Source: Bacteroidota bacterium (GTDB lineage: Bacteria > Bacteroidota > Bacteroidia > Chitinophagales > Chitinophagaceae). From it: a stretch of DNA of 64,000 nucleotides. The DNA lies in contig SXXL01000006.1 of NCBI GenBank assembly GCA_005789565.1, positions 1-64,000 of the forward strand, read 5' to 3'. The notes beneath the pieces are model-generated. The model made no database searches, was not told the DNA's origin, and saw only the letters and a program-made list of their open reading frames with translations. Positions 1 to 64,000 of this stretch are shown piece by piece. How positions within the stretch are numbered: position 1 is the stretch's first letter; each line of letters starts with the position of its first letter. The position numbers were made by a program, and so were the translations under genes.

Positions 1-1815
1 CGGGGCATCGTTGATGCCATCGCCTACCATGGCGGTGGGGGTTTGGGCCGACCAAGCTCCGATCTTTTCGAGTTTTTGCTCCGGCGTTTGTTCGGCGATC
101 ACGGTATCGATGCCAAGTTCTTTGGCCAGTACATCGCATTTGAATTGACGGTCGCCGCTCAGTAACACCGTCTCAATGCCACGGGCATGCAGATGCTCGA
201 TTACGGATTTAGCTTCGGGCCGGATCTGGTCCTTCACATCGATCCATCCTAAAAGTTTTCCATCGCGCAAAATGTAAACGTTGTGGTCCGTTTCGCTGAT
301 CAGTCCCACCGCCGCTTTATACGACCCGGCTACATAGGTCCTTCCCTCCGTATCGGTGGCTTTCATGCCCAGGCCTTTTACCTCTTCGATCGATTTCCAC
401 CGGATCTCATCCGATGTCTTCCATTGTTGGGTGATGCAAACGGCGATGGGGTGATTCGAATATTTCTCTAAGGAGTACACGATGCGTTTAAAGGCCGCTT
501 CTTCGATCCTCTCCTCCTGTTCAACGTGGTATTGTGCGATCTCGAATTTTCCGGTGGTGAGTGTACCGGTCTTATCGAAGACTACTTTTCGGATGCTTTT
601 AAAAAGTTCGAGGCTGGTGGCGTTTCGGAAGAGGATGCCGTTGCGGGCGGCACGGCCCAGTCCCACCGCGATCGCGGCTGGTGTGGCCAGTCCCATCGCA
701 CAGGGACAAGCGATCACCAGCACGGCGATACTATTGAGCAGGGCCGTTGAGAATTCTCCGCGCAGGATCCAGGTAAGCGTGAAGGTGAGGGTGGCGATAC
801 CGAGCACGACGGGAATGAAAACGGCACTGATGCGATCGGCCAGTTGTTGGATGGGTGGTTTTTCGCCTTGGGCTTGTTTGACCAGTTGAATGATGTTGGA
901 CAGGATGGTGTCTTCGCCAACGGCGGTGACCTGCGCTTTCACGGTGCCGTCGGTGATTAGGCTACCGCCGATCAGCAAGTCTTTTTTCTCTTTGTGGATG
1001 GGGGCGCTTTCACCGGTGAGGATGGATTCATTGGCGTGCACTTCGCCCCAGAGGATCTTGCAGTCGATCGGGACTTGTTCGCCTGATTTGATGAGGATCA
1101 GGTCGCCCACGCGCAGGGCTGTATTCTCAACGGTGAACAGTTGTTCCTGATGTTGGTCATCGAAGGCGATCATGGTGGCCATCACTTTTTGTGACCGCAC
1201 CAGTTTATTGAGTTCGCGTTGGGTGGAACCGATCGAGGCCTCTTCGAGATAATTGCCGAGGAATACCAGGGTGAGGATGGTGGCGGCGGTTTCGTAGAAA
1301 AGATATTTTTCAGGTTGGCCGGTCAGCGACCCGTACAAACTATAAATGAAGGCGGCTGTGGCACCAATGGTGATCAGCACATTCATATTGGGCATCCGGT
1401 TGCGGAGACTTTTCCAGGCACTGCGCCCGAAATATCCCATGCCTACCAGATAAACGGGCAGGGTCAGTCCCAATTGCACCCAATGATTCATCAGCCAATG
1501 CAAGTGCAGGCCGGGAATCATGTGGCTCATCAGCAACGCCGTGAACGGAAAGCAGAACCAGAAACGTTGCAAGTGCGATTGGAACCAGGGTTTGCGGATC
1601 TTTTCGCGCTGGTGCTCGACCACCTCGTACCCGAGATCCTGGATACCGGTTGCCAGCAGATCCTCTTTCACGCCCCCGGGGTTCTCAAAACTGACATGCC
1701 CGGTAGCGTAATTCACCTTCACCTGCTGCATGCCCTTTTTCTCCAAATATTTGTGGATGTGCAGGGCACAGGTGTTACAATCCATTCCCTCTACTCGCCA
1801 GGCGACTTTTTCCAT
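1..1815 (-). CDS. copA: Heavy-metal (copper-type) P1B ATPase, C-terminus outside window
   Basis: Inner-membrane ATP-driven metal exporter. The first 605 codons are in the window and the frame stays open to base 1, so the C-terminus is missing; this is why the ORF track does not list it. Reading the minus strand from the ATG at 1815 gives one N-terminal heavy-metal-associated domain (MDCNTCA, about residue 11), several membrane segments, the actuator TGES motif, the intramembrane metal motif CPC (about residue 370), the phosphorylation loop DKTGTLT (about 410), the nucleotide-domain HP motif (SNHP) and GDGINDAP at the edge. CPC with a CxxC HMA domain is the Cu(I)-transport signature of the family; silver is possible. 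A TATCTTTG box ends four bases before the ATG. It is divergent from tsaE. Confidence 0.93.
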   Translation of the reverse strand, partial: MEKVAWRVEGMDCNTCALHIHKYLEKKGMQQVKVNYATGHVSFENPGGVKEDLLATGIQDLGYEVVEHQREKIRKPWFQSHLQRFWFCFPFTALLMSHMIPGLHLHWLMNHWVQLGLTLPVYLVGMGYFGRSAWKSLRNRMPNMNVLITIGATAAFIYSLYGSLTGQPEKYLFYETAATILTLVFLGNYLEEASIGSTQRELNKLVRSQKVMATMIAFDDQHQEQLFTVENTALRVGDLILIKSGEQVPIDCKILWGEVHANESILTGESAPIHKEKKDLLIGGSLITDGTVKAQVTAVGEDTILSNIIQLVKQAQGEKPPIQQLADRISAVFIPVVLGIATLTFTLTWILRGEFSTALLNSIAVLVIACPCAMGLATPAAIAVGLGRAARNGILFRNATSLELFKSIRKVVFDKTGTLTTGKFEIAQYHVEQEERIEEAAFKRIVYSLEKYSNHPIAVCITQQWKTSDEIRWKSIEEVKGLGMKATDTEGRTYVAGSYKAAVGLISETDHNVYILRDGKLLGWIDVKDQIRPEAKSVIEHLHARGIETVLLSGDRQFKCDVLAKELGIDTVIAEQTPEQKLEKIGAWSAQTPTAMVGDGINDAP

Positions 1816-1819
1816 ACCA

Positions 1820-1827
1820 CAAAGATA
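1820..1827 (-). promoter_or_regulatory. -7 box TATCTTTG of the P-type ATPase gene
   Basis: Read on the minus strand this is an exact match to the Bacteroidota sigma-ABfr -7 element TAnnTTTG. Only four bases (TGGT) separate it from the ATG, which predicts a leaderless transcript. Confidence 0.6.
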
Positions 1828-1890
1828 GTTGAGAAGGTGAAGGATGAAGGATGAAGGATGAAGGGTGAAGGGTTTGGAGTTGAGGAGTGA
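1828..1890. repeat. Heptad array, GGATGAA dialect
   Basis: About nine consecutive 7-base units, the clearest being three GGATGAA copies followed by GGGTGAA and degenerate units. A weak opposite arm (CTCATCTCCTCATC) follows at about 1910-1924. It lies between the divergent promoters of the P-ATPase and tsaE and is one of the recurring heptad elements of this window. Confidence 0.75.
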
Positions 1891-1925
1891 CGGCGGTCGG
1901 CACGTAAGTGCTCATCTCCTCATCA

Positions 1926-1933
1926 TATCTTCG
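1926..1933 (+). promoter_or_regulatory. -7-like box TATCTTCG of tsaE
   Basis: One mismatch from TAnnTTTG and exactly four bases before the tsaE ATG, the same spacing as in other genes of this window. The spacing match is the main support. Confidence 0.4.
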
Positions 1934-1937
1934 CATC

Positions 1938-2357
1938 ATGACCTACCTCTACACCTTATCCCAAATTAACGAGGCGGCCCGGTGGTTGTTACAGCAGATC
2001 GGTTCGAAGCGGGTGATTTGTTTTCGGGGTGAGATGGGTGCTGGAAAAACGACCCTGATCCAGGCGATCTGTCGGCAATGGGGGGTGGTGGGTTCGTTTG
2101 GCAGCCCGACGTTTCCCATCATTCACGTTTATGGTATGGAAAAGGGCGACGAGGTGGTTTATCACATGGATTTTTATCGGCTGGGCGGACCGGAAGAGGC
2201 CGAGCGGGCCGGGGTTGCCGAGGCCTTGCACAGCGGAGCGCGTTGTTTGGTGGAATGGCCCGATCGCGTTCCGGAGATCCTTCCCTCGGAGGCGGTTTGG
2301 GTTCAGATTCAGGTGGTGGATACGGATCAGCGTCGCCTCGAGCTCCTGAATAAATAG
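1938..2357 (+). CDS. tsaE: tRNA threonylcarbamoyladenosine biosynthesis ATPase TsaE
   Basis: Cytosolic P-loop ATPase that works with TsaB/TsaD to install t6A on ANN-decoding tRNAs. It has 139 residues, close to the usual TsaE size of about 140-155. Visible features are the Walker A GEMGAGKT near residue 32, the SPTFPI stretch that follows the P-loop in this family, and a C-terminal VEWPDRVPEILP segment matching the family WPE region. The ORF track starts at a GTG at 1908, but the ATG at 1938 fits family length and sits four bases after a -7-like box, so I chose it. Alanine dehydrogenase follows on the same strand with its own box. Confidence 0.93.
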   Translation: MTYLYTLSQINEAARWLLQQIGSKRVICFRGEMGAGKTTLIQAICRQWGVVGSFGSPTFPIIHVYGMEKGDEVVYHMDFYRLGGPEEAERAGVAEALHSGARCLVEWPDRVPEILPSEAVWVQIQVVDTDQRRLELLNK

Positions 2358-2365
2358 TATATTTG
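2358..2365 (+). promoter_or_regulatory. -7 box TATATTTG of alanine dehydrogenase
   Basis: Exact TAnnTTTG match starting right after the tsaE stop codon and 14 bases before the ald ATG. It suggests independent transcription of ald with a short leader. Confidence 0.55.
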
Positions 2366-2379
2366 GTTTCGCCCTTTTT

Positions 2380-3594
2380 ATGAGTCACCAGAAACCCAAG
2401 ATCGATCCCGGCATCAGTCTCCAAGCGCTTGAGGAGACCTTGGAGGTGATCCCCAAACCGGCGGGTATGACCTTGGGGATTCCCAAGGAGATCGCCTTTC
2501 AGGAGAACCGGGTGGCGCTAACGCCTGATGCGGTGAACCTATTGGTGAACAATGGGCACCAAGTGGTGGTGGAGCACAATGCCGGAGAGGCCTCGCATTT
2601 CAGCGACAAAGATTATTCGGACGCCGGTGCCCGTGTCGTATACGAGCGATCGGAGGTATTTCAGGCACCGACGCTGGTCAAAAGTGCTCCCATCATTGAA
2701 GCCGACCTGCCGCTGCTACAACCCCATCAACACATCATCTCGCCGATCCATTTACCGGGTATGACCTCAACGATCCTGGAGAAGATGATGGAAAAGCGCA
2801 TTACCGCCCTGTCGTTCGAGCATTTGAAAGATGACAGCGATTCCTATCCCATCGTGCGCAGCATGAGTGAGATCGCCGGCTCGGCCGTGATGCTGATCGC
2901 GGCTCAATATCTGGGTTCGGCCAATCACGGCAAAGGCGTATTGCTGGGAGGGATCTCCGGTATTGCTCCCACGAAAGTCATCATCATCGGAGCTGGTATC
3001 GTGGGCGAGTATGCGGCCCGCACGGCCTTGGCCTTAGGAGCGTCGGTGAAAGTTTTTGACAACGATGTATACAAGCTGAAGCGTTTACAAAACAATATCG
3101 GACATCGGTTGTGGACCTCGGTCATTGAGCCGCGGTTGTTGGCCAAGCAGCTCAAAACCTGCGAAGTGGCGGTAGGGGCCTTGAGCTCTGAATCGGGACG
3201 TACACCCATGGTGGTGAGCGAAGAGATGGTCAGCAACATGCGTACCGGCTCGGTGATCATCGATGTCAGCATCGACCGCGGCGGTTGTTTTGAGACCTCC
3301 GAGATCACGTCGCACGAAAAACCCATCTTCACCAAATACGGCGTCATTCATTACTGTGTTCCCAATATTCCATCCGGGTTCTCTCGCACGGCTTCGCAGG
3401 CGATCAGTAATGTGCTGACCCCTTTACTGATCGAGGCGGGCGCAGAAGGGGGCTTGGAACATCTCCTCTGGCACAAGATCCATTTACGCAATGGCATCTA
3501 CCTGTTCCGAGGGGCCCTCACCAATTTTTATATGAGCCAGCGGTTCGATCTGAAGTACACCGACCTGAACCTGCTCATCGCTTCGCAGCGATAA
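2380..3594 (+). CDS. ald: Alanine dehydrogenase
   Basis: Member of the alanine dehydrogenase / transhydrogenase alpha family, interconverting L-alanine and pyruvate with NAD(H) in the cytosol. It has 404 residues; typical Ald is about 370, and the extra length is an N-terminal lead of about 30 residues before TLGIPKE. The substrate-side Lys (VKSAP, K101) and His (SPIHLPG, H124) sit at the positions expected for the catalytic pair. A Rossmann motif GAGIVGEYAA lies at about 204-213. The C-terminal region (IPSGFSRTASQAISN) is also typical. It converges on the ABC ATPase gene with only seven bases between stop codons. Confidence 0.9.
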   Translation: MSHQKPKIDPGISLQALEETLEVIPKPAGMTLGIPKEIAFQENRVALTPDAVNLLVNNGHQVVVEHNAGEASHFSDKDYSDAGARVVYERSEVFQAPTLVKSAPIIEADLPLLQPHQHIISPIHLPGMTSTILEKMMEKRITALSFEHLKDDSDSYPIVRSMSEIAGSAVMLIAAQYLGSANHGKGVLLGGISGIAPTKVIIIGAGIVGEYAARTALALGASVKVFDNDVYKLKRLQNNIGHRLWTSVIEPRLLAKQLKTCEVAVGALSSESGRTPMVVSEEMVSNMRTGSVIIDVSIDRGGCFETSEITSHEKPIFTKYGVIHYCVPNIPSGFSRTASQAISNVLTPLLIEAGAEGGLEHLLWHKIHLRNGIYLFRGALTNFYMSQRFDLKYTDLNLLIASQR

Positions 3595-3601
3595 ATACCT
3601 T

Positions 3602-4225
3602 TTATTTTTTGAAATCCCGGATGTCGAGCCGGGTGGTGCAAGAACGGATCTCATTCTCGTCGTTGCTGCAGATGACGACTAGTTTATCGCTCGTCAATTC
3701 ATCTACTAATTCATGATAGCGTTCAATGCCGGCCGCATCCAGGTTGGTACAAGGTTCATCGAGCAGCAGGATCGACTTGGAGGAGAACAGGGCTTGTCCG
3801 AGTTTCACTCGTTGCTTCATCCCGGAGGAGAAATATCGGATCTGTTTGTGCTTGGCCGCGCCCAGTCCCAGCCGATCGCAGATCGATTCCGGGGTAAAGC
3901 CCGACAGCATCGGGTAGAAGGTGGATTGAAATTTCCAGAACTCCATCAGGTTCATTTCTTCCACCACCTCGAGGTAGGGGGCGGCGAGGGCAACGTGCTC
4001 GAACAGCTTGTCGTCGGGTATGAATTTTCCAGCGGGATCGGTGGTCAGCAGGCGTCCCTCACTCAACCAGCTGTAACCGGCCAGTGTTTGGAGGAGTGTG
4101 CTTTTGCCGGAACCGTTGGGGCCTACGATGGCATATTTTATTCCGGCATGGAATGTGTAATTCACCTGGCGAAAGATCCAATCGTAATTGAATCGTTTGC
4201 CGGCATCAAACAGGGAGATCGTCAT
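3602..4225 (-). CDS. ABC transporter ATP-binding subunit (CcmA-like size)
   Basis: Cytosolic ATPase of about 207 residues, a single nucleotide-binding domain. Walker A GPNGSGKST is at about 35-43, the signature SSGMKQ is present, and Walker B is ILLLDEP followed by a D-loop. The H-loop is atypical: where most ABC ATPases have TH(D/E), this reads SNDENE, with Asn in the histidine position. No permease gene is adjacent, so the substrate is unknown. The ATG at 4225 gives a 20-base overlap with the end of lpxA and the expected family N-terminus; the ORF-track start at 4273 would add 16 residues inside lpxA. It is probably co-transcribed with and translationally coupled to lpxA. Confidence 0.82.
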   Translation of the reverse strand: MTISLFDAGKRFNYDWIFRQVNYTFHAGIKYAIVGPNGSGKSTLLQTLAGYSWLSEGRLLTTDPAGKFIPDDKLFEHVALAAPYLEVVEEMNLMEFWKFQSTFYPMLSGFTPESICDRLGLGAAKHKQIRYFSSGMKQRVKLGQALFSSKSILLLDEPCTNLDAAGIERYHELVDELTSDKLVVICSNDENEIRSCTTRLDIRDFKK

Positions 4226-5012
4226 CGGAGGCGCCTTTGGTGAAGCGTTTGATGATGCCACGGCCACTTTCACGAATGAAGGTCACGATCTCGTCACGCT
4301 CATCGGTGGCCGCCATGTCTTCCTCGATGTATTCAACAGCCTGACTGGTGTTGAATCCGCGGTTGTAAAGGATACGATAGATATCGAGGAGGTGGTTGAT
4401 GCGGTCGACGCTGAAACCCCGGCGTTTGAGTCCGATCGAATTCACCCCTGCATAGCTGAGGGGTGTCCGTCCGGCTTTGATGTAAGGTGGCACGTCTTTG
4501 CTGACCAAGGCACCGCCACTGACAAACGAGTGCTGGCCGATCTTGACGAATTGGTGCACGGCACACATGCCGCCCAGGATCACCCAGTCGCCGATGGTAA
4601 CGTGGCCGGCCACTTGGGTGTTGTTGCTGGTGATGCAATTATCGCCCACCAGACAGTCGTGTGCAAAATGACAATAGGCCATGATGAGACAATTCTTTCC
4701 GATCACGGTCTTTTCGCGGTCCTTCGTGCCCCGGTTGATGGTCACGAATTCCCGGATGGTGGTGCCATCGCCGATGAACACGTTGGAGTATTCACCTTGG
4801 AACTTCAGGTCTTGGGGGATGGCCGAGATCACGGCTCCTGGAAAGATCCGGCAATTTTTTCCGATTCGGGCCCCTTCCATGATGGTCACGTTCGAGCCGA
4901 TCCAGGTGCCTTCGCCAATCTCTACGTCCTGGTGAATGACCGTAAACGGGTCGATCTTCACGTTGGGCGCGATCTTGGTATTGGGGTGGATGTAGGTATG
5001 GGGATGTATCAT
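4206..5012 (-). CDS. lpxA: UDP-N-acetylglucosamine O-acyltransferase LpxA
   Basis: First enzyme of lipid A synthesis, transferring a 3-hydroxyacyl chain from ACP to UDP-GlcNAc in the cytosol. It has 268 residues, the usual length. The N-terminal two-thirds is a left-handed beta-helix of hexapeptide repeats. The catalytic histidine lies in HFAHDCLVG (H118), matching E. coli H125, and the C-terminal helical part begins near residue 195 (IGLKRRGF). It sits alone here rather than beside lpxD or lpxC-fabZ; the only operon partner is the downstream ABC ATPase, which overlaps its end. A -7 box lies 13 bases upstream. Confidence 0.95.
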   Translation of the reverse strand: MIHPHTYIHPNTKIAPNVKIDPFTVIHQDVEIGEGTWIGSNVTIMEGARIGKNCRIFPGAVISAIPQDLKFQGEYSNVFIGDGTTIREFVTINRGTKDREKTVIGKNCLIMAYCHFAHDCLVGDNCITSNNTQVAGHVTIGDWVILGGMCAVHQFVKIGQHSFVSGGALVSKDVPPYIKAGRTPLSYAGVNSIGLKRRGFSVDRINHLLDIYRILYNRGFNTSQAVEYIEEDMAATDERDEIVTFIRESGRGIIKRFTKGASDDDLPV

Positions 5013-5025
5013 TTCCGGGAGTCGG

Positions 5026-5033
5026 CAAAAATA
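5026..5033 (-). promoter_or_regulatory. -7 box TATTTTTG of lpxA
   Basis: Exact TAnnTTTG match on the minus strand, 13 bases before the lpxA ATG. Confidence 0.55.
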
Positions 5034-5097
5034 CCCTTTTCGGGGGGAAACGCGGTTTCAGGTGCCTGCAAACTGTTAAATCCCCCTAAAAAAATGG

Positions 5098-5118
5098 CCC
5101 TCCTCCCCGGGAGGAGGG
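5098..5118. promoter_or_regulatory. GC-rich perfect palindrome upstream of the AraC-type gene
   Basis: CCCTCCTCCC and GGGAGGAGGG are exact reverse complements around one base. The palindrome sits just upstream of the TAATTTTG box, where the -33 region of that promoter would be, so it could be an operator or an upstream terminator. It has no T-tract on the + strand. Confidence 0.4.
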
Positions 5119-5126
5119 GGAACTAC

Positions 5127-5134
5127 TAATTTTG
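5127..5134 (+). promoter_or_regulatory. -7 box TAATTTTG of the AraC-type gene
   Basis: Exact TAnnTTTG match with CGGC and then the ATG, i.e. four bases before the start codon, predicting a leaderless message. Confidence 0.6.
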
Positions 5135-5138
5135 CGGC

Positions 5139-6098
5139 ATGCTTCAGTCCCTTTACATCGATCCGGCTTATCAGGGTCTGCTGGGCAATCCGCTTCCGTA
5201 TTTTCAGGAGCGCTCACAATGGATTCCCGGATCGGTAAAATATACCATTCGCCGGTATGACCGGCAGGGGGACTGGTCCGAGCCCGACGAAGGCCTGCTG
5301 GTCTACCAGTACGACCCGCGGAAGCCGTCCGATTCTCATGTGGAGCTCCATTTTTGCACGACCGGTCAGGTATCTCCCCCTCCGGGTGGGTTGGCCACAC
5401 CTGTTGGCGCAGCCGCCAAGTCGGATGCCGGTTTTTCCTCGACCGATACGGTCGACCTGATCAGCTTTCGCTACTCGGCCAAGCACCTGAGTCAGTGGTC
5501 CCGTCCCCGTGGAAACCCAAACGGGATCATCGATGCCATCGTGCGCTTCAAGCACCCGGATTCTTTCCGTCAGTCCATTCCCCTGAATCAGGCGATACTG
5601 ACCATTTTGCAAAGTCTACTCAACCATTCGTATCAAGATCACCTCGAGAATATTTTTGTGAACGCGCAGGCACAAATGTTGCTCCTGCATTCGCTCGATT
5701 CGGTTGAACGTCCCCCCGCGAGCGAACCGGCTCCCTTTCTCGAATATCCCTCGGAGCGGGAAAAGATCCAGCAAGCCCGGGACTGGCTCGTGGACCATAT
5801 CGGAGAACCCATTACCATCAAAGAACTGAGCCGTAAGGTGGCCATGAATGAATGCTACCTGAAAAAAGGGTTTCGGTTGATGTATGGCACCACCATTTTT
5901 GATTTTTATCAGAGCCAGCGCATGGAACATGCCCGCTACCTGCTCTATGAGAAAGAACTGAGCGTGACCGAGGTATCGGTTCGGTTGGGATACTCTTCCA
6001 TTTCCCATTTCTCGACGGCCTTCAAAAAGTATACCGGACTCAATCCCGTCGACCTGCTGTGGCGGGAAAAGAAGCTCGCCGACGAATCGGCTCAATAA
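5139..6098 (+). CDS. AraC/XylS-family transcriptional regulator
   Basis: 319 residues. The last 100 or so are the twin helix-turn-helix DNA-binding domain: ITIKELSRKVAMNECYLKK is the first HTH and VTEVSVRLGYSSISHFSTAFKKYTG the second, with the family's usual GYSSISHFS...F core. The N-terminal 200 residues are an unassigned ligand or effector domain (VELHFCTTG segment), unlike AraC itself but common in Bacteroidota regulators. It is divergent from lpxA. The genes downstream (haem-motif lipoproteins onward) begin 55 bases after its stop, so regulation of that cluster is possible, but the sequence does not prove it. Confidence 0.88.
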   Translation: MLQSLYIDPAYQGLLGNPLPYFQERSQWIPGSVKYTIRRYDRQGDWSEPDEGLLVYQYDPRKPSDSHVELHFCTTGQVSPPPGGLATPVGAAAKSDAGFSSTDTVDLISFRYSAKHLSQWSRPRGNPNGIIDAIVRFKHPDSFRQSIPLNQAILTILQSLLNHSYQDHLENIFVNAQAQMLLLHSLDSVERPPASEPAPFLEYPSEREKIQQARDWLVDHIGEPITIKELSRKVAMNECYLKKGFRLMYGTTIFDFYQSQRMEHARYLLYEKELSVTEVSVRLGYSSISHFSTAFKKYTGLNPVDLLWREKKLADESAQ

Positions 6099-6153
6099 AA
6101 AGTCTGATTTTTACGTTTCAGGATTTTACACCCAAAAATCGATACCTTAACGC

Positions 6154-6843
6154 ATGATTTCCCCGATCGTCCGAAAACTGGTTTTTATTTCCCTGTTGTT
6201 GTCGTTGGGCATGACCGCTTGTCGTCATCAGCCCCTGCTGCCCAATGGTGGCGCAACGGTCTCGGCCAATTGCAGCACCGACACCGTGTATTTTGTAAAT
6301 GATGTATTGCCCCTGTTGCAATCGAATTGTGCCATGAGCGGTTGTCACGACAACGCCACGGCTGCCGATGGGGTCCGCATGACCAACTATGCCAACATAC
6401 TAGACGAAGTCAAGCCCGGCAATGCGGGCGACAGCAAACTCTATAAAGTCATCATTCGAACCGATAACGAAAGGATGCCCCCGCCACCCCGTTCCGCTTT
6501 TACCACGGCCCAGAAAGCCTTGATTCAAAAATGGATCAATCAGGGTGCACGTAACAACAGTTGCCTGAACCGATGCAATGCTGCGGTGTTCACGTATGCC
6601 GGCGCGGTTCGGCCCTTGCTCGACGGCAAATGTGTCGGATGTCACAGCAGTGCCAGCCCAAGCGGCGGCGTAAACCTCTCCGATTATACCAATACCCGCA
6701 CCTGGGCGCTCAATGGAAGATTGTATGGGTCCATCGCCCATCAAACCGGTTTCTCCCCCATGCCCAAGAACGCGGCTAAACTCTCCGATTGTGAGATCCA
6801 GCAAGTGCAACAATGGATCCAGGCCGGAGCCTTAAACAATTGA
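6154..6843 (+). CDS. Lipoprotein with two c-type-cytochrome-like haem motifs
   Basis: 229 residues. The N-terminus is a lipoprotein signal with lipobox GMTAC, so it should be membrane anchored outside the cytoplasm. The first domain carries a CX4CH motif (NCAMSGCH) and a later RMPPPP, the second a CXXCH motif (KCVGCH) and SPMPKN; the Met residues could be distal haem ligands. The C-terminal domain is clearly similar to the next gene, including the ending WIQAGA-NN, so the two share a duplicated module. The role is presumably envelope electron transfer; no redox partner is identified. It starts a same-strand run of seven genes. Confidence 0.8.
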   Translation: MISPIVRKLVFISLLLSLGMTACRHQPLLPNGGATVSANCSTDTVYFVNDVLPLLQSNCAMSGCHDNATAADGVRMTNYANILDEVKPGNAGDSKLYKVIIRTDNERMPPPPRSAFTTAQKALIQKWINQGARNNSCLNRCNAAVFTYAGAVRPLLDGKCVGCHSSASPSGGVNLSDYTNTRTWALNGRLYGSIAHQTGFSPMPKNAAKLSDCEIQQVQQWIQAGALNN

Positions 6844-6845
6844 TC

Positions 6846-7223
6846 ATGAAAATATCTTCCGGTTTGATTGTTTTGATCGCGGGGCTGGTGGGACTCACTG
6901 CTTGCTACTACGATAAGGAAGAGGTGTTGTACGGGGCACCGCCTCCTTGTACCGACACCACCGGCACGATCTCGTATACGACCAAAGTGGTGCCGATCCT
7001 GCAAATGAGTTGTTATGGATGTCATAGCGGGGCCAGTCCCTCCGGCGGACAAGCCATGGGCACCTACACCGCCGACAAAACCATGGCACAGAATGGAAAA
7101 CTCCTGGGTACTATCAGCCATGCCACGGGTTATTCCCCCATGCCCAAAGGAGGTTCCAAACTTTCCGTGTGCAACATCGCCATCGTCCGTAAGTGGATAC
7201 AGGCCGGAGCACCGAATAATTAA
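6846..7223 (+). CDS. Small lipoprotein with one CXXCH haem motif
   Basis: 125 residues from the ATG at 6846, two bases after the previous stop; the ORF-track start at 6813 lies inside the upstream gene. It has a lipobox GLTAC, one CYGCH haem-binding motif and a SPMPKGG segment that may hold the axial Met. It aligns with the C-terminal half of the upstream protein (SGASPSGG, SPMPK, WIQAGAPNN), indicating tandem duplication. It is probably an outer-envelope monohaem protein acting with its neighbour. Confidence 0.8.
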   Translation: MKISSGLIVLIAGLVGLTACYYDKEEVLYGAPPPCTDTTGTISYTTKVVPILQMSCYGCHSGASPSGGQAMGTYTADKTMAQNGKLLGTISHATGYSPMPKGGSKLSVCNIAIVRKWIQAGAPNN

Positions 7224-7233
7224 TACCGATTAC

Positions 7234-7686
7234 ATGTTTCGATCCAAGACATTCAAATGGGTGCTCGCCGCCGTCCTCTTGCTCGCAACCCTTGGCGGAT
7301 ACTACGCATTCACCGAATACAATCGACGTGCTCCTTCGATGGCCGATACTCGGCCGGCCTTTGAGCTATCGTCGATGGAAGTCCTGCAGGCCTTTGCCTC
7401 CAACCCGGAGGAATCCGGAAAAAAATACATCGATCAGGTGCTGGAAGTGAAAGGTACCGTGACCCATCTTGAAAAAGATGCGACAGGTTTTTATACGATC
7501 GTACTGGGCGAGGAGGGTGCGATGTCGGCGGTGCGTTGTGTCGTGGACAGCCTCTATACCTCCGCTACGGCTAAGTACACCGCCGGCTCGGTCGCTACCG
7601 TGCGCGGTGTTTGTGTCGGGTATTCACCCGATGACATGGGACTGGGAGCCGATCTTTTATTGAATCGCTGTTATCCAAAAGAATGA
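7234..7686 (+). CDS. Membrane-anchored OB-fold (tRNA_anti-like) protein
   Basis: 150 residues from the ATG at 7234. One N-terminal membrane segment (residues about 8-26) precedes a periplasmic domain of about 110 residues containing LEVKGTVTHLE, resembling the tRNA_anti-like / OB-fold family of Bacteroidota. Two cysteines (RCVVD, RGVCVG) could pair. Despite the family name, nothing here indicates tRNA binding, and an exported location argues against it. It sits between the haem lipoproteins and YceI. Confidence 0.65.
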   Translation: MFRSKTFKWVLAAVLLLATLGGYYAFTEYNRRAPSMADTRPAFELSSMEVLQAFASNPEESGKKYIDQVLEVKGTVTHLEKDATGFYTIVLGEEGAMSAVRCVVDSLYTSATAKYTAGSVATVRGVCVGYSPDDMGLGADLLLNRCYPKE

Positions 7687-7709
7687 TCTTTTACCATAAA
7701 CCTTACAAT

Positions 7710-8264
7710 ATGAAAAAGTGTTTCTCTCTCTTGCTGCTGCTGGTGCTGGTTGGCACCGTCTCCGCCCAACGTTATTTTACCAAGAACGGTACCATCAGCT
7801 TTGATGCCACCGCCTCCGGATCGCCCGAAAACATAACGGCCGATAACCGTACCGTTACCTGTGTGATCGATGCCGCCACGGGTGGCATCCAATTCAAGGC
7901 TGCCATGAAGGCGTTCACCTTCGAGCGGGCCCTGATGCAAGAGCATTTCAACGAGAACTACGTCGAGAGCGATAAATACCCGGATGCGCTATTCAAGGGA
8001 ACCATCAGCAACTTGTCGTCCATCAATCTTTCGCAGGATGGAAGTTATCCCGCCAACGTGAAGGGAAAACTGACGATGCACGGCGTGGAAAAAGAGGTGG
8101 AAACGACCGGCAAGATCACCGTGGCCAAAGGAAAAGTAACCGCCACCGCCAGTTTTGCGGCTCTGCTATCTGATTACAAAATAGATGTACCGAAATTGGT
8201 TTCTGATAAAGTGAGCAAGACCGCTAAGATCACCGTCAATTGCGGACTGGAACCCTTAAAATAA
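7710..8264 (+). CDS. YceI-family exported lipocalin-like protein
   Basis: 184 residues from the ATG at 7710, which begins a textbook signal peptide ending TVSAQ; the ORF-track start at 7683 would put nine residues in front of it. The mature domain shows the YceI pattern: MQEHFNENYVESDKYPDA near the middle and GKLTMHGVEKEV later. YceI proteins are beta-barrels that bind isoprenoids such as polyprenyl quinone tails. Its position between haem-motif lipoproteins and a DUF5777 barrel suggests a quinone- or electron-related envelope role, which is inference. Confidence 0.88.
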   Translation: MKKCFSLLLLLVLVGTVSAQRYFTKNGTISFDATASGSPENITADNRTVTCVIDAATGGIQFKAAMKAFTFERALMQEHFNENYVESDKYPDALFKGTISNLSSINLSQDGSYPANVKGKLTMHGVEKEVETTGKITVAKGKVTATASFAALLSDYKIDVPKLVSDKVSKTAKITVNCGLEPLK

Positions 8265-8269
8265 TCTCC

Positions 8270-9157
8270 ATGCGATCGATCCGAAAATCCGCGCTGCTTA
8301 TTCTTTTCTCCCTTGCCTCTACTGGGGCTTGGTCGCAGGAAGACCTCTTGGGCTTGCTGGGAGAGGAGAAGCCCAAGAAACAATTCATCAAAGCGGCCTT
8401 CAAATCCAGTCGCGTTATCAATGCGCATTCGATAGAGTTCCTCAATGCGGGCACGATGGATTTTCGGATCCTGCACCGGTTCGGTAACATCGATCAGGGG
8501 CTCAAGAATTTTTTTGGATTGGACCAGGCGTCGATGCGGATGGGGTTTGATTTCGGGCTGCGCCCCAACCTGATGGTGGGTATCGGACGTAGTACCTTCA
8601 AGAAGGAAGTGGATGGCTTCATCAAGTATGCCCCCATTCGGCAATCGAAAGGACCGGGCAGCGCACCTGTTACCGTGGCATTGGTGGCGGGTATGACGGC
8701 GGACGGACTTCCCTGGGCCGATCCCAACCGCGAGAACTATTTTACCTCCCGGCTTGCCTATTATTTTTCGGCCATCATCGGTCGTAAATTCAGCGAAGCC
8801 TTTACCCTTCAGGTTTCACCCACGGTGGTCCACAAAAACCTCGTGCAACTCCAGACCGATGCCAATGATATCATGGGGGTGGGGGTAGGCGGCCGACTCA
8901 AACTGAATAAGCGCATGGCCCTGACCTGGGATTATACACAGGTTTTCAATGGGCTGCCGGATGGGTATCAAAATCCGTTGTCGGTGGGACTGGACATTGA
9001 AACCGGTGGTCACGTTTTTCAATTGCACGTGTCCAATTCGGCCGGCATGAATGAGCGCGCCTTTATCACGGAAACCACCGGTCAGTGGGGTAAAGGAGAG
9101 ATCCGGGCCGGCTTCAACCTATCCCGTATGTTCCAGCTGAAAAAGAAAAAGAGTTGA
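8270..9157 (+). CDS. DUF5777-type outer-membrane beta-barrel protein
   Basis: 295 residues from the ATG at 8270, five bases after the yceI stop. It has a signal peptide ending GAWSQ, then alternating beta-strand segments rich in aromatic girdle residues and a strand-like C-terminus before a terminal KKKKS. Its pattern (SSRVINAHSIE, DFRILHRFG, GLRPNLMVGIGRS) matches DUF5777 proteins, which in Bacteroidota often accompany YceI and cytochrome-domain proteins. The function is unknown. Confidence 0.75.
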   Translation: MRSIRKSALLILFSLASTGAWSQEDLLGLLGEEKPKKQFIKAAFKSSRVINAHSIEFLNAGTMDFRILHRFGNIDQGLKNFFGLDQASMRMGFDFGLRPNLMVGIGRSTFKKEVDGFIKYAPIRQSKGPGSAPVTVALVAGMTADGLPWADPNRENYFTSRLAYYFSAIIGRKFSEAFTLQVSPTVVHKNLVQLQTDANDIMGVGVGGRLKLNKRMALTWDYTQVFNGLPDGYQNPLSVGLDIETGGHVFQLHVSNSAGMNERAFITETTGQWGKGEIRAGFNLSRMFQLKKKKS

Positions 9158-9576
9158 TCGCTACGCCTCCGTATCGGGTTCTTTTTCCCTTGCGGGTGGC
9201 CAAGAGCCGGATCGCCGGTTTAGGGGCCTATGCACAGGGCGTTATTCCGGCCCGGCGCAAGATTGGAGACCTGGGCGGAGTGATCATCACGATGAAACAG
9301 GCCCGAGCCCTGATCCGCAACAAGAAAGTCATCAACCTGGTGGAATTGGACAATGACCTGGCCCTGAATGCCTCGGCCAATCCCAATGACATACGCTTCA
9401 TCAATCACTCCTGTGCCCCCAACACGTACATGCGGGTATTGAAAAACCGGGTTGAATTTTACTCGCTCCGGCGGATCCGAAAAGGAGAGGAGCTGAGTTG
9501 TAATTATGGCGAAACTCACCACGAGGGTACCCTGCCTTGCCGCTGCGGGGCTGCCAATTGTCGGGGTTTTATTTAA
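9154..9576 (+). CDS. SET-domain protein (probable protein-lysine methyltransferase)
   Basis: 140 residues. SET motifs are clear: GLGAYA near the start, RFINHSCAPNT (SAM/substrate pocket), GEELSCNYGE, then a post-SET-like cysteine cluster PCRCGAANC at the C-terminus, which in eukaryotic SET enzymes binds zinc. The only plausible start is the TTG at 9154, overlapping the upstream TGA as TTGA, so translation is probably coupled to the DUF5777 gene. It has no signal peptide and is cytosolic, unlike the envelope proteins before it. The substrate is unknown. The Lys/Ala/Pro tail of the DksA-like protein 4 kb downstream is one candidate by analogy with SET enzymes acting on histone-like proteins. 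Confidence 0.85.
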   Translation: MIATPPYRVLFPLRVAKSRIAGLGAYAQGVIPARRKIGDLGGVIITMKQARALIRNKKVINLVELDNDLALNASANPNDIRFINHSCAPNTYMRVLKNRVEFYSLRRIRKGEELSCNYGETHHEGTLPCRCGAANCRGFI

Positions 9577-9589
9577 GAATGGGTTGATG

Positions 9590-9597
9590 TATCTTTG
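9590..9597 (+). promoter_or_regulatory. -7 box TATCTTTG of the DUF4920 gene
   Basis: Exact TAnnTTTG match 31 bases before the ATG. It suggests the DUF4920 gene has its own promoter apart from the upstream cluster. Confidence 0.55.
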
Positions 9598-9628
9598 CAC
9601 TCCCATTTTATAACGAAAACCACACGAC

Positions 9629-10108
9629 ATGAAACGCATACTTTTTTCCTCCTTTTTGGTCCTGTCCTTCCTCTTTGCGCAAGCCCAGCCCCCCGCCGGG
9701 GATGCCCTGGCAGGCGATAGCTATGGCGCTAAATTCAAAGTAGAAGAAGCCGTCAGTTTGCAGGATGTAGCCAAAAAACTAAAAGGGGGTTCTGCCATTC
9801 CGGAGGAAATACAAGTCACTGCCAAGGTAACGGATGTTTGTCCCAAAAAAGGTTGCTGGCTGAAGTTGGAATTGTCCAACGGCGAAACCGCCACGGTGAA
9901 AATGAAAGATTACGGTTTCTTCCTCCCGGTTGCTGCCATCGGTAAGCAAGTGGTGATCAACGGGGCCGTGACACTGAAGACCGTCTCCGTCGCCGAGCAA
10001 AAGCACTATGCCGAGGATGCCAAAAAACCTCAGTCCGAGATCGACGCGATAAAAGAACCCAAACAAGAGATCCGGGTGTTGGCCAGCGGAATACAAATCA
10101 CCCAGTAA
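9629..10108 (+). CDS. DUF4920 exported protein
   Basis: 159 residues with a signal peptide ending FAQAQ. The domain contains VCPKKGCWLKLEL, the hallmark segment of DUF4920, with two cysteines that may bind a metal or form a disulfide, and an OB-like strand pattern (AKVTDV, VVINGAVTL). It is probably periplasmic. The function is unknown. It is followed by two heptad arrays before ileS. Confidence 0.8.
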   Translation: MKRILFSSFLVLSFLFAQAQPPAGDALAGDSYGAKFKVEEAVSLQDVAKKLKGGSAIPEEIQVTAKVTDVCPKKGCWLKLELSNGETATVKMKDYGFFLPVAAIGKQVVINGAVTLKTVSVAEQKHYAEDAKKPQSEIDAIKEPKQEIRVLASGIQITQ

Positions 10109-10110
10109 TT

Positions 10111-10226
10111 GTTTAGAGAGCAGGGTTTAGCATCTAATGTGTTTCTACCCCCAACCTTTTTTGTGCTAAACTCTAAACCCTAAACGCTCAACTCTTCATC
10201 CTTCACCCTTCATCCTTCACCCTCCC
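10111..10226. repeat. Heptad hairpin (GTTTAGG dialect) plus GAAGG-dialect array
   Basis: The left arm 10111-10131 reads GTTTAGA-GAGCAGG-GTTTAGC; the right arm 10164-10186 is its approximate reverse complement (GTTTAGG-GTTTAGA-GTTTAGC on the minus strand), with about 32 bases between. From 10193 a second array of the GGATGAA/GGGTGAA dialect, in reverse orientation (CTTCATC-CTTCACC), runs to just before the ileS ATG. Two dialects lie side by side here. Confidence 0.8.
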
Positions 10227-10228
10227 CC

Positions 10229-13200
10229 ATGTACCGCGAGTTTACCGGATTGAATCTTCCAGCCTTGGAAAAAGAGGTGTTGGAAACGTGGGGTCGGGAG
10301 AAAACTTTCGAGCAAAGCATTGCGCATCGCGCCGGGAAGCCGGCCTTTGTGTTTTATGAAGGTCCCCCCAGCGCCAACGGACTACCCGGTATCCATCACG
10401 TCATTTCCCGAACGCTCAAAGACCTGGTCTGTCGCTATCAGACCATGCGGGGACATCAGGTAAAACGCAAGGGCGGTTGGGATACGCACGGACTTCCCAT
10501 CGAACTCGGTGTCGAAAAAGAACTCGGCATCACCAAGGAAGACATCGGCGTGAAGATCTCCGTGGAGGAATACAACCGCAAATGCCGCGAGGCGGTGTTG
10601 CGGTATAAGGACAAATGGGATCAGATCACCACCCAAATGGGATACTGGGTCGATCTCCAACATCCCTACATCACCTTTGAAAATGGATATATTGAAACGC
10701 TCTGGTGGTTGCTGAGTGAACTTTACAAAAAAGGTTTGCTCTACCAGAGTGTCAGCATACAGCCTTATTCACCGGCGGCGGGTACCGGACTCAGTTCGCA
10801 CGAACTCAATCAGCCCGGAACCTATAAAGATGTCAAAGACACTTCGGTGGTGGCTATGTTCAAAGCCATTGCCACCGATCGATCGGCCTTCCTCTTCGAA
10901 CGATCGGGTGGGGCGGAATGTTTCTTTCTGGCCTGGACCACCACGCCGTGGACCTTGCCCTCCAACCTCGGTCTCACCGTAGGCGCCAACATTGATTATG
11001 TGTTGGTCAAAACGATCAATCCCTATACCCATCAAGTCATACACGTCGTTTTAGCCGAGGCCTTGCTCGGTAAACACTTCAAAGAGGAGGGAAAGGACGG
11101 CGATTTCAGTGCCTATCAGGAAAAAGATAAGCTCGTACCCTGGCAAGTACTGCACCGATTCAAAGGATCCGATATCGAAGGGTGTCGATATGAACAACTG
11201 CTCCCCTTTGAGGCCAACCGGCCCGAAAATGTGGAGGGCAATCCGTTTCGGGTGCTGACCGATTCGTTTGTGACCACCGAGGACGGAACCGGTATCGTAC
11301 ACACCGCGCCGGCTTTCGGAGCGGACGACTATAAAGTGGGCAAGCGATATGGTATTGGGATGCTGACGATGGTTGATCGCGAGGGAAAATTCGTGGACGG
11401 GCTGGGCGAATTCAGCGGTCGCTACGTCAAAAATTATAAAGATCAAAAAGACTATGTCGATGTGAACGTCGACCTCGCCGTCAAGCTGAAAAAAGAGAAC
11501 CGCGCCTTCAAGGTAGAAAAATACGAACACGCCTATCCGCATTGCTGGCGTACCGATAAACCTATTCTTTACTATCCGCTGGATGCCTGGTTCATCCGCA
11601 CCACGGCCCTGCGCGACCGGATGGTGGAACTCAACAAGACCATCCGTTGGAAGCCGGCTTCTACCGGAGAGGGACGTTTCGGGAATTGGCTGGAGAATAT
11701 GGTGGACTGGAACCTCAGCCGCAGCCGCTATTGGGGAACGCCTCTCCCGATCTGGCGCACGGAAGACGGAAGCGAAACGCTTTGCATCGGTTCGGTGATG
11801 GAGTTGAAAGAAAAAATTCGTGCGGCCGTGGAGGCGGGTGTCGAGATGCGCGGTTTAAAAAAGGGCATGAATGATCTGACCGCAGCGATCGATTCGCTGG
11901 TGGTCGACCTGCACAAGCCGTATGTGGATGAGATCGTGTTGCTGAGTCCGGGCGGACAACCCATGCACCGCGTACCCGACCTGATCGATGTGTGGTTCGA
12001 TAGTGGTGCCATGCCGTATGCACAGTGGGGACTACCCGATACCAGCTCGAATGCATATGGTCCGCTCACTCCACAAAACTTCTTTGCTTATCACCAACTC
12101 AATGGCAGCGACGGCGGATCGGCCTTCCCGGCCAGTTTCATTGCGGAAGGAGTGGATCAAACGCGTGGCTGGTTTTATACGCTGCACGCGATCGGCAGTT
12201 TGTTATTCGATTCGGTAGCGTATCAGACGGTGGTCAGCAATGGATTGGTGCTGGACAAGAACGGAAACAAGATGAGTAAGCGGCTGGGTAATGTGGTGGA
12301 TCCGTTTCAGACCATTGACAAATATGGGGCAGATGCCACCCGCTGGTATTTGGTGACCAATGCCTCTCCCTGGGATAACCTGAAATTCGATCTGGAGGGC
12401 ATTCAGGAAGTACAACGAAAATTCTTCGGTACACTTTACAATACCTATCAGTTTTTTGTCCTCTATGCCAACCTCGATGGATTTAAATATGCTGAACCCG
12501 ATATTCCGCTGGCGGAAAGACCCGAGATCGATCGGTGGATCCTTTCCTCGTTGCATACATTGGTAAAAGAGGTACAAGCGGCCATGGAGGAGTATGAGCC
12601 GACGCAGGCCGGTCGCCTCATCGAAGATTTTGTGGACGGACAATTGAGCAATTGGTATGTGCGGCTTTGCCGGCGTCGATTCTGGAAAGGTGATTATGGC
12701 ACCGATAAGATCGCGGCCTATCAGACGCTCTATGAATGTTTGGAGACGGTGGTACGGTTGATGGCGCCGATCTCTCCCTTTTTCAGCGACCTGGTTTTCC
12801 GGGAGCTGAATGCGGTGACCCATCGTCAGCCGGTCGATTCTGTACACCTGGCCGATTTCCCGGTCTCGGATCCGCACCGGATCGATTCCGGATTGGAAGA
12901 GCGCATGCAATGGGCGCAGGATGCCAGTTCGCTGGTGTTATCGCTCCGTAAGAAAGTCAAGATCAATGTGCGTCAGCCGCTGCAGAAAATGATGATCCCG
13001 GTGCTGGATCCGAACATGAAAAAACAATTGGAGCGGGTGGCCGACCTCATCAAAGCAGAGGTCAATGTGAAGGAGTTGAGCTACCTCGACCCGAACAACA
13101 CGTTCATCCGCAAAAAGATCAAGCCCAATTTCATTGCTTTGGGAAAGAAACTGGGACCGAAAATGAAGTCAGTTTCTGCGGTTCTGGCAGCGTTTTCACA

Positions 13201-13630
13201 AGAACAGATCGCCGAACTGGAACAAAAGGGTGCCCTGGTTGTAGCGTTGGATGGAGAACCTTTTTCCCTGCAGGTGGGGGAAACGGAGATCACCAGTGAG
13301 GATGTGCCGGGATGGACAGTGGCTTCCAAGGGCCGGATCACGGTGGCGCTGGACCTGAACCTCACCCCGGAACTCGTGGCGGAGGGGCAGGCAAGGGAGC
13401 TGGTGAATCGGATCCAGAAGATTCGGAAGGATAGCGGATTTGAGTTGACGGACCGGGTGCAGGTAAGCCTTTTTGCCCCCTCGGGGCTCACCGTGTCTTT
13501 CGGACGCTTTAAGGACTATATTTGCGCGGAAATTCTGGCTGACGACCTTCATTTTGAAGTTGGTCCCCAAGCCCAGGAAATTGAAATAAACGGTGAAAAT
13601 CTGACTGTTACGGTCACAAAAAAAGGCTAA
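10229..13630 (+). CDS. ileS: Isoleucyl-tRNA synthetase
   Basis: Charges tRNA-Ile with isoleucine in the cytosol. It has 1133 residues, consistent with the longer class I IleS forms common in Bacteroidota. The class I HIGH-equivalent is GLPGIHH (about residue 53), the CP1 editing domain contains TTPWTLPSN and GTGIVHTAPAFG, the second signature is NKMSKRLGN (about residue 683), and an anticodon-binding region with WYVRLCRRRFW follows. The C-terminal region is rich in lysine. The DksA-like gene starts three bases after the stop, implying one transcript. Confidence 0.97.
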   Translation: MYREFTGLNLPALEKEVLETWGREKTFEQSIAHRAGKPAFVFYEGPPSANGLPGIHHVISRTLKDLVCRYQTMRGHQVKRKGGWDTHGLPIELGVEKELGITKEDIGVKISVEEYNRKCREAVLRYKDKWDQITTQMGYWVDLQHPYITFENGYIETLWWLLSELYKKGLLYQSVSIQPYSPAAGTGLSSHELNQPGTYKDVKDTSVVAMFKAIATDRSAFLFERSGGAECFFLAWTTTPWTLPSNLGLTVGANIDYVLVKTINPYTHQVIHVVLAEALLGKHFKEEGKDGDFSAYQEKDKLVPWQVLHRFKGSDIEGCRYEQLLPFEANRPENVEGNPFRVLTDSFVTTEDGTGIVHTAPAFGADDYKVGKRYGIGMLTMVDREGKFVDGLGEFSGRYVKNYKDQKDYVDVNVDLAVKLKKENRAFKVEKYEHAYPHCWRTDKPILYYPLDAWFIRTTALRDRMVELNKTIRWKPASTGEGRFGNWLENMVDWNLSRSRYWGTPLPIWRTEDGSETLCIGSVMELKEKIRAAVEAGVEMRGLKKGMNDLTAAIDSLVVDLHKPYVDEIVLLSPGGQPMHRVPDLIDVWFDSGAMPYAQWGLPDTSSNAYGPLTPQNFFAYHQLNGSDGGSAFPASFIAEGVDQTRGWFYTLHAIGSLLFDSVAYQTVVSNGLVLDKNGNKMSKRLGNVVDPFQTIDKYGADATRWYLVTNASPWDNLKFDLEGIQEVQRKFFGTLYNTYQFFVLYANLDGFKYAEPDIPLAERPEIDRWILSSLHTLVKEVQAAMEEYEPTQAGRLIEDFVDGQLSNWYVRLCRRRFWKGDYGTDKIAAYQTLYECLETVVRLMAPISPFFSDLVFRELNAVTHRQPVDSVHLADFPVSDPHRIDSGLEERMQWAQDASSLVLSLRKKVKINVRQPLQKMMIPVLDPNMKKQLERVADLIKAEVNVKELSYLDPNNTFIRKKIKPNFIALGKKLGPKMKSVSAVLAAFSQEQIAELEQKGALVVALDGEPFSLQVGETEITSEDVPGWTVASKGRITVALDLNLTPELVAEGQARELVNRIQKIRKDSGFELTDRVQVSLFAPSGLTVSFGRFKDYICAEILADDLHFEVGPQAQEIEINGENLTVTVTKKG

Positions 13631-13633
13631 TAT

Positions 13634-14611
13634 ATGGCCCTCAAGAAAAAACCCACTCCGAAGAAAACCGCCAAACCGGTAGCCAAGGCCAAGCCTGTTG
13701 CCAAAAAGACTGCACCGAAGAATGCTGCCAAACCGGCGCCTAAGGTCAAGCCTGTTGCTAAAAAGCCTGCACCGAAGAATGCTGCTAAACCGGTGGTCAA
13801 GGCCAAGCCGGTTGCAAAAAAGCCTGAACCGAAGAAAGCGGCGAAACCTTTGGCCAAGGCTAAACCGGTGGCGGTAAAACCGGCTGCCAAAGCTCCGGTC
13901 AAGCCCGTCTCCAAACCGGTGGCGGTGAAACCAGCTGTTAAAGCCTCGGCCAAGCCTGTCGCTAAACCCGTCACTAAGTCAACAGCCAAACCCGCGGCGG
14001 TGGTCGCCAAGCCGGCGCCTGCCCCTGCCAAGCCTGTTGTTCCAGCTCCGAAACCGGTAGCCAAGAAAAATGATCCGGCCAGTTTGGTGTCCATCAAACC
14101 CAAGGCTCCGGTCGTGACAAAAAAAGAACCTCCTCGTCCGGCCAAAGTGGTGCTTCCCAAGCTCACCACTCGGAGTGCCGTTAAATACGAACCTGATTTT
14201 ACGCGTTCGGTGTTGGACTCGAAGCCCAGTTTGCCGGCGGGTCCCACCATGCGCTATTCCGATTCCGACCTCGCCGAGTTCCGCGAGATCATTTCCCGCA
14301 AGTTGGATGCGGCCAAGAAAGAGTTGGCGTACTTGCAGGGATTGATCACCCGCAAGGATGAGAGCGGCGATTTTGAAGATGCCCGGTATATGACCATGGA
14401 AGATGGCAGCGTAAGCATGGAGCGTGAGCAATTGGGACAGATGGCCAGCCGCCAGATCACCTTCATCGATCACCTCGAAAAGGCCCTGATGCGCATCGAA
14501 AATAAAACCTACGGGGTATGTCGGGTCACTGGTAAACTGATCGACAAGGCCCGCCTTCGCGCCGTTCCTCATGCCACCCTCAGTATTGAGGCGAAGCAGA
14601 TGCGGAAGTAA
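13634..14611 (+). CDS. DksA/TraR-like protein with histone-H1-like Lys/Ala/Pro N-terminal tail
   Basis: 325 residues. Residues 1 to about 175 are almost only K, A, P and V, with about four copies of a 19-residue unit of the type AKPVAKAKPVAKK-APKNA, resembling bacterial histone-H1-like tails and likely to bind nucleic acid. Residues about 205-325 form a DksA/TraR coiled-coil-like region (DLAEFREIISRKLDAAKKEL) and a zinc-finger fold YGVCRVTGKLI...ATLSIEAK in which only one of the four canonical cysteines remains. The acidic DksA tip is not obvious. It probably acts on RNA polymerase or the nucleoid; both are inference. It is three bases downstream of ileS. Confidence 0.85.
   Translation: MALKKKPTPKKTAKPVAKAKPVAKKTAPKNAAKPAPKVKPVAKKPAPKNAAKPVVKAKPVAKKPEPKKAAKPLAKAKPVAVKPAAKAPVKPVSKPVAVKPAVKASAKPVAKPVTKSTAKPAAVVAKPAPAPAKPVVPAPKPVAKKNDPASLVSIKPKAPVVTKKEPPRPAKVVLPKLTTRSAVKYEPDFTRSVLDSKPSLPAGPTMRYSDSDLAEFREIISRKLDAAKKELAYLQGLITRKDESGDFEDARYMTMEDGSVSMEREQLGQMASRQITFIDHLEKALMRIENKTYGVCRVTGKLIDKARLRAVPHATLSIEAKQMRK
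13670..13900 (+). repeat. 57-base tandem coding repeat in the DksA-like gene
   Basis: About four imperfect copies of a unit encoding AKPVAKAKPVAKKxAPKNA, divergent at the third position. The repeat explains the long open shadow frame on the minus strand here. Confidence 0.7.
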
Positions 14612-14615
14612 TTTG

Positions 14616-14671
14616 GTTTAGGGTAGAGAGTAGAGTGTAGAGATCTCAACCCTCATCCCTCAACTCTAAAC
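14616..14671. repeat. Exact 4+4 heptad palindrome
   Basis: Eight contiguous 7-base units: GTTTAGG, GTAGAGA, GTAGAGT, GTAGAGA, then TCTCAAC, CCTCATC, CCTCAAC, TCTAAAC. The second four are the approximate reverse complements of the first four in mirror order, so the element is 56 bases with no spacer. It is the cleanest example of the heptad family and lies between the DksA-like gene and phoD. Confidence 0.85.
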
Positions 14672-14679
14672 AATCTCTC

Positions 14680-16017
14680 ATGAAACGAATAGTTGTCATC
14701 TTACTCCTTCTTCCCGTTGTGTTGCTGGCACAACCACGTGTCATCAGTGGTCCGATGTTGGCCGGTGTGGAATTGAGGGATGTGCGGGTGTGGACGGAGG
14801 TTTCGCCCGAGGTGAAATCCGTTTCGATCCGATACGGACAAATCGGTAAAGAGATGACGGGTCAGGCTACTTACCGTGGTGCATTGGGCAAGGATTTTAA
14901 TCCCATCACCGTTACGATAGGCGGACTCGAGCCTAATACTACCTACGATTATTCGATCTATATCAACGGAAAGAAAACCGATCGGGGCGGTTCGTTCACC
15001 ACCAAAGAGCTTTGGCAGTGGCGCAAGCCTGCGCCGGATTTTTCCTTCCTGGCAGGTTCCTGTTCCTATTTCAACGAGGCGAATTATGATCGGCCCGGTC
15101 GTTCCTACGGACAAGACTCGAGCATCTTTGAACCCATGTCAAAGGAAAAAGCTGCTTTCATGCTTTGGCTGGGTGATGCCTGGTATACGCGGGAGGTGGA
15201 TTATTATAGTGAGTGGGGACTTTGGAACCGCGCCAGCCGCGACCGTTCCTTGGGCGTTCTGCAACCACTCTGGAAAGCCATGCCGCATTACGGCATTTGG
15301 GATGATCATGACTATGGCCCCAACAACAGTGGCAAGAGCTACGAGCTCAAGGAAGTGAGCCGTCAGGTGTTCAATGCCTATTTTCCAAATAAATCGGCCG
15401 GGCAGAATGGGCAGGGCATCTATACCAAGCTCCAGCACAATGATGCTGATTTCTTTTTGGTGGATGATCGCTGGTGGAGAAGTGAGGACCGCACCCGTGA
15501 CTCGATCAATGGTCAGCCCAACCCCGACAAGCGCATGCTGGGTGCTCCGCAAATGGAGTGGTTAAAAGATGCCTTGTTGTACAGCAACGCTGTTTTCAAG
15601 TTTATCGTGGTGGGCAGTCAGGCCCTGAACGATGTATCGCCCTACGATAAATGGAACGATTTCCCTCTTGAGCGTCAAGAGCTGATGGATTTCATCCGAC
15701 AGTATAAGATCAATGGCGTGGTCTTTATCAGTGGCGACCGTCATCACAGCGAAGTCATTAAAATGACTCGTCCGGGTACTTACCCCCTTTACGACATCAC
15801 CGTTTCTCCGCTTACGTCGGGTACGCACAAGTTCGATGGTCCCGAGGCCAACAATCCTCTCCGGGTATTTGGACTGGATCAAAAGAACAATTACGGACGC
15901 TTTTCCATTACCGGTCCGAAAGGACTTCGCAAGCTCACCGTCGAATTTCTTGGCACGAAGGGAGAGAAGCTGGGAAGTTGGGAGGTCAATGAGAGCGATC
16001 TGAAAACGCCTCGCTGA
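14680..16017 (+). CDS. PhoD-like exported metallophosphatase
   Basis: 445 residues with a signal peptide ending LLAQP. An N-terminal fibronectin/purple-phosphatase-like domain (PNTTYDYSIYING, about residue 85) is followed by a metallophosphatase core with GSCSYF, WLGDAWYTRE, WDDHDYGPN and SGDRHHSE, which supply the Asp, Asn and His metal ligands of the PhoD family. It probably hydrolyses phosphomono- or diesters in the periplasm; the substrate is not determinable here. The stop codon abuts the stop codon of the convergent GNAT gene (TGATCA). Confidence 0.88.
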   Translation: MKRIVVILLLLPVVLLAQPRVISGPMLAGVELRDVRVWTEVSPEVKSVSIRYGQIGKEMTGQATYRGALGKDFNPITVTIGGLEPNTTYDYSIYINGKKTDRGGSFTTKELWQWRKPAPDFSFLAGSCSYFNEANYDRPGRSYGQDSSIFEPMSKEKAAFMLWLGDAWYTREVDYYSEWGLWNRASRDRSLGVLQPLWKAMPHYGIWDDHDYGPNNSGKSYELKEVSRQVFNAYFPNKSAGQNGQGIYTKLQHNDADFFLVDDRWWRSEDRTRDSINGQPNPDKRMLGAPQMEWLKDALLYSNAVFKFIVVGSQALNDVSPYDKWNDFPLERQELMDFIRQYKINGVVFISGDRHHSEVIKMTRPGTYPLYDITVSPLTSGTHKFDGPEANNPLRVFGLDQKNNYGRFSITGPKGLRKLTVEFLGTKGEKLGSWEVNESDLKTPR

Positions 16018-16446
16018 TCAGAGTATTTTCTCCATCACCACATGCGGCAGGGTGACTTCGGTAAATGCCGGGCTGGTGACTTGGTACCCCATTTTTTCAT
16101 AGAACCCCACGGCGTGCTCACGGGCATGCATGATCATGTTTCGGTATCCTTGATCCCGGGCGATGTTTTCCGCAAAATTCATCAGGGCCTTGCCCACGCC
16201 TTTTCGTTGGAGTTTGTCCGACACCGCCATTTGTCGAAGCCGGACCGTTTTGTCGTTTTCCCGAACCAGCATGCAGCAGCCCAGCAGGCTATCCTCTTCA
16301 AAAGCTCCGATGTGCACATGCTTCTGTTCCGTTTCCAGCTCAGCCGGTTCCAGCTGCAGGCCCAAGGGACGACGCAGGATGTCTTGCCGGAGGCGGACCA
16401 TTTCCTGGTATTCGGGGGTTCCGTGGTCGATGATCTTGAGGGCCAT
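16018..16446 (-). CDS. GNAT-family N-acetyltransferase
   Basis: 142 residues from the ATG at 16446 (MALKII), preferred over the ORF-track start at 16467. Acetyl-CoA-binding motif A is LQRKGVGKALMNFAE (R/QxxGxG/A type), and FYEKMGY near the end is the usual GNAT C-terminal motif. The pattern MVRLRQDILRRPLGL near the start matches the ElaA-like/YitI-like group. The substrate is unknown. It is convergent with phoD. Confidence 0.87.
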   Translation of the reverse strand: MALKIIDHGTPEYQEMVRLRQDILRRPLGLQLEPAELETEQKHVHIGAFEEDSLLGCCMLVRENDKTVRLRQMAVSDKLQRKGVGKALMNFAENIARDQGYRNMIMHAREHAVGFYEKMGYQVTSPAFTEVTLPHVVMEKIL

Positions 16447-16603
16447 AAAAAATAGCTGGACATTCAATATACGATTTTCCGGCGAAACGGGTCCCCGTTC
16501 AATGATCTCAGTCGGACATTAAACAATCTGAGTCATTCGTTTTCAACTATTTATCTGTTATCGGAAAAAAGGGTCCGGAGGCTGTCATTTTGATCAAAAA
16601 CTA

Positions 16604-16611
16604 TATTTTTG
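16604..16611 (+). promoter_or_regulatory. -7 box TATTTTTG of acpP
   Basis: Exact TAnnTTTG match 25 bases before the acpP ATG, in an A/T-rich stretch. It is the likely promoter of the acpP-fabF-rnc run. Confidence 0.6.
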
Positions 16612-16636
16612 CACCCAATAAACAAAACCTTAACAC

Positions 16637-16873
16637 ATGTCAGACATCGCATCTCGAGTCAAAAAGATCATCGTGGATAAACTGGGTGTAGATGAAGCCG
16701 AGGTGACCAACGAAGCCTCCTTCACCAACGATCTGGGAGCAGACTCTTTGGATACCGTAGAACTCATCATGGAGTTCGAAAAGGAGTTCAACATCTCCAT
16801 CCCCGATGAGCAGGCTGAAACCATCACTACGGTTGGACAGGCCATCACTTATTTGGAAGAGCATTCCAAATAA
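16637..16873 (+). CDS. acpP: Acyl carrier protein
   Basis: 78 residues, acidic, four-helix carrier of fatty-acyl intermediates. The phosphopantetheine serine is in [10 protein letters not shown] (S37). It is followed by fabF and rnc in the widely conserved acpP-fabF-rnc order. A hairpin with a short T-run lies between acpP and fabF and could raise ACP expression relative to the downstream genes. Confidence 0.97.
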
Positions 16874-16924
16874 TTCGACTCCGAGTCGTCAGCCGACCTT
16901 CGACGAAACGACTGATACATGATT

Positions 16925-16970
16925 AACCGCCTTCTTGATCGGACGCCCGGCTTGAGAAGGCGGTTTTCAT
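16925..16970 (+). terminator. Hairpin between acpP and fabF (possible attenuating terminator)
   Basis: AACCGCCTTCT (16925-16935) and AGAAGGCGGTT (16955-16965) are perfect complements with a 19-base loop, followed by TTCATTT. The T-tract is weak, consistent with partial termination between acpP and fabF. Confidence 0.6.
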
Positions 16971-17001
16971 TTAATCCAAATCTTCTGACTAACTTTCCCC
17001 T

Positions 17002-18258
17002 ATGGAATTGAAACGCGTAGTGGTTACCGGTATCGGTGCCCTCACTCCGATCGGTAACAACCTGGACGATTACTGGAACGCCCTATTGGCCGGTAAATCC
17101 GGTGCGGGTCCCATCACCCAATTCGATGCCAGTAAATTCCGGACCCGTTTTGCCTGCGAGATCAAAAACTTCGACCCCACCCAATTTCTAGATAAGAAAG
17201 AAGCCCGGAAGCTCGATCGTTTCACGCAACTCGCGTTAGTCGTGAGCGACCAGGCCATGGCCGATGCCGGTCTGAACAAAGACAACATCGATCCCGATCG
17301 GGTGGGCGTGGTCTTTGCCAGTGGAATTGGCGGACTCATCACCTTTCAGCATGAGGTGACCGAATTCGCCAAAGGCGATGGTACCCCACGCTTCAACCCT
17401 TTCTTCATTCCCAAGATGATCCTGGACATAGCGGCCGGGCATATTTCCATGCGGCACAATCTGCGCGGACCCAATTTTGCCGTAGTCAGTGCCTGTGCCA
17501 GTAGTACGCACGCCATCATGGATGCTTTCAACTTATTGCGGTTGGGCAAAGCGGATATCATTCTTTCCGGCGGGGCTGAATCGGTGATCAGTGAAGCCGG
17601 GGTTGGCGGGTTCAATGCGATGAAAGCGATGAGTGAACGCAACGATGATCCGCATACGGCCAGCCGTCCCTACGACAAAGACCGCGACGGATTCGTCATG
17701 GGCGAAGCCGCCGGCTGCCTGGTGCTGGAAACACTCGACAGTGCCTTGGCGCGCGGTGCCAAGATCTATTGCGAAGTAGCCGGTGCCGGTGCCACGGCCG
17801 ATGCCTATCACATCACGGCCCCGCACCCGGAAGGGTTGGGCGCCAAGAACGTGATGTTTGCCGCCTTGGCGGAGGCGGGTATGCGTCCCGACGAGATCGA
17901 TTACATTAACACCCACGGCACCTCTACGCCCATTGGTGATGGAGCCGAGGTCAAGGCCATCACCCAGGTATTTGGGGAACACGCGTATCAGCTCAACATC
18001 AGTGCCACGAAATCCATGACCGGTCACTGTTTGGGGGCTGCCGGTGTCATCGAGGCTATTGCCAGTATCCAGGCCGTGATACACGATATCATTCCGCCCA
18101 CCATCAACCACTTCACGGACGATCCTGATCTGGACCCCAAGCTGAATTTCACCTTCAATAAACCCCAGGCTCGTACCGTGCGCGCGGCCCTCAGCAATAC
18201 GTTCGGTTTTGGCGGACACAACGCGTGTGTGATCGTGAAAAAGTATGGCGGATCATAA
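17002..18258 (+). CDS. fabF: 3-oxoacyl-ACP synthase II
   Basis: Condensing enzyme of fatty-acid elongation, cytosolic, 418 residues (usual length about 412). The catalytic triad is visible: Cys165 in VSACASSTHA, His in NTHGTSTP and His in TGHCLGAAG. The C-terminal NTFGFGGHNACVIVKK glycine loop is typical. Its end overlaps the rnc start by 14 bases, implying coupled translation. Confidence 0.97.
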   Translation: MELKRVVVTGIGALTPIGNNLDDYWNALLAGKSGAGPITQFDASKFRTRFACEIKNFDPTQFLDKKEARKLDRFTQLALVVSDQAMADAGLNKDNIDPDRVGVVFASGIGGLITFQHEVTEFAKGDGTPRFNPFFIPKMILDIAAGHISMRHNLRGPNFAVVSACASSTHAIMDAFNLLRLGKADIILSGGAESVISEAGVGGFNAMKAMSERNDDPHTASRPYDKDRDGFVMGEAAGCLVLETLDSALARGAKIYCEVAGAGATADAYHITAPHPEGLGAKNVMFAALAEAGMRPDEIDYINTHGTSTPIGDGAEVKAITQVFGEHAYQLNISATKSMTGHCLGAAGVIEAIASIQAVIHDIIPPTINHFTDDPDLDPKLNFTFNKPQARTVRAALSNTFGFGGHNACVIVKKYGGS

Positions 18259-18964
18259 TTTCCTTCACCGGATATTCGGATCGGCCGAGCAACGGATCTT
18301 CCGAAAGAACTTGCGCAACTTGTTGGGATTTCGTCCCCGTAACTTCTCCGTCTACGAACTGGCGCTGACCCATCGGTCGCTCAAAGAGCCGATCGACCAA
18401 AACAATGAGCGCCTTGAATTTTTAGGGGATGCGATCTTAAGTTCCCTCGTGGCCGAGTACCTGTTCAAACGCTATCCGTACAAGGAAGAAGGATTTTTAA
18501 CGGAGATGCGCAGCAAGATGGTGAACCGACAGCAGCTGAATGATATTGCATTGCGGATGGGACTGAACAAAATCGCCATCTTCAACCGATCTGATGGGGC
18601 CCTTCGCAACAGCCAGATCTTCGGGAATACCCTCGAGGCCCTGGTGGGGGCGATCTATCTCGATCAGGGTTATACGTACACCGACAAATGGGTGCTGCGT
18701 AACCTGATCCAGCCGCATTTATCGATGGACGACCTCGAGTCGATCGACCTCAACCTGAAAAACAAATTATACGGTTGGGTGAACCGACAAGGAAAAACGC
18801 TTGAATTCGTGACCCTGCATGAAAAACTGGAGCGTGGCCGTCGGCTCTTTACCATTGCCGCCGTCATCGATGGCGAACCCATCTCCGAAGGAAAAGGGTA
18901 TAATAAGAAGGATGCTTCCCACATCGCCGCGGAAGCGGCGATACATAAACTCGGGATAGAGTAG
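18245..18964 (+). CDS. rnc: Ribonuclease III
   Basis: Double-strand-specific endoribonuclease for rRNA and mRNA processing, 239 residues. The signature NERLEFLGDAIL lies near residue 55 with the catalytic acidic residues, the second acidic set is in NTLEALVGAIYLD, and a C-terminal dsRNA-binding domain starts near residue 168 (GKGYNKKDASHIAAEAA). The start overlaps fabF by 14 bases. Its TAG stop codon is the first triplet of a heptad element (TAGTTCGGAG). Confidence 0.96.
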   Translation: MADHNFLHRIFGSAEQRIFRKNLRNLLGFRPRNFSVYELALTHRSLKEPIDQNNERLEFLGDAILSSLVAEYLFKRYPYKEEGFLTEMRSKMVNRQQLNDIALRMGLNKIAIFNRSDGALRNSQIFGNTLEALVGAIYLDQGYTYTDKWVLRNLIQPHLSMDDLESIDLNLKNKLYGWVNRQGKTLEFVTLHEKLERGRRLFTIAAVIDGEPISEGKGYNKKDASHIAAEAAIHKLGIE

Positions 18965-19046
18965 TTCGGAGTTCAGCGTTCGGAGTTCAGTGATGAGTTA
19001 TTCGTTTGAAGTCGGACTCCAAACTCCAAACTCCGAACTCCGAACT
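18962..19046. repeat. Heptad hairpin, GTTCGGA dialect, between rnc and a convergent VOC gene
   Basis: The left arm is GTTCGGA-GTTCAGC-GTTCGGA-GTTCAGT from 18965. The right arm, 19013-19046, reads on the minus strand as GTTCGGA-GTTCGGA-GTTTGGA-GTTTGGA. About 25 bases of loop separate them. The leading TAG is the rnc stop. Its position between convergent genes suits a two-way terminator. Confidence 0.8.
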
Positions 19047-19069
19047 GATTCAGCCCTTGGGCTGAATCA
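19046..19069. terminator. 11-bp perfect hairpin overlapping the VOC gene end
   Basis: TGATTCAGCCC and GGGCTGAATCA are perfect complements around TT. The sequence encodes the last residues (IQPKG, stop) of the minus-strand VOC gene and adjoins the heptad element. There is no clear T-tract, so a terminator role is tentative. Confidence 0.4.
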
Positions 19070-19442
19070 AGTCCCAGAGATTCCCATACAAATCCTCAAA
19101 CACCAGTACGTCGCCGAAGGCTTCGTGGGAGCGATCCCGAACGATCCGTATCCCGTTTTCCCTCAGCCGTCGCTCGTCGGATAGGATATCATCGGTATGC
19201 AGGAAGAGAAATACGCGTCCCCCGGTCTGATCCCCCACCCGCGTCAATTGATGTTCGTTGGCCGCTTTGGCCAGCAAAAGCCGACAACTGTTCTCCCCCG
19301 GAGATACGGCCACCCAACGCTTGGTTTCACTCATCACCGTATCCTCGAGCAACGTAAAACCTAACTTCCGTACGTAGAAGTCGATCGCCTCGTCGTAATC
19401 TCGCACCACCAAGGTGAACTGAAACAATTGATGATTCGGCAT
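19050..19442 (-). CDS. VOC/glyoxalase-superfamily protein
   Basis: 130 residues, one vicinal-oxygen-chelate domain made of two beta-alpha-beta-beta-beta modules (LFQFTLVVRDYDEAIDFYV... and VFLFLHTDD...). Candidate metal ligands are His4/Gln region residues at the first strand and the Glu in VFEDLYGNLWDL. The YGNLWDLIQP ending is typical of glyoxalase-like proteins of unassigned substrate. It could be a resistance or hydrolase-type VOC; the sequence does not say. It lies downstream of mce on the same strand, separated by an A/T-rich and heptad repeat. Confidence 0.8.
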   Translation of the reverse strand: MPNHQLFQFTLVVRDYDEAIDFYVRKLGFTLLEDTVMSETKRWVAVSPGENSCRLLLAKAANEHQLTRVGDQTGGRVFLFLHTDDILSDERRLRENGIRIVRDRSHEAFGDVLVFEDLYGNLWDLIQPKG

Positions 19443-19478
19443 AAATGAATGCGCGTTAGAATAGAACTTGGTTAAAAC

Positions 19479-19539
19479 CCAACTAATAACTAAAAACTAA
19501 TAACTATAACTCCGAACTCCGAACGCTGAACTCCGAACT
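19479..19539. repeat. Mixed array: ACTAATA-type units and GTTCGGA-dialect heptads
   Basis: Starts AACTAATAACTAAAAACTAATAACTA, then heptads of the GAACTCC/GAACGCT kind (reverse orientation of GTTCGGA). It ends at the mce stop codon. No opposite arm is evident here. Confidence 0.7.
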
Positions 19540-19936
19540 AGCAGTCTTGACACAATTCAACCAACACCCCCCCGGCCGACTTCGGGTGTATGAAACAAAC
19601 CCATTTACCATCCGCCCCGGGCTTGGGCTCCTCGTTCAGCAACTGAAATCCGGCTGCCTTCTTTTGCTCCATTTCGGCCCGGATATCGGCCACGGCAAAG
19701 GCGATGTGATGCAACCCTTCCCCCCGTTTTTCGATGAACTGGGCTATGACCCCGTCGGGGGTGGTCGATTCCAATAGCTCGATCTTGGTCTCCCCCTGCC
19801 TAAAAAAGGCGGTACGGACCTTTTCGGAGGCTACCTCTTCGGTTTTATAGCAGTTCGTCCCCAACAGCTGTTCGTAGCGGGGGATGGCCTCGGCGAGGGA
19901 CCGGACCGCAATCCCGATGTGTTCCACCTTTTCCAT
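19538..19936 (-). CDS. mce: Methylmalonyl-CoA epimerase
   Basis: 132-residue VOC protein that interconverts (R)- and (S)-methylmalonyl-CoA in propionyl-CoA metabolism. The start MEKVEHIGIAV, with metal ligand His, is typical; IELLES and GEGLHHIAFAV supply further ligands and the C-terminal GVLVELCQ supplies the last Glu. Length matches the family (about 135). A B12-binding mutase subunit is encoded 11 kb away (31287-31700), consistent with a methylmalonyl-CoA route. It is divergent from iscS. Confidence 0.92.
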   Translation of the reverse strand: MEKVEHIGIAVRSLAEAIPRYEQLLGTNCYKTEEVASEKVRTAFFRQGETKIELLESTTPDGVIAQFIEKRGEGLHHIAFAVADIRAEMEQKKAAGFQLLNEEPKPGADGKWVCFIHPKSAGGVLVELCQDC

Positions 19937-20023
19937 GGCAGTCAGCAGATTAAGAAGTGCTTACGCGTAAAGAAATTTCTCATTTCCCCTCGAAATTACC
20001 ATATACGGTACAACCTTTTGCGG

Positions 20024-20031
20024 TAATTTTG
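20024..20031 (+). promoter_or_regulatory. -7 box TAATTTTG of iscS
   Basis: Exact TAnnTTTG match 29 bases before the iscS ATG, in the mce-iscS divergent region. Confidence 0.6.
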
Positions 20032-20060
20032 CGTTCTTCTATCGAACGATAAATCATCTT

Positions 20061-21278
20061 ATGCTGAACCTTCCCGTTTACCTGGATCACAATGCCACCA
20101 CCCCCTGCGACCCGCGCGTGGTAGAGGCCATGATCCCCTTTTTCACCCAAAACTTCGGCAATGCCGCCAGCCGTAACCATCCCTTCGGATGGCAAGCCGA
20201 GGAGGGGGTTGAACAGGCCCGCGAACAAGTCGCCAAACTGATCGGGGCCGATCCCAAAGAGATCATCTTTACCTCCGGCGCCACGGAGGGCGACAACCTC
20301 GGCATCAAGGGGGTTTTCGATATGTACGCTTCCAAAGGCAATCACATCATCACTTGTAACATCGAACACAAAGCCGTACTCGATACGTGCAAACACATCG
20401 AACGCGAAGGCGGGGAGGTGACCTATCTCGACGTGAAGCCGAACGGACTGATCGACCTGCAGGAACTGGAGGCGGCCATCAAGCCCACCACCATTCTGAT
20501 CGCCATCATGTACGCCAATAACGAGATCGGCACCATCATGCCGGTGCGCGAGATCAGCGCTATCGCCCGCAAACACGGCGTGCTGTTCTTCACTGACGGC
20601 GTACAAGCCGTCGGAAAAATTGCGGTCGACGTGAACAAAGACGGTATCGATCTGATGGCCTTCACGGCCCATAAAATGTATGGTCCCAAAGGTGTGGGCG
20701 CCCTCTACGTCCGACGCAAAAATCCCCGCGTCAAAGTCACCGCCCAGATCGACGGCGGCGGACACGAGCGCGGCATGCGCAGCGGCACCCTCAATGTGCC
20801 CGGCATCGTTGGTTTCGGCAAAGCCTGCGAGATCTGCATGCAAGAAATGGAATCCGATACCGCCCGGATCATCAAACTGCGCGATAAACTGGAAAACGCC
20901 CTTTTACAAGTCGATGAATCTTACCTGAACGGCGACAAGGAACAACGCCTGCCCCACGTCACCAATATCTCCTTCAAATACGTAGAGGGAGAGGGACTCC
21001 TGATGGGGTTCAATAAGAACATCGCCCTCTCCTCCGGCTCCGCCTGTACCTCCGCCTCCCTGGAGCCCTCCTATGTGCTCAAGGCGCTGGGACTCGGCGA
21101 TGACCTCGCGCACAGTTCCCTTCGCTTCGGCCTCGGGCGCTACACCACCGAAGAACAGATCGATTTTACCGTCGAACAAGTGACCGGCACGGTCAATAAA
21201 CTCCGGGAGATGAGCCCGCTTTGGGAAATGTTCAAAGAAGGCATCGACCTGAACACCGTTCAGTGGGCCCACCATTGA
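20061..21278 (+). CDS. iscS: Cysteine desulfurase IscS
   Basis: PLP enzyme that releases sulfur from cysteine for Fe-S cluster assembly, 405 residues (E. coli IscS 404). The PLP lysine is K205 in TAHKMYGPKG; the active cysteine is C329 in SSGSACTSASLEPSYVL, with the long loop typical of group I IscS rather than SufS. The N-terminus YLDHNATTP and SGATEGDN are family signatures. It is followed by iscU (29-base gap) and iscA. No iscR precedes it. Confidence 0.97.
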   Translation: MLNLPVYLDHNATTPCDPRVVEAMIPFFTQNFGNAASRNHPFGWQAEEGVEQAREQVAKLIGADPKEIIFTSGATEGDNLGIKGVFDMYASKGNHIITCNIEHKAVLDTCKHIEREGGEVTYLDVKPNGLIDLQELEAAIKPTTILIAIMYANNEIGTIMPVREISAIARKHGVLFFTDGVQAVGKIAVDVNKDGIDLMAFTAHKMYGPKGVGALYVRRKNPRVKVTAQIDGGGHERGMRSGTLNVPGIVGFGKACEICMQEMESDTARIIKLRDKLENALLQVDESYLNGDKEQRLPHVTNISFKYVEGEGLLMGFNKNIALSSGSACTSASLEPSYVLKALGLGDDLAHSSLRFGLGRYTTEEQIDFTVEQVTGTVNKLREMSPLWEMFKEGIDLNTVQWAHH

Positions 21279-21307
21279 TTTTTTAAAAAAAAGTAACTTT
21301 ACTCATT

Positions 21308-21727
21308 ATGGCATACAGCGAAAAAGTAATCGACCACTACCAGAACCCCAAAAACGTGGGTACGTTGGATAAGGCAAAAAATAACGTGGGAACCGGTTTG
21401 GTCGGTGCCCCCGAATGCGGCGACGTCATGCGCCTCCAAATCGAAGTGGATGAAGCCACCGGCATCATCAAAGACGCTAAGTTCAAAACCTTCGGTTGCG
21501 GATCGGCCATCGCCTCCTCCTCCCTCGCCACCGAGTGGCTGAAAGGAAAATCAGTCGATGAAGCCGTGAAGATCGATAACATGACCATCGTGGAGGAACT
21601 CAACCTGCCGCCCGTCAAGATCCACTGCTCCGTGCTGGCCGAAGATGCCATCAAGGCCGCGATCAACGACTACCGGAAGAAGAATGGATTGGAGGAACTG
21701 CAGTTTGATGAGTCCGTAGTCCATTAG
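21308..21727 (+). CDS. iscU: Fe-S cluster scaffold IscU
   Basis: 139-residue scaffold on which IscS-derived sulfur and iron are assembled. The three cluster cysteines are present: APECGD, FGCGSAIASSS and IHCSVLAEDA, with the LPPVK motif (LNLPPVKIHC) recognised by HscA-type chaperones. Length is slightly over E. coli IscU (128) with a C-terminal extension GLEELQFDESVVH. The stop TAG is followed at once by a 9-base repeat array before iscA. Confidence 0.97.
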   Translation: MAYSEKVIDHYQNPKNVGTLDKAKNNVGTGLVGAPECGDVMRLQIEVDEATGIIKDAKFKTFGCGSAIASSSLATEWLKGKSVDEAVKIDNMTIVEELNLPPVKIHCSVLAEDAIKAAINDYRKKNGLEELQFDESVVH

Positions 21728-21738
21728 GCCTACGGCCA

Positions 21739-21777
21739 GTTTGAACAGTTTGAATAGTTTGAAAGTTTTTGAAGTTG
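21739..21777 (+). repeat. 9-base TTTGAANAG array between iscU and iscA
   Basis: Consecutive units AGTTTGAAC-AGTTTGAAT-AGTTTGAAA-GTTTTTGAAG. The same unit occurs inside gltX (minus strand) and near lspA (reverse complement). It is only a few bases from the iscA start. Confidence 0.7.
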
Positions 21778-21779
21778 TT

Positions 21780-22151
21780 ATGAGTGATACGTTAGCGATA
21801 GAGACGAAGCCACAGAATGCCATTTTCGTGAGTGAAAAGGCAGCGGAGAAGGTGCGTCAGTTGATGCAGGAGGCGGGCGTGGCCGATGATCCTTCCTATT
21901 TTCTACGCGTAGGCGTGGTGGGAGGGGGTTGCTCCGGACTCAGCTATAAGATGGATTTTGACAACGAGGTTGGTGCGACCGACCAAACATTCGAAGACAA
22001 CGGCGTCAAGATCGTTACCGACCTCAAGAGCTTTCTGTACCTGGTGAACACCGTTCTGGAGTTCTCCGACGGATTGAACGGGAAAGGCTTTCATTTCGCC
22101 AATCCCAATGCCAGCCGCACCTGTGGTTGTGGCGAAAGCTTTTCCGTGTAA
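21780..22151 (+). CDS. iscA: A-type Fe-S carrier IscA/ErpA
   Basis: 123 residues from the ATG at 21780 (MSDTLAIE); the ORF-track start at 21741 would translate the upstream repeat. The three conserved cysteines are in GGGCSGLSY and the C-terminal TCGCGESF. It transfers clusters to apo-proteins in the cytosol. The N-terminal lead of about 14 residues before FVSEKAAEKV is longer than E. coli IscA. It completes iscS-iscU-iscA; hscA/hscB/fdx are not in this window. Confidence 0.95.
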   Translation: MSDTLAIETKPQNAIFVSEKAAEKVRQLMQEAGVADDPSYFLRVGVVGGGCSGLSYKMDFDNEVGATDQTFEDNGVKIVTDLKSFLYLVNTVLEFSDGLNGKGFHFANPNASRTCGCGESFSV

Positions 22152-22207
22152 TTTTACCGAAACCCCCGGTCGCAATTTTCATCCCGCCCGGGACGTTATC
22201 CTCCTGC

Positions 22208-22930
22208 ATGTGGCCGGTCTGTAAAAAAGAACTCCGACAATTTTTTTCCGGTCTTACCGGCTACCTCGCCATCGCGGTGTTTTTGGTGGTGAACGGACTG
22301 GCCCTCTTTGTCTTCAACGACAACCTCTTCGATTACGGCTATGCCACCCTCGATCCTTTCTTTGCCCTTGCCCCCTGGATCCTGTTATTCCTGATCCCCG
22401 CCATCACCATGCGCAGTTTTGCCGATGAATTTCGCACCGGCACTTATGAGATCTTGCAGGCACAACCCCTCTCTACCTTTCGAATCCTGTTCGGAAAATA
22501 CCTGGCTGCCCTGCTGGTTGTTCTGCTGGCGTTGATCCCCACCTTCCTGTACGCACTTACGATCAATCAACTTGCCGCCGGTCAGGGACTGGATGCCGGT
22601 GCCACCCTCGGCGCCTATTTCGGATTGATCCTGCTGGCCGGCGTATTCGCCACCATCGGTCTCTATTGCAGCAGCCTCACCGCCAACGCGGTCGTGGCCT
22701 TTCTGCTCGCCGCGATCGGATGCGGGCTTATTCATTACGGCGCACAAGCCATCAGCCAACTACCGGCCTTTTCCGGAACCTGGGATTATTTCATCGACAG
22801 GGCCGGGATCGAATTTCATTACCGAAGCATTCGTCGCGGACTCCTCGATAGTCGCGATTTGATCTATTTTATCTCCATCATCTCTGCTTTTCTGTTACTC
22901 ACCCTCCGAAACCTGCAACGCCGCCGATGA
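22208..22930 (+). CDS. gldF: Gliding-motility-associated ABC transporter permease GldF
   Basis: 240 residues from the ATG at 22208, the start giving MWPVCKKELRQFF, the normal N-terminus of this family. There are about six membrane helices. FADEFRTGTYEILQAQPLS is the ABC-2 permease coupling segment. It pairs with GldG, whose start overlaps its stop (ATGA). GldA, the ATPase partner, is not nearby. In flavobacteria GldA/F/G are linked to gliding, although homologues occur in non-gliding Bacteroidota. Confidence 0.92.
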   Translation: MWPVCKKELRQFFSGLTGYLAIAVFLVVNGLALFVFNDNLFDYGYATLDPFFALAPWILLFLIPAITMRSFADEFRTGTYEILQAQPLSTFRILFGKYLAALLVVLLALIPTFLYALTINQLAAGQGLDAGATLGAYFGLILLAGVFATIGLYCSSLTANAVVAFLLAAIGCGLIHYGAQAISQLPAFSGTWDYFIDRAGIEFHYRSIRRGLLDSRDLIYFISIISAFLLLTLRNLQRRR

Positions 22931-24660
22931 TCGATCGCCTGCACCATATTTTCTTGCGACGGGGAGGCGGTTGGATCCTGTTGCCAGTCCTGTTCCTGGT
23001 CAACGCCTTGGCAACGATCGGTTCCTTTCAAATCGACCTCACGGCAGATAAACGCTACACGCTGAGTCCCGCTACCCAACAGCTGGTTCGTTCCCTCACG
23101 GCACCCATTACCATCGACGTCTTTTTGGAAGGGGAATTTCCCGCCGGCTTTCGCAAACTGGCCAATAGCACCCGCGAATTTCTGGAGTTGCTGAAAAAAG
23201 AGAATGGACCGAACATTCAATTTCGTTTTGTCTCCCCCGAAGCATTACAAGAGAATAACCTGCCCTTCTCGGATACGCTCACCAAACTGGGCGCCCTGCC
23301 CATCAACCTGACCGTGCAACAGAAGGCCGGGCAATCCACCAACCTGCTCTATCCCTTTGCTTGGATAAGGAGCGGGGAACGCCAAGAACTGGTGCCCCTG
23401 TTCGGTGGATCCAAAGGACGGATCAGTCAAGAAGAGATCAACGGAGCCGAAACCTTACTCGAGTATCAATTTGCCAGCACCATTCGCAAGTTGAGTACGA
23501 CCGGACGGGCCACCATCGCCTATGAAATGGGACATGGGCAGCCCACCGACCTCCGCGGATACGATCTTGAAAACACACTAAAGGCCGATTATCGCTTTGG
23601 CTTGTTGAATATCCAAGATTCCCTGACGATCCCCGAAGGGATCGATGTGCTGATGATCGTCAAACCCACACAGGCTTTCTCGGAAGACGATAAGATCAAA
23701 CTCGATCAGTTCGTGATGCGCGGCGGAAAACTCCTGCTCTTCCTCGATAATCTCATCGCGGAGCTGGATAGCCTGATGGCAAAACCAACCGGTGAAACCA
23801 TCGCGTATGACCGTAACCTCGAACTCACCGATCTTTTGTTCCGTTATGGATGCCGGATCAATTCTGATCTGGTAATGGATCTTCAATCCGAGTTCATTCC
23901 ACTGGTAGTTGGCGGCTCACCCGAAAACCCACAGTTGGAGTATCTGCGGTGGAATTATTTTCCGCTGCTGACCGGAGCCGGTCCCTTTGCCAAAAGTCTG
24001 GGCTACGTCTCCACCCGTTTCGCCAACTCCATCGACACCATAGAGGTGGCGGGGATCACCAAAACCCCGATTCTGGTTTCTTCCAATCATTCCCGACGGC
24101 TCTCCACTCCGGTCATGATTCGCTTCGATGAGAATCGCAACGCGCCGGAGGATGAGCAATTCCGGTTGTCCAATCTGCCCATCGGCTATTTGCTCGAGGG
24201 AAATTTCACTTCCCTGTTCGCCAACCGCATCAGCCAGACCTGGCGCGACAGCCTGCAGCGGGCCGGTAAACCCTTTCAACCCCGATCCACCACCAACCGC
24301 ATGATCGTAGTGTCGGATGGTGATGTGGTGCTAAATGAAGTCTCATCCCGCACGGGCCCACTTCCGATGGGATGGAATCGATATAATTATTTGGCCTACC
24401 AGGAGGGGCAACCCGGGGGACAATACTTCATCCCCGCCGCCAACCGCGATTTCCTTAAACTCTCCATCGAACAATTGATCGGCGACCCGGCCATCATGGC
24501 CACGCGCAACAAAGAGATCTTCCTCCGTTTACTGGACGCCCAAAAGATCGAAGCCACTCGCGCCCAATGGCAATTGATCAATCTAGCACTACCGCTGATT
24601 GTACTGGTGTTATTCGGCGCAGGGTTGTATGGGTGGAGGCGGAGACGGTATGCGGTATAG
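22927..24660 (+). CDS. gldG: Gliding-motility-associated ABC transporter substrate-binding protein GldG
   Basis: 577 residues, overlapping gldF by four bases. It has an N-terminal membrane segment (residues about 16-36), then a large periplasmic ABC_transp_aux domain with FQIDLTADKRYTLSPAT, the family opening motif, and a C-terminal membrane anchor (LINLALPLIVLVLFGAGLYG) ending RRRRYAV. Its TAG stop is the first triplet of a heptad palindrome (TAGTCCGC). Confidence 0.93.
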   Translation: MIDRLHHIFLRRGGGWILLPVLFLVNALATIGSFQIDLTADKRYTLSPATQQLVRSLTAPITIDVFLEGEFPAGFRKLANSTREFLELLKKENGPNIQFRFVSPEALQENNLPFSDTLTKLGALPINLTVQQKAGQSTNLLYPFAWIRSGERQELVPLFGGSKGRISQEEINGAETLLEYQFASTIRKLSTTGRATIAYEMGHGQPTDLRGYDLENTLKADYRFGLLNIQDSLTIPEGIDVLMIVKPTQAFSEDDKIKLDQFVMRGGKLLLFLDNLIAELDSLMAKPTGETIAYDRNLELTDLLFRYGCRINSDLVMDLQSEFIPLVVGGSPENPQLEYLRWNYFPLLTGAGPFAKSLGYVSTRFANSIDTIEVAGITKTPILVSSNHSRRLSTPVMIRFDENRNAPEDEQFRLSNLPIGYLLEGNFTSLFANRISQTWRDSLQRAGKPFQPRSTTNRMIVVSDGDVVLNEVSSRTGPLPMGWNRYNYLAYQEGQPGGQYFIPAANRDFLKLSIEQLIGDPAIMATRNKEIFLRLLDAQKIEATRAQWQLINLALPLIVLVLFGAGLYGWRRRRYAV

Positions 24661-24757
24661 TCCGCTGTCCTCCGTCGGCCGTCCGCTGTTAGTTTAGTGA
24701 TGAACGCGCTCTATTAACAATAAACTCAAAACAGCGGTCGGCGGACCGCGGACTACT
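24658..24757. repeat. Heptad hairpin, GTCCGCT dialect, between gldG and murF-alr
   Basis: The left arm from TAGTCCGC at 24658 runs GTCCGCT-GTCCTCC-GTCGGCC-GTCCGCT-GTTAGTT. The right arm ends GCGGACTA at 24755 and reads on the minus strand GTCCGCG-GTCCGCC-GACCGCT-GTTTTGA. Both outer TAG triplets are stop codons: gldG on plus, murF-alr on minus. It would form a long stem-loop in either transcript. Confidence 0.85.
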
Positions 24758-27119
24758 CTTCAACATACACCCGCTTCACCCGTTGCGAAATACCGGTCAT
24801 GATCTCGTAAGGAATCGTGCCGGCCAATTCGGCCAGTTCAGTGAGTGGTAACTCGGGACCAAAGACGATGGCGGTATCACCTACTTGTACGGAAGGAATA
24901 CCGGTTATATCGACCATGAACATATCCATGCAAACGGTGCCCAGCACCGAAGCTTTTTGTCCCCCCAACATCACATACCCCACTCCGTTTCCAAGCCGGC
25001 GTGGAAATCCGTCCGCATACCCCAGCCGAAGGGTGGCGATCCGCGTGTGACGATCCATCACGGCGCGACGGTTGTAGCTGACCGAATCACCCGGTACTAA
25101 TTCTTGTATTTGTGCCACCGTGGCCAACAACCGGGCTACGGGTTTCAAGGATACCTTGTCCGTGACGGCCGGATCGATGCCATACAACCCGATTCCGATC
25201 CGAACCATGTCCAATTGCCAAGCCGGTTTTCGGATCGCAGCGGCTGAATTCGCCAAGTGGATCAACGGTTGGGCCGAACAAGCCGCCCGCACGATCTCGG
25301 CACCCCGCAAGAGTGTATTCAACTGCTCTGCACTGAACGCATCGGAGGATGCATCCTCGCCCGCAGTCAAATGCGAAAAGACCGAACAAACCCGAAGGAG
25401 ATCGTTTCGCTTGAGTTCCGTGCTCATTCTCTCGTAATCACCGGACAGAATCCCCAATCGATGCATCCCTGTTTCCAACTCGATGTGAACGGGAAACGCC
25501 GTTTCCCCTTGAGCTTTTACATATTGCTGAAAGGCCAAGAGCAGGTCGATCGAATACAAGACCGGTTCCAACCGATGCTCCCGGATCGCCTCGAAGGCGG
25601 CCGGTTCGGTATTCATCACCAGGATCGGTAAACGAATGCCAGCGGTACGCAGCGCCACGCCCTCATCGGCATACGCTACGCCGAGGTAAGCGATCCCCTC
25701 CTCCTGCATCACTCGGGCGACCTCGACGCCGCCACTGCCATAGGCGAAGGATTTGACCATGGCCATGATCTTGGTGCCGGCACGAAGAACGGACTGATAC
25801 TGCCGGATGTTATGCCGCAAAGCGCCCAGATCGATCTCCAGCCGCGTCTGATGTAACTGTGCTTCCAACAAAGGCAACAACCTTTCCATCTCAAATCGTC
25901 GGGCCCCTTTCAGTAAGATCGCTTCGCGATGAAAGGAATGCGCCACAAAGGTTGTTTCCAGTGCTTTTCGGTTGGGGTAAGACTCCACCCGCAACGATTC
26001 AAACGAACGCTGTTGGAGGAAAGCTTGAAAATTCGGCCCGATCGTGATCAGCCGGCTCACCTGATGGTGTAGCAGTAACTCCAACAACGACGCATAATCC
26101 GTTTCATCGCTCTGGGGAAGGTCGCTCAGAATGGCCGTTCGACTCAAATGACCCGACTGCTGCTTTAAGTAATTCAAGGCAATCGATAGGGAGTCCAGGT
26201 CCATGCTATACGCATCGTTCAGGATCAGGCATTGTTGAATACCCTGCTTGATCTCCAGCCGCATTTGTATCGGTTGGAGCTGTTTCATACGCAGCGCTAT
26301 GGTTTCGATCGAATAGCCAAGCAATCGCATCACCGACCAACAAGTCAGTGCATTTTGTATCGAAGCTTCATCGGTGAAGGGGATCTCGATCGTTTCTCCG
26401 TGGGTTTCGATCAGTTTCGTAAAGCCCTTCTCCTCGATCCGGTCCGATACGTCTACGGGTACGGGCATCTGCGCCCCTTCGAATAATTTTCGTTTTTCGT
26501 TTTCTTTTTCGGCGCGCGAGGCAAAGCCCTCGTCGTGTGCGGCGCCGAGGTTGGTGAGTACGCCGATCGTGGGACGAATGATGCCAGCCAACTTTTCCAT
26601 TTCACCCGGAAGAGAGATCCCGGCCTCGAATATGCCCAGCGTATGCGAGGCATTCATGTTCCAGACGCTCAGGGGAACTCCCAGCTGTGAATTGTAACTC
26701 CGGGGCGAGCGTACGATGGTATGATCGGGTGACAGCAATTGATACAGCCACTCCTTGACGATGGTCTTTCCGTTACTGCCCGTGATACCGATTACCGGAA
26801 TGGAAAACTGAGCCCGGTGATGGGCGGCCAATTGTTGCAAGGCGGTCCGTGTGTCCGTAACCTCGATGAATACCGCATCCGGATAGTTTTGACGATCGAC
26901 CGATCGACTCACCACAAATCCCCGCACACCGGCTGCATAGGCATCTGAAATAAAATCGTGCCCGTCCCGACGCTCCGAAACCAACGCAAAAAACAAGGTC
27001 CGGTTGGGGTAGGGGAGTTTGCGGGAATCATATGATAGTTCCGTGACCACGAAATCTGGGTCGATTCGGGCGGGTGCTCCGGAGAGGAGGTGTGTAATAT
27101 TCGAAATGCTGTACGTCAC
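24753..27119 (-). CDS. Bifunctional MurF ligase / alanine racemase fusion
   Basis: 788 residues. Residues 1 to about 420 are a Mur ligase: ATP-binding GITGSNGKT (about 112-120) and central ligase segments, adding D-Ala-D-Ala to UDP-MurNAc-tripeptide. The residue after GKT is Ile rather than the usual Thr. From about 430 (RLEIDLGALRHNIRQYQ) it is an alanine racemase with the PLP lysine K456 in MVKSFAYGSG and the SYNRR tyrosine region. This fusion is known in Bacteroidota. The start is a GTG at 27119; no ATG lies nearby in frame. The TAG stop lies in the heptad element shared with gldG. Confidence 0.93.
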   Translation of the reverse strand: MTYSISNITHLLSGAPARIDPDFVVTELSYDSRKLPYPNRTLFFALVSERRDGHDFISDAYAAGVRGFVVSRSVDRQNYPDAVFIEVTDTRTALQQLAAHHRAQFSIPVIGITGSNGKTIVKEWLYQLLSPDHTIVRSPRSYNSQLGVPLSVWNMNASHTLGIFEAGISLPGEMEKLAGIIRPTIGVLTNLGAAHDEGFASRAEKENEKRKLFEGAQMPVPVDVSDRIEEKGFTKLIETHGETIEIPFTDEASIQNALTCWSVMRLLGYSIETIALRMKQLQPIQMRLEIKQGIQQCLILNDAYSMDLDSLSIALNYLKQQSGHLSRTAILSDLPQSDETDYASLLELLLHHQVSRLITIGPNFQAFLQQRSFESLRVESYPNRKALETTFVAHSFHREAILLKGARRFEMERLLPLLEAQLHQTRLEIDLGALRHNIRQYQSVLRAGTKIMAMVKSFAYGSGGVEVARVMQEEGIAYLGVAYADEGVALRTAGIRLPILVMNTEPAAFEAIREHRLEPVLYSIDLLLAFQQYVKAQGETAFPVHIELETGMHRLGILSGDYERMSTELKRNDLLRVCSVFSHLTAGEDASSDAFSAEQLNTLLRGAEIVRAACSAQPLIHLANSAAAIRKPAWQLDMVRIGIGLYGIDPAVTDKVSLKPVARLLATVAQIQELVPGDSVSYNRRAVMDRHTRIATLRLGYADGFPRRLGNGVGYVMLGGQKASVLGTVCMDMFMVDITGIPSVQVGDTAIVFGPELPLTELAELAGTIPYEIMTGISQRVKRVYVEE

Positions 27120-27129
27120 GGAACTATCA

Positions 27130-27181
27130 GTTCAGAGTTCAGAGTTCGGAGTTCGGAGTTCAGAGTTCGGAGTTCAGAGTT
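27130..27181. repeat. Seven-unit direct heptad array, GTTCAGA/GTTCGGA
   Basis: GTTCAGA and GTTCGGA alternate for seven exact 7-base units plus GTT, with no mismatch outside the A/G switch. It is a one-arm array with no inverted partner, located between the murF-alr start and the terC stop. Confidence 0.85.
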
Positions 27182-27205
27182 AGTTTTTGGGCGGTTGTCT
27201 ACTGT

Positions 27206-28159
27206 TCACCCAAGTTTCTCCGGGGTTCCGGGTTTTTTCATGAAGATGGAGTAGAAGATGGAGCCGCCGATGCAGAGCATGATCACCCCGAGCGAGAGGG
27301 CGACCATCGTCGTTTTGTCGAACCATTGATTGAGCCAATGTTCGGCCAGCATTTTGACACCGATGAAAACCAGTACGATCGAGATGCCCTGAGGCAAATA
27401 ATCAAATTGACTGACCGCTCCCCGCAACAGGAAGAAAAGCGAGCGCAGGCCCAGCACGGCGAAAATATTGGAGGTGTAGATGACCATTTTATCGCGCGAG
27501 ATACCTATCACGGCCGGGATCGAATCCAATGCAAAGACCAGATCGATCGCAGCGAGCATCACCACCACTACGAACAAAGTGGTGTAGGCAGGGCGACCAT
27601 TTTCTCGGACCATGAATTTTCCATCCCCATCATGCGGCACCAGAGGCAGAAACTTCTTAAGGAATATGTAGATCTTGCTCTGCTTGGGGTCGAACTCTTT
27701 CTCTTCCGTGGAGGTGAACATTTTGTAACCGGTATAGACCAGGAAGACGCCAAAAATATATAGGATCCAATGAAACCGATCGACCAGGGCCACACCCACC
27801 GTGATGAATACGATCCGAAAAACGATCGCCATTAAGATGCCGATCAGCAACACCCGGCCATAATTGCGCGGGGCAACCGAGAAGGCGGAAAAGATGAGGA
27901 TAAAGACGAAAATGTTGTCGATGCTCAAACTCCATTCCATCAAATAGGCACTCAAGTATTGCAGCGCGATGGTTTGTCCCTTTTCATACCAGACGAAGAA
28001 GAAAAAAGCCAGGGCTAGTCCCACCCAGAAAAATGTTTGATTAAGTGCCTGCCGGATCGACACCTGCTGGTTCTTCTTGCTGAGCAATCCCAGGTCAAAG
28101 ATCAGCGCTAGAGCTAAAATGATTCCGAATACGAGGTAGGTGATTTGATCGACGGTCAT
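27206..28159 (-). CDS. TerC-family integral membrane protein
   Basis: 317 residues with about nine membrane helices. Family motifs are visible: LEWSLSIDNIFVF-like segment (MEWSLSIDNIF), which holds the conserved Asp-Asn, and AAIDLVFALDSIPAV with the second acidic pair, followed by the SNIFAVLGLRSLFFLL segment. TerC/Alx proteins are linked to tellurite resistance and manganese export. No ter genes are nearby, so a metal-ion role is more likely here, as inference. A box TACCTTTA lies four bases before the ATG. Confidence 0.92.
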   Translation of the reverse strand: MTVDQITYLVFGIILALALIFDLGLLSKKNQQVSIRQALNQTFFWVGLALAFFFFVWYEKGQTIALQYLSAYLMEWSLSIDNIFVFILIFSAFSVAPRNYGRVLLIGILMAIVFRIVFITVGVALVDRFHWILYIFGVFLVYTGYKMFTSTEEKEFDPKQSKIYIFLKKFLPLVPHDGDGKFMVRENGRPAYTTLFVVVVMLAAIDLVFALDSIPAVIGISRDKMVIYTSNIFAVLGLRSLFFLLRGAVSQFDYLPQGISIVLVFIGVKMLAEHWLNQWFDKTTMVALSLGVIMLCIGGSIFYSIFMKKPGTPEKLG

Positions 28160-28163
28160 GCCG

Positions 28164-28171
28164 TAAAGGTA
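28164..28171 (-). promoter_or_regulatory. -7-like box TACCTTTA of terC
   Basis: One mismatch from TAnnTTTG at the last base; spacing to the ATG is four bases, as in other genes here. Confidence 0.4.
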
Positions 28172-28178
28172 ATTTAAT

Positions 28179-28225
28179 GTCCGCAGTCCGCGGTCGGCCG
28201 TCAGCGGTCAGTGGACTGCGGTCAG
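28179..28225. repeat. Heptad hairpin, GTCCGCG dialect, between lspA and terC
   Basis: Units GTCCGCA-GTCCGCG-GTCGGCC-GTCAGCG-GTCAGTG-GACTGCG-GTCAG. CCGCAGTCC at the left pairs exactly with GGACTGCGG at the right. Confidence 0.8.
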
Positions 28226-28228
28226 TAA

Positions 28229-28939
28229 TTAAAAAATCTCCCTCGTATCGTTATGTCGTTGGCTGGTGCTGATGGTGGGATTGCCGGTTTTATCGGCCGT
28301 GGGTGTCAGCAAGCGTTTTTGGAAGAAGAAGAGGACGAGGACGCCGATGGAGATGGAGGCGTCGGCGATGTTGAAAATGGGACTAAAAAATTCGAATTCC
28401 TCTCCGCCCACCATAGGAACCCAGTTGGGCCAGTTGGTTTGGAGGATGGGGAAGTAGAGCATATCAACGACACTGCCGTGCAGGAACGAGGAGTAGCCGC
28501 TGCTGCCCAGATGAGCGGTACCTACATAGGATACATAGTCGCCCACCGCGGCATCATAATGGAGGCCTTTGTCGAAGATCATACCATAGAACATGCTGTC
28601 GATCAGGTTACCCAGGGCTCCGGCATATATCAGGCCGGCACAGATCATGAGTCCCCGGGAATAATCTTCTTTAGTCATTTTATTCAGGTACCAGGTCCCG
28701 AATATCACGGCCCCCAAGCGGAACAAGGTCAGGATCATCTTTCCGGTCTCATTCCCAAACTTCCAACCCCAAGCCATCCCCGGATTTTCGATGAAATAAA
28801 TTCGGAACCAATCCATTCCGCCCACCCGCATCACCTCCCCAATCGGATACTCCGTCTTGATCCAAACTTTCAAAGCCTGATCCAACACGATCACCCCCGC
28901 AATCAACAACACCAAGTATGTAGGCTTTAACTTTCTCAT
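28229..28939 (-). CDS. lspA: Lipoprotein signal peptidase (signal peptidase II)
   Basis: Inner-membrane aspartyl protease that removes lipoprotein signal peptides. It has 236 residues from the ATG at 28939 (the ORF-track GTG at 28942 precedes it). There are four membrane helices; the catalytic aspartates are in GNLIDSMFYG and FNIADASI. It is longer than E. coli LspA (164) because of an insert around SYVGTAHLGSSGYSSFL and a hydrophilic tail of about 25 residues, both common in Bacteroidota forms. The many lipoproteins in this window (cytochromes, SusD) are its kind of substrate. Confidence 0.94.
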   Translation of the reverse strand: MRKLKPTYLVLLIAGVIVLDQALKVWIKTEYPIGEVMRVGGMDWFRIYFIENPGMAWGWKFGNETGKMILTLFRLGAVIFGTWYLNKMTKEDYSRGLMICAGLIYAGALGNLIDSMFYGMIFDKGLHYDAAVGDYVSYVGTAHLGSSGYSSFLHGSVVDMLYFPILQTNWPNWVPMVGGEEFEFFSPIFNIADASISIGVLVLFFFQKRLLTPTADKTGNPTISTSQRHNDTREIF

Positions 28940-28944
28940 CACTT

Positions 28945-28995
28945 AACTAAAAAACTATAAACTAACGACCCAAACTTCTCAAACTTCTCAAACTG
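28945..28995. repeat. AACTA-rich stretch and 9-base CAAACTTCT repeat
   Basis: CAAACTTCT-CAAACTTCT-CAAACT is preceded by AACTAA-rich sequence. On the minus strand the 9-mer is AGTTTGAGA-like, matching the units before iscA and inside gltX. It lies between lspA and fumC. Confidence 0.6.
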
Positions 28996-29013
28996 GCCGG
29001 ATGCAATATCATC

Positions 29014-30408
29014 TTATTGACCAGTCATTCGCTCCGGCCTCACCCACTCATCAAACTCCTTCCCCGTCACATACCCCAGCCGAATCGCCATCTCCCGCAG
29101 GGTGGTTCCTTCTTTGTGGGCTTTCTGGGCGATCTCGGCGGCTTTGTAGTAACCGATCTTGGTATTGAGAGCGGTTACCAGCATCAGCGAATTCTCGACG
29201 TGTTTGCGGATATTGGCTTCGATGGGTTCGATGCCGCGGGCACATTTCAGGTCGAACGAAACACAGCCTTCGCCGATCAGTCGGGCACTGTGCAGGAAAT
29301 TATAGATCATGACGGGCTTGAACACATTGAGTTCAAAATGGCCGTTCGCACCACCGATGTTGATGGCCACATCATTGCCCAGCACTTGCGCCGCGATCAT
29401 GGTCAGCGCTTCGCATTGGGTGGGATTTACTTTACCGGGCATGATCGAGGAACCCGGTTCGTTATCGGGAATGAAGATCTCGCCGATGCCGCTGCGGGGA
29501 CCAGAAGAGAGCATCCGTATATCATTGGCGATCTTCATCAAACTCACCGCCACGGTCTTCAAGGCTCCATGCGCTTCCACAATGGCGTCGTGGGCTGCCA
29601 AGGCCTCGAATTTATTGGGTGCCGTTACAAACGGCAGACCGGTGAGGGCCGCAATGTGTTTGGCTACGTTCTTGGCATAGTTGGGTGGCGTATTGATGCC
29701 GGTGCCTACCGCAGTGCCGCCAAGCGCAAGCTCACTCAAATGCGCGAGGGAATATCGAATGGCCTTCATGCCATGGTCGAGCTGTGCCACATAGCCGCTG
29801 AATTCCTGTCCCAGTGTCAGCGGCGTGGCATCCATGAAGTGGGTGCGACCGATCTTGACCACTTTATTGAACTGCTTACTTTTCTTGGCCAACGTATCCC
29901 GCACTTGTTGGATGCCGGGCAGCGTGGTCTCCATCAGCATTTTCTAGGCAGCGATGTGCATCGCGGTGGGAAACGTGTCGTTGGAGGACTGCGATTTGTT
30001 TACATCATCGTTTGGATGCAGAAACTTGACCTTATCCGTCAGCGCCCCACCTTTGATCACGTGTCCGCGGTAAGCGATCACCTCATTGACGTTCATATTA
30101 CTCTGCGTGCCCGATCCGGTTTGCCATACGACCAGCGGGAATTGATCATCCAATTTTCCTTTCAGGATCTCGTCACATACTTTTCCGATCAATTGGGACT
30201 TGTTCTTGGCCAGCACACCCGCTTCCTGGTTGGTGAGGGCGGCGGCTTTTTTCAGGTAGGCAAAAGCCCGGATGATCTCCAATGGCATCCGGTTGATGTC
30301 CTGCGCAATGCGAAAATTATCAATGCTGCGTTGGGTTTGCGCACCATAGTAGGCGTCGATCGGCACTTTGACCTCCCCCATGGTGTCTTTTTCGATTCGG
30401 AATTGCAT
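29014..30408 (-). pseudogene. fumC: Class II fumarase fumC interrupted by one in-frame TAG
   Basis: The two ORF-track pieces (29944-30408 and 29014-29940) are in the same frame and join as [17 protein letters not shown]. In intact class II fumarases this position is a tyrosine (HIAAYK), so a single TAT/TAC to TAG change explains the break; no frameshift is involved. The upstream part has [20 protein letters not shown] and [11 protein letters not shown]; the downstream part has the signature [11 protein letters not shown] and the C-terminal domain. Both halves are otherwise well preserved, so the change is recent, a sequencing error, or read through. Without suppression neither half should form an active tetramer. 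Confidence 0.9.
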
Positions 30409-30412
30409 AGTG

Positions 30413-30420
30413 CAAAGGTA
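30413..30420 (-). promoter_or_regulatory. -7 box TACCTTTG of fumC
   Basis: Exact TAnnTTTG match on the minus strand with four bases (CACT) before the ATG, predicting a leaderless mRNA. The intact promoter argues that the gene is or was recently expressed. Confidence 0.6.
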
Positions 30421-30423
30421 GGA

Positions 30424-30510
30424 AAGATGAAGGGTGAAAGATGAAGGGTGAAGGGTGAAAGATGAAGGGTTGGTAGGTCAAAAGTTCACCCTTCATCTTT
30501 CATCCTTCAA
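30424..30510. repeat. Heptad hairpin, GATGAAG dialect, between the crotonase gene and fumC
   Basis: The left arm is GATGAAG-GGTGAAA-GATGAAG-GGTGAAG-GGTGAAA-GATGAAG. The right arm reads on the minus strand GTTGAAG-GATGAAA-GATGAAG-GGTGAAC. About 16 bases lie between. The stop codon of the crotonase gene (TGA, 30507-30509) lies inside the right arm. Confidence 0.8.
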
Positions 30511-31277
30511 CTAAATCTCGGGTTTCGTTTCTCGAGAAACGCCCCCACGCCTTCTTTCATCTCGTCGGTGCCGAAGCATTCGCCGAAGCGGCGGACTTCC
30601 TCGGCATACCCGGCATCGTTGGGGGAGCCGCAGGCATTCACGGCGGCGATCACATGTCTCACGGCATTAGGACCTTTCGTGAGGATCGTCGCCATTAATT
30701 TTTTGGATTCTTCCAACAAGGCATCTGCGGGGTAGACCTGATTGACCAACCCGATGCGATAAGCTTCGGCCGCAGATATCATATTTCCGCTCATCATCAG
30801 TTCCATTGCTCGACCCTTGCCCACCAGCTGGGTGAGTCGCTGCGTACCACCGTAGCCGGGAATCAATCCCAGGTTCACTTCGGGCTGACCAAACTTCGCG
30901 TTTTCACTGGCCAACCGCACATGACAACTCATAGCCAACTCACAGCCGCCACCCAATGCAAATCCATTGACGGCGGCGAGAATGGGTTTGGAACTACGTT
31001 CGATCCGAAAAAAACAATCCTGTCCGCGCTTGGACAATGCCATGGCCTCCTCTTTGCCCAGCGAGGTAAACTCGCTGATGTCGGCCCCGGCCACGAAGGC
31101 CTTGGGACCGGCACCGGTCAGGATCACCCCGCGAATGTTTGGATCGGCCTCCACCTCGTCCATCAATAAAAAAAGATCATCAAACACCGAGCGGTTCAGG
31201 GCATTGAGTTTATCGGGGCGATTCAGAGTCACCGTCAGGATACCATTCTCCAGCGCGGTCAATAGTGTTTGATACAT
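30507..31277 (-). CDS. Enoyl-CoA hydratase/isomerase (crotonase family)
   Basis: 256 residues. The oxyanion-hole segments are AGADISEF and NGFALGGGCELAM; the two catalytic glutamates of hydratases are in GGCELAMSC and GQPEVNLGLIPGYGGTQRL. The C-terminal EGVGAFLEKRNPRF is typical of short-chain enoyl-CoA hydratase. It lies nine bases downstream of the B12-binding subunit gene on the same strand, suggesting a shared acyl-CoA pathway. The TGA stop lies in a heptad element. Confidence 0.92.
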   Translation of the reverse strand: MYQTLLTALENGILTVTLNRPDKLNALNRSVFDDLFLLMDEVEADPNIRGVILTGAGPKAFVAGADISEFTSLGKEEAMALSKRGQDCFFRIERSSKPILAAVNGFALGGGCELAMSCHVRLASENAKFGQPEVNLGLIPGYGGTQRLTQLVGKGRAMELMMSGNMISAAEAYRIGLVNQVYPADALLEESKKLMATILTKGPNAVRHVIAAVNACGSPNDAGYAEEVRRFGECFGTDEMKEGVGAFLEKRNPRFS

Positions 31278-31286
31278 AAATAAGAA

Positions 31287-31700
31287 TTAGAATGATCTGT
31301 TTTCCTTCACCCATTGTTGGATATAGGTGACGATCTCCTGCATCGGAGAGCCCGGTGCGAATAATTGACCAACACCCATTTCCCGCAGCGCTTGCATGTC
31401 CGCCTCCGGAATGATGCCGCCACCAGTGAGCAGCACATCGTTCAATCCTTTTTCTTTCAGAAGTCCGATGAGCTTCGGAAAGACGGTCATGTGTGCCCCG
31501 GATAGTATGCTGATGCCGATGGCATCCACATCCTCTTGCAGCGCCGCATTCACTACCATTTCAGGTGTCTGGCGTAGACCCGTATATATGACTTCCATTC
31601 CCGCATCCCGCAGGGCGGTGGCGATCACCTTGGCGCCGCGAGCGTGTCCATCCAGACCAACTTTGGCGACCAGTACGCGTATGGGACGATTCGAGCTCAT
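31287..31700 (-). CDS. Small B12-binding subunit of an acyl-CoA mutase
   Basis: 137 residues, a single cobalamin-binding Rossmann domain. The base-off motif [11 protein letters not shown] (DxHxxG) supplies the cobalt-ligating His; SILSGAHM and [10 protein letters not shown] are the second and third B12 motifs. This is the size of stand-alone small subunits such as those of isobutyryl-CoA or methylmalonyl-CoA mutase. The large catalytic subunit is not in the window. Its operon is gltX, this gene, then the crotonase gene, with gaps of 12 and 9 bases. Confidence 0.9.
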
Positions 31701-31712
31701 CAGTTTACAAAT

Positions 31713-33245
31713 TTAGTTGTTCGACAATTGAGCGGTGAGCAACCCGATGCGCTGGATCGTTTCCTCTTTTCCGAGAATATCGGCGATGTCAAATACACCC
31801 GGACCAAACTTACCACCCACCAACATGATGCGAAGCGGTAACATCAACTCACCCGGCTTGATCGATCGTTCCGAAGCCAATGATTTGAACAACTCCTCCA
31901 ACTTCGCTGCCTGCCACTCGGTCTCCGAACCATACCTCGTTACTAATTCATGGAAAAAGGATGTTTTCTCCGCATTCCACTTTGGTTCAATCGCCGCCCG
32001 ATCCACCTCCTGCGGATATTCAAAGAAGTATCGCGTCTGCTCCACAAAATCCGTCAACAAATGACAACGATCCCGAACTAACGCAACTATCTTCTCCCAC
32101 TTCAAACTATTTAAACTACTCAAACTACTCAAACTTTCAAACTGACTCCGAACGCTGAACGCCAAACGCTGAACTGGCTCTCTCAAGAGCCACTCGTGGT
32201 TGAACCACTTCGCCTTCTCGTAATCAAACTTCGCCCCGGAACTATGCACCCGTTCCATCGAAAAGGCCTGTACCAGTTCTTCCAGTGAGAACAATTCCTT
32301 CTCGGTGCCGTCATTCCAACCCAGCAAAGCCAATAAGTTGATGAATGCTTCGGGCAGAAAACCGCGCTCCCGAAATCCCTCCACGTTTTCGCCGGTTTTG
32401 GGATCTGTCCAGTTCATGGCAAACACCGGAAAACCGTATTTGGCGCCGTCGCGTTTGCTGAGTTTTCCGTTTGGTCCCAGTATCAACGGCAGGTGCGCCC
32501 ACTCAGGCATGGCCGCTCGTCCGAATAATTTTTCCCAGAGCCGAACGTGTACGGGCGCGGATGGAAGCCACTCTTCTCCGCGAAACGCATGGGAGATCTG
32601 CATCAGGTGGTCATCGACCACCACGGCCAAATGATAGGTGGGCATGCCGTCGGCTTTCAAGAGGACTTTGTCATCCACCGTGCTCATATCAAACGATACC
32701 TCGCCGCGGATCATATCCGTAAAACCGATCATTCCGGTGCCGGGCATCAGGATCCGGATCACGTGGGGGGTGCCGGCTGACAATAACCGATCCACTTCCT
32801 CGGGGGAGAGGGTGAGGGAGTTGCGCATCCGAAGCCGAAGGGTATGATCGTATTGGGGAGCGGGATTTTGATCGGACTTGTACTGCTCGCGCATCGCTTC
32901 CAGTTCGGCGGGTGTGTCGAATGCATAGTAGGCATCGCCTTGGGCGATCAGCTTTTCGGCGTAATCGCGATAGAGTGGTTTGCGTTCGCTTTGGCGGTAG
33001 GGACCAAAATCGCCGCCATGCTGTACACTTTCATCGGGTTCCAGTCCGCACCAGCGCAAACAATCGAAGATGTATTCTTCGGCGCCGGGCACATAACGGC
33101 TTTGGTCGGTGTCTTCGATGCGGACTATGAAATCACCGCCGTGCTTCTTGGCAAATAGGTAGTTGTAGAGGACGGTCCGCACCCCACCCAGGTGAAGGCC
33201 GCCGGTGGGACTCGGCGCAAATCGGACGCGGACTTTTTTGGACAT
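31713..33245 (-). CDS. gltX: Glutamyl-tRNA synthetase with an in-frame heptad/9-mer insert
   Basis: Charges tRNA-Glu. It has 510 residues from the ATG at 33245 (MSKKVRVRFAPSPTG), preferred over the track start at 33263 because a -7 box lies between them. The HIGH-equivalent is GGLHLGG; the KMSKS-equivalent is KLSKRDG; the catalytic domain is intact. Residues about 357-382 (FESLSSLSSLNSLKW region) are encoded by the same GTTCAGC heptads and TTTGAGTAG 9-mers found between genes, near the junction with the anticodon-binding domain. The frame is kept, so the protein probably tolerates it. It is the first gene of a three-gene operon. Confidence 0.94.
   Translation of the reverse strand: MSKKVRVRFAPSPTGGLHLGGVRTVLYNYLFAKKHGGDFIVRIEDTDQSRYVPGAEEYIFDCLRWCGLEPDESVQHGGDFGPYRQSERKPLYRDYAEKLIAQGDAYYAFDTPAELEAMREQYKSDQNPAPQYDHTLRLRMRNSLTLSPEEVDRLLSAGTPHVIRILMPGTGMIGFTDMIRGEVSFDMSTVDDKVLLKADGMPTYHLAVVVDDHLMQISHAFRGEEWLPSAPVHVRLWEKLFGRAAMPEWAHLPLILGPNGKLSKRDGAKYGFPVFAMNWTDPKTGENVEGFRERGFLPEAFINLLALLGWNDGTEKELFSLEELVQAFSMERVHSSGAKFDYEKAKWFNHEWLLREPVQRLAFSVRSQFESLSSLSSLNSLKWEKIVALVRDRCHLLTDFVEQTRYFFEYPQEVDRAAIEPKWNAEKTSFFHELVTRYGSETEWQAAKLEELFKSLASERSIKPGELMLPLRIMLVGGKFGPGVFDIADILGKEETIQRIGLLTAQLSNN
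32101..32176 (-). repeat. Heptad plus 9-mer array inside the gltX coding sequence
   Basis: On the minus strand: GTTCAGC-GTTTGGC-GTTCAGC-GTTCGGA-GTCAG, then TTTGAAAG, TTTGAGTAG, TTTGAGTAG, TTTAAATAG, TTTGAAG. Both unit types match intergenic elements of this window. It encodes about 25 residues in frame. Confidence 0.85.
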
Positions 33246-33249
33246 GCCG

Positions 33250-33257
33250 CAAAGATA
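33250..33257 (-). promoter_or_regulatory. -7 box TATCTTTG of gltX
   Basis: Exact TAnnTTTG match on the minus strand, followed by CGGC and the ATG (four-base gap). Confidence 0.65.
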
Positions 33258-33276
33258 ACCCATGGGAACAGGCGGT

Positions 33277-33284
33277 TATCTTTG
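33277..33284 (+). promoter_or_regulatory. -7 box TATCTTTG of the deacetylase gene
   Basis: Exact TAnnTTTG match five bases before the ATG at 33290. With the gltX box 20 bases away on the other strand it forms a compact divergent pair of leaderless-type promoters. Confidence 0.65.
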
Positions 33285-33289
33285 TTCCG

Positions 33290-33922
33290 ATGCGTGATTA
33301 TTGGACCCAGACACCCCGGTGGCTACCTTGGCTTTACCCCAACCGGGTTTGGCGGATGCCTGCGTTCGAAAAAACGATCTATCTGACCTTCGATGATGGT
33401 CCCCACCCCGACATCACCCCCTTCGTTCTAGATCAGCTCGGTCGCTACCAGGCAAAGGCACATTTTTTTTGCATCGGGCAGAATGTGGACCGTTATTCGG
33501 AGACCTATCAATCCATTCAAGCTGGCGGACACGGCATTGGAAACCACACGCAACACCATGTGAACGGATGGAAAACGTCTTCCGCCGATTATTTGGCCGA
33601 CGTAACGCTGGCCGCTGCCCGCATCGATTCCAATTGGTTTCGCCCGCCTTACGGTCGTCTCCGCAGCCAACAGGCTCGCTCCATTCTTACTCATTTTCCG
33701 CAGATGCGCATCGCGATGTGGGATGTGCTCAGTGGCGATTTTGACCGAAGCCGGGACGGGGAGTACTGTGCCCGGCAAGTACAGAACTATGCGGGTCCGG
33801 GTTCTATAGTCGTCCTGCACGATTCCGAAAAAGCCTGGAATCGGTTGAAGGTTTGCCTCCCAAAAGCCCTGGAATACTTCCACAAAAAAGGGTTCCGGTT
33901 CGCAAAACTGCCGGATGCTTAG
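33290..33922 (+). CDS. Polysaccharide deacetylase-family protein (NodB domain)
   Basis: 210 residues. NodB motifs: TFDDGPHPD (general base and metal Asp), GNHTQHH (metal histidines), RPPYGR, and the C-terminal IVVLHDS. It would remove acyl groups from GlcNAc-type residues in a zinc- or cobalt-dependent way. No clear cleavable signal peptide is seen; an N-terminal aromatic segment (WTQTPRWLPWLYP) may associate with the membrane. The substrate could be peptidoglycan or an exopolysaccharide. A terminator-like hairpin follows the stop. Confidence 0.9.
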   Translation: MRDYWTQTPRWLPWLYPNRVWRMPAFEKTIYLTFDDGPHPDITPFVLDQLGRYQAKAHFFCIGQNVDRYSETYQSIQAGGHGIGNHTQHHVNGWKTSSADYLADVTLAAARIDSNWFRPPYGRLRSQQARSILTHFPQMRIAMWDVLSGDFDRSRDGEYCARQVQNYAGPGSIVVLHDSEKAWNRLKVCLPKALEYFHKKGFRFAKLPDA

Positions 33923-33930
33923 AAAAAGTT

Positions 33931-33960
33931 GGGCCGAGGTGGAAACCCCGGCCCGTTTTA
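33931..33960 (+). terminator. Terminator after the deacetylase gene
   Basis: GGGCCGAGG and CCCCGGCCC form a GC-rich stem around TGGAAA, followed by GTTTTA. It lies nine bases after the stop codon. Confidence 0.65.
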
Positions 33961-34059
33961 ATCCGTACCCTATGAAAACTCGACAAATATAGCAGAAGGG
34001 CCATTTTTGGGACCTTTTTTGCCCTTTTTGGGCCAGAAAATGCAGATTTTTGAAGTTTA

Positions 34060-34830
34060 ATGACCTTTTTAGACAGCCATACCCATATTTATCTGGCGGA
34101 ATTTGATGCCGATCGGTCCGCCATGCTCGACCGGGCCCGGGCTGTCGGGGTTGAAAAAATGCTTCTGCCGGCCATCGACTCCGCTACCCATGAAAGGCAA
34201 TTGATCGTGGAGGCGGACTATCCCGGCCAGTGTTTGTCCATGATGGGATTGCATCCCTGTTCGGCCAAAGAGACGGTGGAGGAGGAATTGAAGATCGTTC
34301 GAGCCTATCTGGAAAAGCGCTCTTTTGTGGCGGTGGGTGAAATCGGGTTGGATCTGTATTGGGACAAAGACCATCTCGACCAGCAATACCTGGCTTTTGA
34401 ACGGCAGATCGAGTGGGCATTGGAGTTTGATTTGCCCATTGTTATTCATTCAAGGGATTCGATGGATCGTTGCATCGAGGTGGTTAAAAAGTATCAACGG
34501 GGAAACCTGCGCGGGGTATTCCATTGTTTTTCGGGTTCGGTCGATTCGGCCCGTCGTATCATCGACCTGGGATTTTATTTGGGGATCGGAGGGGTGATCA
34601 CGTATAAGAATGCCGGCTTGCCGGCGGTGATCGCACAGCTATCCCTGGATCATTTGATCTTGGAGACCGATGCGCCGTATTTGTCGCCCGTGCCCTACCG
34701 CGGCAAGCGAAACGAGCCGAGCTATCTTACGATCGTTGCCGAAAAGATCGCGGAGGCAAAATTTTGCTCCGTCAAGGAAGTGGCGGAGCAAACAACCGCC
34801 AATGCGAAACAATTGTTTCGACTCACCTGA
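34060..34830 (+). CDS. tatD: TatD-family metal-dependent hydrolase
   Basis: 256 residues, TIM-barrel amidohydrolase relative. Metal ligands: DSHTHIY at the N-terminus, GEIGLDLYW, VIHSRD, HCFSGS and ETDAPYLSP at the end. TatD proteins act as 3'-5' exonucleases or D-aminoacyl-tRNA/DNA-repair-related hydrolases; the exact role here is open. It starts in its own transcription unit after a terminator and is followed 30 bases later by the FGase-like gene. Confidence 0.93.
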   Translation: MTFLDSHTHIYLAEFDADRSAMLDRARAVGVEKMLLPAIDSATHERQLIVEADYPGQCLSMMGLHPCSAKETVEEELKIVRAYLEKRSFVAVGEIGLDLYWDKDHLDQQYLAFERQIEWALEFDLPIVIHSRDSMDRCIEVVKKYQRGNLRGVFHCFSGSVDSARRIIDLGFYLGIGGVITYKNAGLPAVIAQLSLDHLILETDAPYLSPVPYRGKRNEPSYLTIVAEKIAEAKFCSVKEVAEQTTANAKQLFRLT

Positions 34831-34860
34831 CCTGTTACATTTTTTTCGATTCGGGCACTA

Positions 34861-35796
34861 ATGAGTAAAAATAATTTTATGAAAGTCCGGATCACGCTCT
34901 GTATGGTTTTTTATGTTCAGGTGGTGTTGGCCCAGACCAATCCACCCCCCGATGGCAAGCAGGATGCGGCCGGCCATACTTCGTATTACCCCGGAAACAT
35001 GCCGTTGGTGATTAGCGTGCCGCATGGGGGTACATGGAACTTGACCGACATAAAGGACCGCGACTGTGAGGGAGCGGTGACGGTGACAGATCGCGATACG
35101 AAAGAGTTGGCCTTTGAGATATCGGATGCTCTTTCCAAATACCACGGTATGCGCCCTTACCTGATCGTTTGTAACATAACCCGCAAGGACGTGGACCAGA
35201 ATCGGGAGATCAACGAGGGTACCTGCGGCAATCCGGAGATGGCCATTCCCTGGCAAACCTTTCATGAATACATCGATACTGCTTTGGCGGAGGCTGTTCG
35301 TAGATTCGGATATTGTCTGTACATCGACTTGCATGGGCATGGCCACCCCGAGCAACGCCTGGAACTTGGCTACCTGATCTCCGATAAAAAATTGATGCCT
35401 TTTTATGAGCAGACCGAAATGGTAACGGAACGCAACACCTCGCTCGGAAATCTCCTGCAGCGCAAGGACGTCGGTTCACTTCGGGATTGGCTGTTCGGTG
35501 AAAGATCGTTTGGTACCCTGATGGCTGCCAAGGGATATCCATCGGTACCCAGCCAGCAGGATCCGTATCCGAAAGAAGGCGAGAAATACTTCAATGGTGG
35601 TTACAACACCAAGCGCTACACAGGTGTGAATTATCCCAATGTGTTCGGTTGGCAGATCGAAAGCAACTACCAGCGGGTTCGGGATCCGAAAGGACGACCG
35701 GCTTTTGCGATCGCCTTCAGTGAGGTGATCACTTCCTTCATTCGTCAATTCCCCTTTGTGAAGATGCCGACTTCCGTAGCGGATGGGGTACGGTAA
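34861..35796 (+). CDS. Exported N-formylglutamate amidohydrolase-like protein
   Basis: 311 residues. An N-terminal hydrophobic segment ending VVLAQ looks like a signal peptide, so it is probably periplasmic; true start may be 34861 or the ATG at 34879 (MKVRIT). The core matches the FGase (HutG) family: VISVPHGG, DVDQNREI and IDLHGHGHPEQ, containing the His/Asp/Glu residues expected to bind zinc. Export is unusual for a histidine-pathway enzyme and no hut genes are present, so the substrate is probably another N-acyl or glutamyl compound. It is convergent with the ECF sigma gene, with only three bases between. Confidence 0.8.
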   Translation: MSKNNFMKVRITLCMVFYVQVVLAQTNPPPDGKQDAAGHTSYYPGNMPLVISVPHGGTWNLTDIKDRDCEGAVTVTDRDTKELAFEISDALSKYHGMRPYLIVCNITRKDVDQNREINEGTCGNPEMAIPWQTFHEYIDTALAEAVRRFGYCLYIDLHGHGHPEQRLELGYLISDKKLMPFYEQTEMVTERNTSLGNLLQRKDVGSLRDWLFGERSFGTLMAAKGYPSVPSQQDPYPKEGEKYFNGGYNTKRYTGVNYPNVFGWQIESNYQRVRDPKGRPAFAIAFSEVITSFIRQFPFVKMPTSVADGVR

Positions 35797-35799
35797 GGA

Positions 35800-36360
35800 T
35801 CAGGGCCGGTGTTCCAATGTTTTCGCCCAGTCCAGGTGGCTGCGGAGTCGTTTGATTCCCTGATGCAGGTGGTTGCGGGCGATCTGATAATCTAAAGAGA
35901 GTATGGCACAGATCTCCCGGTAGGGTAGGGCCAGATAAAATCGCAGGTAGATCACCTCTCGTTGACGGGGTGAGAGTTCGTCCATGGCATCCACCAGCCG
36001 GCGATTTCGTTCGGCATCTGTTTCTTGCCGCATGCGAAAATCTTCCGGACTGAGTACAAAGGGTTCTGTTTGTGTTTCGATCGCTCTTCGTTCCACCTCC
36101 TTTCGGCGCGAGCGGATCAGTTTGTATCGAAGGGATTGAAGTAGGTAACCCAGGATTGACAGAACAGGCTTGGGTTCTCGTTGTTGCCAGATCTCGATGA
36201 AAAGGTCTTGTATCAGATCATTGATCGCCTCCCGGTCGGGATGCAGCTTATGGGCATAACGATACAGCCCGGCATAATGCCTTTCGAACAGCTTGGCCAA
36301 AGCTTCTTTGTTGCCTTGGCGAAAGCTATCCCACAGTATATCATCTGTCAGGGCTTGCAA
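35800..36360 (-). CDS. ECF-type RNA polymerase sigma factor
   Basis: 186 residues. Region 2 runs from about 20 to 90 (FERHYAGLYRYAHKL, DLIQDLFIEIW) and region 4 from about 125 to 175 (LSPRQREVIYLRFYLALPYREICAILSL). The start appears to be a TTG at 36360; no ATG lies upstream in frame. It is encoded divergently from FecR-SusC-SusD, whereas such sigma genes usually precede FecR on the same strand. By analogy it should be held by the FecR-like protein and released on SusC substrate binding through the STN domain. Confidence 0.9.
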   Translation of the reverse strand: MQALTDDILWDSFRQGNKEALAKLFERHYAGLYRYAHKLHPDREAINDLIQDLFIEIWQQREPKPVLSILGYLLQSLRYKLIRSRRKEVERRAIETQTEPFVLSPEDFRMRQETDAERNRRLVDAMDELSPRQREVIYLRFYLALPYREICAILSLDYQIARNHLHQGIKRLRSHLDWAKTLEHRP

Positions 36361-36377
36361 TCGTTGGTCTTGGTACT

Positions 36378-36385
36378 TAAAAATA
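36378..36385 (-). promoter_or_regulatory. Possible -7 box TATTTTTA of the ECF sigma gene
   Basis: One mismatch from TAnnTTTG on the minus strand, 17 bases before the TTG start. Confidence 0.3.
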
Positions 36386-36438
36386 GCGTTTTAGACCTGT
36401 TACAAGTCCACATTTTTATACACTATGCAATTGTACCT

Positions 36439-37440
36439 ATGCCGCTCCACCCTCATTTCCCCTTTCATTCCGCAGACCAATTGCTGCTCGATGAGCGTTT
36501 TTTGGCCTGGGCGGCTGGAAAGGATGACACGGCGGCCACGGAGTGGATCGAATCACTCCGGCGGGTGTCGGAGGGTCAGGAAGAGGAGGTGCTCGATGCC
36601 TTATCGATCTACAGCGCTTTACATCGTGAGGAGATCGAGATATCCGGGGTGTGGGAGCAGCGTGACCGTCTGCTGGAGCGGCTGGAACGGGAAACTTCCC
36701 CAGCCCATTCCGGGAGGGCCTCTCTAAAAAGCCATCGTCGACTTTTTCAGTCTGTGGGAATTCTTTTCGTCCTTCTGTTGGGGGGATGGTTATTTTTTAA
36801 GACCCAACCGGCAGACCGGAATACATTGACCGGGCAGGGAACAGCTGCCAAGCTGCCGGATGGAACGGTGGTCTCGCTCCGGGGTAAAAGCACTATTTCC
36901 TATGCCGACGGGTTGGAATCCAAAGACGTGCGTGAGGTGTGGGTGAAAGGGGAGGCTCAGTTTGAGGTCACCCACCGTGCCGACCATCAGCCCTTTGTGG
37001 TGCACACGGATGCCTTTGATGTGCAGGTGACCGGCACCCGCTTTATTGTGAACAATGATTCGAAAGAGGCTAGTGTCTTACTGCAAGAGGGTTCGGTGAG
37101 TTTATTGTTTCCCGGGGGAGAGGTCGTGAGCATGAAACCCGGCGATTACTTTTCCTGGTCGCCCAAGTCTGTTGATCCGGCCTTGCCCGCACCACCTGTT
37201 TTATCAAACCTCGAACGCCATATTGTATTTGAGAATACACCTTTTCTCCAGGTTGCCCTTGAGATAGAAAGGCGGTATGGTGTTCAGGTGGAGATACTCA
37301 CCCCGGCTTTGCAGGATAAGCTGATCACGGGTATTTTACCGAACAATGACCTTCCCGTGTTGCTCCGGGCGTTGGAATCGGCTATGGATTGCTTGATCAC
37401 CCAGCAAAAACAGATCATCTACATTAAAACCGCTTTATAA
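36439..37440 (+). CDS. FecR-family anti-sigma factor
   Basis: 333 residues from the ATG at 36439 (MPLHPHFPFHSADQLLLDERFLAWAAG); the ORF-track start at 36181 runs through the divergent sigma gene and is rejected. It has an N-terminal cytoplasmic anti-sigma part (about 1-100), one membrane helix (FQSVGILFVLLLGGWLFF, about 105-122), then a periplasmic FecR domain (LPDGTVVSLRGKSTISY, FEVTHRADHQPFVV) and a C-terminal STN-like domain (FENTPFLQVALEIERRYGVQVEI). It relays a signal from SusC to the sigma factor. It ends nine bases before susC. Confidence 0.92.
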   Translation: MPLHPHFPFHSADQLLLDERFLAWAAGKDDTAATEWIESLRRVSEGQEEEVLDALSIYSALHREEIEISGVWEQRDRLLERLERETSPAHSGRASLKSHRRLFQSVGILFVLLLGGWLFFKTQPADRNTLTGQGTAAKLPDGTVVSLRGKSTISYADGLESKDVREVWVKGEAQFEVTHRADHQPFVVHTDAFDVQVTGTRFIVNNDSKEASVLLQEGSVSLLFPGGEVVSMKPGDYFSWSPKSVDPALPAPPVLSNLERHIVFENTPFLQVALEIERRYGVQVEILTPALQDKLITGILPNNDLPVLLRALESAMDCLITQQKQIIYIKTAL

Positions 37441-37449
37441 CCATTGCTT

Positions 37450-40400
37450 ATGCGACCCAATAATTTTTATGCGCTGCCTCGTCTTGTATTGGCTGTATGC
37501 TGCCTGATCCAAACCGCTGCGTTTGCCCAGGAGGCCTATGCAGGCGTACCAAAGTCCGTTCAATCGGAGCGATCTGACCGGATGAGTAGTGATTCGAATG
37601 CACCCAACACGGCCCTGTCGGCGGTGCTCAAAAAACTGAATCAGGAAAAAGGTATCTACTTCATGTTTACCGACCCGGCGATCGGTTCCACACAAGTATC
37701 GGATCCGGATTATCGAAAACAGCCCGAGGCCATCTTGGAAGAGATCACGCGTCCGGCCGGACTCGAATACAAGAAGATCGCCGAGAATACCTACGTGATT
37801 CGCTTGGCCAATCGCCCACGTACGACCGGCGACGAAAAGATGTACAAGTTCGATTCCATGACAGCCGAGGAGATACCGGTGAAAGGGAAAGTGTTCAATG
37901 CGAAGGATAATAGTCCGATCGAGAACGTCAGTGTCAAAATCGTGGGTGCTAAGAAAGGAACCACCACCAAGGCCGATGGCAGTTTTAGCATAACTGTTGA
38001 AAAGGGTCAGTCCCTCGAATTTTCCAGCGTGAACATGGTATCGCGTACGCTGAAGATCAATGATGCGAAGGAGTTGCAGGTCTTCCTCCAAGAATCCGAG
38101 AATAATCTATCCGAAGTAATGGTGGTGGCGTACTCGAGTCAAAAGCGCAGCACCTTTACGGGGGCGGCCACCAGTATCAAGACATCCATCTTGGAGAGTG
38201 CTCCCACCACATCGGTGCAGGAAAGTATACAAGGCAATGTGGCCGGGGTGCAGTCTACCAACGGTAGCGGTCAGCCCGGACAAGCTCCGGACATCCGGGT
38301 GCGCGGTATCGGATCCATTTCGGCTTCCTCCACGCCGCTCTATGTGATTGACGGAATACCCGTTGTCAGCGGTGATATCTCTGGGGGGAATACCAATACC
38401 ATCGCGGGGCTCAATCCCAATGACATTGCCAGCATGACCATCTTAAAGGATGCGTCGGCCACCTCTTTATATGGTTCCCGTGCGGCCAATGGCGTGGTAC
38501 TCATCACCACCAAGGCCGGCAAGGCCGGCAAGGTGAAGGTCAATTTTACCTATCAGCGAGGGTACAATAACTATACCATTCGGGAGCAGCAAAAAACATT
38601 GACGACTGCCCAGTACATTCAATATTACCGAGAAGGTTGGGTCAATGCCGGCAATCCCGTTTCCTCCTATGATTCCCTGTTAACCGCCAACCGAATCGAC
38701 ACCACCATCAATACCGATTGGTTCGAACAAGTACTGCGTCAGGGTAAATATTCACAATACAATTTGAATATCAGCGGCGGAACGGATCGAAATACCTATT
38801 ATATGTCTGGCAGCTATTACACCTCCGAAGCACCGACCAAAGGGGTCAATTACGATCGGGGTACTTTCCGGACCAGCCTTACCTCTGAGTTGTCGAAGCG
38901 TTGGTCGGTCAAAGGAAGTCTGGCCGGCAGTTACCAGCGCTCCACCAACTTCCTGGGAGGGTCCTTTTTTGGCAACCCAATTCGGGCGATGTACCGATTG
39001 GCACCGTGGTTACCTGTCTATAAGTCGGATGGAATAACGTATGAATTGGGATACAACAATGGATACAATCCGGTCGCCGTTATTGAGACCACGAAGCGCC
39101 TGGCACAGACCTATAACCTGGCGGCAAATGCCTCTACCACTTTTAAGATCCTTGAGGGCCTTCAATACGAGGGGAGTTTGGCCTTGGACTTTAACCATGC
39201 CTTCCGCAGCATCTTTTACGATCCCCGCGTCGGCAATACCTACATTGCGGTGGGCGGATCGGTTACGAACTACACCCAGGATATCACCAACTGGGTAGCG
39301 ACAAATATCCTGCGGTATAAACGAAATTTCCGGGATAAGCACGCCGTAGAGGCTTTTGCGGGATATGAGGCACAAAGTCGGGGTGACTTGGAAACCAATG
39401 TAACCGTGAATGGGATCGCGCCCGGTACCAGTACGCCATCCGGCGGGTCTTTGATCGAATCGGCTACCGGTACGGCAACCGGATACAAACTGGTCAGTAA
39501 ATTCTTGAACACCAGTTACGCCTTCCGCGATAGATATTTTGTGTCCGGCTCTATACGAGAGGACGCTTCCTCCCGATTTGCCAAAAATTTCCGGTCGGCT
39601 GTCTTTTGGTCTGCCGGTATCGGCTGGAACATCGCCAATGAATCCTTTTTTAAGTGGCGTGCGGTAACGGAATTGAAACTCCGTGCCAGTTACGGGTACA
39701 CCGGCAATCAGGGAATCGACAATTTTGAGTCGCAAGGACTTTACAGTGCGGGCGGGGACTATAATCAATCCTCCGGACTGACGCTGAGTCAACTCGCCAA
39801 CGACAACCTCACTTGGGAAAAAAATCGTCCGTTCAACATTGGGTTGGATTTCGTGGCCTGGAAGGGGCGCCTGTCGGGTACCTTCGAATGGTACTCGCGT
39901 GAATCCAGCAACCTCCTGCGCAGCCAGCCGGTACCCAGCACCAATGGTGTCACCACCGTTACCGTCAACAATGGGGCCATGAAAAATACGGGGGTGGAAG
40001 CGACCGTTTCGATGGTCCTGATCGCACCGACCAAGGCACGCGGATTCAAATGGACCACCGACATGAACATCACTTCCTTCCGCAATGAGATCACGCAGAT
40101 CGATTCCAACTTTTCGAATAATGCCAACTATCTGCGTCGGGTGGGCACCAGCTATTATACGCACTTCCAGCGCGGGTATGCCGGTGTGAATCCGCTCAAT
40201 GGGGAGGCCCTCTGGTATACCTCTACCGATAAGGAACAGACGACCAATAATTTCAACTCGGCCGTGCGAATCCGGTATGGGTCCGCCCTCCCTCGCTTCT
40301 ACGGCGGGATGTCTCATACATTCTCCTACATGAACGTTCGCCTCAGTATGCATTGGTTCATCAACTGGGGTAATTTCATCTACGACGATTATGGGTATTT

Positions 40401-40803
40401 GCAGAAGACCGATGCCAACATAGGCTTCTCGGATCAAAGCAATGGCATCAGTCGGTATGAATATGCCCGTCGTTGGACGACACCCGGTCAGGTTACGAAC
40501 GTACCGAAACCCGTCTTCCTCGGTTCCCAATCTTCTGCCGCCAGCTACGAGAGCACTCGATTCCTCTATGACGGTAGTTACATTCGGTTGCGCGACGTAC
40601 AACTTTCCTATAGTATTCCCAAAAAGTGGTTGGCTAAATACAAGATCAATACGGCCCGGGCCTATGTGCGCGGACAAAACCTCTTTACCTGGGTAAAGGA
40701 CATGGGGTATAATACCGACCCGGAAGCCGGCATCGATGGGGTGCTCTCCCAAAAACCCCCGGTATTCAATACGGTACTCTTTGGAATTGAATTCACCCTC
40801 TAA
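37450..40803 (+). CDS. SusC/RagA-family TonB-dependent outer-membrane transporter with STN domain
   Basis: 1117 residues from the ATG at 37450. Signal peptide ending TAAFAQ; STN signalling domain about 50-115 (KLNQEKGIYFMFTDP); carboxypeptidase-like domain about 140-215 (VKGKVFNAKDNSPIENVSVKI); plug (VQESIQGNVAGVQS, PDIRVRGIGS, PLYVIDGIPV); then the 22-strand barrel. The STN domain marks it as sigma/anti-sigma regulated, matching the adjacent FecR and ECF genes. It imports a substrate captured with SusD, driven by TonB. The substrate is not encoded in the sequence; the downstream genes are not glycoside hydrolases. Confidence 0.95.
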   Translation: MRPNNFYALPRLVLAVCCLIQTAAFAQEAYAGVPKSVQSERSDRMSSDSNAPNTALSAVLKKLNQEKGIYFMFTDPAIGSTQVSDPDYRKQPEAILEEITRPAGLEYKKIAENTYVIRLANRPRTTGDEKMYKFDSMTAEEIPVKGKVFNAKDNSPIENVSVKIVGAKKGTTTKADGSFSITVEKGQSLEFSSVNMVSRTLKINDAKELQVFLQESENNLSEVMVVAYSSQKRSTFTGAATSIKTSILESAPTTSVQESIQGNVAGVQSTNGSGQPGQAPDIRVRGIGSISASSTPLYVIDGIPVVSGDISGGNTNTIAGLNPNDIASMTILKDASATSLYGSRAANGVVLITTKAGKAGKVKVNFTYQRGYNNYTIREQQKTLTTAQYIQYYREGWVNAGNPVSSYDSLLTANRIDTTINTDWFEQVLRQGKYSQYNLNISGGTDRNTYYMSGSYYTSEAPTKGVNYDRGTFRTSLTSELSKRWSVKGSLAGSYQRSTNFLGGSFFGNPIRAMYRLAPWLPVYKSDGITYELGYNNGYNPVAVIETTKRLAQTYNLAANASTTFKILEGLQYEGSLALDFNHAFRSIFYDPRVGNTYIAVGGSVTNYTQDITNWVATNILRYKRNFRDKHAVEAFAGYEAQSRGDLETNVTVNGIAPGTSTPSGGSLIESATGTATGYKLVSKFLNTSYAFRDRYFVSGSIREDASSRFAKNFRSAVFWSAGIGWNIANESFFKWRAVTELKLRASYGYTGNQGIDNFESQGLYSAGGDYNQSSGLTLSQLANDNLTWEKNRPFNIGLDFVAWKGRLSGTFEWYSRESSNLLRSQPVPSTNGVTTVTVNNGAMKNTGVEATVSMVLIAPTKARGFKWTTDMNITSFRNEITQIDSNFSNNANYLRRVGTSYYTHFQRGYAGVNPLNGEALWYTSTDKEQTTNNFNSAVRIRYGSALPRFYGGMSHTFSYMNVRLSMHWFINWGNFIYDDYGYLQKTDANIGFSDQSNGISRYEYARRWTTPGQVTNVPKPVFLGSQSSAASYESTRFLYDGSYIRLRDVQLSYSIPKKWLAKYKINTARAYVRGQNLFTWVKDMGYNTDPEAGIDGVLSQKPPVFNTVLFGIEFTL

Positions 40804-40827
40804 TCTAATCGACCAAAACAAATCGAT

Positions 40828-42420
40828 ATGAAACGTTCCCTTGCTTTAGTCGGATCCCTGCTGCTGCTGACATTATCCTCTTGTAAAAAGGATTTTCTGG
40901 ACATGCGCCCGCAGCAAAGTGTATTCACCACAGATGTATTCTCCAGTTTGTCGACGGCCCGGGCCGCGGTGAACGGTTTGTATTCCCTGATGCAGTCGTA
41001 TAGCTACTATGGCCGTGATGCACACGTGATCCCGGAGATCCTGTCGGACAATGCGACGCGCAGCATCAAGTCTGGCAACCGGTACACTGGCATGAATACG
41101 ATGACATTTGCTTCCACCGATGCCAACGTTGGACGGATGTGGGATCAGATCTACCGGGTTGTGATCAATGCCAATGCCATCATCTCCAACGAGGAGAAAC
41201 TCCGGGGTATCGTGGCCCCGCTCGAACTTCCGGAGCTTTCGCAGCTGGTTGGAGAAGCTTATGCCGTACGGGCATTGGCCTATTTTGACCTGGCCAAATT
41301 CTTTTCCCGCCCGCTTAAATTCACAGCCGATGGATCACATCTTTGTGTGCCGTTGGTACTGAAGCAACCCACCACCGTGGGACAGCTTACCTATCCGGCC
41401 CGCAACACCGCGGCGGAGGTGTATGCACAGATCGATCGCGACCTGACCGATGCCCTGAGCCGACTGCCTCAAAATGGAAACGTAATAGTAAGCGGAGCGG
41501 AAAACGCTACATGGTTCAAAGTTCGTCTGAACCGGCTGAGCACGTTGGGATTGAAGACCCGGGTAGCCATCTACAAAGAGGATTGGACAACGGCCGCCAC
41601 CACTGCCACGGAAGTGATCAACTCCGGACGTTACACCTTGTATCCCTTTGCAAGCATGGTGCAGGATTTTCGTACCCCCGGGAACTCGGAAGCCCTCTTT
41701 GAGGTGGTGAACAACACGAACGATAACCCCGGTACCGACGGACTGGCCTATCTATCCAGTCAACAAGGCTACGGCGAGTTGCTGGCCACCCGTCAATCCA
41801 TGAACCGCCAAACCGGAACGACCGCGGCCACCTTTCGCGGGCTCTATGATGCCTACAGTGCCTCCGATGTTCGTCGTCAATTCATCGCTTTAGGAAATCG
41901 GAACTCGGTTGGTGGAGAGATCAATGTACCGCTGGCCCTGAAATACGTCAACATCGTGAATTACCAGGAGAATTTGAAGATCCTGCGTTTGTCTGAAATG
42001 TATCTCTCCCGTGCCGAAGCGTTGGGACGGCTCGCCTTGCAAAATGGAGATGCCGTAGCACTATCATCCTCTGTGGCTGATCTCACGCTGTTGCGCAACC
42101 GTCGAGATACCGCTACGATCAATCGTCCCCTCAATGTTACCCTGGCCGGAGTGCCACCCACCGGATCGATCTCACTGCCCGCCTATTTGGATACCGTGAT
42201 CCTGGAAAGACGGCGGGAATTGGCCCTGGAAGGTCAACGACTCTTCGACCTGAACCGTACCCGCACCAATTATGTCAAGATCAGTACAGCCGGAAGTGCC
42301 ACCTCTCGATTGATCGAATACAACATGGCACCGACCTCGTTCTTCAATCGCAGCATTCTGCCCATCCCCAATGGTGAACTGGCCGTGAATCCCAATCTGG
42401 TCCAAAATCCCGGTTTCTGA
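40828..42420 (+). CDS. SusD/RagB-family outer-membrane lipoprotein
   Basis: 530 residues. Lipobox TLSSC, with the mature start CKKDFLDMRPQ typical of SusD. TPR-like helical domains follow, including GEAYAVRALAYFDLAKFF and the C-terminal RRRELALEGQRLFDLNRT and SILPIPNGEL, all family signatures. It covers the SusC barrel as a lid and binds substrate at the cell surface. It follows SusC by 24 bases; its TGA overlaps the next ATG by one base (TGATG). Confidence 0.95.
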   Translation: MKRSLALVGSLLLLTLSSCKKDFLDMRPQQSVFTTDVFSSLSTARAAVNGLYSLMQSYSYYGRDAHVIPEILSDNATRSIKSGNRYTGMNTMTFASTDANVGRMWDQIYRVVINANAIISNEEKLRGIVAPLELPELSQLVGEAYAVRALAYFDLAKFFSRPLKFTADGSHLCVPLVLKQPTTVGQLTYPARNTAAEVYAQIDRDLTDALSRLPQNGNVIVSGAENATWFKVRLNRLSTLGLKTRVAIYKEDWTTAATTATEVINSGRYTLYPFASMVQDFRTPGNSEALFEVVNNTNDNPGTDGLAYLSSQQGYGELLATRQSMNRQTGTTAATFRGLYDAYSASDVRRQFIALGNRNSVGGEINVPLALKYVNIVNYQENLKILRLSEMYLSRAEALGRLALQNGDAVALSSSVADLTLLRNRRDTATINRPLNVTLAGVPPTGSISLPAYLDTVILERRRELALEGQRLFDLNRTRTNYVKISTAGSATSRLIEYNMAPTSFFNRSILPIPNGELAVNPNLVQNPGF

Positions 42421-43301
42421 TGCATATCCGGATTGTTTGGATATTGTGTTTGTGCGCCGCTGCCGCTGCCGCCCAGCCTGACCTGAAAAAGGCCGGCAAA
42501 CAGTCCTTTACCTACAGCGAGGCGTCTGCGGTTCGGGAAAAACCGATTCGTGTTTGGTATTATAGTCCCACCGACCGCCCCGACACCCTCCCAATCGTGA
42601 TCATGCTGCACGGCGCCGAGCGCAATGCCTCCGGATACCTCGATAGCTGGATCCCCGTCGCAAACCTGCACCAGTATGTGGTGGTGGCGCCCGAGTTCTC
42701 CAAGGAGGATTATGCCGGTGCCGCCCGGTACAACCAGGGCAATGTATTTAGCGAGAAGCAGGATGCCTTTCTTCCGGCCTCGAAGTGGACATTCTCAGTG
42801 ATCGAACCCTTATTCGATTTTGTGCAGCAACAAACCGATAACGGATATCCGTGGTATTATTTGAGCGGACACTCGGCCGGCGCCCAGTTCGTACATCGGT
42901 TTTTGTATTTCGTGCCCAACAACCGGGCACAGCGCGTCATGATGGCGAATGCCGGCTGGTATACGTTGCCTGATGCACAACTTGAATTCCCGTTCGGACT
43001 GGCCCGCACCCCTGTACAGGCCGACCACCTGCAAATGGTTTTTAATAAAGAGGTATATCTGGTGTTGGGTGAATCCGATACGGATACGACCAGCGCCAAT
43101 TTTCAAAAGGGATCCGAATACAACCGTCAAGGCTTGAACCGGTACGAACGGGGACGAAACTATTTTTCCCACTGCACCAAGCGTGCAGCCGATCTGAATA
43201 CTCCCTTTCGGTGGAGATTGATCTCCTTGCCCGGTGTGGCACACTCCAATGCAGAGACCGCCAAGGCCGCCGGTGCACTTTTTAAAATGAATCTTCGGTA
43301 A
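42420..43301 (+). CDS. Exported alpha/beta hydrolase (PHB-depolymerase/esterase-like)
   Basis: 293 residues. Signal peptide ending AAAAAAQ, so periplasmic or surface located. It has an oxyanion-hole HG (MLHGAERN, H64), nucleophile Ser152 in the lipase box GHSAG, a likely acid in LVLGESDTDT and a catalytic His in GVAHSNAE. It resembles the LpqC / poly(3-hydroxybutyrate) depolymerase-like esterases. One-base overlaps with both susD and the symporter gene show tight coupling, so it probably hydrolyses the SusCD-imported substrate to something the symporter can carry. Esterase against a hydroxyacid ester is the most natural guess. Confidence 0.85.
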   Translation: MHIRIVWILCLCAAAAAAQPDLKKAGKQSFTYSEASAVREKPIRVWYYSPTDRPDTLPIVIMLHGAERNASGYLDSWIPVANLHQYVVVAPEFSKEDYAGAARYNQGNVFSEKQDAFLPASKWTFSVIEPLFDFVQQQTDNGYPWYYLSGHSAGAQFVHRFLYFVPNNRAQRVMMANAGWYTLPDAQLEFPFGLARTPVQADHLQMVFNKEVYLVLGESDTDTTSANFQKGSEYNRQGLNRYERGRNYFSHCTKRAADLNTPFRWRLISLPGVAHSNAETAKAAGALFKMNLR

Positions 43302-44533
43302 TGGTGAAGGGTATCAAAAATATTGTCTGCACACTTACCTTCTGGGTGCTCACCGCCATCTTCGCCGGGGCCTTGCTGGGGCATTTCTATCCGCAGATAG
43401 GCATGTCTATGGAGCCGCTGGGCAAACAATTTATCAATGTCGTCAAATGCTTCATCTACCCGATCATTTTCCTGACCATCGTGCTGGGCATCAGTAGCAT
43501 GAGCGATCTAAAACAAGTGGGTCGGGTAGGAGGGAAGGCCATTCTTTATTTTGAGATCGTGACCACCCTGGCGTTGTTGATTGGAATTGTAGTGGCCCAT
43601 TTCGTACAACCCGGTGCCGGCGTCGACACCGCATCGGTGACCCCGGTGTCATCAGTCGAAACCTATCAAAAAAGAGCGCAAGATTTTTCCTGGCTGCTCT
43701 TCCTCCGGGAGAACCTGACCATTCAGGTGCTGTTGTTCTCCATCGTCTTTGGCATTTGGCTAGGTCGATACAATCAAAAAGAACGCCTGATCAAGCCCCT
43801 GCAAATAGTCTCCCAATACGTATTCAAGGGATTACATATCGTGATGTATGCAGCCCCCATCGGTGCTTTTGGCGGCATGGCCTTCACGATCGGAAAATAT
43901 GGAATCGACACCTTGATCCCGCTAGCCAAACTGATGATCTCGGTCTACCTAACGATGGCGGTATTCATCCTGGTGGTTTTGGGAGGACTCTTACGATATT
44001 ATAAGATATCCATCTTTAAGTTCCTGAGCTTTATCCGAGAGGAATTGCTGATCGTATTGGGTACGAGCTCCTCGGAAGCTGCCCTGCCTTCGTTGATGGA
44101 AAAACTGGAGCGGATGGGTTGTCCGAAGCCGGTGGTGGGACTGGTCGTGCCGGCGGGGTATTCCTTCAACCTGGACGGCACCACGTTATACCTTTCCATG
44201 GCCATCCTCTTTCTGGCGCAGGCCTTTCAGGTCGATCTCTCATTTGAGCAAATGCTGTACATCACGGGCATACTCATGATCACCTCCAAAGGGGCCGCGG
44301 GTGTCACGGGCAGCGGGTTTGTAGTGCTGGCCTCTACGCTCACGGCGGTGCCGGTGATCCCGGTATACGGCCTGGCCTTGCTGCTGGGCGTCGATCGGTT
44401 CATGTCGGAAGCCCGTGCCATCACCAATTTCATCGGCAACGGGGTGGCGGCTGTTTTTCTGTCCAATCAGGAAAAAGTTTTCGATCGTGCAAAAATGGAA
44501 GAAGCCTTTACCACACATAAAACTCATTTATAA
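43301..44533 (+). CDS. Dicarboxylate/amino acid:cation symporter (DAACS, DctA/GltP type)
   Basis: 410 residues, inner-membrane carrier with re-entrant loops. Hairpin 1 has the serine-rich motif GTSSSEAALP, TM7 has GYSFNLDGTTLY, and TM8 has GVDRFMSEARAITNFIGNGVA. Members carry glutamate, aspartate or C4-dicarboxylates with Na+ or H+. The conserved Arg of the TM8 region that distinguishes dicarboxylate/aspartate carriers is present (DRFMSEARA). Its start overlaps the hydrolase stop (TAATG), placing it in the SusCD operon as the inner-membrane step. Confidence 0.93.
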   Translation: MVKGIKNIVCTLTFWVLTAIFAGALLGHFYPQIGMSMEPLGKQFINVVKCFIYPIIFLTIVLGISSMSDLKQVGRVGGKAILYFEIVTTLALLIGIVVAHFVQPGAGVDTASVTPVSSVETYQKRAQDFSWLLFLRENLTIQVLLFSIVFGIWLGRYNQKERLIKPLQIVSQYVFKGLHIVMYAAPIGAFGGMAFTIGKYGIDTLIPLAKLMISVYLTMAVFILVVLGGLLRYYKISIFKFLSFIREELLIVLGTSSSEAALPSLMEKLERMGCPKPVVGLVVPAGYSFNLDGTTLYLSMAILFLAQAFQVDLSFEQMLYITGILMITSKGAAGVTGSGFVVLASTLTAVPVIPVYGLALLLGVDRFMSEARAITNFIGNGVAAVFLSNQEKVFDRAKMEEAFTTHKTHL

Positions 44534-44559
44534 AACCCTTTTGATATTTCTTAAATCTA

Positions 44560-47500
44560 ATGAATATGTTCACCTCCTCCTCACTCCGTTTCCTCTGTGT
44601 TTTTCTGTTTGCTTTGTGGACCACCACGTCTACCCGGGCACAATCGGTGATCTTCTCCGAAAATGCAGGTGTGCCAGGGGCCACTACCTTGGTTAATGCC
44701 TATACCGGTTGGCAAAACTTTGGGGTCCTCACATTTACCAACGGGGGGCAACCCACAACGGCGGACGTACGCACCACCAACGCGTCTGCTGGATACACGG
44801 GAGCCTCCGGGGGAGGAAACGTTTTTTTTACGGGCGTAGGGAGTGTGGTGGTAGGATTTGCGATCGAGGGAATTAATGTAGCGAACTATGTCAACCTTTC
44901 CTTGGAGTATGCTTACCGGAAGGAGTCAGCTACCGCTTTTCCACCGTTTGCCGTCGATTATTGGAATGGCACTGCTTGGGTAACCCTCGCCAATACGGCC
45001 ACTAACTTATTCAACGAGGCGGCTACGGCTGCGGTTGGCTGGTATCCAGCGAAGACGTTGGCCCTGCCGGCTGCCGCACAAATAAATGGACTCAAGATCC
45101 GGTTTACCCGTACCGGAACCAATACCAATACCACGCGTATCGATGATATCGTGTTGAAAGGTATCGATGCGAGCGGACCCGTTATCATTCCCAACACTAC
45201 CAGCTTCAATGGATCATTTGGTGCTTACAACGTAGGTAGCTCTTCCCCTTCTTCCTCCTTCAGTATTCAGGGAGCGAATTTGGGTGGCAGTTTAACGGTG
45301 ACCCCGCCGGTGGGTTTCGAGATACGCACCGGGGCTAACCCATTCTCTGCCAATCCGCTCGTATTTACACCGTCGGGCGGTGCAGTTCCTCTGACTACGA
45401 TCGATGTTCGCTTCACGCCCACTACCTATGACCGGTTGGTTGGCAACGTCACCTGCGTGTCGGCCGGTGCCACCACCATCAATGTTCCCGTCAACGGCTA
45501 TGGTGCGGTCAAAAACATCGCGAGCGGAAACTGGAGTAATCCCACAACCTGGGAGGGGGGCGTGCTTCCAACAGCCACCAAAAATGTATATGTAAATAGC
45601 GCCTTTCCTGTTACGATCGATATTCCCAATGCCGAGTGTAAGACAATCGATTTCGATGCAGCTGGTAGCAGTGGCTTACTCATCATGGCCTCCAACACCA
45701 GTGCCCTGAATGTGTACGGTGATTTCAATTTGGGCAATACCTCCCAACTGGTTTTCAATACCTGGCCCGCCGGTGCGAAACTTCGGTTTTCCGGTAGCGC
45801 GGCCACGCAAATGATCAGTGGATTGAACACCAGTACGACCAATTCCGGCGGCATCATGGAATTAGAGGTGAATAAATCAGCCGGCAAACTCACAACCCAG
45901 GGAAACAATAGCAAGCTCACGATCGGTACCAGCCTGAATATCGTTTCGGGTACGTTCGAGTTGGGACTGGCCGACGATCTTTTCGGACGAGACCAAGCGG
46001 GTGCCAGTACACAACCCTCTATCACCGTTCAATCGGGTGGAACCTTCACGATCGTATCGAATGGTGCCTCCCAAATCAATGCCGGCAGCGCCTCAACCGG
46101 CGGTAAGATCGGAAAGATGACCCTCTATGGTACGGCAGAGCTCTCCACCACCAGCAGCGTGGGTCTGCAATTCAGCGACATCGATGTTGAATCGGGGGGC
46201 ATTCTTCGATTGATGCCAACTTGGTTTACCAGTAGCACCATTGCGTTCAATGCGGGCATCATCACGGTGAAGTCGGGCGGAACCCTTCGCTACTCCACCA
46301 CCAGCAACGTACTTTGGAATCCGGCAACCTCGGTAGTTATGAACAGCGGCAGTGTACTTAATATCACGACCACCACCTCACCTACCTTGCCCGTCACCTT
46401 CACTGATAATGGTGCGACGTGGCGATATAACTATGCCGGGAACCAAGATGGGGTAGGTATCAATGCCCGTGACATCAAGAACCTGGAACTGGCGGCCGGG
46501 GGCGTAAAAACCTTAGCTGCAGCGGCCATCAACATCACCGGAACCCTCACCTTGTCGGAGACCACCACCCTCGCATCGGGTACGGGTAGCCTGTCCTATG
46601 CAGCCAGTGCCACGCTTCAATACGGAAGCGCAACACAGGTCGATCCGCAAGTGACCTCCCCCAATGAATGGCCCGTTGCCGCCGGTCCCACGAATGTTCG
46701 CATTCAAAATGCCGGCGGCGTAACGCTGCTGAGCAACCGTTCCCTTACCGGAAATCTCGACCTGGTCAATGGTATCTTCTCTCTTGGAAACGAAAATTTC
46801 TTTACGGGTACAACCAGTGGTGCTTCATCCTCCAGCTATGTTTCGACGAGCGGAACGGGTAAGTTTTTCATCAACTCGGTAGGGGCAACCTCGGTCTTAT
46901 TCCCCGTCGGGAACGGTAGTTATACGCCTATCCTGATCCAAAACAACGGCACGGCGGATTATATATCCGTTTACGTAACAGCTATCCCACCCACCGGTGC
47001 CAATGTGCTCAGCAGCGTAAACCGTACTTGGTATATTGACGAGGGTACGCCTGGTGGAAGTGAGTTGGATCTGACTTTTCAATGGAACCTCGGGGAGGAA
47101 AATTTCAATTTCAACCGAGGTATGGTCACGGGCTATCGGGCGAACGATCTCATTGGCAGTGCCGGTCCGGCCGCCGGAACAGGCCCTTATACGAAAACAT
47201 TCAACGGGGTGACTACCCTGGGCGAATTCGGAGTCATCAACAGCCCCAACGATATTTCACTCAACGCTCTGGTGTCGCCCAGTACCGGTGGCTGTAAAAC
47301 TGCGACGGAGAGTGTCGTAGTGGCCATCAAGAACAACGGTACGTATCCGATCGATTTCAGCAAGAACAATGTTGTCGTAACCGTCACCGCAACCGGTGGA
47401 TACAGCAGCACACAAACTCTAAGCAGCGGAACGCTGGCAGCGAATGCCATTCGAAATGTAACCTTACCGGCTACCATCGATATGAGTGCCGGCGGGTCCT

Positions 47501-50370
47501 TTACGTTCAATGCGACGGCGACCATTGCCGGCGATGTGAATACACCCAATGATGTGTTGCCCTCGGTTACATTGACCGCTTCGGCTCAGCCCACGGCCAC
47601 GATCAACTATACCGGAACCCCCTATTGCGCGAGTGTCATAGGGGCACAGCCAGTCACGTTAACTGGCACCACCGGCGGAACCTTCAGTGCCGGAAGTGGC
47701 CTTACGATCGATGGTACCACCGGCGCAATCACTCCCTCGAGCAGTACCGCCGGGTCCTATACGGTCACCTATTCGATCGCAGCGTCAAACGGTTGCAACG
47801 CCGTGTCGGCTACCGCATCGGTAGTGGTCAATGCCTTGCGGGATGCCTCCTTCAATTATGGAGCGACCAACACATTCTGCCAGACCGGCACGAATCCATC
47901 TGCTATCATCACCGGAACGCCTGGTGGCATATTCACGTCCTCACCTGCGGGATTATCCATCGATGCGAACACCGGCGCAATCAATCTGTCCACCAGTGCA
48001 CTGAATAATTATACGGTCACCTATACGACACCGGGTCCCTGTGCTGAATCGGTCACCCTGAACATTGCCGTTAGCAGTGCACCCTCTGCCAACTTCAGCT
48101 ATGCGAGTACTGCCTACTGCACCAATGGCACCAATCCGCTTCCTGTATTTGGTACCGGTGCCAGTGGCGGGTTGTTCAGTGCCACCCCGGCTGGATTGGT
48201 ATTCGTGAGCACGTCCACCGGCGAGATCAATCTTTCGGCCAGTGCCCCTGGTACATATGTTCTGACCAATAGCATTCCGGCCGGTGGAGGATGTGCGGCT
48301 GCGACTGCTACGACCAGCGTGACCATTACATCCCTGCCGCAGGCGTCGATTGCTTATTCGAGTACCGCTTTCTGTGTGGCAAATACCACAGCACAATTTG
48401 TAACAATCACCGGAAATACAGGTGGCTCATTCAGTGCCTCCCCCGCCGGCTTATCCATCAATGCCACAACCGGATCGGTTCTTCCGGCAAGCAGTGCGCC
48501 CGGCACCTATACCATAAGCTATACCATTGCTGCGGCAAATGGCTGTGGCGCCGTAACGGCCAGCACCTCGCTCACGATCAATCCGCTGCCAACGGCCAAC
48601 GTCAGCTATGCCGGTTCTCCTTTTTGTTCTTCCGTAAACACCGTACAGCCTGTTACGCAAACCGGAACACTCGGGGGCACCTTCAGTGCTTCCTCTGCCG
48701 GGCTCAGCCTCGATGCCAGTACGGGTGCCATCATCCCATCGGCCAGTACACCCGGCACGTATACGGTCACCTATTCGATCGCGCCCTCTGGTGGCTGCTC
48801 GGCATTGAATGTGACAACACAGGTTGTTATTACTGCGGCTCCGAACGCCAGCCTGAGTTATACCGGCACTCCGTACTGTGCCTCCCTGACAACTGGGCAA
48901 AACGCTACTCTGACGGGCACCGGCGGCGGAACGTTCAGTGCCCCTACCGGACTTTCCTTGAACACCGCGACAGGTGCAATCATACCATCCAGCAGTACGC
49001 CGGGTACCTATACGGTCACCTATTCCATCGGTGCATCAGCGGGTTGTTCGCCCTATTCAACCACCGCTAATTTGGTGATCACCGCTGTACCCAATGCTTC
49101 GATCAGTTACACGAATAATCCGTTCTGCAATTCCTTGACCATCCCCCAGTCGATCACGTTGACAGGCGTAGGAGGCGGAACATTTAGTGTCCTTCCGGTC
49201 GGACTTTCCATCAACACGAATAGTGGCACCGTTCAGCCTTCTACCAGTGCGCCCGGTTCATACACGGTTAGTTACACCATTCCCGCCATCGCAGGATGCC
49301 CCACGCGCGACGTAACGACCCCGGTCACCATTACGGCAGCACCCGCAGCGACGATCAGTTATCCAAATGCCCCATATTGTCAAGGCGGCGGATTGGCGGC
49401 CGTCACTCGTGTCGGTACAGCCGGTGGAACCTTTAGCTCTACAACTGGACTATTTATCAATTCCGCTACCGGTGAGATCAACCTGAATACGAGTACGCCC
49501 GGTACCTATACGATCACCTACACGGTTGCAGCGGCCGGTGGTTGTTCGGCATTTAGTACTACCGGATCCATTACCATCAACCCATTATCTGTAGCTGCCA
49601 CCAGCGCCACTGTCACACCTTCTGCCTTCTGCGGCATGACGAACGTGACCTTGCGTACCATTGGTGGTACCCTGGCTCCTGGGGCAAGTTGGGTGTGGTA
49701 TAGTGGAAGTTGCGGTGGTACCCGCGTCGGTACCGGGGCTACCCTGGTCCTGTCCGGTGTCGCGGCCACCACGACCTTCTTCGTTCGGGCCGAAGGAGGT
49801 ACTTGCAGCAACTCCGGATGTGTCTCTACGACCGTTACCATCAATACAGTGCCCACCATACAGCTAGAGGTGTTGGGCGATACCAGTTTGCTGCCGGCTA
49901 AGACATGCACGCTGATCGGGGTAGCTACTCCCCTCAATGCCAGCAATCAATACGCCTGGTTCCTGAATGGTATCCAGGTTACGGGAGCGACAGGCTCCTC
50001 CTTGGTTGTGGATGTTGACAAGGTTGGGTTGTACACCGTTCGCGTCACCACCCCGAGTGGATGCAGCACGACCAGCGCCGCTCGTCGCATCACCGCGGCT
50101 GCGTCGACAAACGTCTGGGTCGCCCCGAACCCCAGCACGGGCCGCTTCCAAGTTCGTTTTTATAGTCGCGCCACTGTATTCAATTTCAAACGCACTTTAT
50201 TAGTATATGATACACGCGGTGTGCTTGTACATTCGGTTACTGTACCGGTAACTGGACCCTACAGCACCATTGAGGTTGACCTGACCGCTAAACCCCGCGG
50301 CATGTACTTCCTCTTCCTGCGAAAAGAGAATGAGGAGAAACTGGGCGCAGGACGGATCTTCCTGTATTGA
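44560..50370 (+). CDS. 1936-residue type IX-secreted repeat protein
   Basis: Signal peptide ending TTSTRAQ, a lectin/jelly-roll-like N-terminal region (residues 30-210), a choice-of-anchor-like segment (FTPTTYDRLVGNVTC), a beta-helix-like middle (300-900), eight repeats of about 83 residues (1011-1676), an Ig-like domain, and a C-terminal type IX sorting domain (VWVAPNPSTGRFQVRF to the end). Each repeat has a Cys near the start (Y/F-C) and one in a GC motif, with a conserved GGTFS..GL.I...TG.I core. It is probably a surface adhesin or matrix protein. No catalytic motif was recognised. It follows the symporter by 26 bases and is closed by a strong terminator. Confidence 0.88.
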   Translation: MNMFTSSSLRFLCVFLFALWTTTSTRAQSVIFSENAGVPGATTLVNAYTGWQNFGVLTFTNGGQPTTADVRTTNASAGYTGASGGGNVFFTGVGSVVVGFAIEGINVANYVNLSLEYAYRKESATAFPPFAVDYWNGTAWVTLANTATNLFNEAATAAVGWYPAKTLALPAAAQINGLKIRFTRTGTNTNTTRIDDIVLKGIDASGPVIIPNTTSFNGSFGAYNVGSSSPSSSFSIQGANLGGSLTVTPPVGFEIRTGANPFSANPLVFTPSGGAVPLTTIDVRFTPTTYDRLVGNVTCVSAGATTINVPVNGYGAVKNIASGNWSNPTTWEGGVLPTATKNVYVNSAFPVTIDIPNAECKTIDFDAAGSSGLLIMASNTSALNVYGDFNLGNTSQLVFNTWPAGAKLRFSGSAATQMISGLNTSTTNSGGIMELEVNKSAGKLTTQGNNSKLTIGTSLNIVSGTFELGLADDLFGRDQAGASTQPSITVQSGGTFTIVSNGASQINAGSASTGGKIGKMTLYGTAELSTTSSVGLQFSDIDVESGGILRLMPTWFTSSTIAFNAGIITVKSGGTLRYSTTSNVLWNPATSVVMNSGSVLNITTTTSPTLPVTFTDNGATWRYNYAGNQDGVGINARDIKNLELAAGGVKTLAAAAINITGTLTLSETTTLASGTGSLSYAASATLQYGSATQVDPQVTSPNEWPVAAGPTNVRIQNAGGVTLLSNRSLTGNLDLVNGIFSLGNENFFTGTTSGASSSSYVSTSGTGKFFINSVGATSVLFPVGNGSYTPILIQNNGTADYISVYVTAIPPTGANVLSSVNRTWYIDEGTPGGSELDLTFQWNLGEENFNFNRGMVTGYRANDLIGSAGPAAGTGPYTKTFNGVTTLGEFGVINSPNDISLNALVSPSTGGCKTATESVVVAIKNNGTYPIDFSKNNVVVTVTATGGYSSTQTLSSGTLAANAIRNVTLPATIDMSAGGSFTFNATATIAGDVNTPNDVLPSVTLTASAQPTATINYTGTPYCASVIGAQPVTLTGTTGGTFSAGSGLTIDGTTGAITPSSSTAGSYTVTYSIAASNGCNAVSATASVVVNALRDASFNYGATNTFCQTGTNPSAIITGTPGGIFTSSPAGLSIDANTGAINLSTSALNNYTVTYTTPGPCAESVTLNIAVSSAPSANFSYASTAYCTNGTNPLPVFGTGASGGLFSATPAGLVFVSTSTGEINLSASAPGTYVLTNSIPAGGGCAAATATTSVTITSLPQASIAYSSTAFCVANTTAQFVTITGNTGGSFSASPAGLSINATTGSVLPASSAPGTYTISYTIAAANGCGAVTASTSLTINPLPTANVSYAGSPFCSSVNTVQPVTQTGTLGGTFSASSAGLSLDASTGAIIPSASTPGTYTVTYSIAPSGGCSALNVTTQVVITAAPNASLSYTGTPYCASLTTGQNATLTGTGGGTFSAPTGLSLNTATGAIIPSSSTPGTYTVTYSIGASAGCSPYSTTANLVITAVPNASISYTNNPFCNSLTIPQSITLTGVGGGTFSVLPVGLSINTNSGTVQPSTSAPGSYTVSYTIPAIAGCPTRDVTTPVTITAAPAATISYPNAPYCQGGGLAAVTRVGTAGGTFSSTTGLFINSATGEINLNTSTPGTYTITYTVAAAGGCSAFSTTGSITINPLSVAATSATVTPSAFCGMTNVTLRTIGGTLAPGASWVWYSGSCGGTRVGTGATLVLSGVAATTTFFVRAEGGTCSNSGCVSTTVTINTVPTIQLEVLGDTSLLPAKTCTLIGVATPLNASNQYAWFLNGIQVTGATGSSLVVDVDKVGLYTVRVTTPSGCSTTSAARRITAAASTNVWVAPNPSTGRFQVRFYSRATVFNFKRTLLVYDTRGVLVHSVTVPVTGPYSTIEVDLTAKPRGMYFLFLRKENEEKLGAGRIFLY
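47590..49587 (+). repeat. Eight tandem ~83-codon repeats in the type IX-secreted protein
   Basis: Eight units of about 250 bases each. The first opens PTATINYTGTPYC, the last PAATISYPNAPYC. Units share PGTYTVTY and GC near the end. Protein similarity is stronger than DNA similarity, indicating age or selection rather than a recent expansion. Confidence 0.85.
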
Positions 50371-50390
50371 TCCCACTCTCAAACAATCCA

Positions 50391-50421
50391 AAGCCGGGTC
50401 AGTCTGACCCGGCTTTTGTTT
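50391..50421 (+). terminator. Intrinsic terminator after the type IX-secreted protein gene
   Basis: AAGCCGGGTCAG and CTGACCCGGCTT form a 12-base near-perfect stem with a very short loop, followed by TTTTGTTT. It ends the SusCD-DctA-adhesin region and precedes the racemase gene. Confidence 0.85.
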
Positions 50422-50433
50422 AACTTGTAGTCT

Positions 50434-51813
50434 ATGAAAAAACAGTTTTTCGCCTTCCTTCTTCTTTTTGTCGGTTCTGCTTCCGCCCAAGCACCCATCG
50501 GGGTGTTTGATTCGGGAACAGGCGGACTCACCGTACTCGAAGCCATCCTCAGCCTCGATGCCTTTAATAATCGCACCGGTAAACCCGGCGCCGACGGAAA
50601 AAAAGACTTCGCCAACGAATCTTTTCAATACCTCGCCGATCAGGCCAACATGCCCTATGGAAACTATGCCGGGGAGAACAAAACCGACCTACTGAAGGAA
50701 AATATTTTTCGATGCATGGATTTTTTACGGGGACAAACCTTTCAAACCCGACTGGATGGTCGGTGGAACCCTCAACGCAAAGCACCTGTAAAAATGCTGG
50801 TGCTGGCCTGTAATACGGCAACGGCTTATGCCTTAAATGATATTCGGGATCGGGTACGCTCGGATAAACCTGGCCGTCCTGTCATCGGCGTGATCGACGC
50901 CGGTTCCAAGGCCGCGTTGTTACACCAGCAAAAAAACTCCGGCACCATCGGCGTTTTTGCCACCGCCGGCACTGTGGCCTCCGACGGCTACCCGCGTACC
51001 CTTCGAAGAATGGCCACCGATTACGGATTAAAGGATCTTTCCATCGTGAGCCAGGGCGGATTCGGATTGGCCGAGAGTATCGACCGCGATTGGAGTTTTT
51101 ATGCCGATACCCTTACGCGTACACGCGCCGATTATAAGGGCCCCTCGCTACAACATAAAAATTATCCGATTCGTCCCGAGCTGATGCAAGTCTATCGTTT
51201 TGATACCACGGACCACCGGCTACTTTGTGAATACGACGATCAAGGACGCTGTACGGAGATACAATTAAATGATCCCGTCAACTACACACGCTACCACTTG
51301 GTAAGCCTGTTGGAAAAAATGCTGGCCGAAAAATTCATTCGTCCCCTCAACACCCTGATCCTGGGCTGCACCCATTATCCGTACATGCGTGATACGATTC
51401 GAAATGTATTAAAGGAGTTGTATAACCATCAAGAGAAGGGGGTATATGTATATCGTTCGGTGCTGGCGCCTGTTGTGGAATTGATCGATCCCTCCGTCGA
51501 AACCGCCAAAGAAGCCTACGTTGCCCTGCGCAAACAGCACTTGGAGAATCGCAAAGCCCTGTCTTTCTCCAATGCCTACCCGCGGGCGGAGTTTTTCATC
51601 ACCGTTCCCAACATCGACGAGCCGTCGGTACAATTGCAACCCGATGGTTGGTTTACCTATGAATATAAATATGGGCGCCAACCCGATCCCGCTCGCCAGG
51701 ATGTGCAGGTTGTTCCCTTCGATCGAACCAACGTTTCGGAAGCAACCTACAACCGATTCAAGACCGCCCTTCCCGCCGTGTATACGTTGCTTTTGAAAGC
51801 GGTCTTTCCATGA
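50434..51813 (+). CDS. Exported glutamate/aspartate racemase-family protein
   Basis: 459 residues. Residues 1-19 are a clear signal peptide (ending SASAQ) directly in front of the racemase opening IGVFDSGTGGLTVL. Both catalytic cysteines are present: C126 in LACNTATAYAL and C312 in ILGCTHYPYM. Cytosolic MurI is about 265 residues; the extra length lies in the 45-115 and 200-290 regions and a C-terminal extension of about 100 residues. Export rules out the normal cytosolic role of supplying D-Glu for peptidoglycan and suggests processing of extracellular D- or L-Glu/Asp compounds. It is transcribed after a strong terminator, likely as its own unit. Confidence 0.85.
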   Translation: MKKQFFAFLLLFVGSASAQAPIGVFDSGTGGLTVLEAILSLDAFNNRTGKPGADGKKDFANESFQYLADQANMPYGNYAGENKTDLLKENIFRCMDFLRGQTFQTRLDGRWNPQRKAPVKMLVLACNTATAYALNDIRDRVRSDKPGRPVIGVIDAGSKAALLHQQKNSGTIGVFATAGTVASDGYPRTLRRMATDYGLKDLSIVSQGGFGLAESIDRDWSFYADTLTRTRADYKGPSLQHKNYPIRPELMQVYRFDTTDHRLLCEYDDQGRCTEIQLNDPVNYTRYHLVSLLEKMLAEKFIRPLNTLILGCTHYPYMRDTIRNVLKELYNHQEKGVYVYRSVLAPVVELIDPSVETAKEAYVALRKQHLENRKALSFSNAYPRAEFFITVPNIDEPSVQLQPDGWFTYEYKYGRQPDPARQDVQVVPFDRTNVSEATYNRFKTALPAVYTLLLKAVFP

Positions 51814-51856
51814 TGTTCCTTTTGATCGCCGAACTTACCTCCGGCCCGATACGCTA

Positions 51857-52582
51857 TTATTTTCCGATCCAGTCATACGGGGCATTCGCTTGCTGTCCGT
51901 CCGGCCGATTTGTATTCCCCCGAATCGAATAAACCGTATGGGCTTTTAACTGATCGGAAGGCATTTCGATCGCGGTAATGGATCGTATTGCCTGCTCGTC
52001 TAAGGTAGGGTCGATCCAAGCCAGCGCTTGCTCCGGCTCCAGCAATAAGGGCATCCGAAACTTATTACCCCCGTCGTTGTGAATGTTCCGAAATAATTCA
52101 TTGCCCTCGCGGGTCAGGATCGCAAAGCTTTGCGTTCGCGGGTTGAAAAGAGAAGGGATCAGCAAGGGTGCTCCGGAGGCTAGTCGAATATACCAAGGCA
52201 TTTTGCGGGATCGCCCCGCTACTTTCTGATGCTCGTACACACCATCGGCCACTAACAAACAACGATCGCTTCGGTGGTTGTACCAGGCCGATCCCTTTTC
52301 CAGTACGCGTTCGGATCGGGCATTGAAAAAATGATTGCCGTATTTCTCAAATTGATCAGGCCGATCAACCATAAAATCGGCTATCAGTCCCCACTGCATC
52401 GGCACTACCTCCGGCGCCTCCTCTTTTTGAACGATCACCCAACATGCTGGTCGCGCAAAAGCCGACAAATGCGGGGCATCCTGATCGGACTCCGTGAATT
52501 CCTTTTTGATCCGAACGCCTTTTACTTTTTGAGGTAAGCCATTCGGACCCAGCGCTGCTTTATATCCAATGTCTACACACAT
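51857..52582 (-). CDS. SRAP-domain protein (HMCES/YedK family)
   Basis: 241 residues from the ATG at 52582, chosen because the SRAP catalytic Cys must be residue 2 after Met removal (MCVDIGY); the ORF-track start at 52642 would bury it. Other motifs: the NARSE segment (Asn and Glu of the active site), the Glu in DGVYEHQ, and RMPLLL near the His region. These proteins crosslink to abasic sites in single-stranded DNA through the N-terminal Cys and protect them. It lies 11 bases downstream of the GGT gene on the same strand. Confidence 0.9.
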   Translation of the reverse strand: MCVDIGYKAALGPNGLPQKVKGVRIKKEFTESDQDAPHLSAFARPACWVIVQKEEAPEVVPMQWGLIADFMVDRPDQFEKYGNHFFNARSERVLEKGSAWYNHRSDRCLLVADGVYEHQKVAGRSRKMPWYIRLASGAPLLIPSLFNPRTQSFAILTREGNELFRNIHNDGGNKFRMPLLLEPEQALAWIDPTLDEQAIRSITAIEMPSDQLKAHTVYSIRGNTNRPDGQQANAPYDWIGK

Positions 52583-52593
52583 GGTATTATCAA

Positions 52594-54492
52594 TTACCAA
52601 CCGATCCCGTAATCCTCCCCGTGATTGCTCGATCCACCCCAAAGCGAACCGTGTTTCCAGTCGAAATAAATGGCGTTGATCGGGCCGGAGGTGCGGTCCT
52701 CGAAACTCAACTTATAGCCCATCGATTTCAGCGCTTCTCGTACGGATGAAGGTGTTTTGTCGGATAGGAGTAAGTTGCCCGGGCGAGGTTGGCGTTCTGT
52801 GATCTTATTTCCCCCCAGTGATAACCAAAGTTGATTGGTATTGATGTTAGCCGCCTCGGTGGCCTGCTGCACCGTCATCCCAAACTCGACCATATTCAAA
52901 AAGAACTGAAGGAGATTTTGGTCCTGCGTATCGCCCCCCTGCACTGCAAATGCTAAATAGGGCTTTCCGTCGCGCATGGCCAAACTTGGCGTGAGGGTTA
53001 CCCGAGGGCGCTTGCCCGGTGCTACTACATTGAACGGATTTAGCGAGGAGTCCAACACAAAACTCTGCATGCGCTGACTCATCCCCACCCCGGTTCTGCC
53101 GGCTATACAGGCCGGGATCCAGCCCCCGCTGGGCGTAATGGAAACCACCCACCCTTCTTTGTCTGCGGCTTCAATGGAAGTAGTGCCCATCCACAATCGT
53201 TCCGAATAGGTGCTTTCCTCAAAGGCAATGCCGGCGGTGTCGTGTGCCGGCGCAAAATTTCTTTTTTCCTCTTTTTCGCTGGTGGGGTAACGTGACTTCA
53301 GCCAATGGGTATAGGGATTTTGTTTGCCTTCGAAAGGGTAGGGGTCGCCCGGACCGATCAACGAATCATTTTGATTCCGATTCATCGAAGTAGCCCGTTG
53401 TTTGGCATATTCCTTACTCAGCAAACCCTTCATCGGTTCTTGTGGAGAAAAATAGGGATCACCATAATAAAAATCTCGATCGGCAAAAGCCATGCTCATG
53501 GCTTGATACAAGGTGTGGATGTAGGGAACACTGTTGTAGCCCATGGATTTGAGGTCGAAATTTTCCAGAATGTTCAGGGCTTGCAGCATCGAGGGACCTT
53601 GTGTCCATGGTTGCATCTTATAAACGTCGATCCCTTTGTAGCTCACGTGTAGCGGCTCTTCCTCGATGGGTTTCCATCGGGCCAAATCATCCTTGGTAAT
53701 GAGTCCGCCCTGCTCCCGACAACCCCGCACGAACTCCTCTGCGATATCACCTCTGTAAAACCGATTACAAGCTGCTTGGATCGCCGCTTTTCGGCTGGCG
53801 CCTTTCATCAGGGCTTGTTGTTCGGCCTCCACCATTTTATTGAGGGTGTTCAACAGGTCCTGTTGGACAAAGATCTCTCCGGTCTCGGGGGCTTCTCGTT
53901 TCTCTCCCAGGTGGGGAAGAAAAACGGATTTACTGTAAGGCCATTGTTTGATCAATCCTTTCTGACGCTCGATGCTGTTGGCGGTTTGCGCTTCGATCGG
54001 ATAGCCCGCCGCCAGTTCCATGGCTGGGGCCAATACTTCTTGCAGGCTTTTAGTGCCGTATTCGGCGAGCAGGTGACAGAGTCCGCCCGGTGTACCCGGC
54101 GTAGTGGCGGCCAGCGGACCATATTCCGGCGGAAACGCATATCCCTTGCTCTTGAAAAATTCGGCCGTGGCACCGGTGGGCGCTACGCCCATGGCATTGA
54201 GGCTGATGACCTTTTTTGTTTTTGGATTATACAGCAACACCTGAGTCTCGCCTCCCCAACTCAGCACGTCCCACATGGTGCACGTGGAGGCAAGCATCGC
54301 ACAGGCGGCATCGACGGCATTGCCACCCTCTTGAAATAGTTTCGCGCCAGCGGTAGCAGCCAAAGGTTTTCCCGTGATGGCCATCCAGTTTTTTCCGTGC
54401 AGCGGTGGTTTTTGGGTGCGCTGGGAAAAAAGGAGATTCCCGTTGAATAGAGCCAGCATAAAAAGAATGAAGATCTGCTTGGAGTGATTCAT
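52594..54492 (-). CDS. Exported gamma-glutamyltransferase-family protein
   Basis: 632 residues. Signal peptide ending LLFSQ, then an N-terminal nucleophile hydrolase. The autoprocessing Thr pair is T437-T438 in MGTTSIEAADKEGWVVSIT; cleavage before T437 would give the large and small subunits. The PSGGW and GGDTQDQNLLQFFLNMVEFG segments are family motifs. GGTs cleave gamma-glutamyl bonds of glutathione or gamma-glutamyl peptides and polymers in the periplasm. The substrate here is unknown. It is divergent from the PqqB-like gene. Confidence 0.9.
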   Translation of the reverse strand: MNHSKQIFILFMLALFNGNLLFSQRTQKPPLHGKNWMAITGKPLAATAGAKLFQEGGNAVDAACAMLASTCTMWDVLSWGGETQVLLYNPKTKKVISLNAMGVAPTGATAEFFKSKGYAFPPEYGPLAATTPGTPGGLCHLLAEYGTKSLQEVLAPAMELAAGYPIEAQTANSIERQKGLIKQWPYSKSVFLPHLGEKREAPETGEIFVQQDLLNTLNKMVEAEQQALMKGASRKAAIQAACNRFYRGDIAEEFVRGCREQGGLITKDDLARWKPIEEEPLHVSYKGIDVYKMQPWTQGPSMLQALNILENFDLKSMGYNSVPYIHTLYQAMSMAFADRDFYYGDPYFSPQEPMKGLLSKEYAKQRATSMNRNQNDSLIGPGDPYPFEGKQNPYTHWLKSRYPTSEKEEKRNFAPAHDTAGIAFEESTYSERLWMGTTSIEAADKEGWVVSITPSGGWIPACIAGRTGVGMSQRMQSFVLDSSLNPFNVVAPGKRPRVTLTPSLAMRDGKPYLAFAVQGGDTQDQNLLQFFLNMVEFGMTVQQATEAANINTNQLWLSLGGNKITERQPRPGNLLLSDKTPSSVREALKSMGYKLSFEDRTSGPINAIYFDWKHGSLWGGSSNHGEDYGIGW

Positions 54493-54513
54493 GTTGGTTT
54501 ATTACATAAATGG

Positions 54514-54532
54514 TTGAGTACAATTTACTCAA
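54514..54532. promoter_or_regulatory. Inverted repeat TTGAGTA-N5-TACTCAA in a divergent promoter region
   Basis: Seven-base perfect arms around CAATT, 22 bases from the ggt ATG, in the 142-base region between ggt and the PqqB-like gene. It is a possible operator for one or both genes; no regulator is adjacent. Confidence 0.4.
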
Positions 54533-54634
54533 GATTTTGCAGGTCAACCGGCAGTCTGTTGAAAATTCCTTTCCTTACCGCGCTTATCCTAATATTGTAT
54601 ACCATTTCTTCCTGAAAACCTAATTGTTTAGATC

Positions 54635-55582
54635 ATGACAACTCTTTTCCTCCCGATTCACCGTTATGCCGGTGTCGTTTCGGCATGTATCTTTTTTTTG
54701 ATGGGACTCTTTATCCCCATTTCTTCATTTGCACAAGTCGAGTTGCATATCTTGGGTATCACCCAAGACGCCGGATTACCACAGTTGGGATGTCTGCGGT
54801 CTTGTTGTCAGTTGAACGGCAAGCCAAGGGAGCGCGTGCCAGTTGTATCGCTTGGCATCACGCAAGCCGATTCGTCCAAAGCCATTTTAGTGGAGGCAAC
54901 ACCCGATATCAATTCACAATGGCAGCGCTTGACCGAATTGAATCGAGGCACAGAGCCTTCCTCCGTACTCATTACCCACGCACACATGGGGCATTACGGC
55001 GGCTTGATGCAATTGGGACGAGAGGCTCGCAACACCAACGGGGTTACTGTAATCGGACATCCCTCGCTGATCGATTTTCTACAGCGTGATCAACCCTGGA
55101 AGCAACTGATCACGTTGCAAAACATTCACTCCTTTCCCCTTCAGCCGCTGGAGACAAAAGAGATCGGTCAACTTACGATACGGCCCATTTCGGTGCCTCA
55201 TCGGGCAGAGGTCAGTGCTACCTATGGATATGTGTTGGAAGGTCCTTTTAAGCGGGCATTATTCGTGCCGGATATTGATAAATGGTCTAACTGGAATATT
55301 TCGATTGATAGTTTACTTCAACAAGTGGATTATGCTTTTTTAGATGCCACTTTTTTTGATGCCCGCGAGTTGCCCGGTCGAAACCTTCGGGAAATACCGC
55401 ATCCAACCGTACTGGAAACAATGGAGCGGGCGCGGGATTGGCCGATTTCTCTTCGGCAGAAGGTTTACCTGATCCATTTCAATCATACCAATCCCTTGTT
55501 GCAGCCAGGTAGTCAGCCCGAGGAGCTCGTCACCCAATTTGGAGTCCGGATCGCTCGGGTAGGGGATCGGATGGAGTTGTAG
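54635..55582 (+). CDS. Exported PqqB-like metallo-beta-lactamase-fold hydrolase
   Basis: 315 residues with an N-terminal export signal (about residues 12-33, ending SSFAQ). The mature domain opens VELHILGITQDAGLPQLGC, close to PqqB. The metal motif reads HAHMGHYGG, so the Asp of HxHxDH is replaced by Gly. Later motifs are SVPHRAEVS and IHFNHTNPLL. No other pqq gene is present and PqqB itself is cytosolic, so this is likely a different exported hydrolase. It is convergent with the M16 peptidase gene. Confidence 0.8.
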   Translation: MTTLFLPIHRYAGVVSACIFFLMGLFIPISSFAQVELHILGITQDAGLPQLGCLRSCCQLNGKPRERVPVVSLGITQADSSKAILVEATPDINSQWQRLTELNRGTEPSSVLITHAHMGHYGGLMQLGREARNTNGVTVIGHPSLIDFLQRDQPWKQLITLQNIHSFPLQPLETKEIGQLTIRPISVPHRAEVSATYGYVLEGPFKRALFVPDIDKWSNWNISIDSLLQQVDYAFLDATFFDARELPGRNLREIPHPTVLETMERARDWPISLRQKVYLIHFNHTNPLLQPGSQPEELVTQFGVRIARVGDRMEL

Positions 55583-55588
55583 GTCCTG

Positions 55589-58441
55589 TTAAAATGACTT
55601 CTTCTCCAATTTCTCCGCCGGTGGATCTTTCGGGGTCTCTGGCATCTGAATGGCGATCATTCGGCCCTTGGATTTCAGCAGCACCGAAGCGGCCTTTTTG
55701 ACATCCGCCACCGAGAAGGCATTGTAGTATTTCTCGGCATTGACCACATATTCCGCACTTCGTTCGCCCCGTTTAATCTCCTGCAACACATCCAGCCAGT
55801 ATTCGTTCTTCTTCATATCCACCCGGTGCTTTTCGATCCAGGCCTTTTTGACTTTGAAAATATAGCCGGTGTCAACACCCGCTACGGCTAATTGCTGCAG
55901 TTGACTGCGGAAGGTGCTGACCAAGGTGTCGACCTTAGCCGGACCGCACGGCAATTGCAGGATGAACTGATAACTGCCGATCGGATACTTGCTTACTTCT
56001 ATCTGTGTGCCGCCACCGTAGATGCCTTGTATCTTCTCGCGCATCTCCTCGATGATCGTGATGTTCATCACCTCGCTCAGGCCGGCCAATTGCAATGCAG
56101 ACTTCTCGGAGTAGGGAATCTCTCCGTGGTATACTCCCAAGATAAGGCTCTTGTCTTCTTTCCCTTTTTTATAGCGGAAATCATTGACCCCGGAAAAGGG
56201 CCGAACCTTATTATCCGTGAACCGTGCTTTGCCTGTTGCGGGCAATCCAGCTACGTATTTTTCCAGCAACGCGCGAACCTGCACCTCGTCTAAACTGCCC
56301 ACCATTACGATGTGCAGGCCGGCTACATTTCCCAACCGCTCCCGATAGATCTCTTGTGTCCGGTTCAAGTCGATCTTGTCAAAATTCTCTGCCTTCGGCA
56401 CCGCTGTGGGGGCCAGGGGATTGCTCTCATATAGTACTTTATACAGCGTATCGATAAAAGCTACCTGCGGGTTGGCACTGAGCATGGCTACCTGTGCTTT
56501 ATTCCGGGTGATCACCGAGCGGAAAAGGCTGCTGTCTCTGCGGGGCTCCAGTACGGCCAAGTGCAGCAATTGGAACAATGTCTCGAGATCTTTTTTACTG
56601 CTGTTTCCGGAGAAGCCGGAATTGTATTGGGTGATGGAAGGATTCAGTACCACCGATTTACCGGCCATTGTTTTGCGCATGTCGGTTGGGCTGAACTGTC
56701 CGTATCCCATGCTCATCGCCATCATCGCGGCATTCTCGGCATTGTATTTATCGGCGAGGCCATATTCGGTCAGACCGCCCTCGCGGGTGGCTGAGAATAG
56801 GATCTGATCGTCCTTGAAATCGGTTTGCTTGAGGGTGACGGTTACGCCGTTGGACAATACCAATTCGGTGGTACCCAACACCGCATCTTTTTTGCTTCCC
56901 GTGATCTTACCCGATCGGGGAGGCGTTGACAATAGGTTCGCCGCGATCGCTTTCTCCTCATAGGGTTTGATCGAGAGATCATTGGCACGCGAGGTGGTTA
57001 CCATGCTCAGTAAGGCCGATTCGCTGGGTAACAATTGTTTTTCATCTTTTTCGGGTCCCGTGACGTACGTAAACAAATACGCATCGTTGCGGTAGTTATC
57101 GGTGATCGCATTCACCTCTTTGAGGCTGATGCCAGCCATCAGCGATTTGACGTATTCATATTCCGCATCGATCCCGGGAGCTGGTTCCTGATCGGTGAAG
57201 TGACGGATGTATTCGTCGGCATAATCGGCCGACTCGGTCTTGTCTCGGTTGTTCCATTGGCGCTCGTAAAACGTCAATGTATTTTTCTTGGCCCGCTCCA
57301 ATTCAGGCTCCGTGAATCCGTAACGCTTGATTCGTTCGATCTCGTTCAGCGTAGCCTGGATCCCTTTACCAATCTCCTGGGTACCGGTCGATCCGGATAC
57401 ACTGAAGGATTCGTAGCGCTTGGCATAGCTGTCGAAACCGGCCCCGGCAAAAATGAATGGTGGGTCTGCCTTTTGCGTCAGCTCCCGAAAGCGATTGTTG
57501 AGCATGCCCACATAGATACTTTGGATCAGGGTACTGCGGTAGGCACCGAGGGTCTGTACCGGTGCTTGCGGTTTGGCCGGGTATTGGATATTGAATTGAT
57601 AACCGGTAGCCTCTTTGTCGGTCACTACCATGGCTTTGTTGGCGGAATAGGGCGGTACGGCAGCGTATTCGCGGGGGCGGGGACTGGCCGGGTTGATCAA
57701 CTTCTCAAAATGTTTTTTGATGTATCGCAGGGCTTCCGCTTGGCTGATATCACCCACCACTACCACGGCCATCAGGTCGGGACGATACCAGTCGCGGTAA
57801 AACCTGCGAATGGCATCAGTAGGAAACTGACGGATGATGCTGTCGACCCCGATCGGAAGACGTTTAGCATATTTAGACCCCTTGAACAGCTCCGGATATA
57901 CTTTCTTGAACATCCGCTCCTCGCCGCTTTTCCCGAGGCGACTCTCTTCCAAAATGATCCCGCGCTCGCTGTTAATGTCATCATCCAAATACGTTACCTG
58001 ATGGGCCCAGTCTTCCAAGATCTGAAACCCTTTGTCAAGATTGCCGGGCTGATCGGTGGGAATGGGTAAGATGTAAACCGTCTCATCAAAACTGGTGTAC
58101 GCATTGAGGTCATTTCCGAATTCTACGCCAATGCTTTGCAGGTAGGAAACGATATCGTTCTTTTTAAAGTTTCGGGTACCGTTGAAGGCCATGTGTTCGG
58201 CCATGTGCGCGAGTCCTTGCTGATCATCGTCCTCCATGATCGATCCCACTTTCACCACCAGCCGCAGTTCAACCTTTTTTTCGGGTTTCTTGTTTTCGCG
58301 GATGTAGTAGGTCAGTCCGTTTTCCAATTTTCCACTTACGGCTTTCTGATCGAAGGGCAAGCGTGCATTCGGATCATACTGCGCCAGCAAACTTCCGGTA
58401 CAGTAAAGGGCGATCAGCAGTAAAAAGGAGAATTTTCTCAT
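55589..58441 (-). CDS. M16-family zinc metallopeptidase (insulinase type)
   Basis: 950 residues with a signal peptide ending GSLLAQ, so periplasmic. The inverted zinc motif HxxEH is at H79-E82-H83 (GLAHMAEHMAFNG), with the third ligand Glu in SERGIILEESR. It consists of four homologous domains; the second half lacks the zinc motif, as usual for full-length pitrilysin/insulinase-like enzymes. It would degrade peptides. It has a -7 box 20 bases upstream and diverges from the DUF5686 gene. Confidence 0.94.
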   Translation of the reverse strand: MRKFSFLLLIALYCTGSLLAQYDPNARLPFDQKAVSGKLENGLTYYIRENKKPEKKVELRLVVKVGSIMEDDDQQGLAHMAEHMAFNGTRNFKKNDIVSYLQSIGVEFGNDLNAYTSFDETVYILPIPTDQPGNLDKGFQILEDWAHQVTYLDDDINSERGIILEESRLGKSGEERMFKKVYPELFKGSKYAKRLPIGVDSIIRQFPTDAIRRFYRDWYRPDLMAVVVVGDISQAEALRYIKKHFEKLINPASPRPREYAAVPPYSANKAMVVTDKEATGYQFNIQYPAKPQAPVQTLGAYRSTLIQSIYVGMLNNRFRELTQKADPPFIFAGAGFDSYAKRYESFSVSGSTGTQEIGKGIQATLNEIERIKRYGFTEPELERAKKNTLTFYERQWNNRDKTESADYADEYIRHFTDQEPAPGIDAEYEYVKSLMAGISLKEVNAITDNYRNDAYLFTYVTGPEKDEKQLLPSESALLSMVTTSRANDLSIKPYEEKAIAANLLSTPPRSGKITGSKKDAVLGTTELVLSNGVTVTLKQTDFKDDQILFSATREGGLTEYGLADKYNAENAAMMAMSMGYGQFSPTDMRKTMAGKSVVLNPSITQYNSGFSGNSSKKDLETLFQLLHLAVLEPRRDSSLFRSVITRNKAQVAMLSANPQVAFIDTLYKVLYESNPLAPTAVPKAENFDKIDLNRTQEIYRERLGNVAGLHIVMVGSLDEVQVRALLEKYVAGLPATGKARFTDNKVRPFSGVNDFRYKKGKEDKSLILGVYHGEIPYSEKSALQLAGLSEVMNITIIEEMREKIQGIYGGGTQIEVSKYPIGSYQFILQLPCGPAKVDTLVSTFRSQLQQLAVAGVDTGYIFKVKKAWIEKHRVDMKKNEYWLDVLQEIKRGERSAEYVVNAEKYYNAFSVADVKKAASVLLKSKGRMIAIQMPETPKDPPAEKLEKKSF

Positions 58442-58461
58442 GGGGGGTTTTTTGTATGGGT

Positions 58462-58469
58462 CAAAGATA
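58462..58469 (-). promoter_or_regulatory. -7 box TATCTTTG of the M16 peptidase gene
   Basis: Exact TAnnTTTG match on the minus strand, 20 bases before the ATG. Confidence 0.55.
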
Positions 58470-58642
58470 CCCCCGCGGCGTCTCTCGGACGGCCCACGCT
58501 GTTTTGAAACTGTTAAAACTGCTTCATTGGGGGAAGATTTTCTCTAAATCGAAAATGGGTTCGTTAGCCTGAAACACATAAACGCTTAATGTTGCCCACT
58601 GTCCGACCTTGCGAGCCTTGGCGTAGGCTGGAGTCGAATGTT

Positions 58643-58691
58643 GTCCGCCGTCCGCGGTCGGCCGTCGGCGGACAGTCGGCGAAGCGGACTA
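58643..58691. repeat. Heptad hairpin, GTCCGCC dialect, in a divergent region
   Basis: GTCCGCC-GTCCGCG-GTCGGCC-GTCGGCG-GACAGTCGGCGAAGCGGAC. GTCCGCCG pairs with CGGCGGAC. It sits upstream of both divergent genes (M16 peptidase and DUF5686), so it is not simply a terminator. Confidence 0.8.
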
Positions 58692-58702
58692 CTCAATTAC
58701 CC

Positions 58703-58710
58703 TAGTTTTG
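58703..58710 (+). promoter_or_regulatory. -7 box TAGTTTTG of the DUF5686 gene
   Basis: Exact TAnnTTTG match 15 bases before the ATG, immediately downstream of a heptad element. Confidence 0.55.
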
Positions 58711-58725
58711 CAGGAGCGCAAATCT

Positions 58726-61185
58726 ATGATTCGGACATTCTTACTCGGCTGTTTTTTCTTGCTGGTCACGCCGGCACAAGCCGCCACGATACGGGGATTG
58801 GTGGCCGATGCGGAGGGTAAACCCCTGCCATACGCCTCGCTGTCGGTCGTGGGTACCAGCAAAGGCGTTGTGGCGAATAGCGAAGGCCGGTACGAACTCA
58901 CACTCCCGGCCGGCACTTATACCTTGCTCTGTCAATATGTGGGCTATGCCCCGCAGCGAAAAAGTATGACCGTGCTGCAAAGCGACCTGGTGGTGAATTT
59001 TGTGCTGGAGCGACAAGAATTGGTGATGCCCGATGTGGTGGTGAAGAAAGGGGAGGATCCTGCCAACGAGATCATCCGCAACACCATCGCCCGACAGTCA
59101 GCGAATCTCGACCGCACGCGGGCATACAGCTGTCAGGTCTATTCAAAAGGTCAGCTGCGGCTCCGATCCTATCCCAAAAAATTCTTGGGCGAAAAAGTTG
59201 ATTTTGAGGATGGCGACTCCAGCCAGAAAAAGATCATTTATCTCTCTGAAACCGTATCGCGATTCTCGGTCGATGGACCGGCCAAGCGAAAGGTCGAGGT
59301 CATTTCTTCCAAGGTGAGTGGCAGCAGCGATGGCTTCGGTCTCGCCGTACCGGATGCCTATAATCTCTATCAGAACAATGTGATGATCTCTACGCGGATC
59401 AATCCAAGGGGATTTGTCTCCCCCCTGGCCAACAATGCACTGGCCTTCTATCGATATAAACTCTTGGGAACTTTCTACGAGAATGGAAAGCCCATCAGTC
59501 GCATTCAAGTAACGCCCCGAAGAAAGCAGGAGCCGTTGTTCAGCGGGCAGATCACCATCGTGGAAGATGATTGGCAGTTGCATTCGGTCGACCTCACCCT
59601 CCTGCGCGAACAACAGATTGAATTGCTCGACACCCTTCAGCTTGTGCAACTGTATCAGCGATACGATCCGGGCGATTGGCTGGTGTCGAGTCAGGTACTC
59701 TACCCGGCAGCCAAGAAATTCGGGTTCGATGCCTACGGCAGTTTTGTGAATGTGTACACGGAGTATGACCTGCAGCCTACTTGGACCAAAAAATTCTTCG
59801 ATCGTACCCTGCTTCGTTACCTCGACAGTGCCAACCGTCGATCCGATGCCTATTGGGAAACGGCCCGCCCCGTTCCCCTGATGCTCGATGAAGGGCGGGA
59901 TTATGCCCAAAAAGACAGCCTGGAAAAGGCCCGAAAAGATCCGCGCTACCTCGATTCCCTCAACCGGGTCCGAAATAAATTCACCCTGTCCAAACTCATA
60001 CTAACCGGACAGCCACTTTATGCCAAAGGGGAGGTCTTCTCCGTTTCGATGAATCCGGTATTGGCACAGATCAATTTTAATCCTGCCGAAGGCTGGGTGG
60101 TCCAACCCGAGCTCTCTTGGCGACGCGATCTGGATAGCACCGGCTCCCGTCGTTCCCTCTCCGGTTCCGTTGCATTACGCTACGGATTTGGCAATCAGCG
60201 ATTCCATCCCCGCGCCAGCATCAACTATACTTTTGGATCCAAACTCTCTCGCTCCCTTTCCCTGGCGTTGGGCCGACAAGTGATTCAATACAATAATCAA
60301 AGTCCCATCGACGAACGCAACAACACGCTGGCCTGTTTGCTCTATGAACAAAATGTGATCAAGACCTATCAATCCACTTTCGCCCGTTTGGGTTTCAACA
60401 CCGGTATCGGGGCCGGGCTCTCTCTGAACACTTCGGTTCAGTATGCCGATCGGTCGCCACTGGATAATATCACCGACTATACCTGGCGAAACCGGGATAA
60501 CACATCCTACTCACCCAACTATCCGACCGAGATCGCCACCTCTAACATGGCACCGCATCAGGTTTTTTTGCTGACGGCGGGTCTTCGTTGGCAACCCGGC
60601 GCCCGCTACATCGAGTTGCCGCAACGAACCATCAACGTCGGGGGTAAGGCGCCTGTTTTCTCGGCTCAAATCACCCAGGCACTGCAAGGAATCGCCGGAA
60701 GTGACGCCTCCTTTACCAAATGGCGCTTGGAGATGACCGATCAATTCAATCTCAAACTAAAAGGTATTTTTCGCTACCGGATCGGTTTGGGCGGATTCCT
60801 GAACGATGACAACGTACCATTACCCGACTATACGCATTTCAATGCAAACAACTGGCCTTTTGGCACCAATACCCTGAACAGCTTTCTGCTGCTTCCGGCC
60901 TATCAACTCAGCAATACCGATCCATTGTACCGACTGGCCCATGCTGAATATAACCTGAGGGGATTTATCACCAATAAGATCCCGGGTATCAAAAAGCTGA
61001 ATATTTATTTGCTCGCCGGTTTGAATACCGTCTATGTCAGTGCCAACCAACGATATTTTGAATGGTATCTCGGAATCGACAATCTGTTCAAGATCGTTCG
61101 GCTCGATTATATTTTCTCCTATCTGCCCGGCCAGCCCATGCAATCAGCCCTTCGGTTCGGAGTGACGGATCGGTTGGTGCGGTAA
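58726..61185 (+). CDS. DUF5686-type outer-membrane protein with carboxypeptidase-like domain
   Basis: 819 residues from the ATG at 58726 (MIRTFLLGCFF); the track start at 58708 overlaps the -7 box. It has a signal peptide ending AQAA, an N-terminal carboxypeptidase-D regulatory-like beta-sandwich (IRGLVADAEGKPLPYASLSVVG, about 20-100), then the DUF5686 region beginning ANEIIRNTIARQSAN and a beta-barrel-like C-terminus with many aromatic strand ends, finishing with FGVTDRLVR. It is probably an outer-membrane barrel of unknown function, without TonB plug motifs. Confidence 0.85.
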   Translation: MIRTFLLGCFFLLVTPAQAATIRGLVADAEGKPLPYASLSVVGTSKGVVANSEGRYELTLPAGTYTLLCQYVGYAPQRKSMTVLQSDLVVNFVLERQELVMPDVVVKKGEDPANEIIRNTIARQSANLDRTRAYSCQVYSKGQLRLRSYPKKFLGEKVDFEDGDSSQKKIIYLSETVSRFSVDGPAKRKVEVISSKVSGSSDGFGLAVPDAYNLYQNNVMISTRINPRGFVSPLANNALAFYRYKLLGTFYENGKPISRIQVTPRRKQEPLFSGQITIVEDDWQLHSVDLTLLREQQIELLDTLQLVQLYQRYDPGDWLVSSQVLYPAAKKFGFDAYGSFVNVYTEYDLQPTWTKKFFDRTLLRYLDSANRRSDAYWETARPVPLMLDEGRDYAQKDSLEKARKDPRYLDSLNRVRNKFTLSKLILTGQPLYAKGEVFSVSMNPVLAQINFNPAEGWVVQPELSWRRDLDSTGSRRSLSGSVALRYGFGNQRFHPRASINYTFGSKLSRSLSLALGRQVIQYNNQSPIDERNNTLACLLYEQNVIKTYQSTFARLGFNTGIGAGLSLNTSVQYADRSPLDNITDYTWRNRDNTSYSPNYPTEIATSNMAPHQVFLLTAGLRWQPGARYIELPQRTINVGGKAPVFSAQITQALQGIAGSDASFTKWRLEMTDQFNLKLKGIFRYRIGLGGFLNDDNVPLPDYTHFNANNWPFGTNTLNSFLLLPAYQLSNTDPLYRLAHAEYNLRGFITNKIPGIKKLNIYLLAGLNTVYVSANQRYFEWYLGIDNLFKIVRLDYIFSYLPGQPMQSALRFGVTDRLVR

Positions 61186-61461
61186 AGGTCCGCCGTCGGC
61201 CTGTGCGGCGATCGAATCAAATTTTTCGGCGATGCCAACTTGACCCGAACAACTGTTTAATTTTTTTCGAATACGGTATAGGCACTATTAGACAGTCATA
61301 TATGTAGTATATCTTTTTGTTATTCAATGGGGGAGGCATGGTTTGAGCAGCAGTCACAGAGGTGCTATCACTAATGTCTGATGTGGTTCGCTGTTCGTAG
61401 TGCGGAAAATTTGTACATTTATTTTAGTGATAAATCCAATTGGACCTCCAAAAAATACTGC
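61186..61461. other. 276-base gap with a short heptad remnant and A/T-rich sequence
   Basis: It contains two GTCCGCC/GTCGGCC heptads at 61188-61201 and then A/T-rich sequence with a near-miss promoter (TATATCTTTTTG) around 61308-61319. No convincing gene or RNA structure was seen. Confidence 0.5.
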
Positions 61462-62952
61462 ATGATGAAAAAATATTTTATTGCCGGGTTGCTGCTGTTT
61501 TTTGCTCTTGGCAGCACGGCTCAAAAATCCGACACGCTTTGCATTGTTCAAATTAACGACGTGTACGAGATTAGTGCCTTACAGAACGGGAAAGTGGGTG
61601 GATTGGCGCGTATTGCCACATACATCAAGTCTTGCCAGTCAAAATATCCAACCTATAGTGTACTCGCAGGTGATTTTTTAAGTCCCTCGGTTATGGGTAC
61701 GGCCGTAGTGGATGACGAAAGATTGAACGGCAAACAAATGGTGAATGGACTGAACGCTTTGGGGATCGACTTTGTCACTTTTGGAAACCATGAATTTGAT
61801 GTGGGAGAAACCGCCCTACAGAAAAGGATCAACGAGTCGAATTTTGAATGGATCAGCGCCAATGTATTTCGAAAAGAGGGAACCCCTTTTTACAAAGAGT
61901 TGAAGGGGGAGAAGAAGTATTTCCCTCGTCAAGTAGAAATATCTTCTACCAACGATCAATTTAAGGTTATACTATTTGGTCTCACGTTGCCCTCAAATAC
62001 TCCTCCCTACTCACGCTTTATATCCTACGACTCGGCCTTGCAGAATGTCTCTTTTCCCAAAAATAGCAAGCGCGCAATGGTCATCGGTTTGACACATTTA
62101 TCTGCAAAAGAAGATCTTGATCTTTTAGAGAAATATCCCTCGATTCAAATGGCGTTGGGCGGACATGAACACGATAATATGTTTTTGACCTCGTCGCACC
62201 AAACCCATGTAGCCAAAGCCGATGCCAACGGGAAGTCGCTCTATCGTCACCTGATCTATCGTGACCGATCAAAAAAATTGGTCGTAAAAAGTGAATTGAT
62301 CAAGATAGATGAAAGGATCTTACCTGACTCCACAGTAGCTGAAGTCGTTCGCGGCTGGGAAGAAAGAGTATATCGAGCTTTTCGGAAGATCGGATTAGAG
62401 CCTACGCGCGGGATCTGTAAGGTGACGGATACCTTGAGCGGGTTGGAGGCCTCTATTCGCTACGAGCAAAACAGTCTGGGGAAAGCGATCAATTTGGCAT
62501 TGTTGGACGATGAAAAAGCAGATGCCTCTTTTATCAATGCAGGTGCCATTCGGATCGACGATAACGTGACTGGACCCATCACTGAATTGGATGTAATCCG
62601 GATTATGCCCTTTGGAAATAAGATCGTGGAGGTAGAAATGAGAGGCGAGTTGCTGGACAAGATGATTCGGTCAAATGATTCTCGAAAAGGACTGGGTGGT
62701 TATTTGCAATTGGGCCGTACGATCTCCCGGAATGGGGATCAAGTTTTGATCAACGGAGTACCTATCGATCTGGTAAAATTATACCGTATACGGACAATTG
62801 AGTTTTTAATCTCCGGCAAGGAAATGCGGCTTGAGTATTTCAACGGTCAAAATCCATTGGTCGTTCGTGTCACGCCCCTTCTGAACGAGCAGAACGAACC
62901 CAAAGACCTGCGAATGGCATTCATTTCTACCTTGAAAAAGTTATACGAATAG
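61462..62952 (+). CDS. Exported 5'-nucleotidase / UshA-like metallophosphatase
   Basis: 496 residues from the ATG at 61462 (MMKKYFIAG; 61465 is equally possible), preferred over the track start because it begins a signal peptide ending GSTAQ. The N-terminal metallophosphatase domain has CIVQINDVYE, AGDFLSPS, FGNHEFD, GLTHLS and GGHEHDN, supplying the metal ligands. The C-terminal 5'-nucleotidase domain (about 320-480) has NAGAIRIDD and MPFGNKIVEVEMRG. It would hydrolyse nucleotides or related phosphate esters in the periplasm. Its codons look more A/T-rich than those of neighbouring genes. Confidence 0.9.
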   Translation: MMKKYFIAGLLLFFALGSTAQKSDTLCIVQINDVYEISALQNGKVGGLARIATYIKSCQSKYPTYSVLAGDFLSPSVMGTAVVDDERLNGKQMVNGLNALGIDFVTFGNHEFDVGETALQKRINESNFEWISANVFRKEGTPFYKELKGEKKYFPRQVEISSTNDQFKVILFGLTLPSNTPPYSRFISYDSALQNVSFPKNSKRAMVIGLTHLSAKEDLDLLEKYPSIQMALGGHEHDNMFLTSSHQTHVAKADANGKSLYRHLIYRDRSKKLVVKSELIKIDERILPDSTVAEVVRGWEERVYRAFRKIGLEPTRGICKVTDTLSGLEASIRYEQNSLGKAINLALLDDEKADASFINAGAIRIDDNVTGPITELDVIRIMPFGNKIVEVEMRGELLDKMIRSNDSRKGLGGYLQLGRTISRNGDQVLINGVPIDLVKLYRIRTIEFLISGKEMRLEYFNGQNPLVVRVTPLLNEQNEPKDLRMAFISTLKKLYE

Positions 62953-63001
62953 AAGCCACCGATGTGTGGAGTTTCGTGATGCAGGAGATGGGGATGAGAT
63001 A

Positions 63002-63053
63002 GTCCGCCGTCCGTCGTCCGCGGTCGGCCGTCGGCGGTCGGCGGTCGGCGGAC
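63002..63053. repeat. Heptad palindrome, GTCCGCC dialect, seven units
   Basis: GTCCGCC-GTCCGTC-GTCCGCG-GTCGGCC-GTCGGCG-GTCGGCG-GTCGGCG-GAC. The first half pairs with the second around GGTCGGCC. It starts TAGTCCGC, like the gldG element, and ends seven bases before a promoter. Confidence 0.85.
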
Positions 63054-63059
63054 TTTCTC

Positions 63060-63067
63060 TAACTTTG
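63060..63067 (+). promoter_or_regulatory. -7 box TAACTTTG of the DUF2147 gene
   Basis: Exact TAnnTTTG match 22 bases before the ATG at 63090. Confidence 0.6.
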
Positions 63068-63089
63068 CAAAACCATATAAAACAGCGAT

Positions 63090-63551
63090 ATGAAGCTCTC
63101 GTACACTCTCCTCCTCACCTTACTCTTCGCTTTTACAGGAACAAACGTCCTGCAAGCCCAAACCGACAACCCCGATGCCATTGTAGGCGTTTGGAAGACG
63201 GGCGAAGGAAACGCTATGGTGCGCATCTATAAAAATGGAGAAAAATATCAAGGAAAGATCGTTTGGTTAAAGGAGCCCAATGATCCGGAAACCGGCAAGC
63301 CCAAGGTCGATAAGAACCATCCGGAGGAATCTGCCCGCACCCGTCCGATATTGGGATTGATCAATGTATGGGGATTCACCTACGCCGAGAAAAACGTTTG
63401 GGAAGAGGGCAACATCTATGATCCCAAAAACGGCAGCACCTATTCCTGCACGATCAAAATGTCGAACCCCAACAGCATCGATGTGCGTGGCTACATCGGA
63501 ATCTCATTGATCGGAAGAAGTGATACCTGGACCCGCCAAGTGGCCAAATAA
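63090..63551 (+). CDS. DUF2147 exported protein
   Basis: 153 residues. Signal peptide ending VLQAQ. The domain opens IVGVWKTGEGNAMVRIYKNGEKYQGKIVWL, the typical DUF2147 pattern, and ends RGYIGISLIGRSDTWTR, also typical. It is a lipocalin-like small beta-barrel, probably periplasmic, of unknown function. It converges on the partial gene that follows. Confidence 0.9.
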   Translation: MKLSYTLLLTLLFAFTGTNVLQAQTDNPDAIVGVWKTGEGNAMVRIYKNGEKYQGKIVWLKEPNDPETGKPKVDKNHPEESARTRPILGLINVWGFTYAEKNVWEEGNIYDPKNGSTYSCTIKMSNPNSIDVRGYIGISLIGRSDTWTRQVAK

Positions 63552-63554
63552 CCA

Positions 63555-64000
63555 TCAGGGCGATACGAAATTCAGACTGAATCCCACGTACAAGGGATTG
63601 CCGAGCGCACTGGTAAAATAACGCTCACTCTTCGCCTTCCCATTGTACACGTTCATCCCATCAAAACGCCAGTTGTAACGCAGCCCGGCCTGTACATTCA
63701 TCCAGATAAAGCCGGATAGCTTCTTGTCCCACATGATCCGCGGCTTGAGCTCGCCGCGTTGCAGGAAAACGGTGCCGGTGGGACTATTCGCTACATCCAT
63801 CCAAAACTGATTGCCCTCCAATTCAAATCCCATCTGTACGATACTGGCCGTAGAGAAATTGTAACGCAAATGCCCGCGGGCCGGTAACAGGAGCTCCATA
63901 CCCCATTTGTCGTTAAAGGTTTTATTCCACAGCAATACGGGTACGTGTATGATCTGCCCCGCTCGATAAGTACGCGCCACACCCACTCCGATCATGTTCT
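63555..64000 (-). CDS. C-terminal part of a probable outer-membrane barrel protein
   Basis: The frame is open to the window edge; the Met at 63995 is probably internal, so the N-terminus is outside. About 148 residues are visible with alternating strands, aromatic-rich (WGMELLLPARGHLRYNF, NVQAGLRYNWRF), ending VGFSLNFVSP, a strand-like C-terminus with Phe near the end as in outer-membrane barrels. It resembles DUF6268-type proteins, but I am unsure of the family. It is convergent with the DUF2147 gene, four bases apart. Confidence 0.55.
   Translation of the reverse strand, partial: NMIGVGVARTYRAGQIIHVPVLLWNKTFNDKWGMELLLPARGHLRYNFSTASIVQMGFELEGNQFWMDVANSPTGTVFLQRGELKPRIMWDKKLSGFIWMNVQAGLRYNWRFDGMNVYNGKAKSERYFTSALGNPLYVGFSLNFVSP

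Follow-up and report, generated by a model that had tools for sequence, protein, structure and literature searches.

Palindromic arrays of seven-nucleotide units between genes of a Chitinophagaceae bacterium as possible gene-less forms of an IVS-like element

Results

Heptad arrays at the locus

The window, a 64,000-nt stretch of contig C71 of the 1.875-Mb, 86-contig genome of a freshwater bacterium (G000), is syntenic with two sister genomes, G001 and G003; the closest named relatives are Chitinophagaceae MAGs, and the isoleucyl-tRNA-synthetase-like protein is 91-93% identical. The element at 14616-14671 reads, as originally predicted, as eight heptads, four forward (GTTTAGG, GTAGAGA, GTAGAGT, GTAGAGA) and four mirrored (TCTCAAC, CCTCATC, CCTCAAC, TCTAAAC). 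The DksA/TraR-like gene upstream of it carries 57-bp and 51-bp tandem repeats in its lysine/alanine-rich part (13658-13968). The same architecture had been predicted at other sites, and all eleven named ranges carry period-7 arrays (Table 1).

Table 1. Heptad arrays of the window and the genes beside them
Position	Array	Strand	Setting	Fold z
1828-1890	one-arm RTGAAGG array	+	divergent gap	no folding alone
10111-10226	GTTTAGR palindrome and one-sided TTCAYCC array		upstream of isoleucyl-tRNA-synthetase-like gene (10229)	-3.7
14616-14671	reported element, 4+4 heptads, GTTTAGG/GTAGAGA dialect		between DksA/TraR-like gene (end 14611) and PhoD-like phosphatase gene (start 14680)	
18962-19046	AGTTCGG/AGTTCAG palindrome		convergent RNase III-like and glyoxalase-like genes; TAG stop codon within first bases	-4.4
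19479-19539	one-arm AACTCCG/AACTAAT array	-	ends at stop codon of glyoxalase-like gene 19538-19936	no folding alone
24658-24757	GTCCGCT-type palindrome		convergent genes; begins at TAG stop codon	-4.9
27129-27181	one-arm AGTTCAG/AGTTCGG array	+	9-mer array in same G001 gap	-1.6
28179-28225	GTCCGCG/GTCAGCG palindrome		between TerC-like and signal-peptidase-II-like genes	-6.0
30422-30510	RTGAARG palindrome, loop TTGGTAGGTCAAAAGTT			-7.9
58643-58691	GTCCGCC/GTCGGCG palindrome		divergent gap	-1.9 (weak)
63002-63053	GTCCGCC/GTCGGCG palindrome			-5.5

The arrays form a family of constant unit length and variable unit sequence, as had been claimed, but the dialects are not unrelated: their 5′ arms are rich in G and poor in C, and GT or AGT occurs in many units. 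Conserved folding, also claimed, is found at most two-arm sites but is not general. Specifically, six of the seven two-arm sites besides 14616-14671 have fold z-scores of -3.7 to -7.9, the exception being 58640-58695 (-1.9), and the region of the reported element itself (14612-14679) folds weakly (z = -1.6, with 11 of 200 shuffles folding equally well), its arms being imperfectly complementary. The loop of the palindrome at 30422-30510 recurs at position 13472 of contig C86 of G000 and at L098:6768; its presence at three loci fits copying of whole elements.

In the gaps 1816-1937, 28160-28228, 30409-30506 and 62953-63089, the arrays end just upstream of motifs resembling TAnnTTTG, the -7 promoter element of Bacteroidota, and therefore seem to occupy the space from a gene to the next promoter. 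Arrays also occur within coding sequence. In particular, 9-mer and heptad arrays lie at 32102-32174 inside gene 31713-33263 (minus strand), the G001 orthologue of which has 9-mers and no heptads, and AGTTCGG/CGTTCAG heptads, apparently translated, lie within a frame on contig C84 of G000 that is leucyl-tRNA-synthetase-like by its motif only (L087:10638-10667).

Period 7 is enriched and its positions persist between sister species

Arrays were counted in stretches totalling 510 kb of G000, for which a simple gene predictor trained on the same 510 kb gave 262 intergenic gaps of at least 20 bp; an array was called at a score of at least 12, with dinucleotide shuffles as the null. The gaps contain 38 period-7 arrays versus 0.0 in the shuffles, which bears out the predicted excess over shuffled intergenic sequence. 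Periods 3-6 gave no arrays, period 8 gave five and period 9 four, and no period from 3 to 13 except 7 rose above five; period 7 is the sole strongly enriched tandem period between genes of the sample. Across 15-kb loci from 80 relatives in the Chitinophagaceae, period 7 is likewise dominant, with 62 arrays, followed by periods 12 and 18, both multiples of three. Two-arm inverted repeats are found at 22 of 51 sample arrays, a count that is only approximate because the lenient score used for it has a high null.

Orthologous gaps of G001 and G003, a comparison proposed with the original prediction, contain heptad palindromes at several of the same places, built from other units. In particular, gap 1816-1937 holds RTGAAGG units in G000, GTTTAGR units in G001, where they include a two-arm GTTTAGG palindrome, and units of the GTTTAG/GTTGAG types in G003; in gap 14612-14679 all three genomes have different units; and gaps 24661-24752 and 28160-28228 hold GTCCGC units in G000 and GTCCAAT units in G001. 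Position and architecture therefore persist while the unit sequence turns over. The gap of 10111-10226 has a GTTTAGG palindrome at the same place in G001, and that of 30422-30510 has a palindrome in G003; other, intervening gaps align well and carry no arrays.

IVP genes lie between inverted heptad arms

On contig C86 of G000, two inverted arrays about 400 bp apart flank a gene for a 23S-rRNA intervening-sequence protein (IVP/S23p), the product of which matches PF05635 with E = 3.3e-35 and has a solved homologue, 2gsc. To our knowledge, PF05635 has no known catalytic activity and is not a known recombinase. Both IVP genes of each of G000, G001 and G003 are enclosed by inverted periodic arms (period 7 to 10), as are most of 26 further IVP copies in nine relatives. 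This long form measures about 0.6 kb and consists of a G-rich, C-poor 5′ arm of 7-nt units, the IVP gene and an inverted arm, often directly at a stop codon. The window itself has ORF-less forms only.

Inverted arms around the S23p gene mark both IVP loci of G000, most of those in its relatives and many across the phylum, where IVP/S23p is present in 116 of 148 sampled Bacteroidota genomes. The best inverted flank-to-flank match has a median of 21.5 at IVP loci of relatives (n = 32) and of 18 in a draw from the phylum (n = 30), compared with 11 at 29 loci of a control family from the same genomes (glyoxalase, PF00903) and with a shuffled null of about 11; one control locus scored high, and it too has period-7 arms. 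In lag spectra the IVP arms have peaks at 7 and 14 and nowhere else, AGT is enriched 2.2-fold in these arms, and AG dinucleotides recur at 7, 14 and 21 nt. The arms of different IVP copies within one genome differ, and are therefore not simply carried as fixed ends. In the open literature searched, which omits most subscription journals, we found no earlier account of IVP genes flanked by inverted heptad arms at sites other than rRNA.

Arrays of AGTTTGAnn-type 9-mers occur in the window as well (21737-21768, 28971-28994 and 32102-32148), and G001 also has 9-mers, some of them in the same gaps. They are possibly another size class of units in the same elements, as 9-mer arms also flank two IVP genes in relatives.

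Two ideas about the arms were set aside. The arms do not look like mere neighbours of one dialect: in 10 of 30 elements the two arms match in register better than after permutation of their heptads, so that the picture is mixed and the arms are partly in register. Nor are they cassettes of stop codons in all frames; stop trinucleotides number 56 versus 36 expected in the arms of G000 and 75 versus 61 in the IVP arms of relatives, with hardly an excess elsewhere, and are a local trait only.

Short palindromes share ends, polarity and distribution with IVP elements

Four findings say that the short palindromes and the IVP elements are the same thing: shared arm sequence, polarity, co-occurrence with IVP and the argC-argD gap. 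The 20-mer GTTTAGGGTAGAGAGTAGAG of 14616-14671 has four sites genome-wide at up to two mismatches, two of which are both arms of the C86 IVP element (1-2 mismatches), and the left arm of 14616-14671 aligns with an arm of that element at 25 of 29 bases, a match established for the GTTTAGG/GTAGAGG dialect. Of 112 5′ arms, 105 are richer in G than in C (61 of 68 without IVP and 44 of 44 with it); ordinary inverted repeats in array-free gaps have no such polarity (G>C versus the reverse, 124 versus 130).

Heptad arrays follow IVP genes. Eleven IVP-free genomes of the genus have 2 arrays in 433 kb (one sequence, in two genomes), compared with 67 arrays in 710 kb of the IVP-bearing genomes G000, G001 and G003, a contrast that is suggestive and not independent evidence because these three form one clade. 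At the level of the phylum, six genomes without IVP, including G007 of this genus, have 0 arrays in 360 kb, compared with 12 arrays in 400 kb, from six of seven IVP-rich genomes.

Comparison of relatives reveals empty and filled sites. The msrB gap holds a 614-bp IVP element in G000; the genes overlap there in G001 (MsrB 94% identical), and the gap is short in eight other congeners and holds a short imperfect inverted sequence in G003. The argC-argD gap measures 0-10 nt in most congeners, contains IVP with arms in five and contains an IVP-less palindrome in one (L218), so that both gaps provide empty sites for the IVP form and argC-argD alone does so for the short form. No target-site duplication is obvious at either gap, the flanks having diverged. 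In the argC-argD gap of L223 and L233, a CACAGAA-type hairpin (GCCACAGAAACACAGAG...CTCTGTGTTTCAGTGGC), possibly of a further dialect, replaces the IVP element.

The M1-peptidase gap has an IVP element in three genomes and a canonical terminator in outgroups. The IVP proteins of G000 and G003 at this gap are 58% identical, which hardly exceeds the 57% identity to copies elsewhere, so that repeated insertion at this one gap is possible. In locus L263 (G193), the IVP gene points the other way from those of G000 and G003, an orientation that either recombination between the inverted arms or a separate insertion would produce. Overall, IVP proteins cluster by insertion site (argC-argD, nuoC-nuoD, moxR-DUF58), even across families, which fits either vertical descent with many losses or site-faithful spread. 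The gap beside the G003 IVP gene C4:110183 has no synteny in G000 or G001. No single locus has the same element both with and without IVP, and we therefore infer the derivation of the short form from the long one.

Discussion

We propose that the palindromes are miniature versions, devoid of IVP, of an IVS-like element, a reading to which we assign a probability of about 0.55. Weighing against it are the missing target-site duplication and recombinase, the failure of any locus to show one element with and without IVP, the origin of the genus-level contrast in one clade, the small number of IVP genes relative to arrays in G000 and the differing arms of IVP copies within one genome. Like the 23S rRNA intervening sequence (IVS) of Coxiella burnetii, the long elements carry an S23p/IVP gene in a loop enclosed by inverted arms; short forms that lack the ORF and sporadic presence are known there too, and the arm of the Coxiella IVS contains tandem heptamers, GACAGAT (PMC4990558). 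Unlike rRNA IVSs, the window elements and IVP loci examined all lie between protein-coding genes rather than in rRNA helices, and their arms are long 7-periodic arrays. MITEs, such as the BrickBuilt elements of Porphyromonas gingivalis in the same phylum (PMC4596501), are short elements with inverted repeats that lack the gene carried by their presumed full form. The present elements are comparable in that they have ends in common with a longer, coding-competent element of the same genome, and empty sites in relatives; they differ in that no transposase partner is known here, arm sequence varies among copies and no target-site duplication was found.

The TAACTGA repeats of Beggiatoaceae, Cyanobacteria and some Bacteroidetes (PMC4679880) and the cyanobacterial STRRs have 7-nt units and are mostly intergenic, but consist of direct repeats of one fixed heptamer; here the units vary and many loci have inverted arms, a distinction that the original prediction had drawn correctly for the STRRs. 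It also recognised no named family, and we found neither a match in Rfam nor a published account among the literature that was searched. None of the categories rRNA IVS, REP, STRR/TAACTGA array and U-tract terminator fits the elements, which behave like miniature versions of IVS-like elements.

The long form encodes, between its arms, the four-helix-bundle protein IVP/S23p, the solved Xanthomonas homologue of which is a homopentameric ring (PMC4990558). We suggest that IVP binds the arms as phased 7-nt modules, which would conserve spacing and strand polarity while the other bases drift. Slippage, together with exchange between arms and between loci, could expand, contract and homogenise the arms into genome-specific dialects. 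Short forms would originate by loss of IVP and would spread or persist with help in trans. By analogy with rRNA IVSs, for which excision by RNase III is established and in one of which, that of Coxiella, the tandem heptamers lie at the RNase III cleavage site (PMC4990558), RNase III may cut the transcribed stem, and insertion within operons would therefore be tolerated.

An alternative is that the heptad palindromes are independent hairpins into whose loops IVP genes insert, much as IVSs occupy the ends of helices in 23S rRNA. In rRNA, IVSs take the place of hairpin tetraloops (PMC4990558); moreover, arrays greatly outnumber IVP genes in G000 (about 100 arrays per Mb versus 2 IVP genes), and the IVP gaps are plausible for hairpins, one outgroup gap having a terminator hairpin where others have IVP. 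We nevertheless consider this landing-pad arrangement unlikely: the argC-argD and msrB gaps of relatives are mostly empty rather than filled with IVP-less palindromes, which suggests joint arrival of arms and IVP, genomes without IVP have hardly any heptad arrays, and arms remain similar within an IVP lineage (the nuoC-nuoD group, L197/L214). It is far less probable still that a Y1 (RAYT) transposase mobilises the palindromes as a family of the REP/BIME type. REPs are dispersed extragenic palindromes too, and several units here start with GT, but REPs are 20-40 bp long with a fixed tag tetranucleotide, GTAG or CGTC (PMC3733652); the ends of the window elements have no such common tag beside a 20-40 bp palindrome, the units vary, and no palindrome sequence is conserved.

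Replication slippage with strand switching could by itself yield self-propagating 7-mers, without any specialised element or protein. In many bacteria no long simple repeat is commoner than the heptamer, for which an origin in the polymerase footprint has been put forward (Mrazek 2007, cited in PMC4679880); the in-register arm matching described above also suits templated copying. Slippage, which the original prediction had offered as a source, is plausible for the turnover of units but leaves unexplained the link with IVP, the excess of G over C in 5′ arms, the AGT enrichment of IVP arms, the loop common to three loci, the near-absence of arrays from IVP-free relatives and the empty and filled sites, and as a full account it seems improbable to us. 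Slightly more doubtful is the proposal, also made originally, of selected RNA hairpins acting as terminators, processing sites or stabilisers of mRNA 3′ ends. Most two-arm sites fold well, and array density per kb falls from convergent to co-directional to divergent gaps (3.6, 1.9 and 1.0 in G000; 1.6, 0.8 and 0.2 in 77 relatives), a gradient that may simply mirror promoter avoidance. Yet one-arm arrays fail to fold, arrays are also found in divergent gaps, and the stems after genes are not followed by U-tracts: for the sites within 9600-29000, the sole stem flagged was an internal one of 6 bp at 24734-24749 (minus strand). Position and the missing U-tract speak against U-tract terminators. 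Selection on RNA stems finds no support either, sense-strand G-T mismatches showing no excess over A-C mismatches (59 versus 85) in co-directional gaps.

An extension of the miniature-element reading to the phylum is tentative, and we doubt it more than we believe it: Bacteroidota might possess a phylum-wide class of transposase-free mobile elements, the ends of which a small, ring-forming IVP/S23p would recognise from their 7-nt spacing and not their sequence. Such ends could drift into dialects provided that phase and strand polarity are kept, and rRNA IVSs would be a special case.

If IVP genes are the cores of small heptad-ended elements, the IVP/S23p family gains a context, and a gene previously known mainly from rRNA inserts would be that of an apparently mobile full form; rRNA intervening sequences would in turn gain a relative outside rRNA. 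A large share of the intergenic repeats in these genomes would be explained, the function of IVP would become directly testable, and the elements would be a case of apparent conservation of spacing and polarity in place of sequence.
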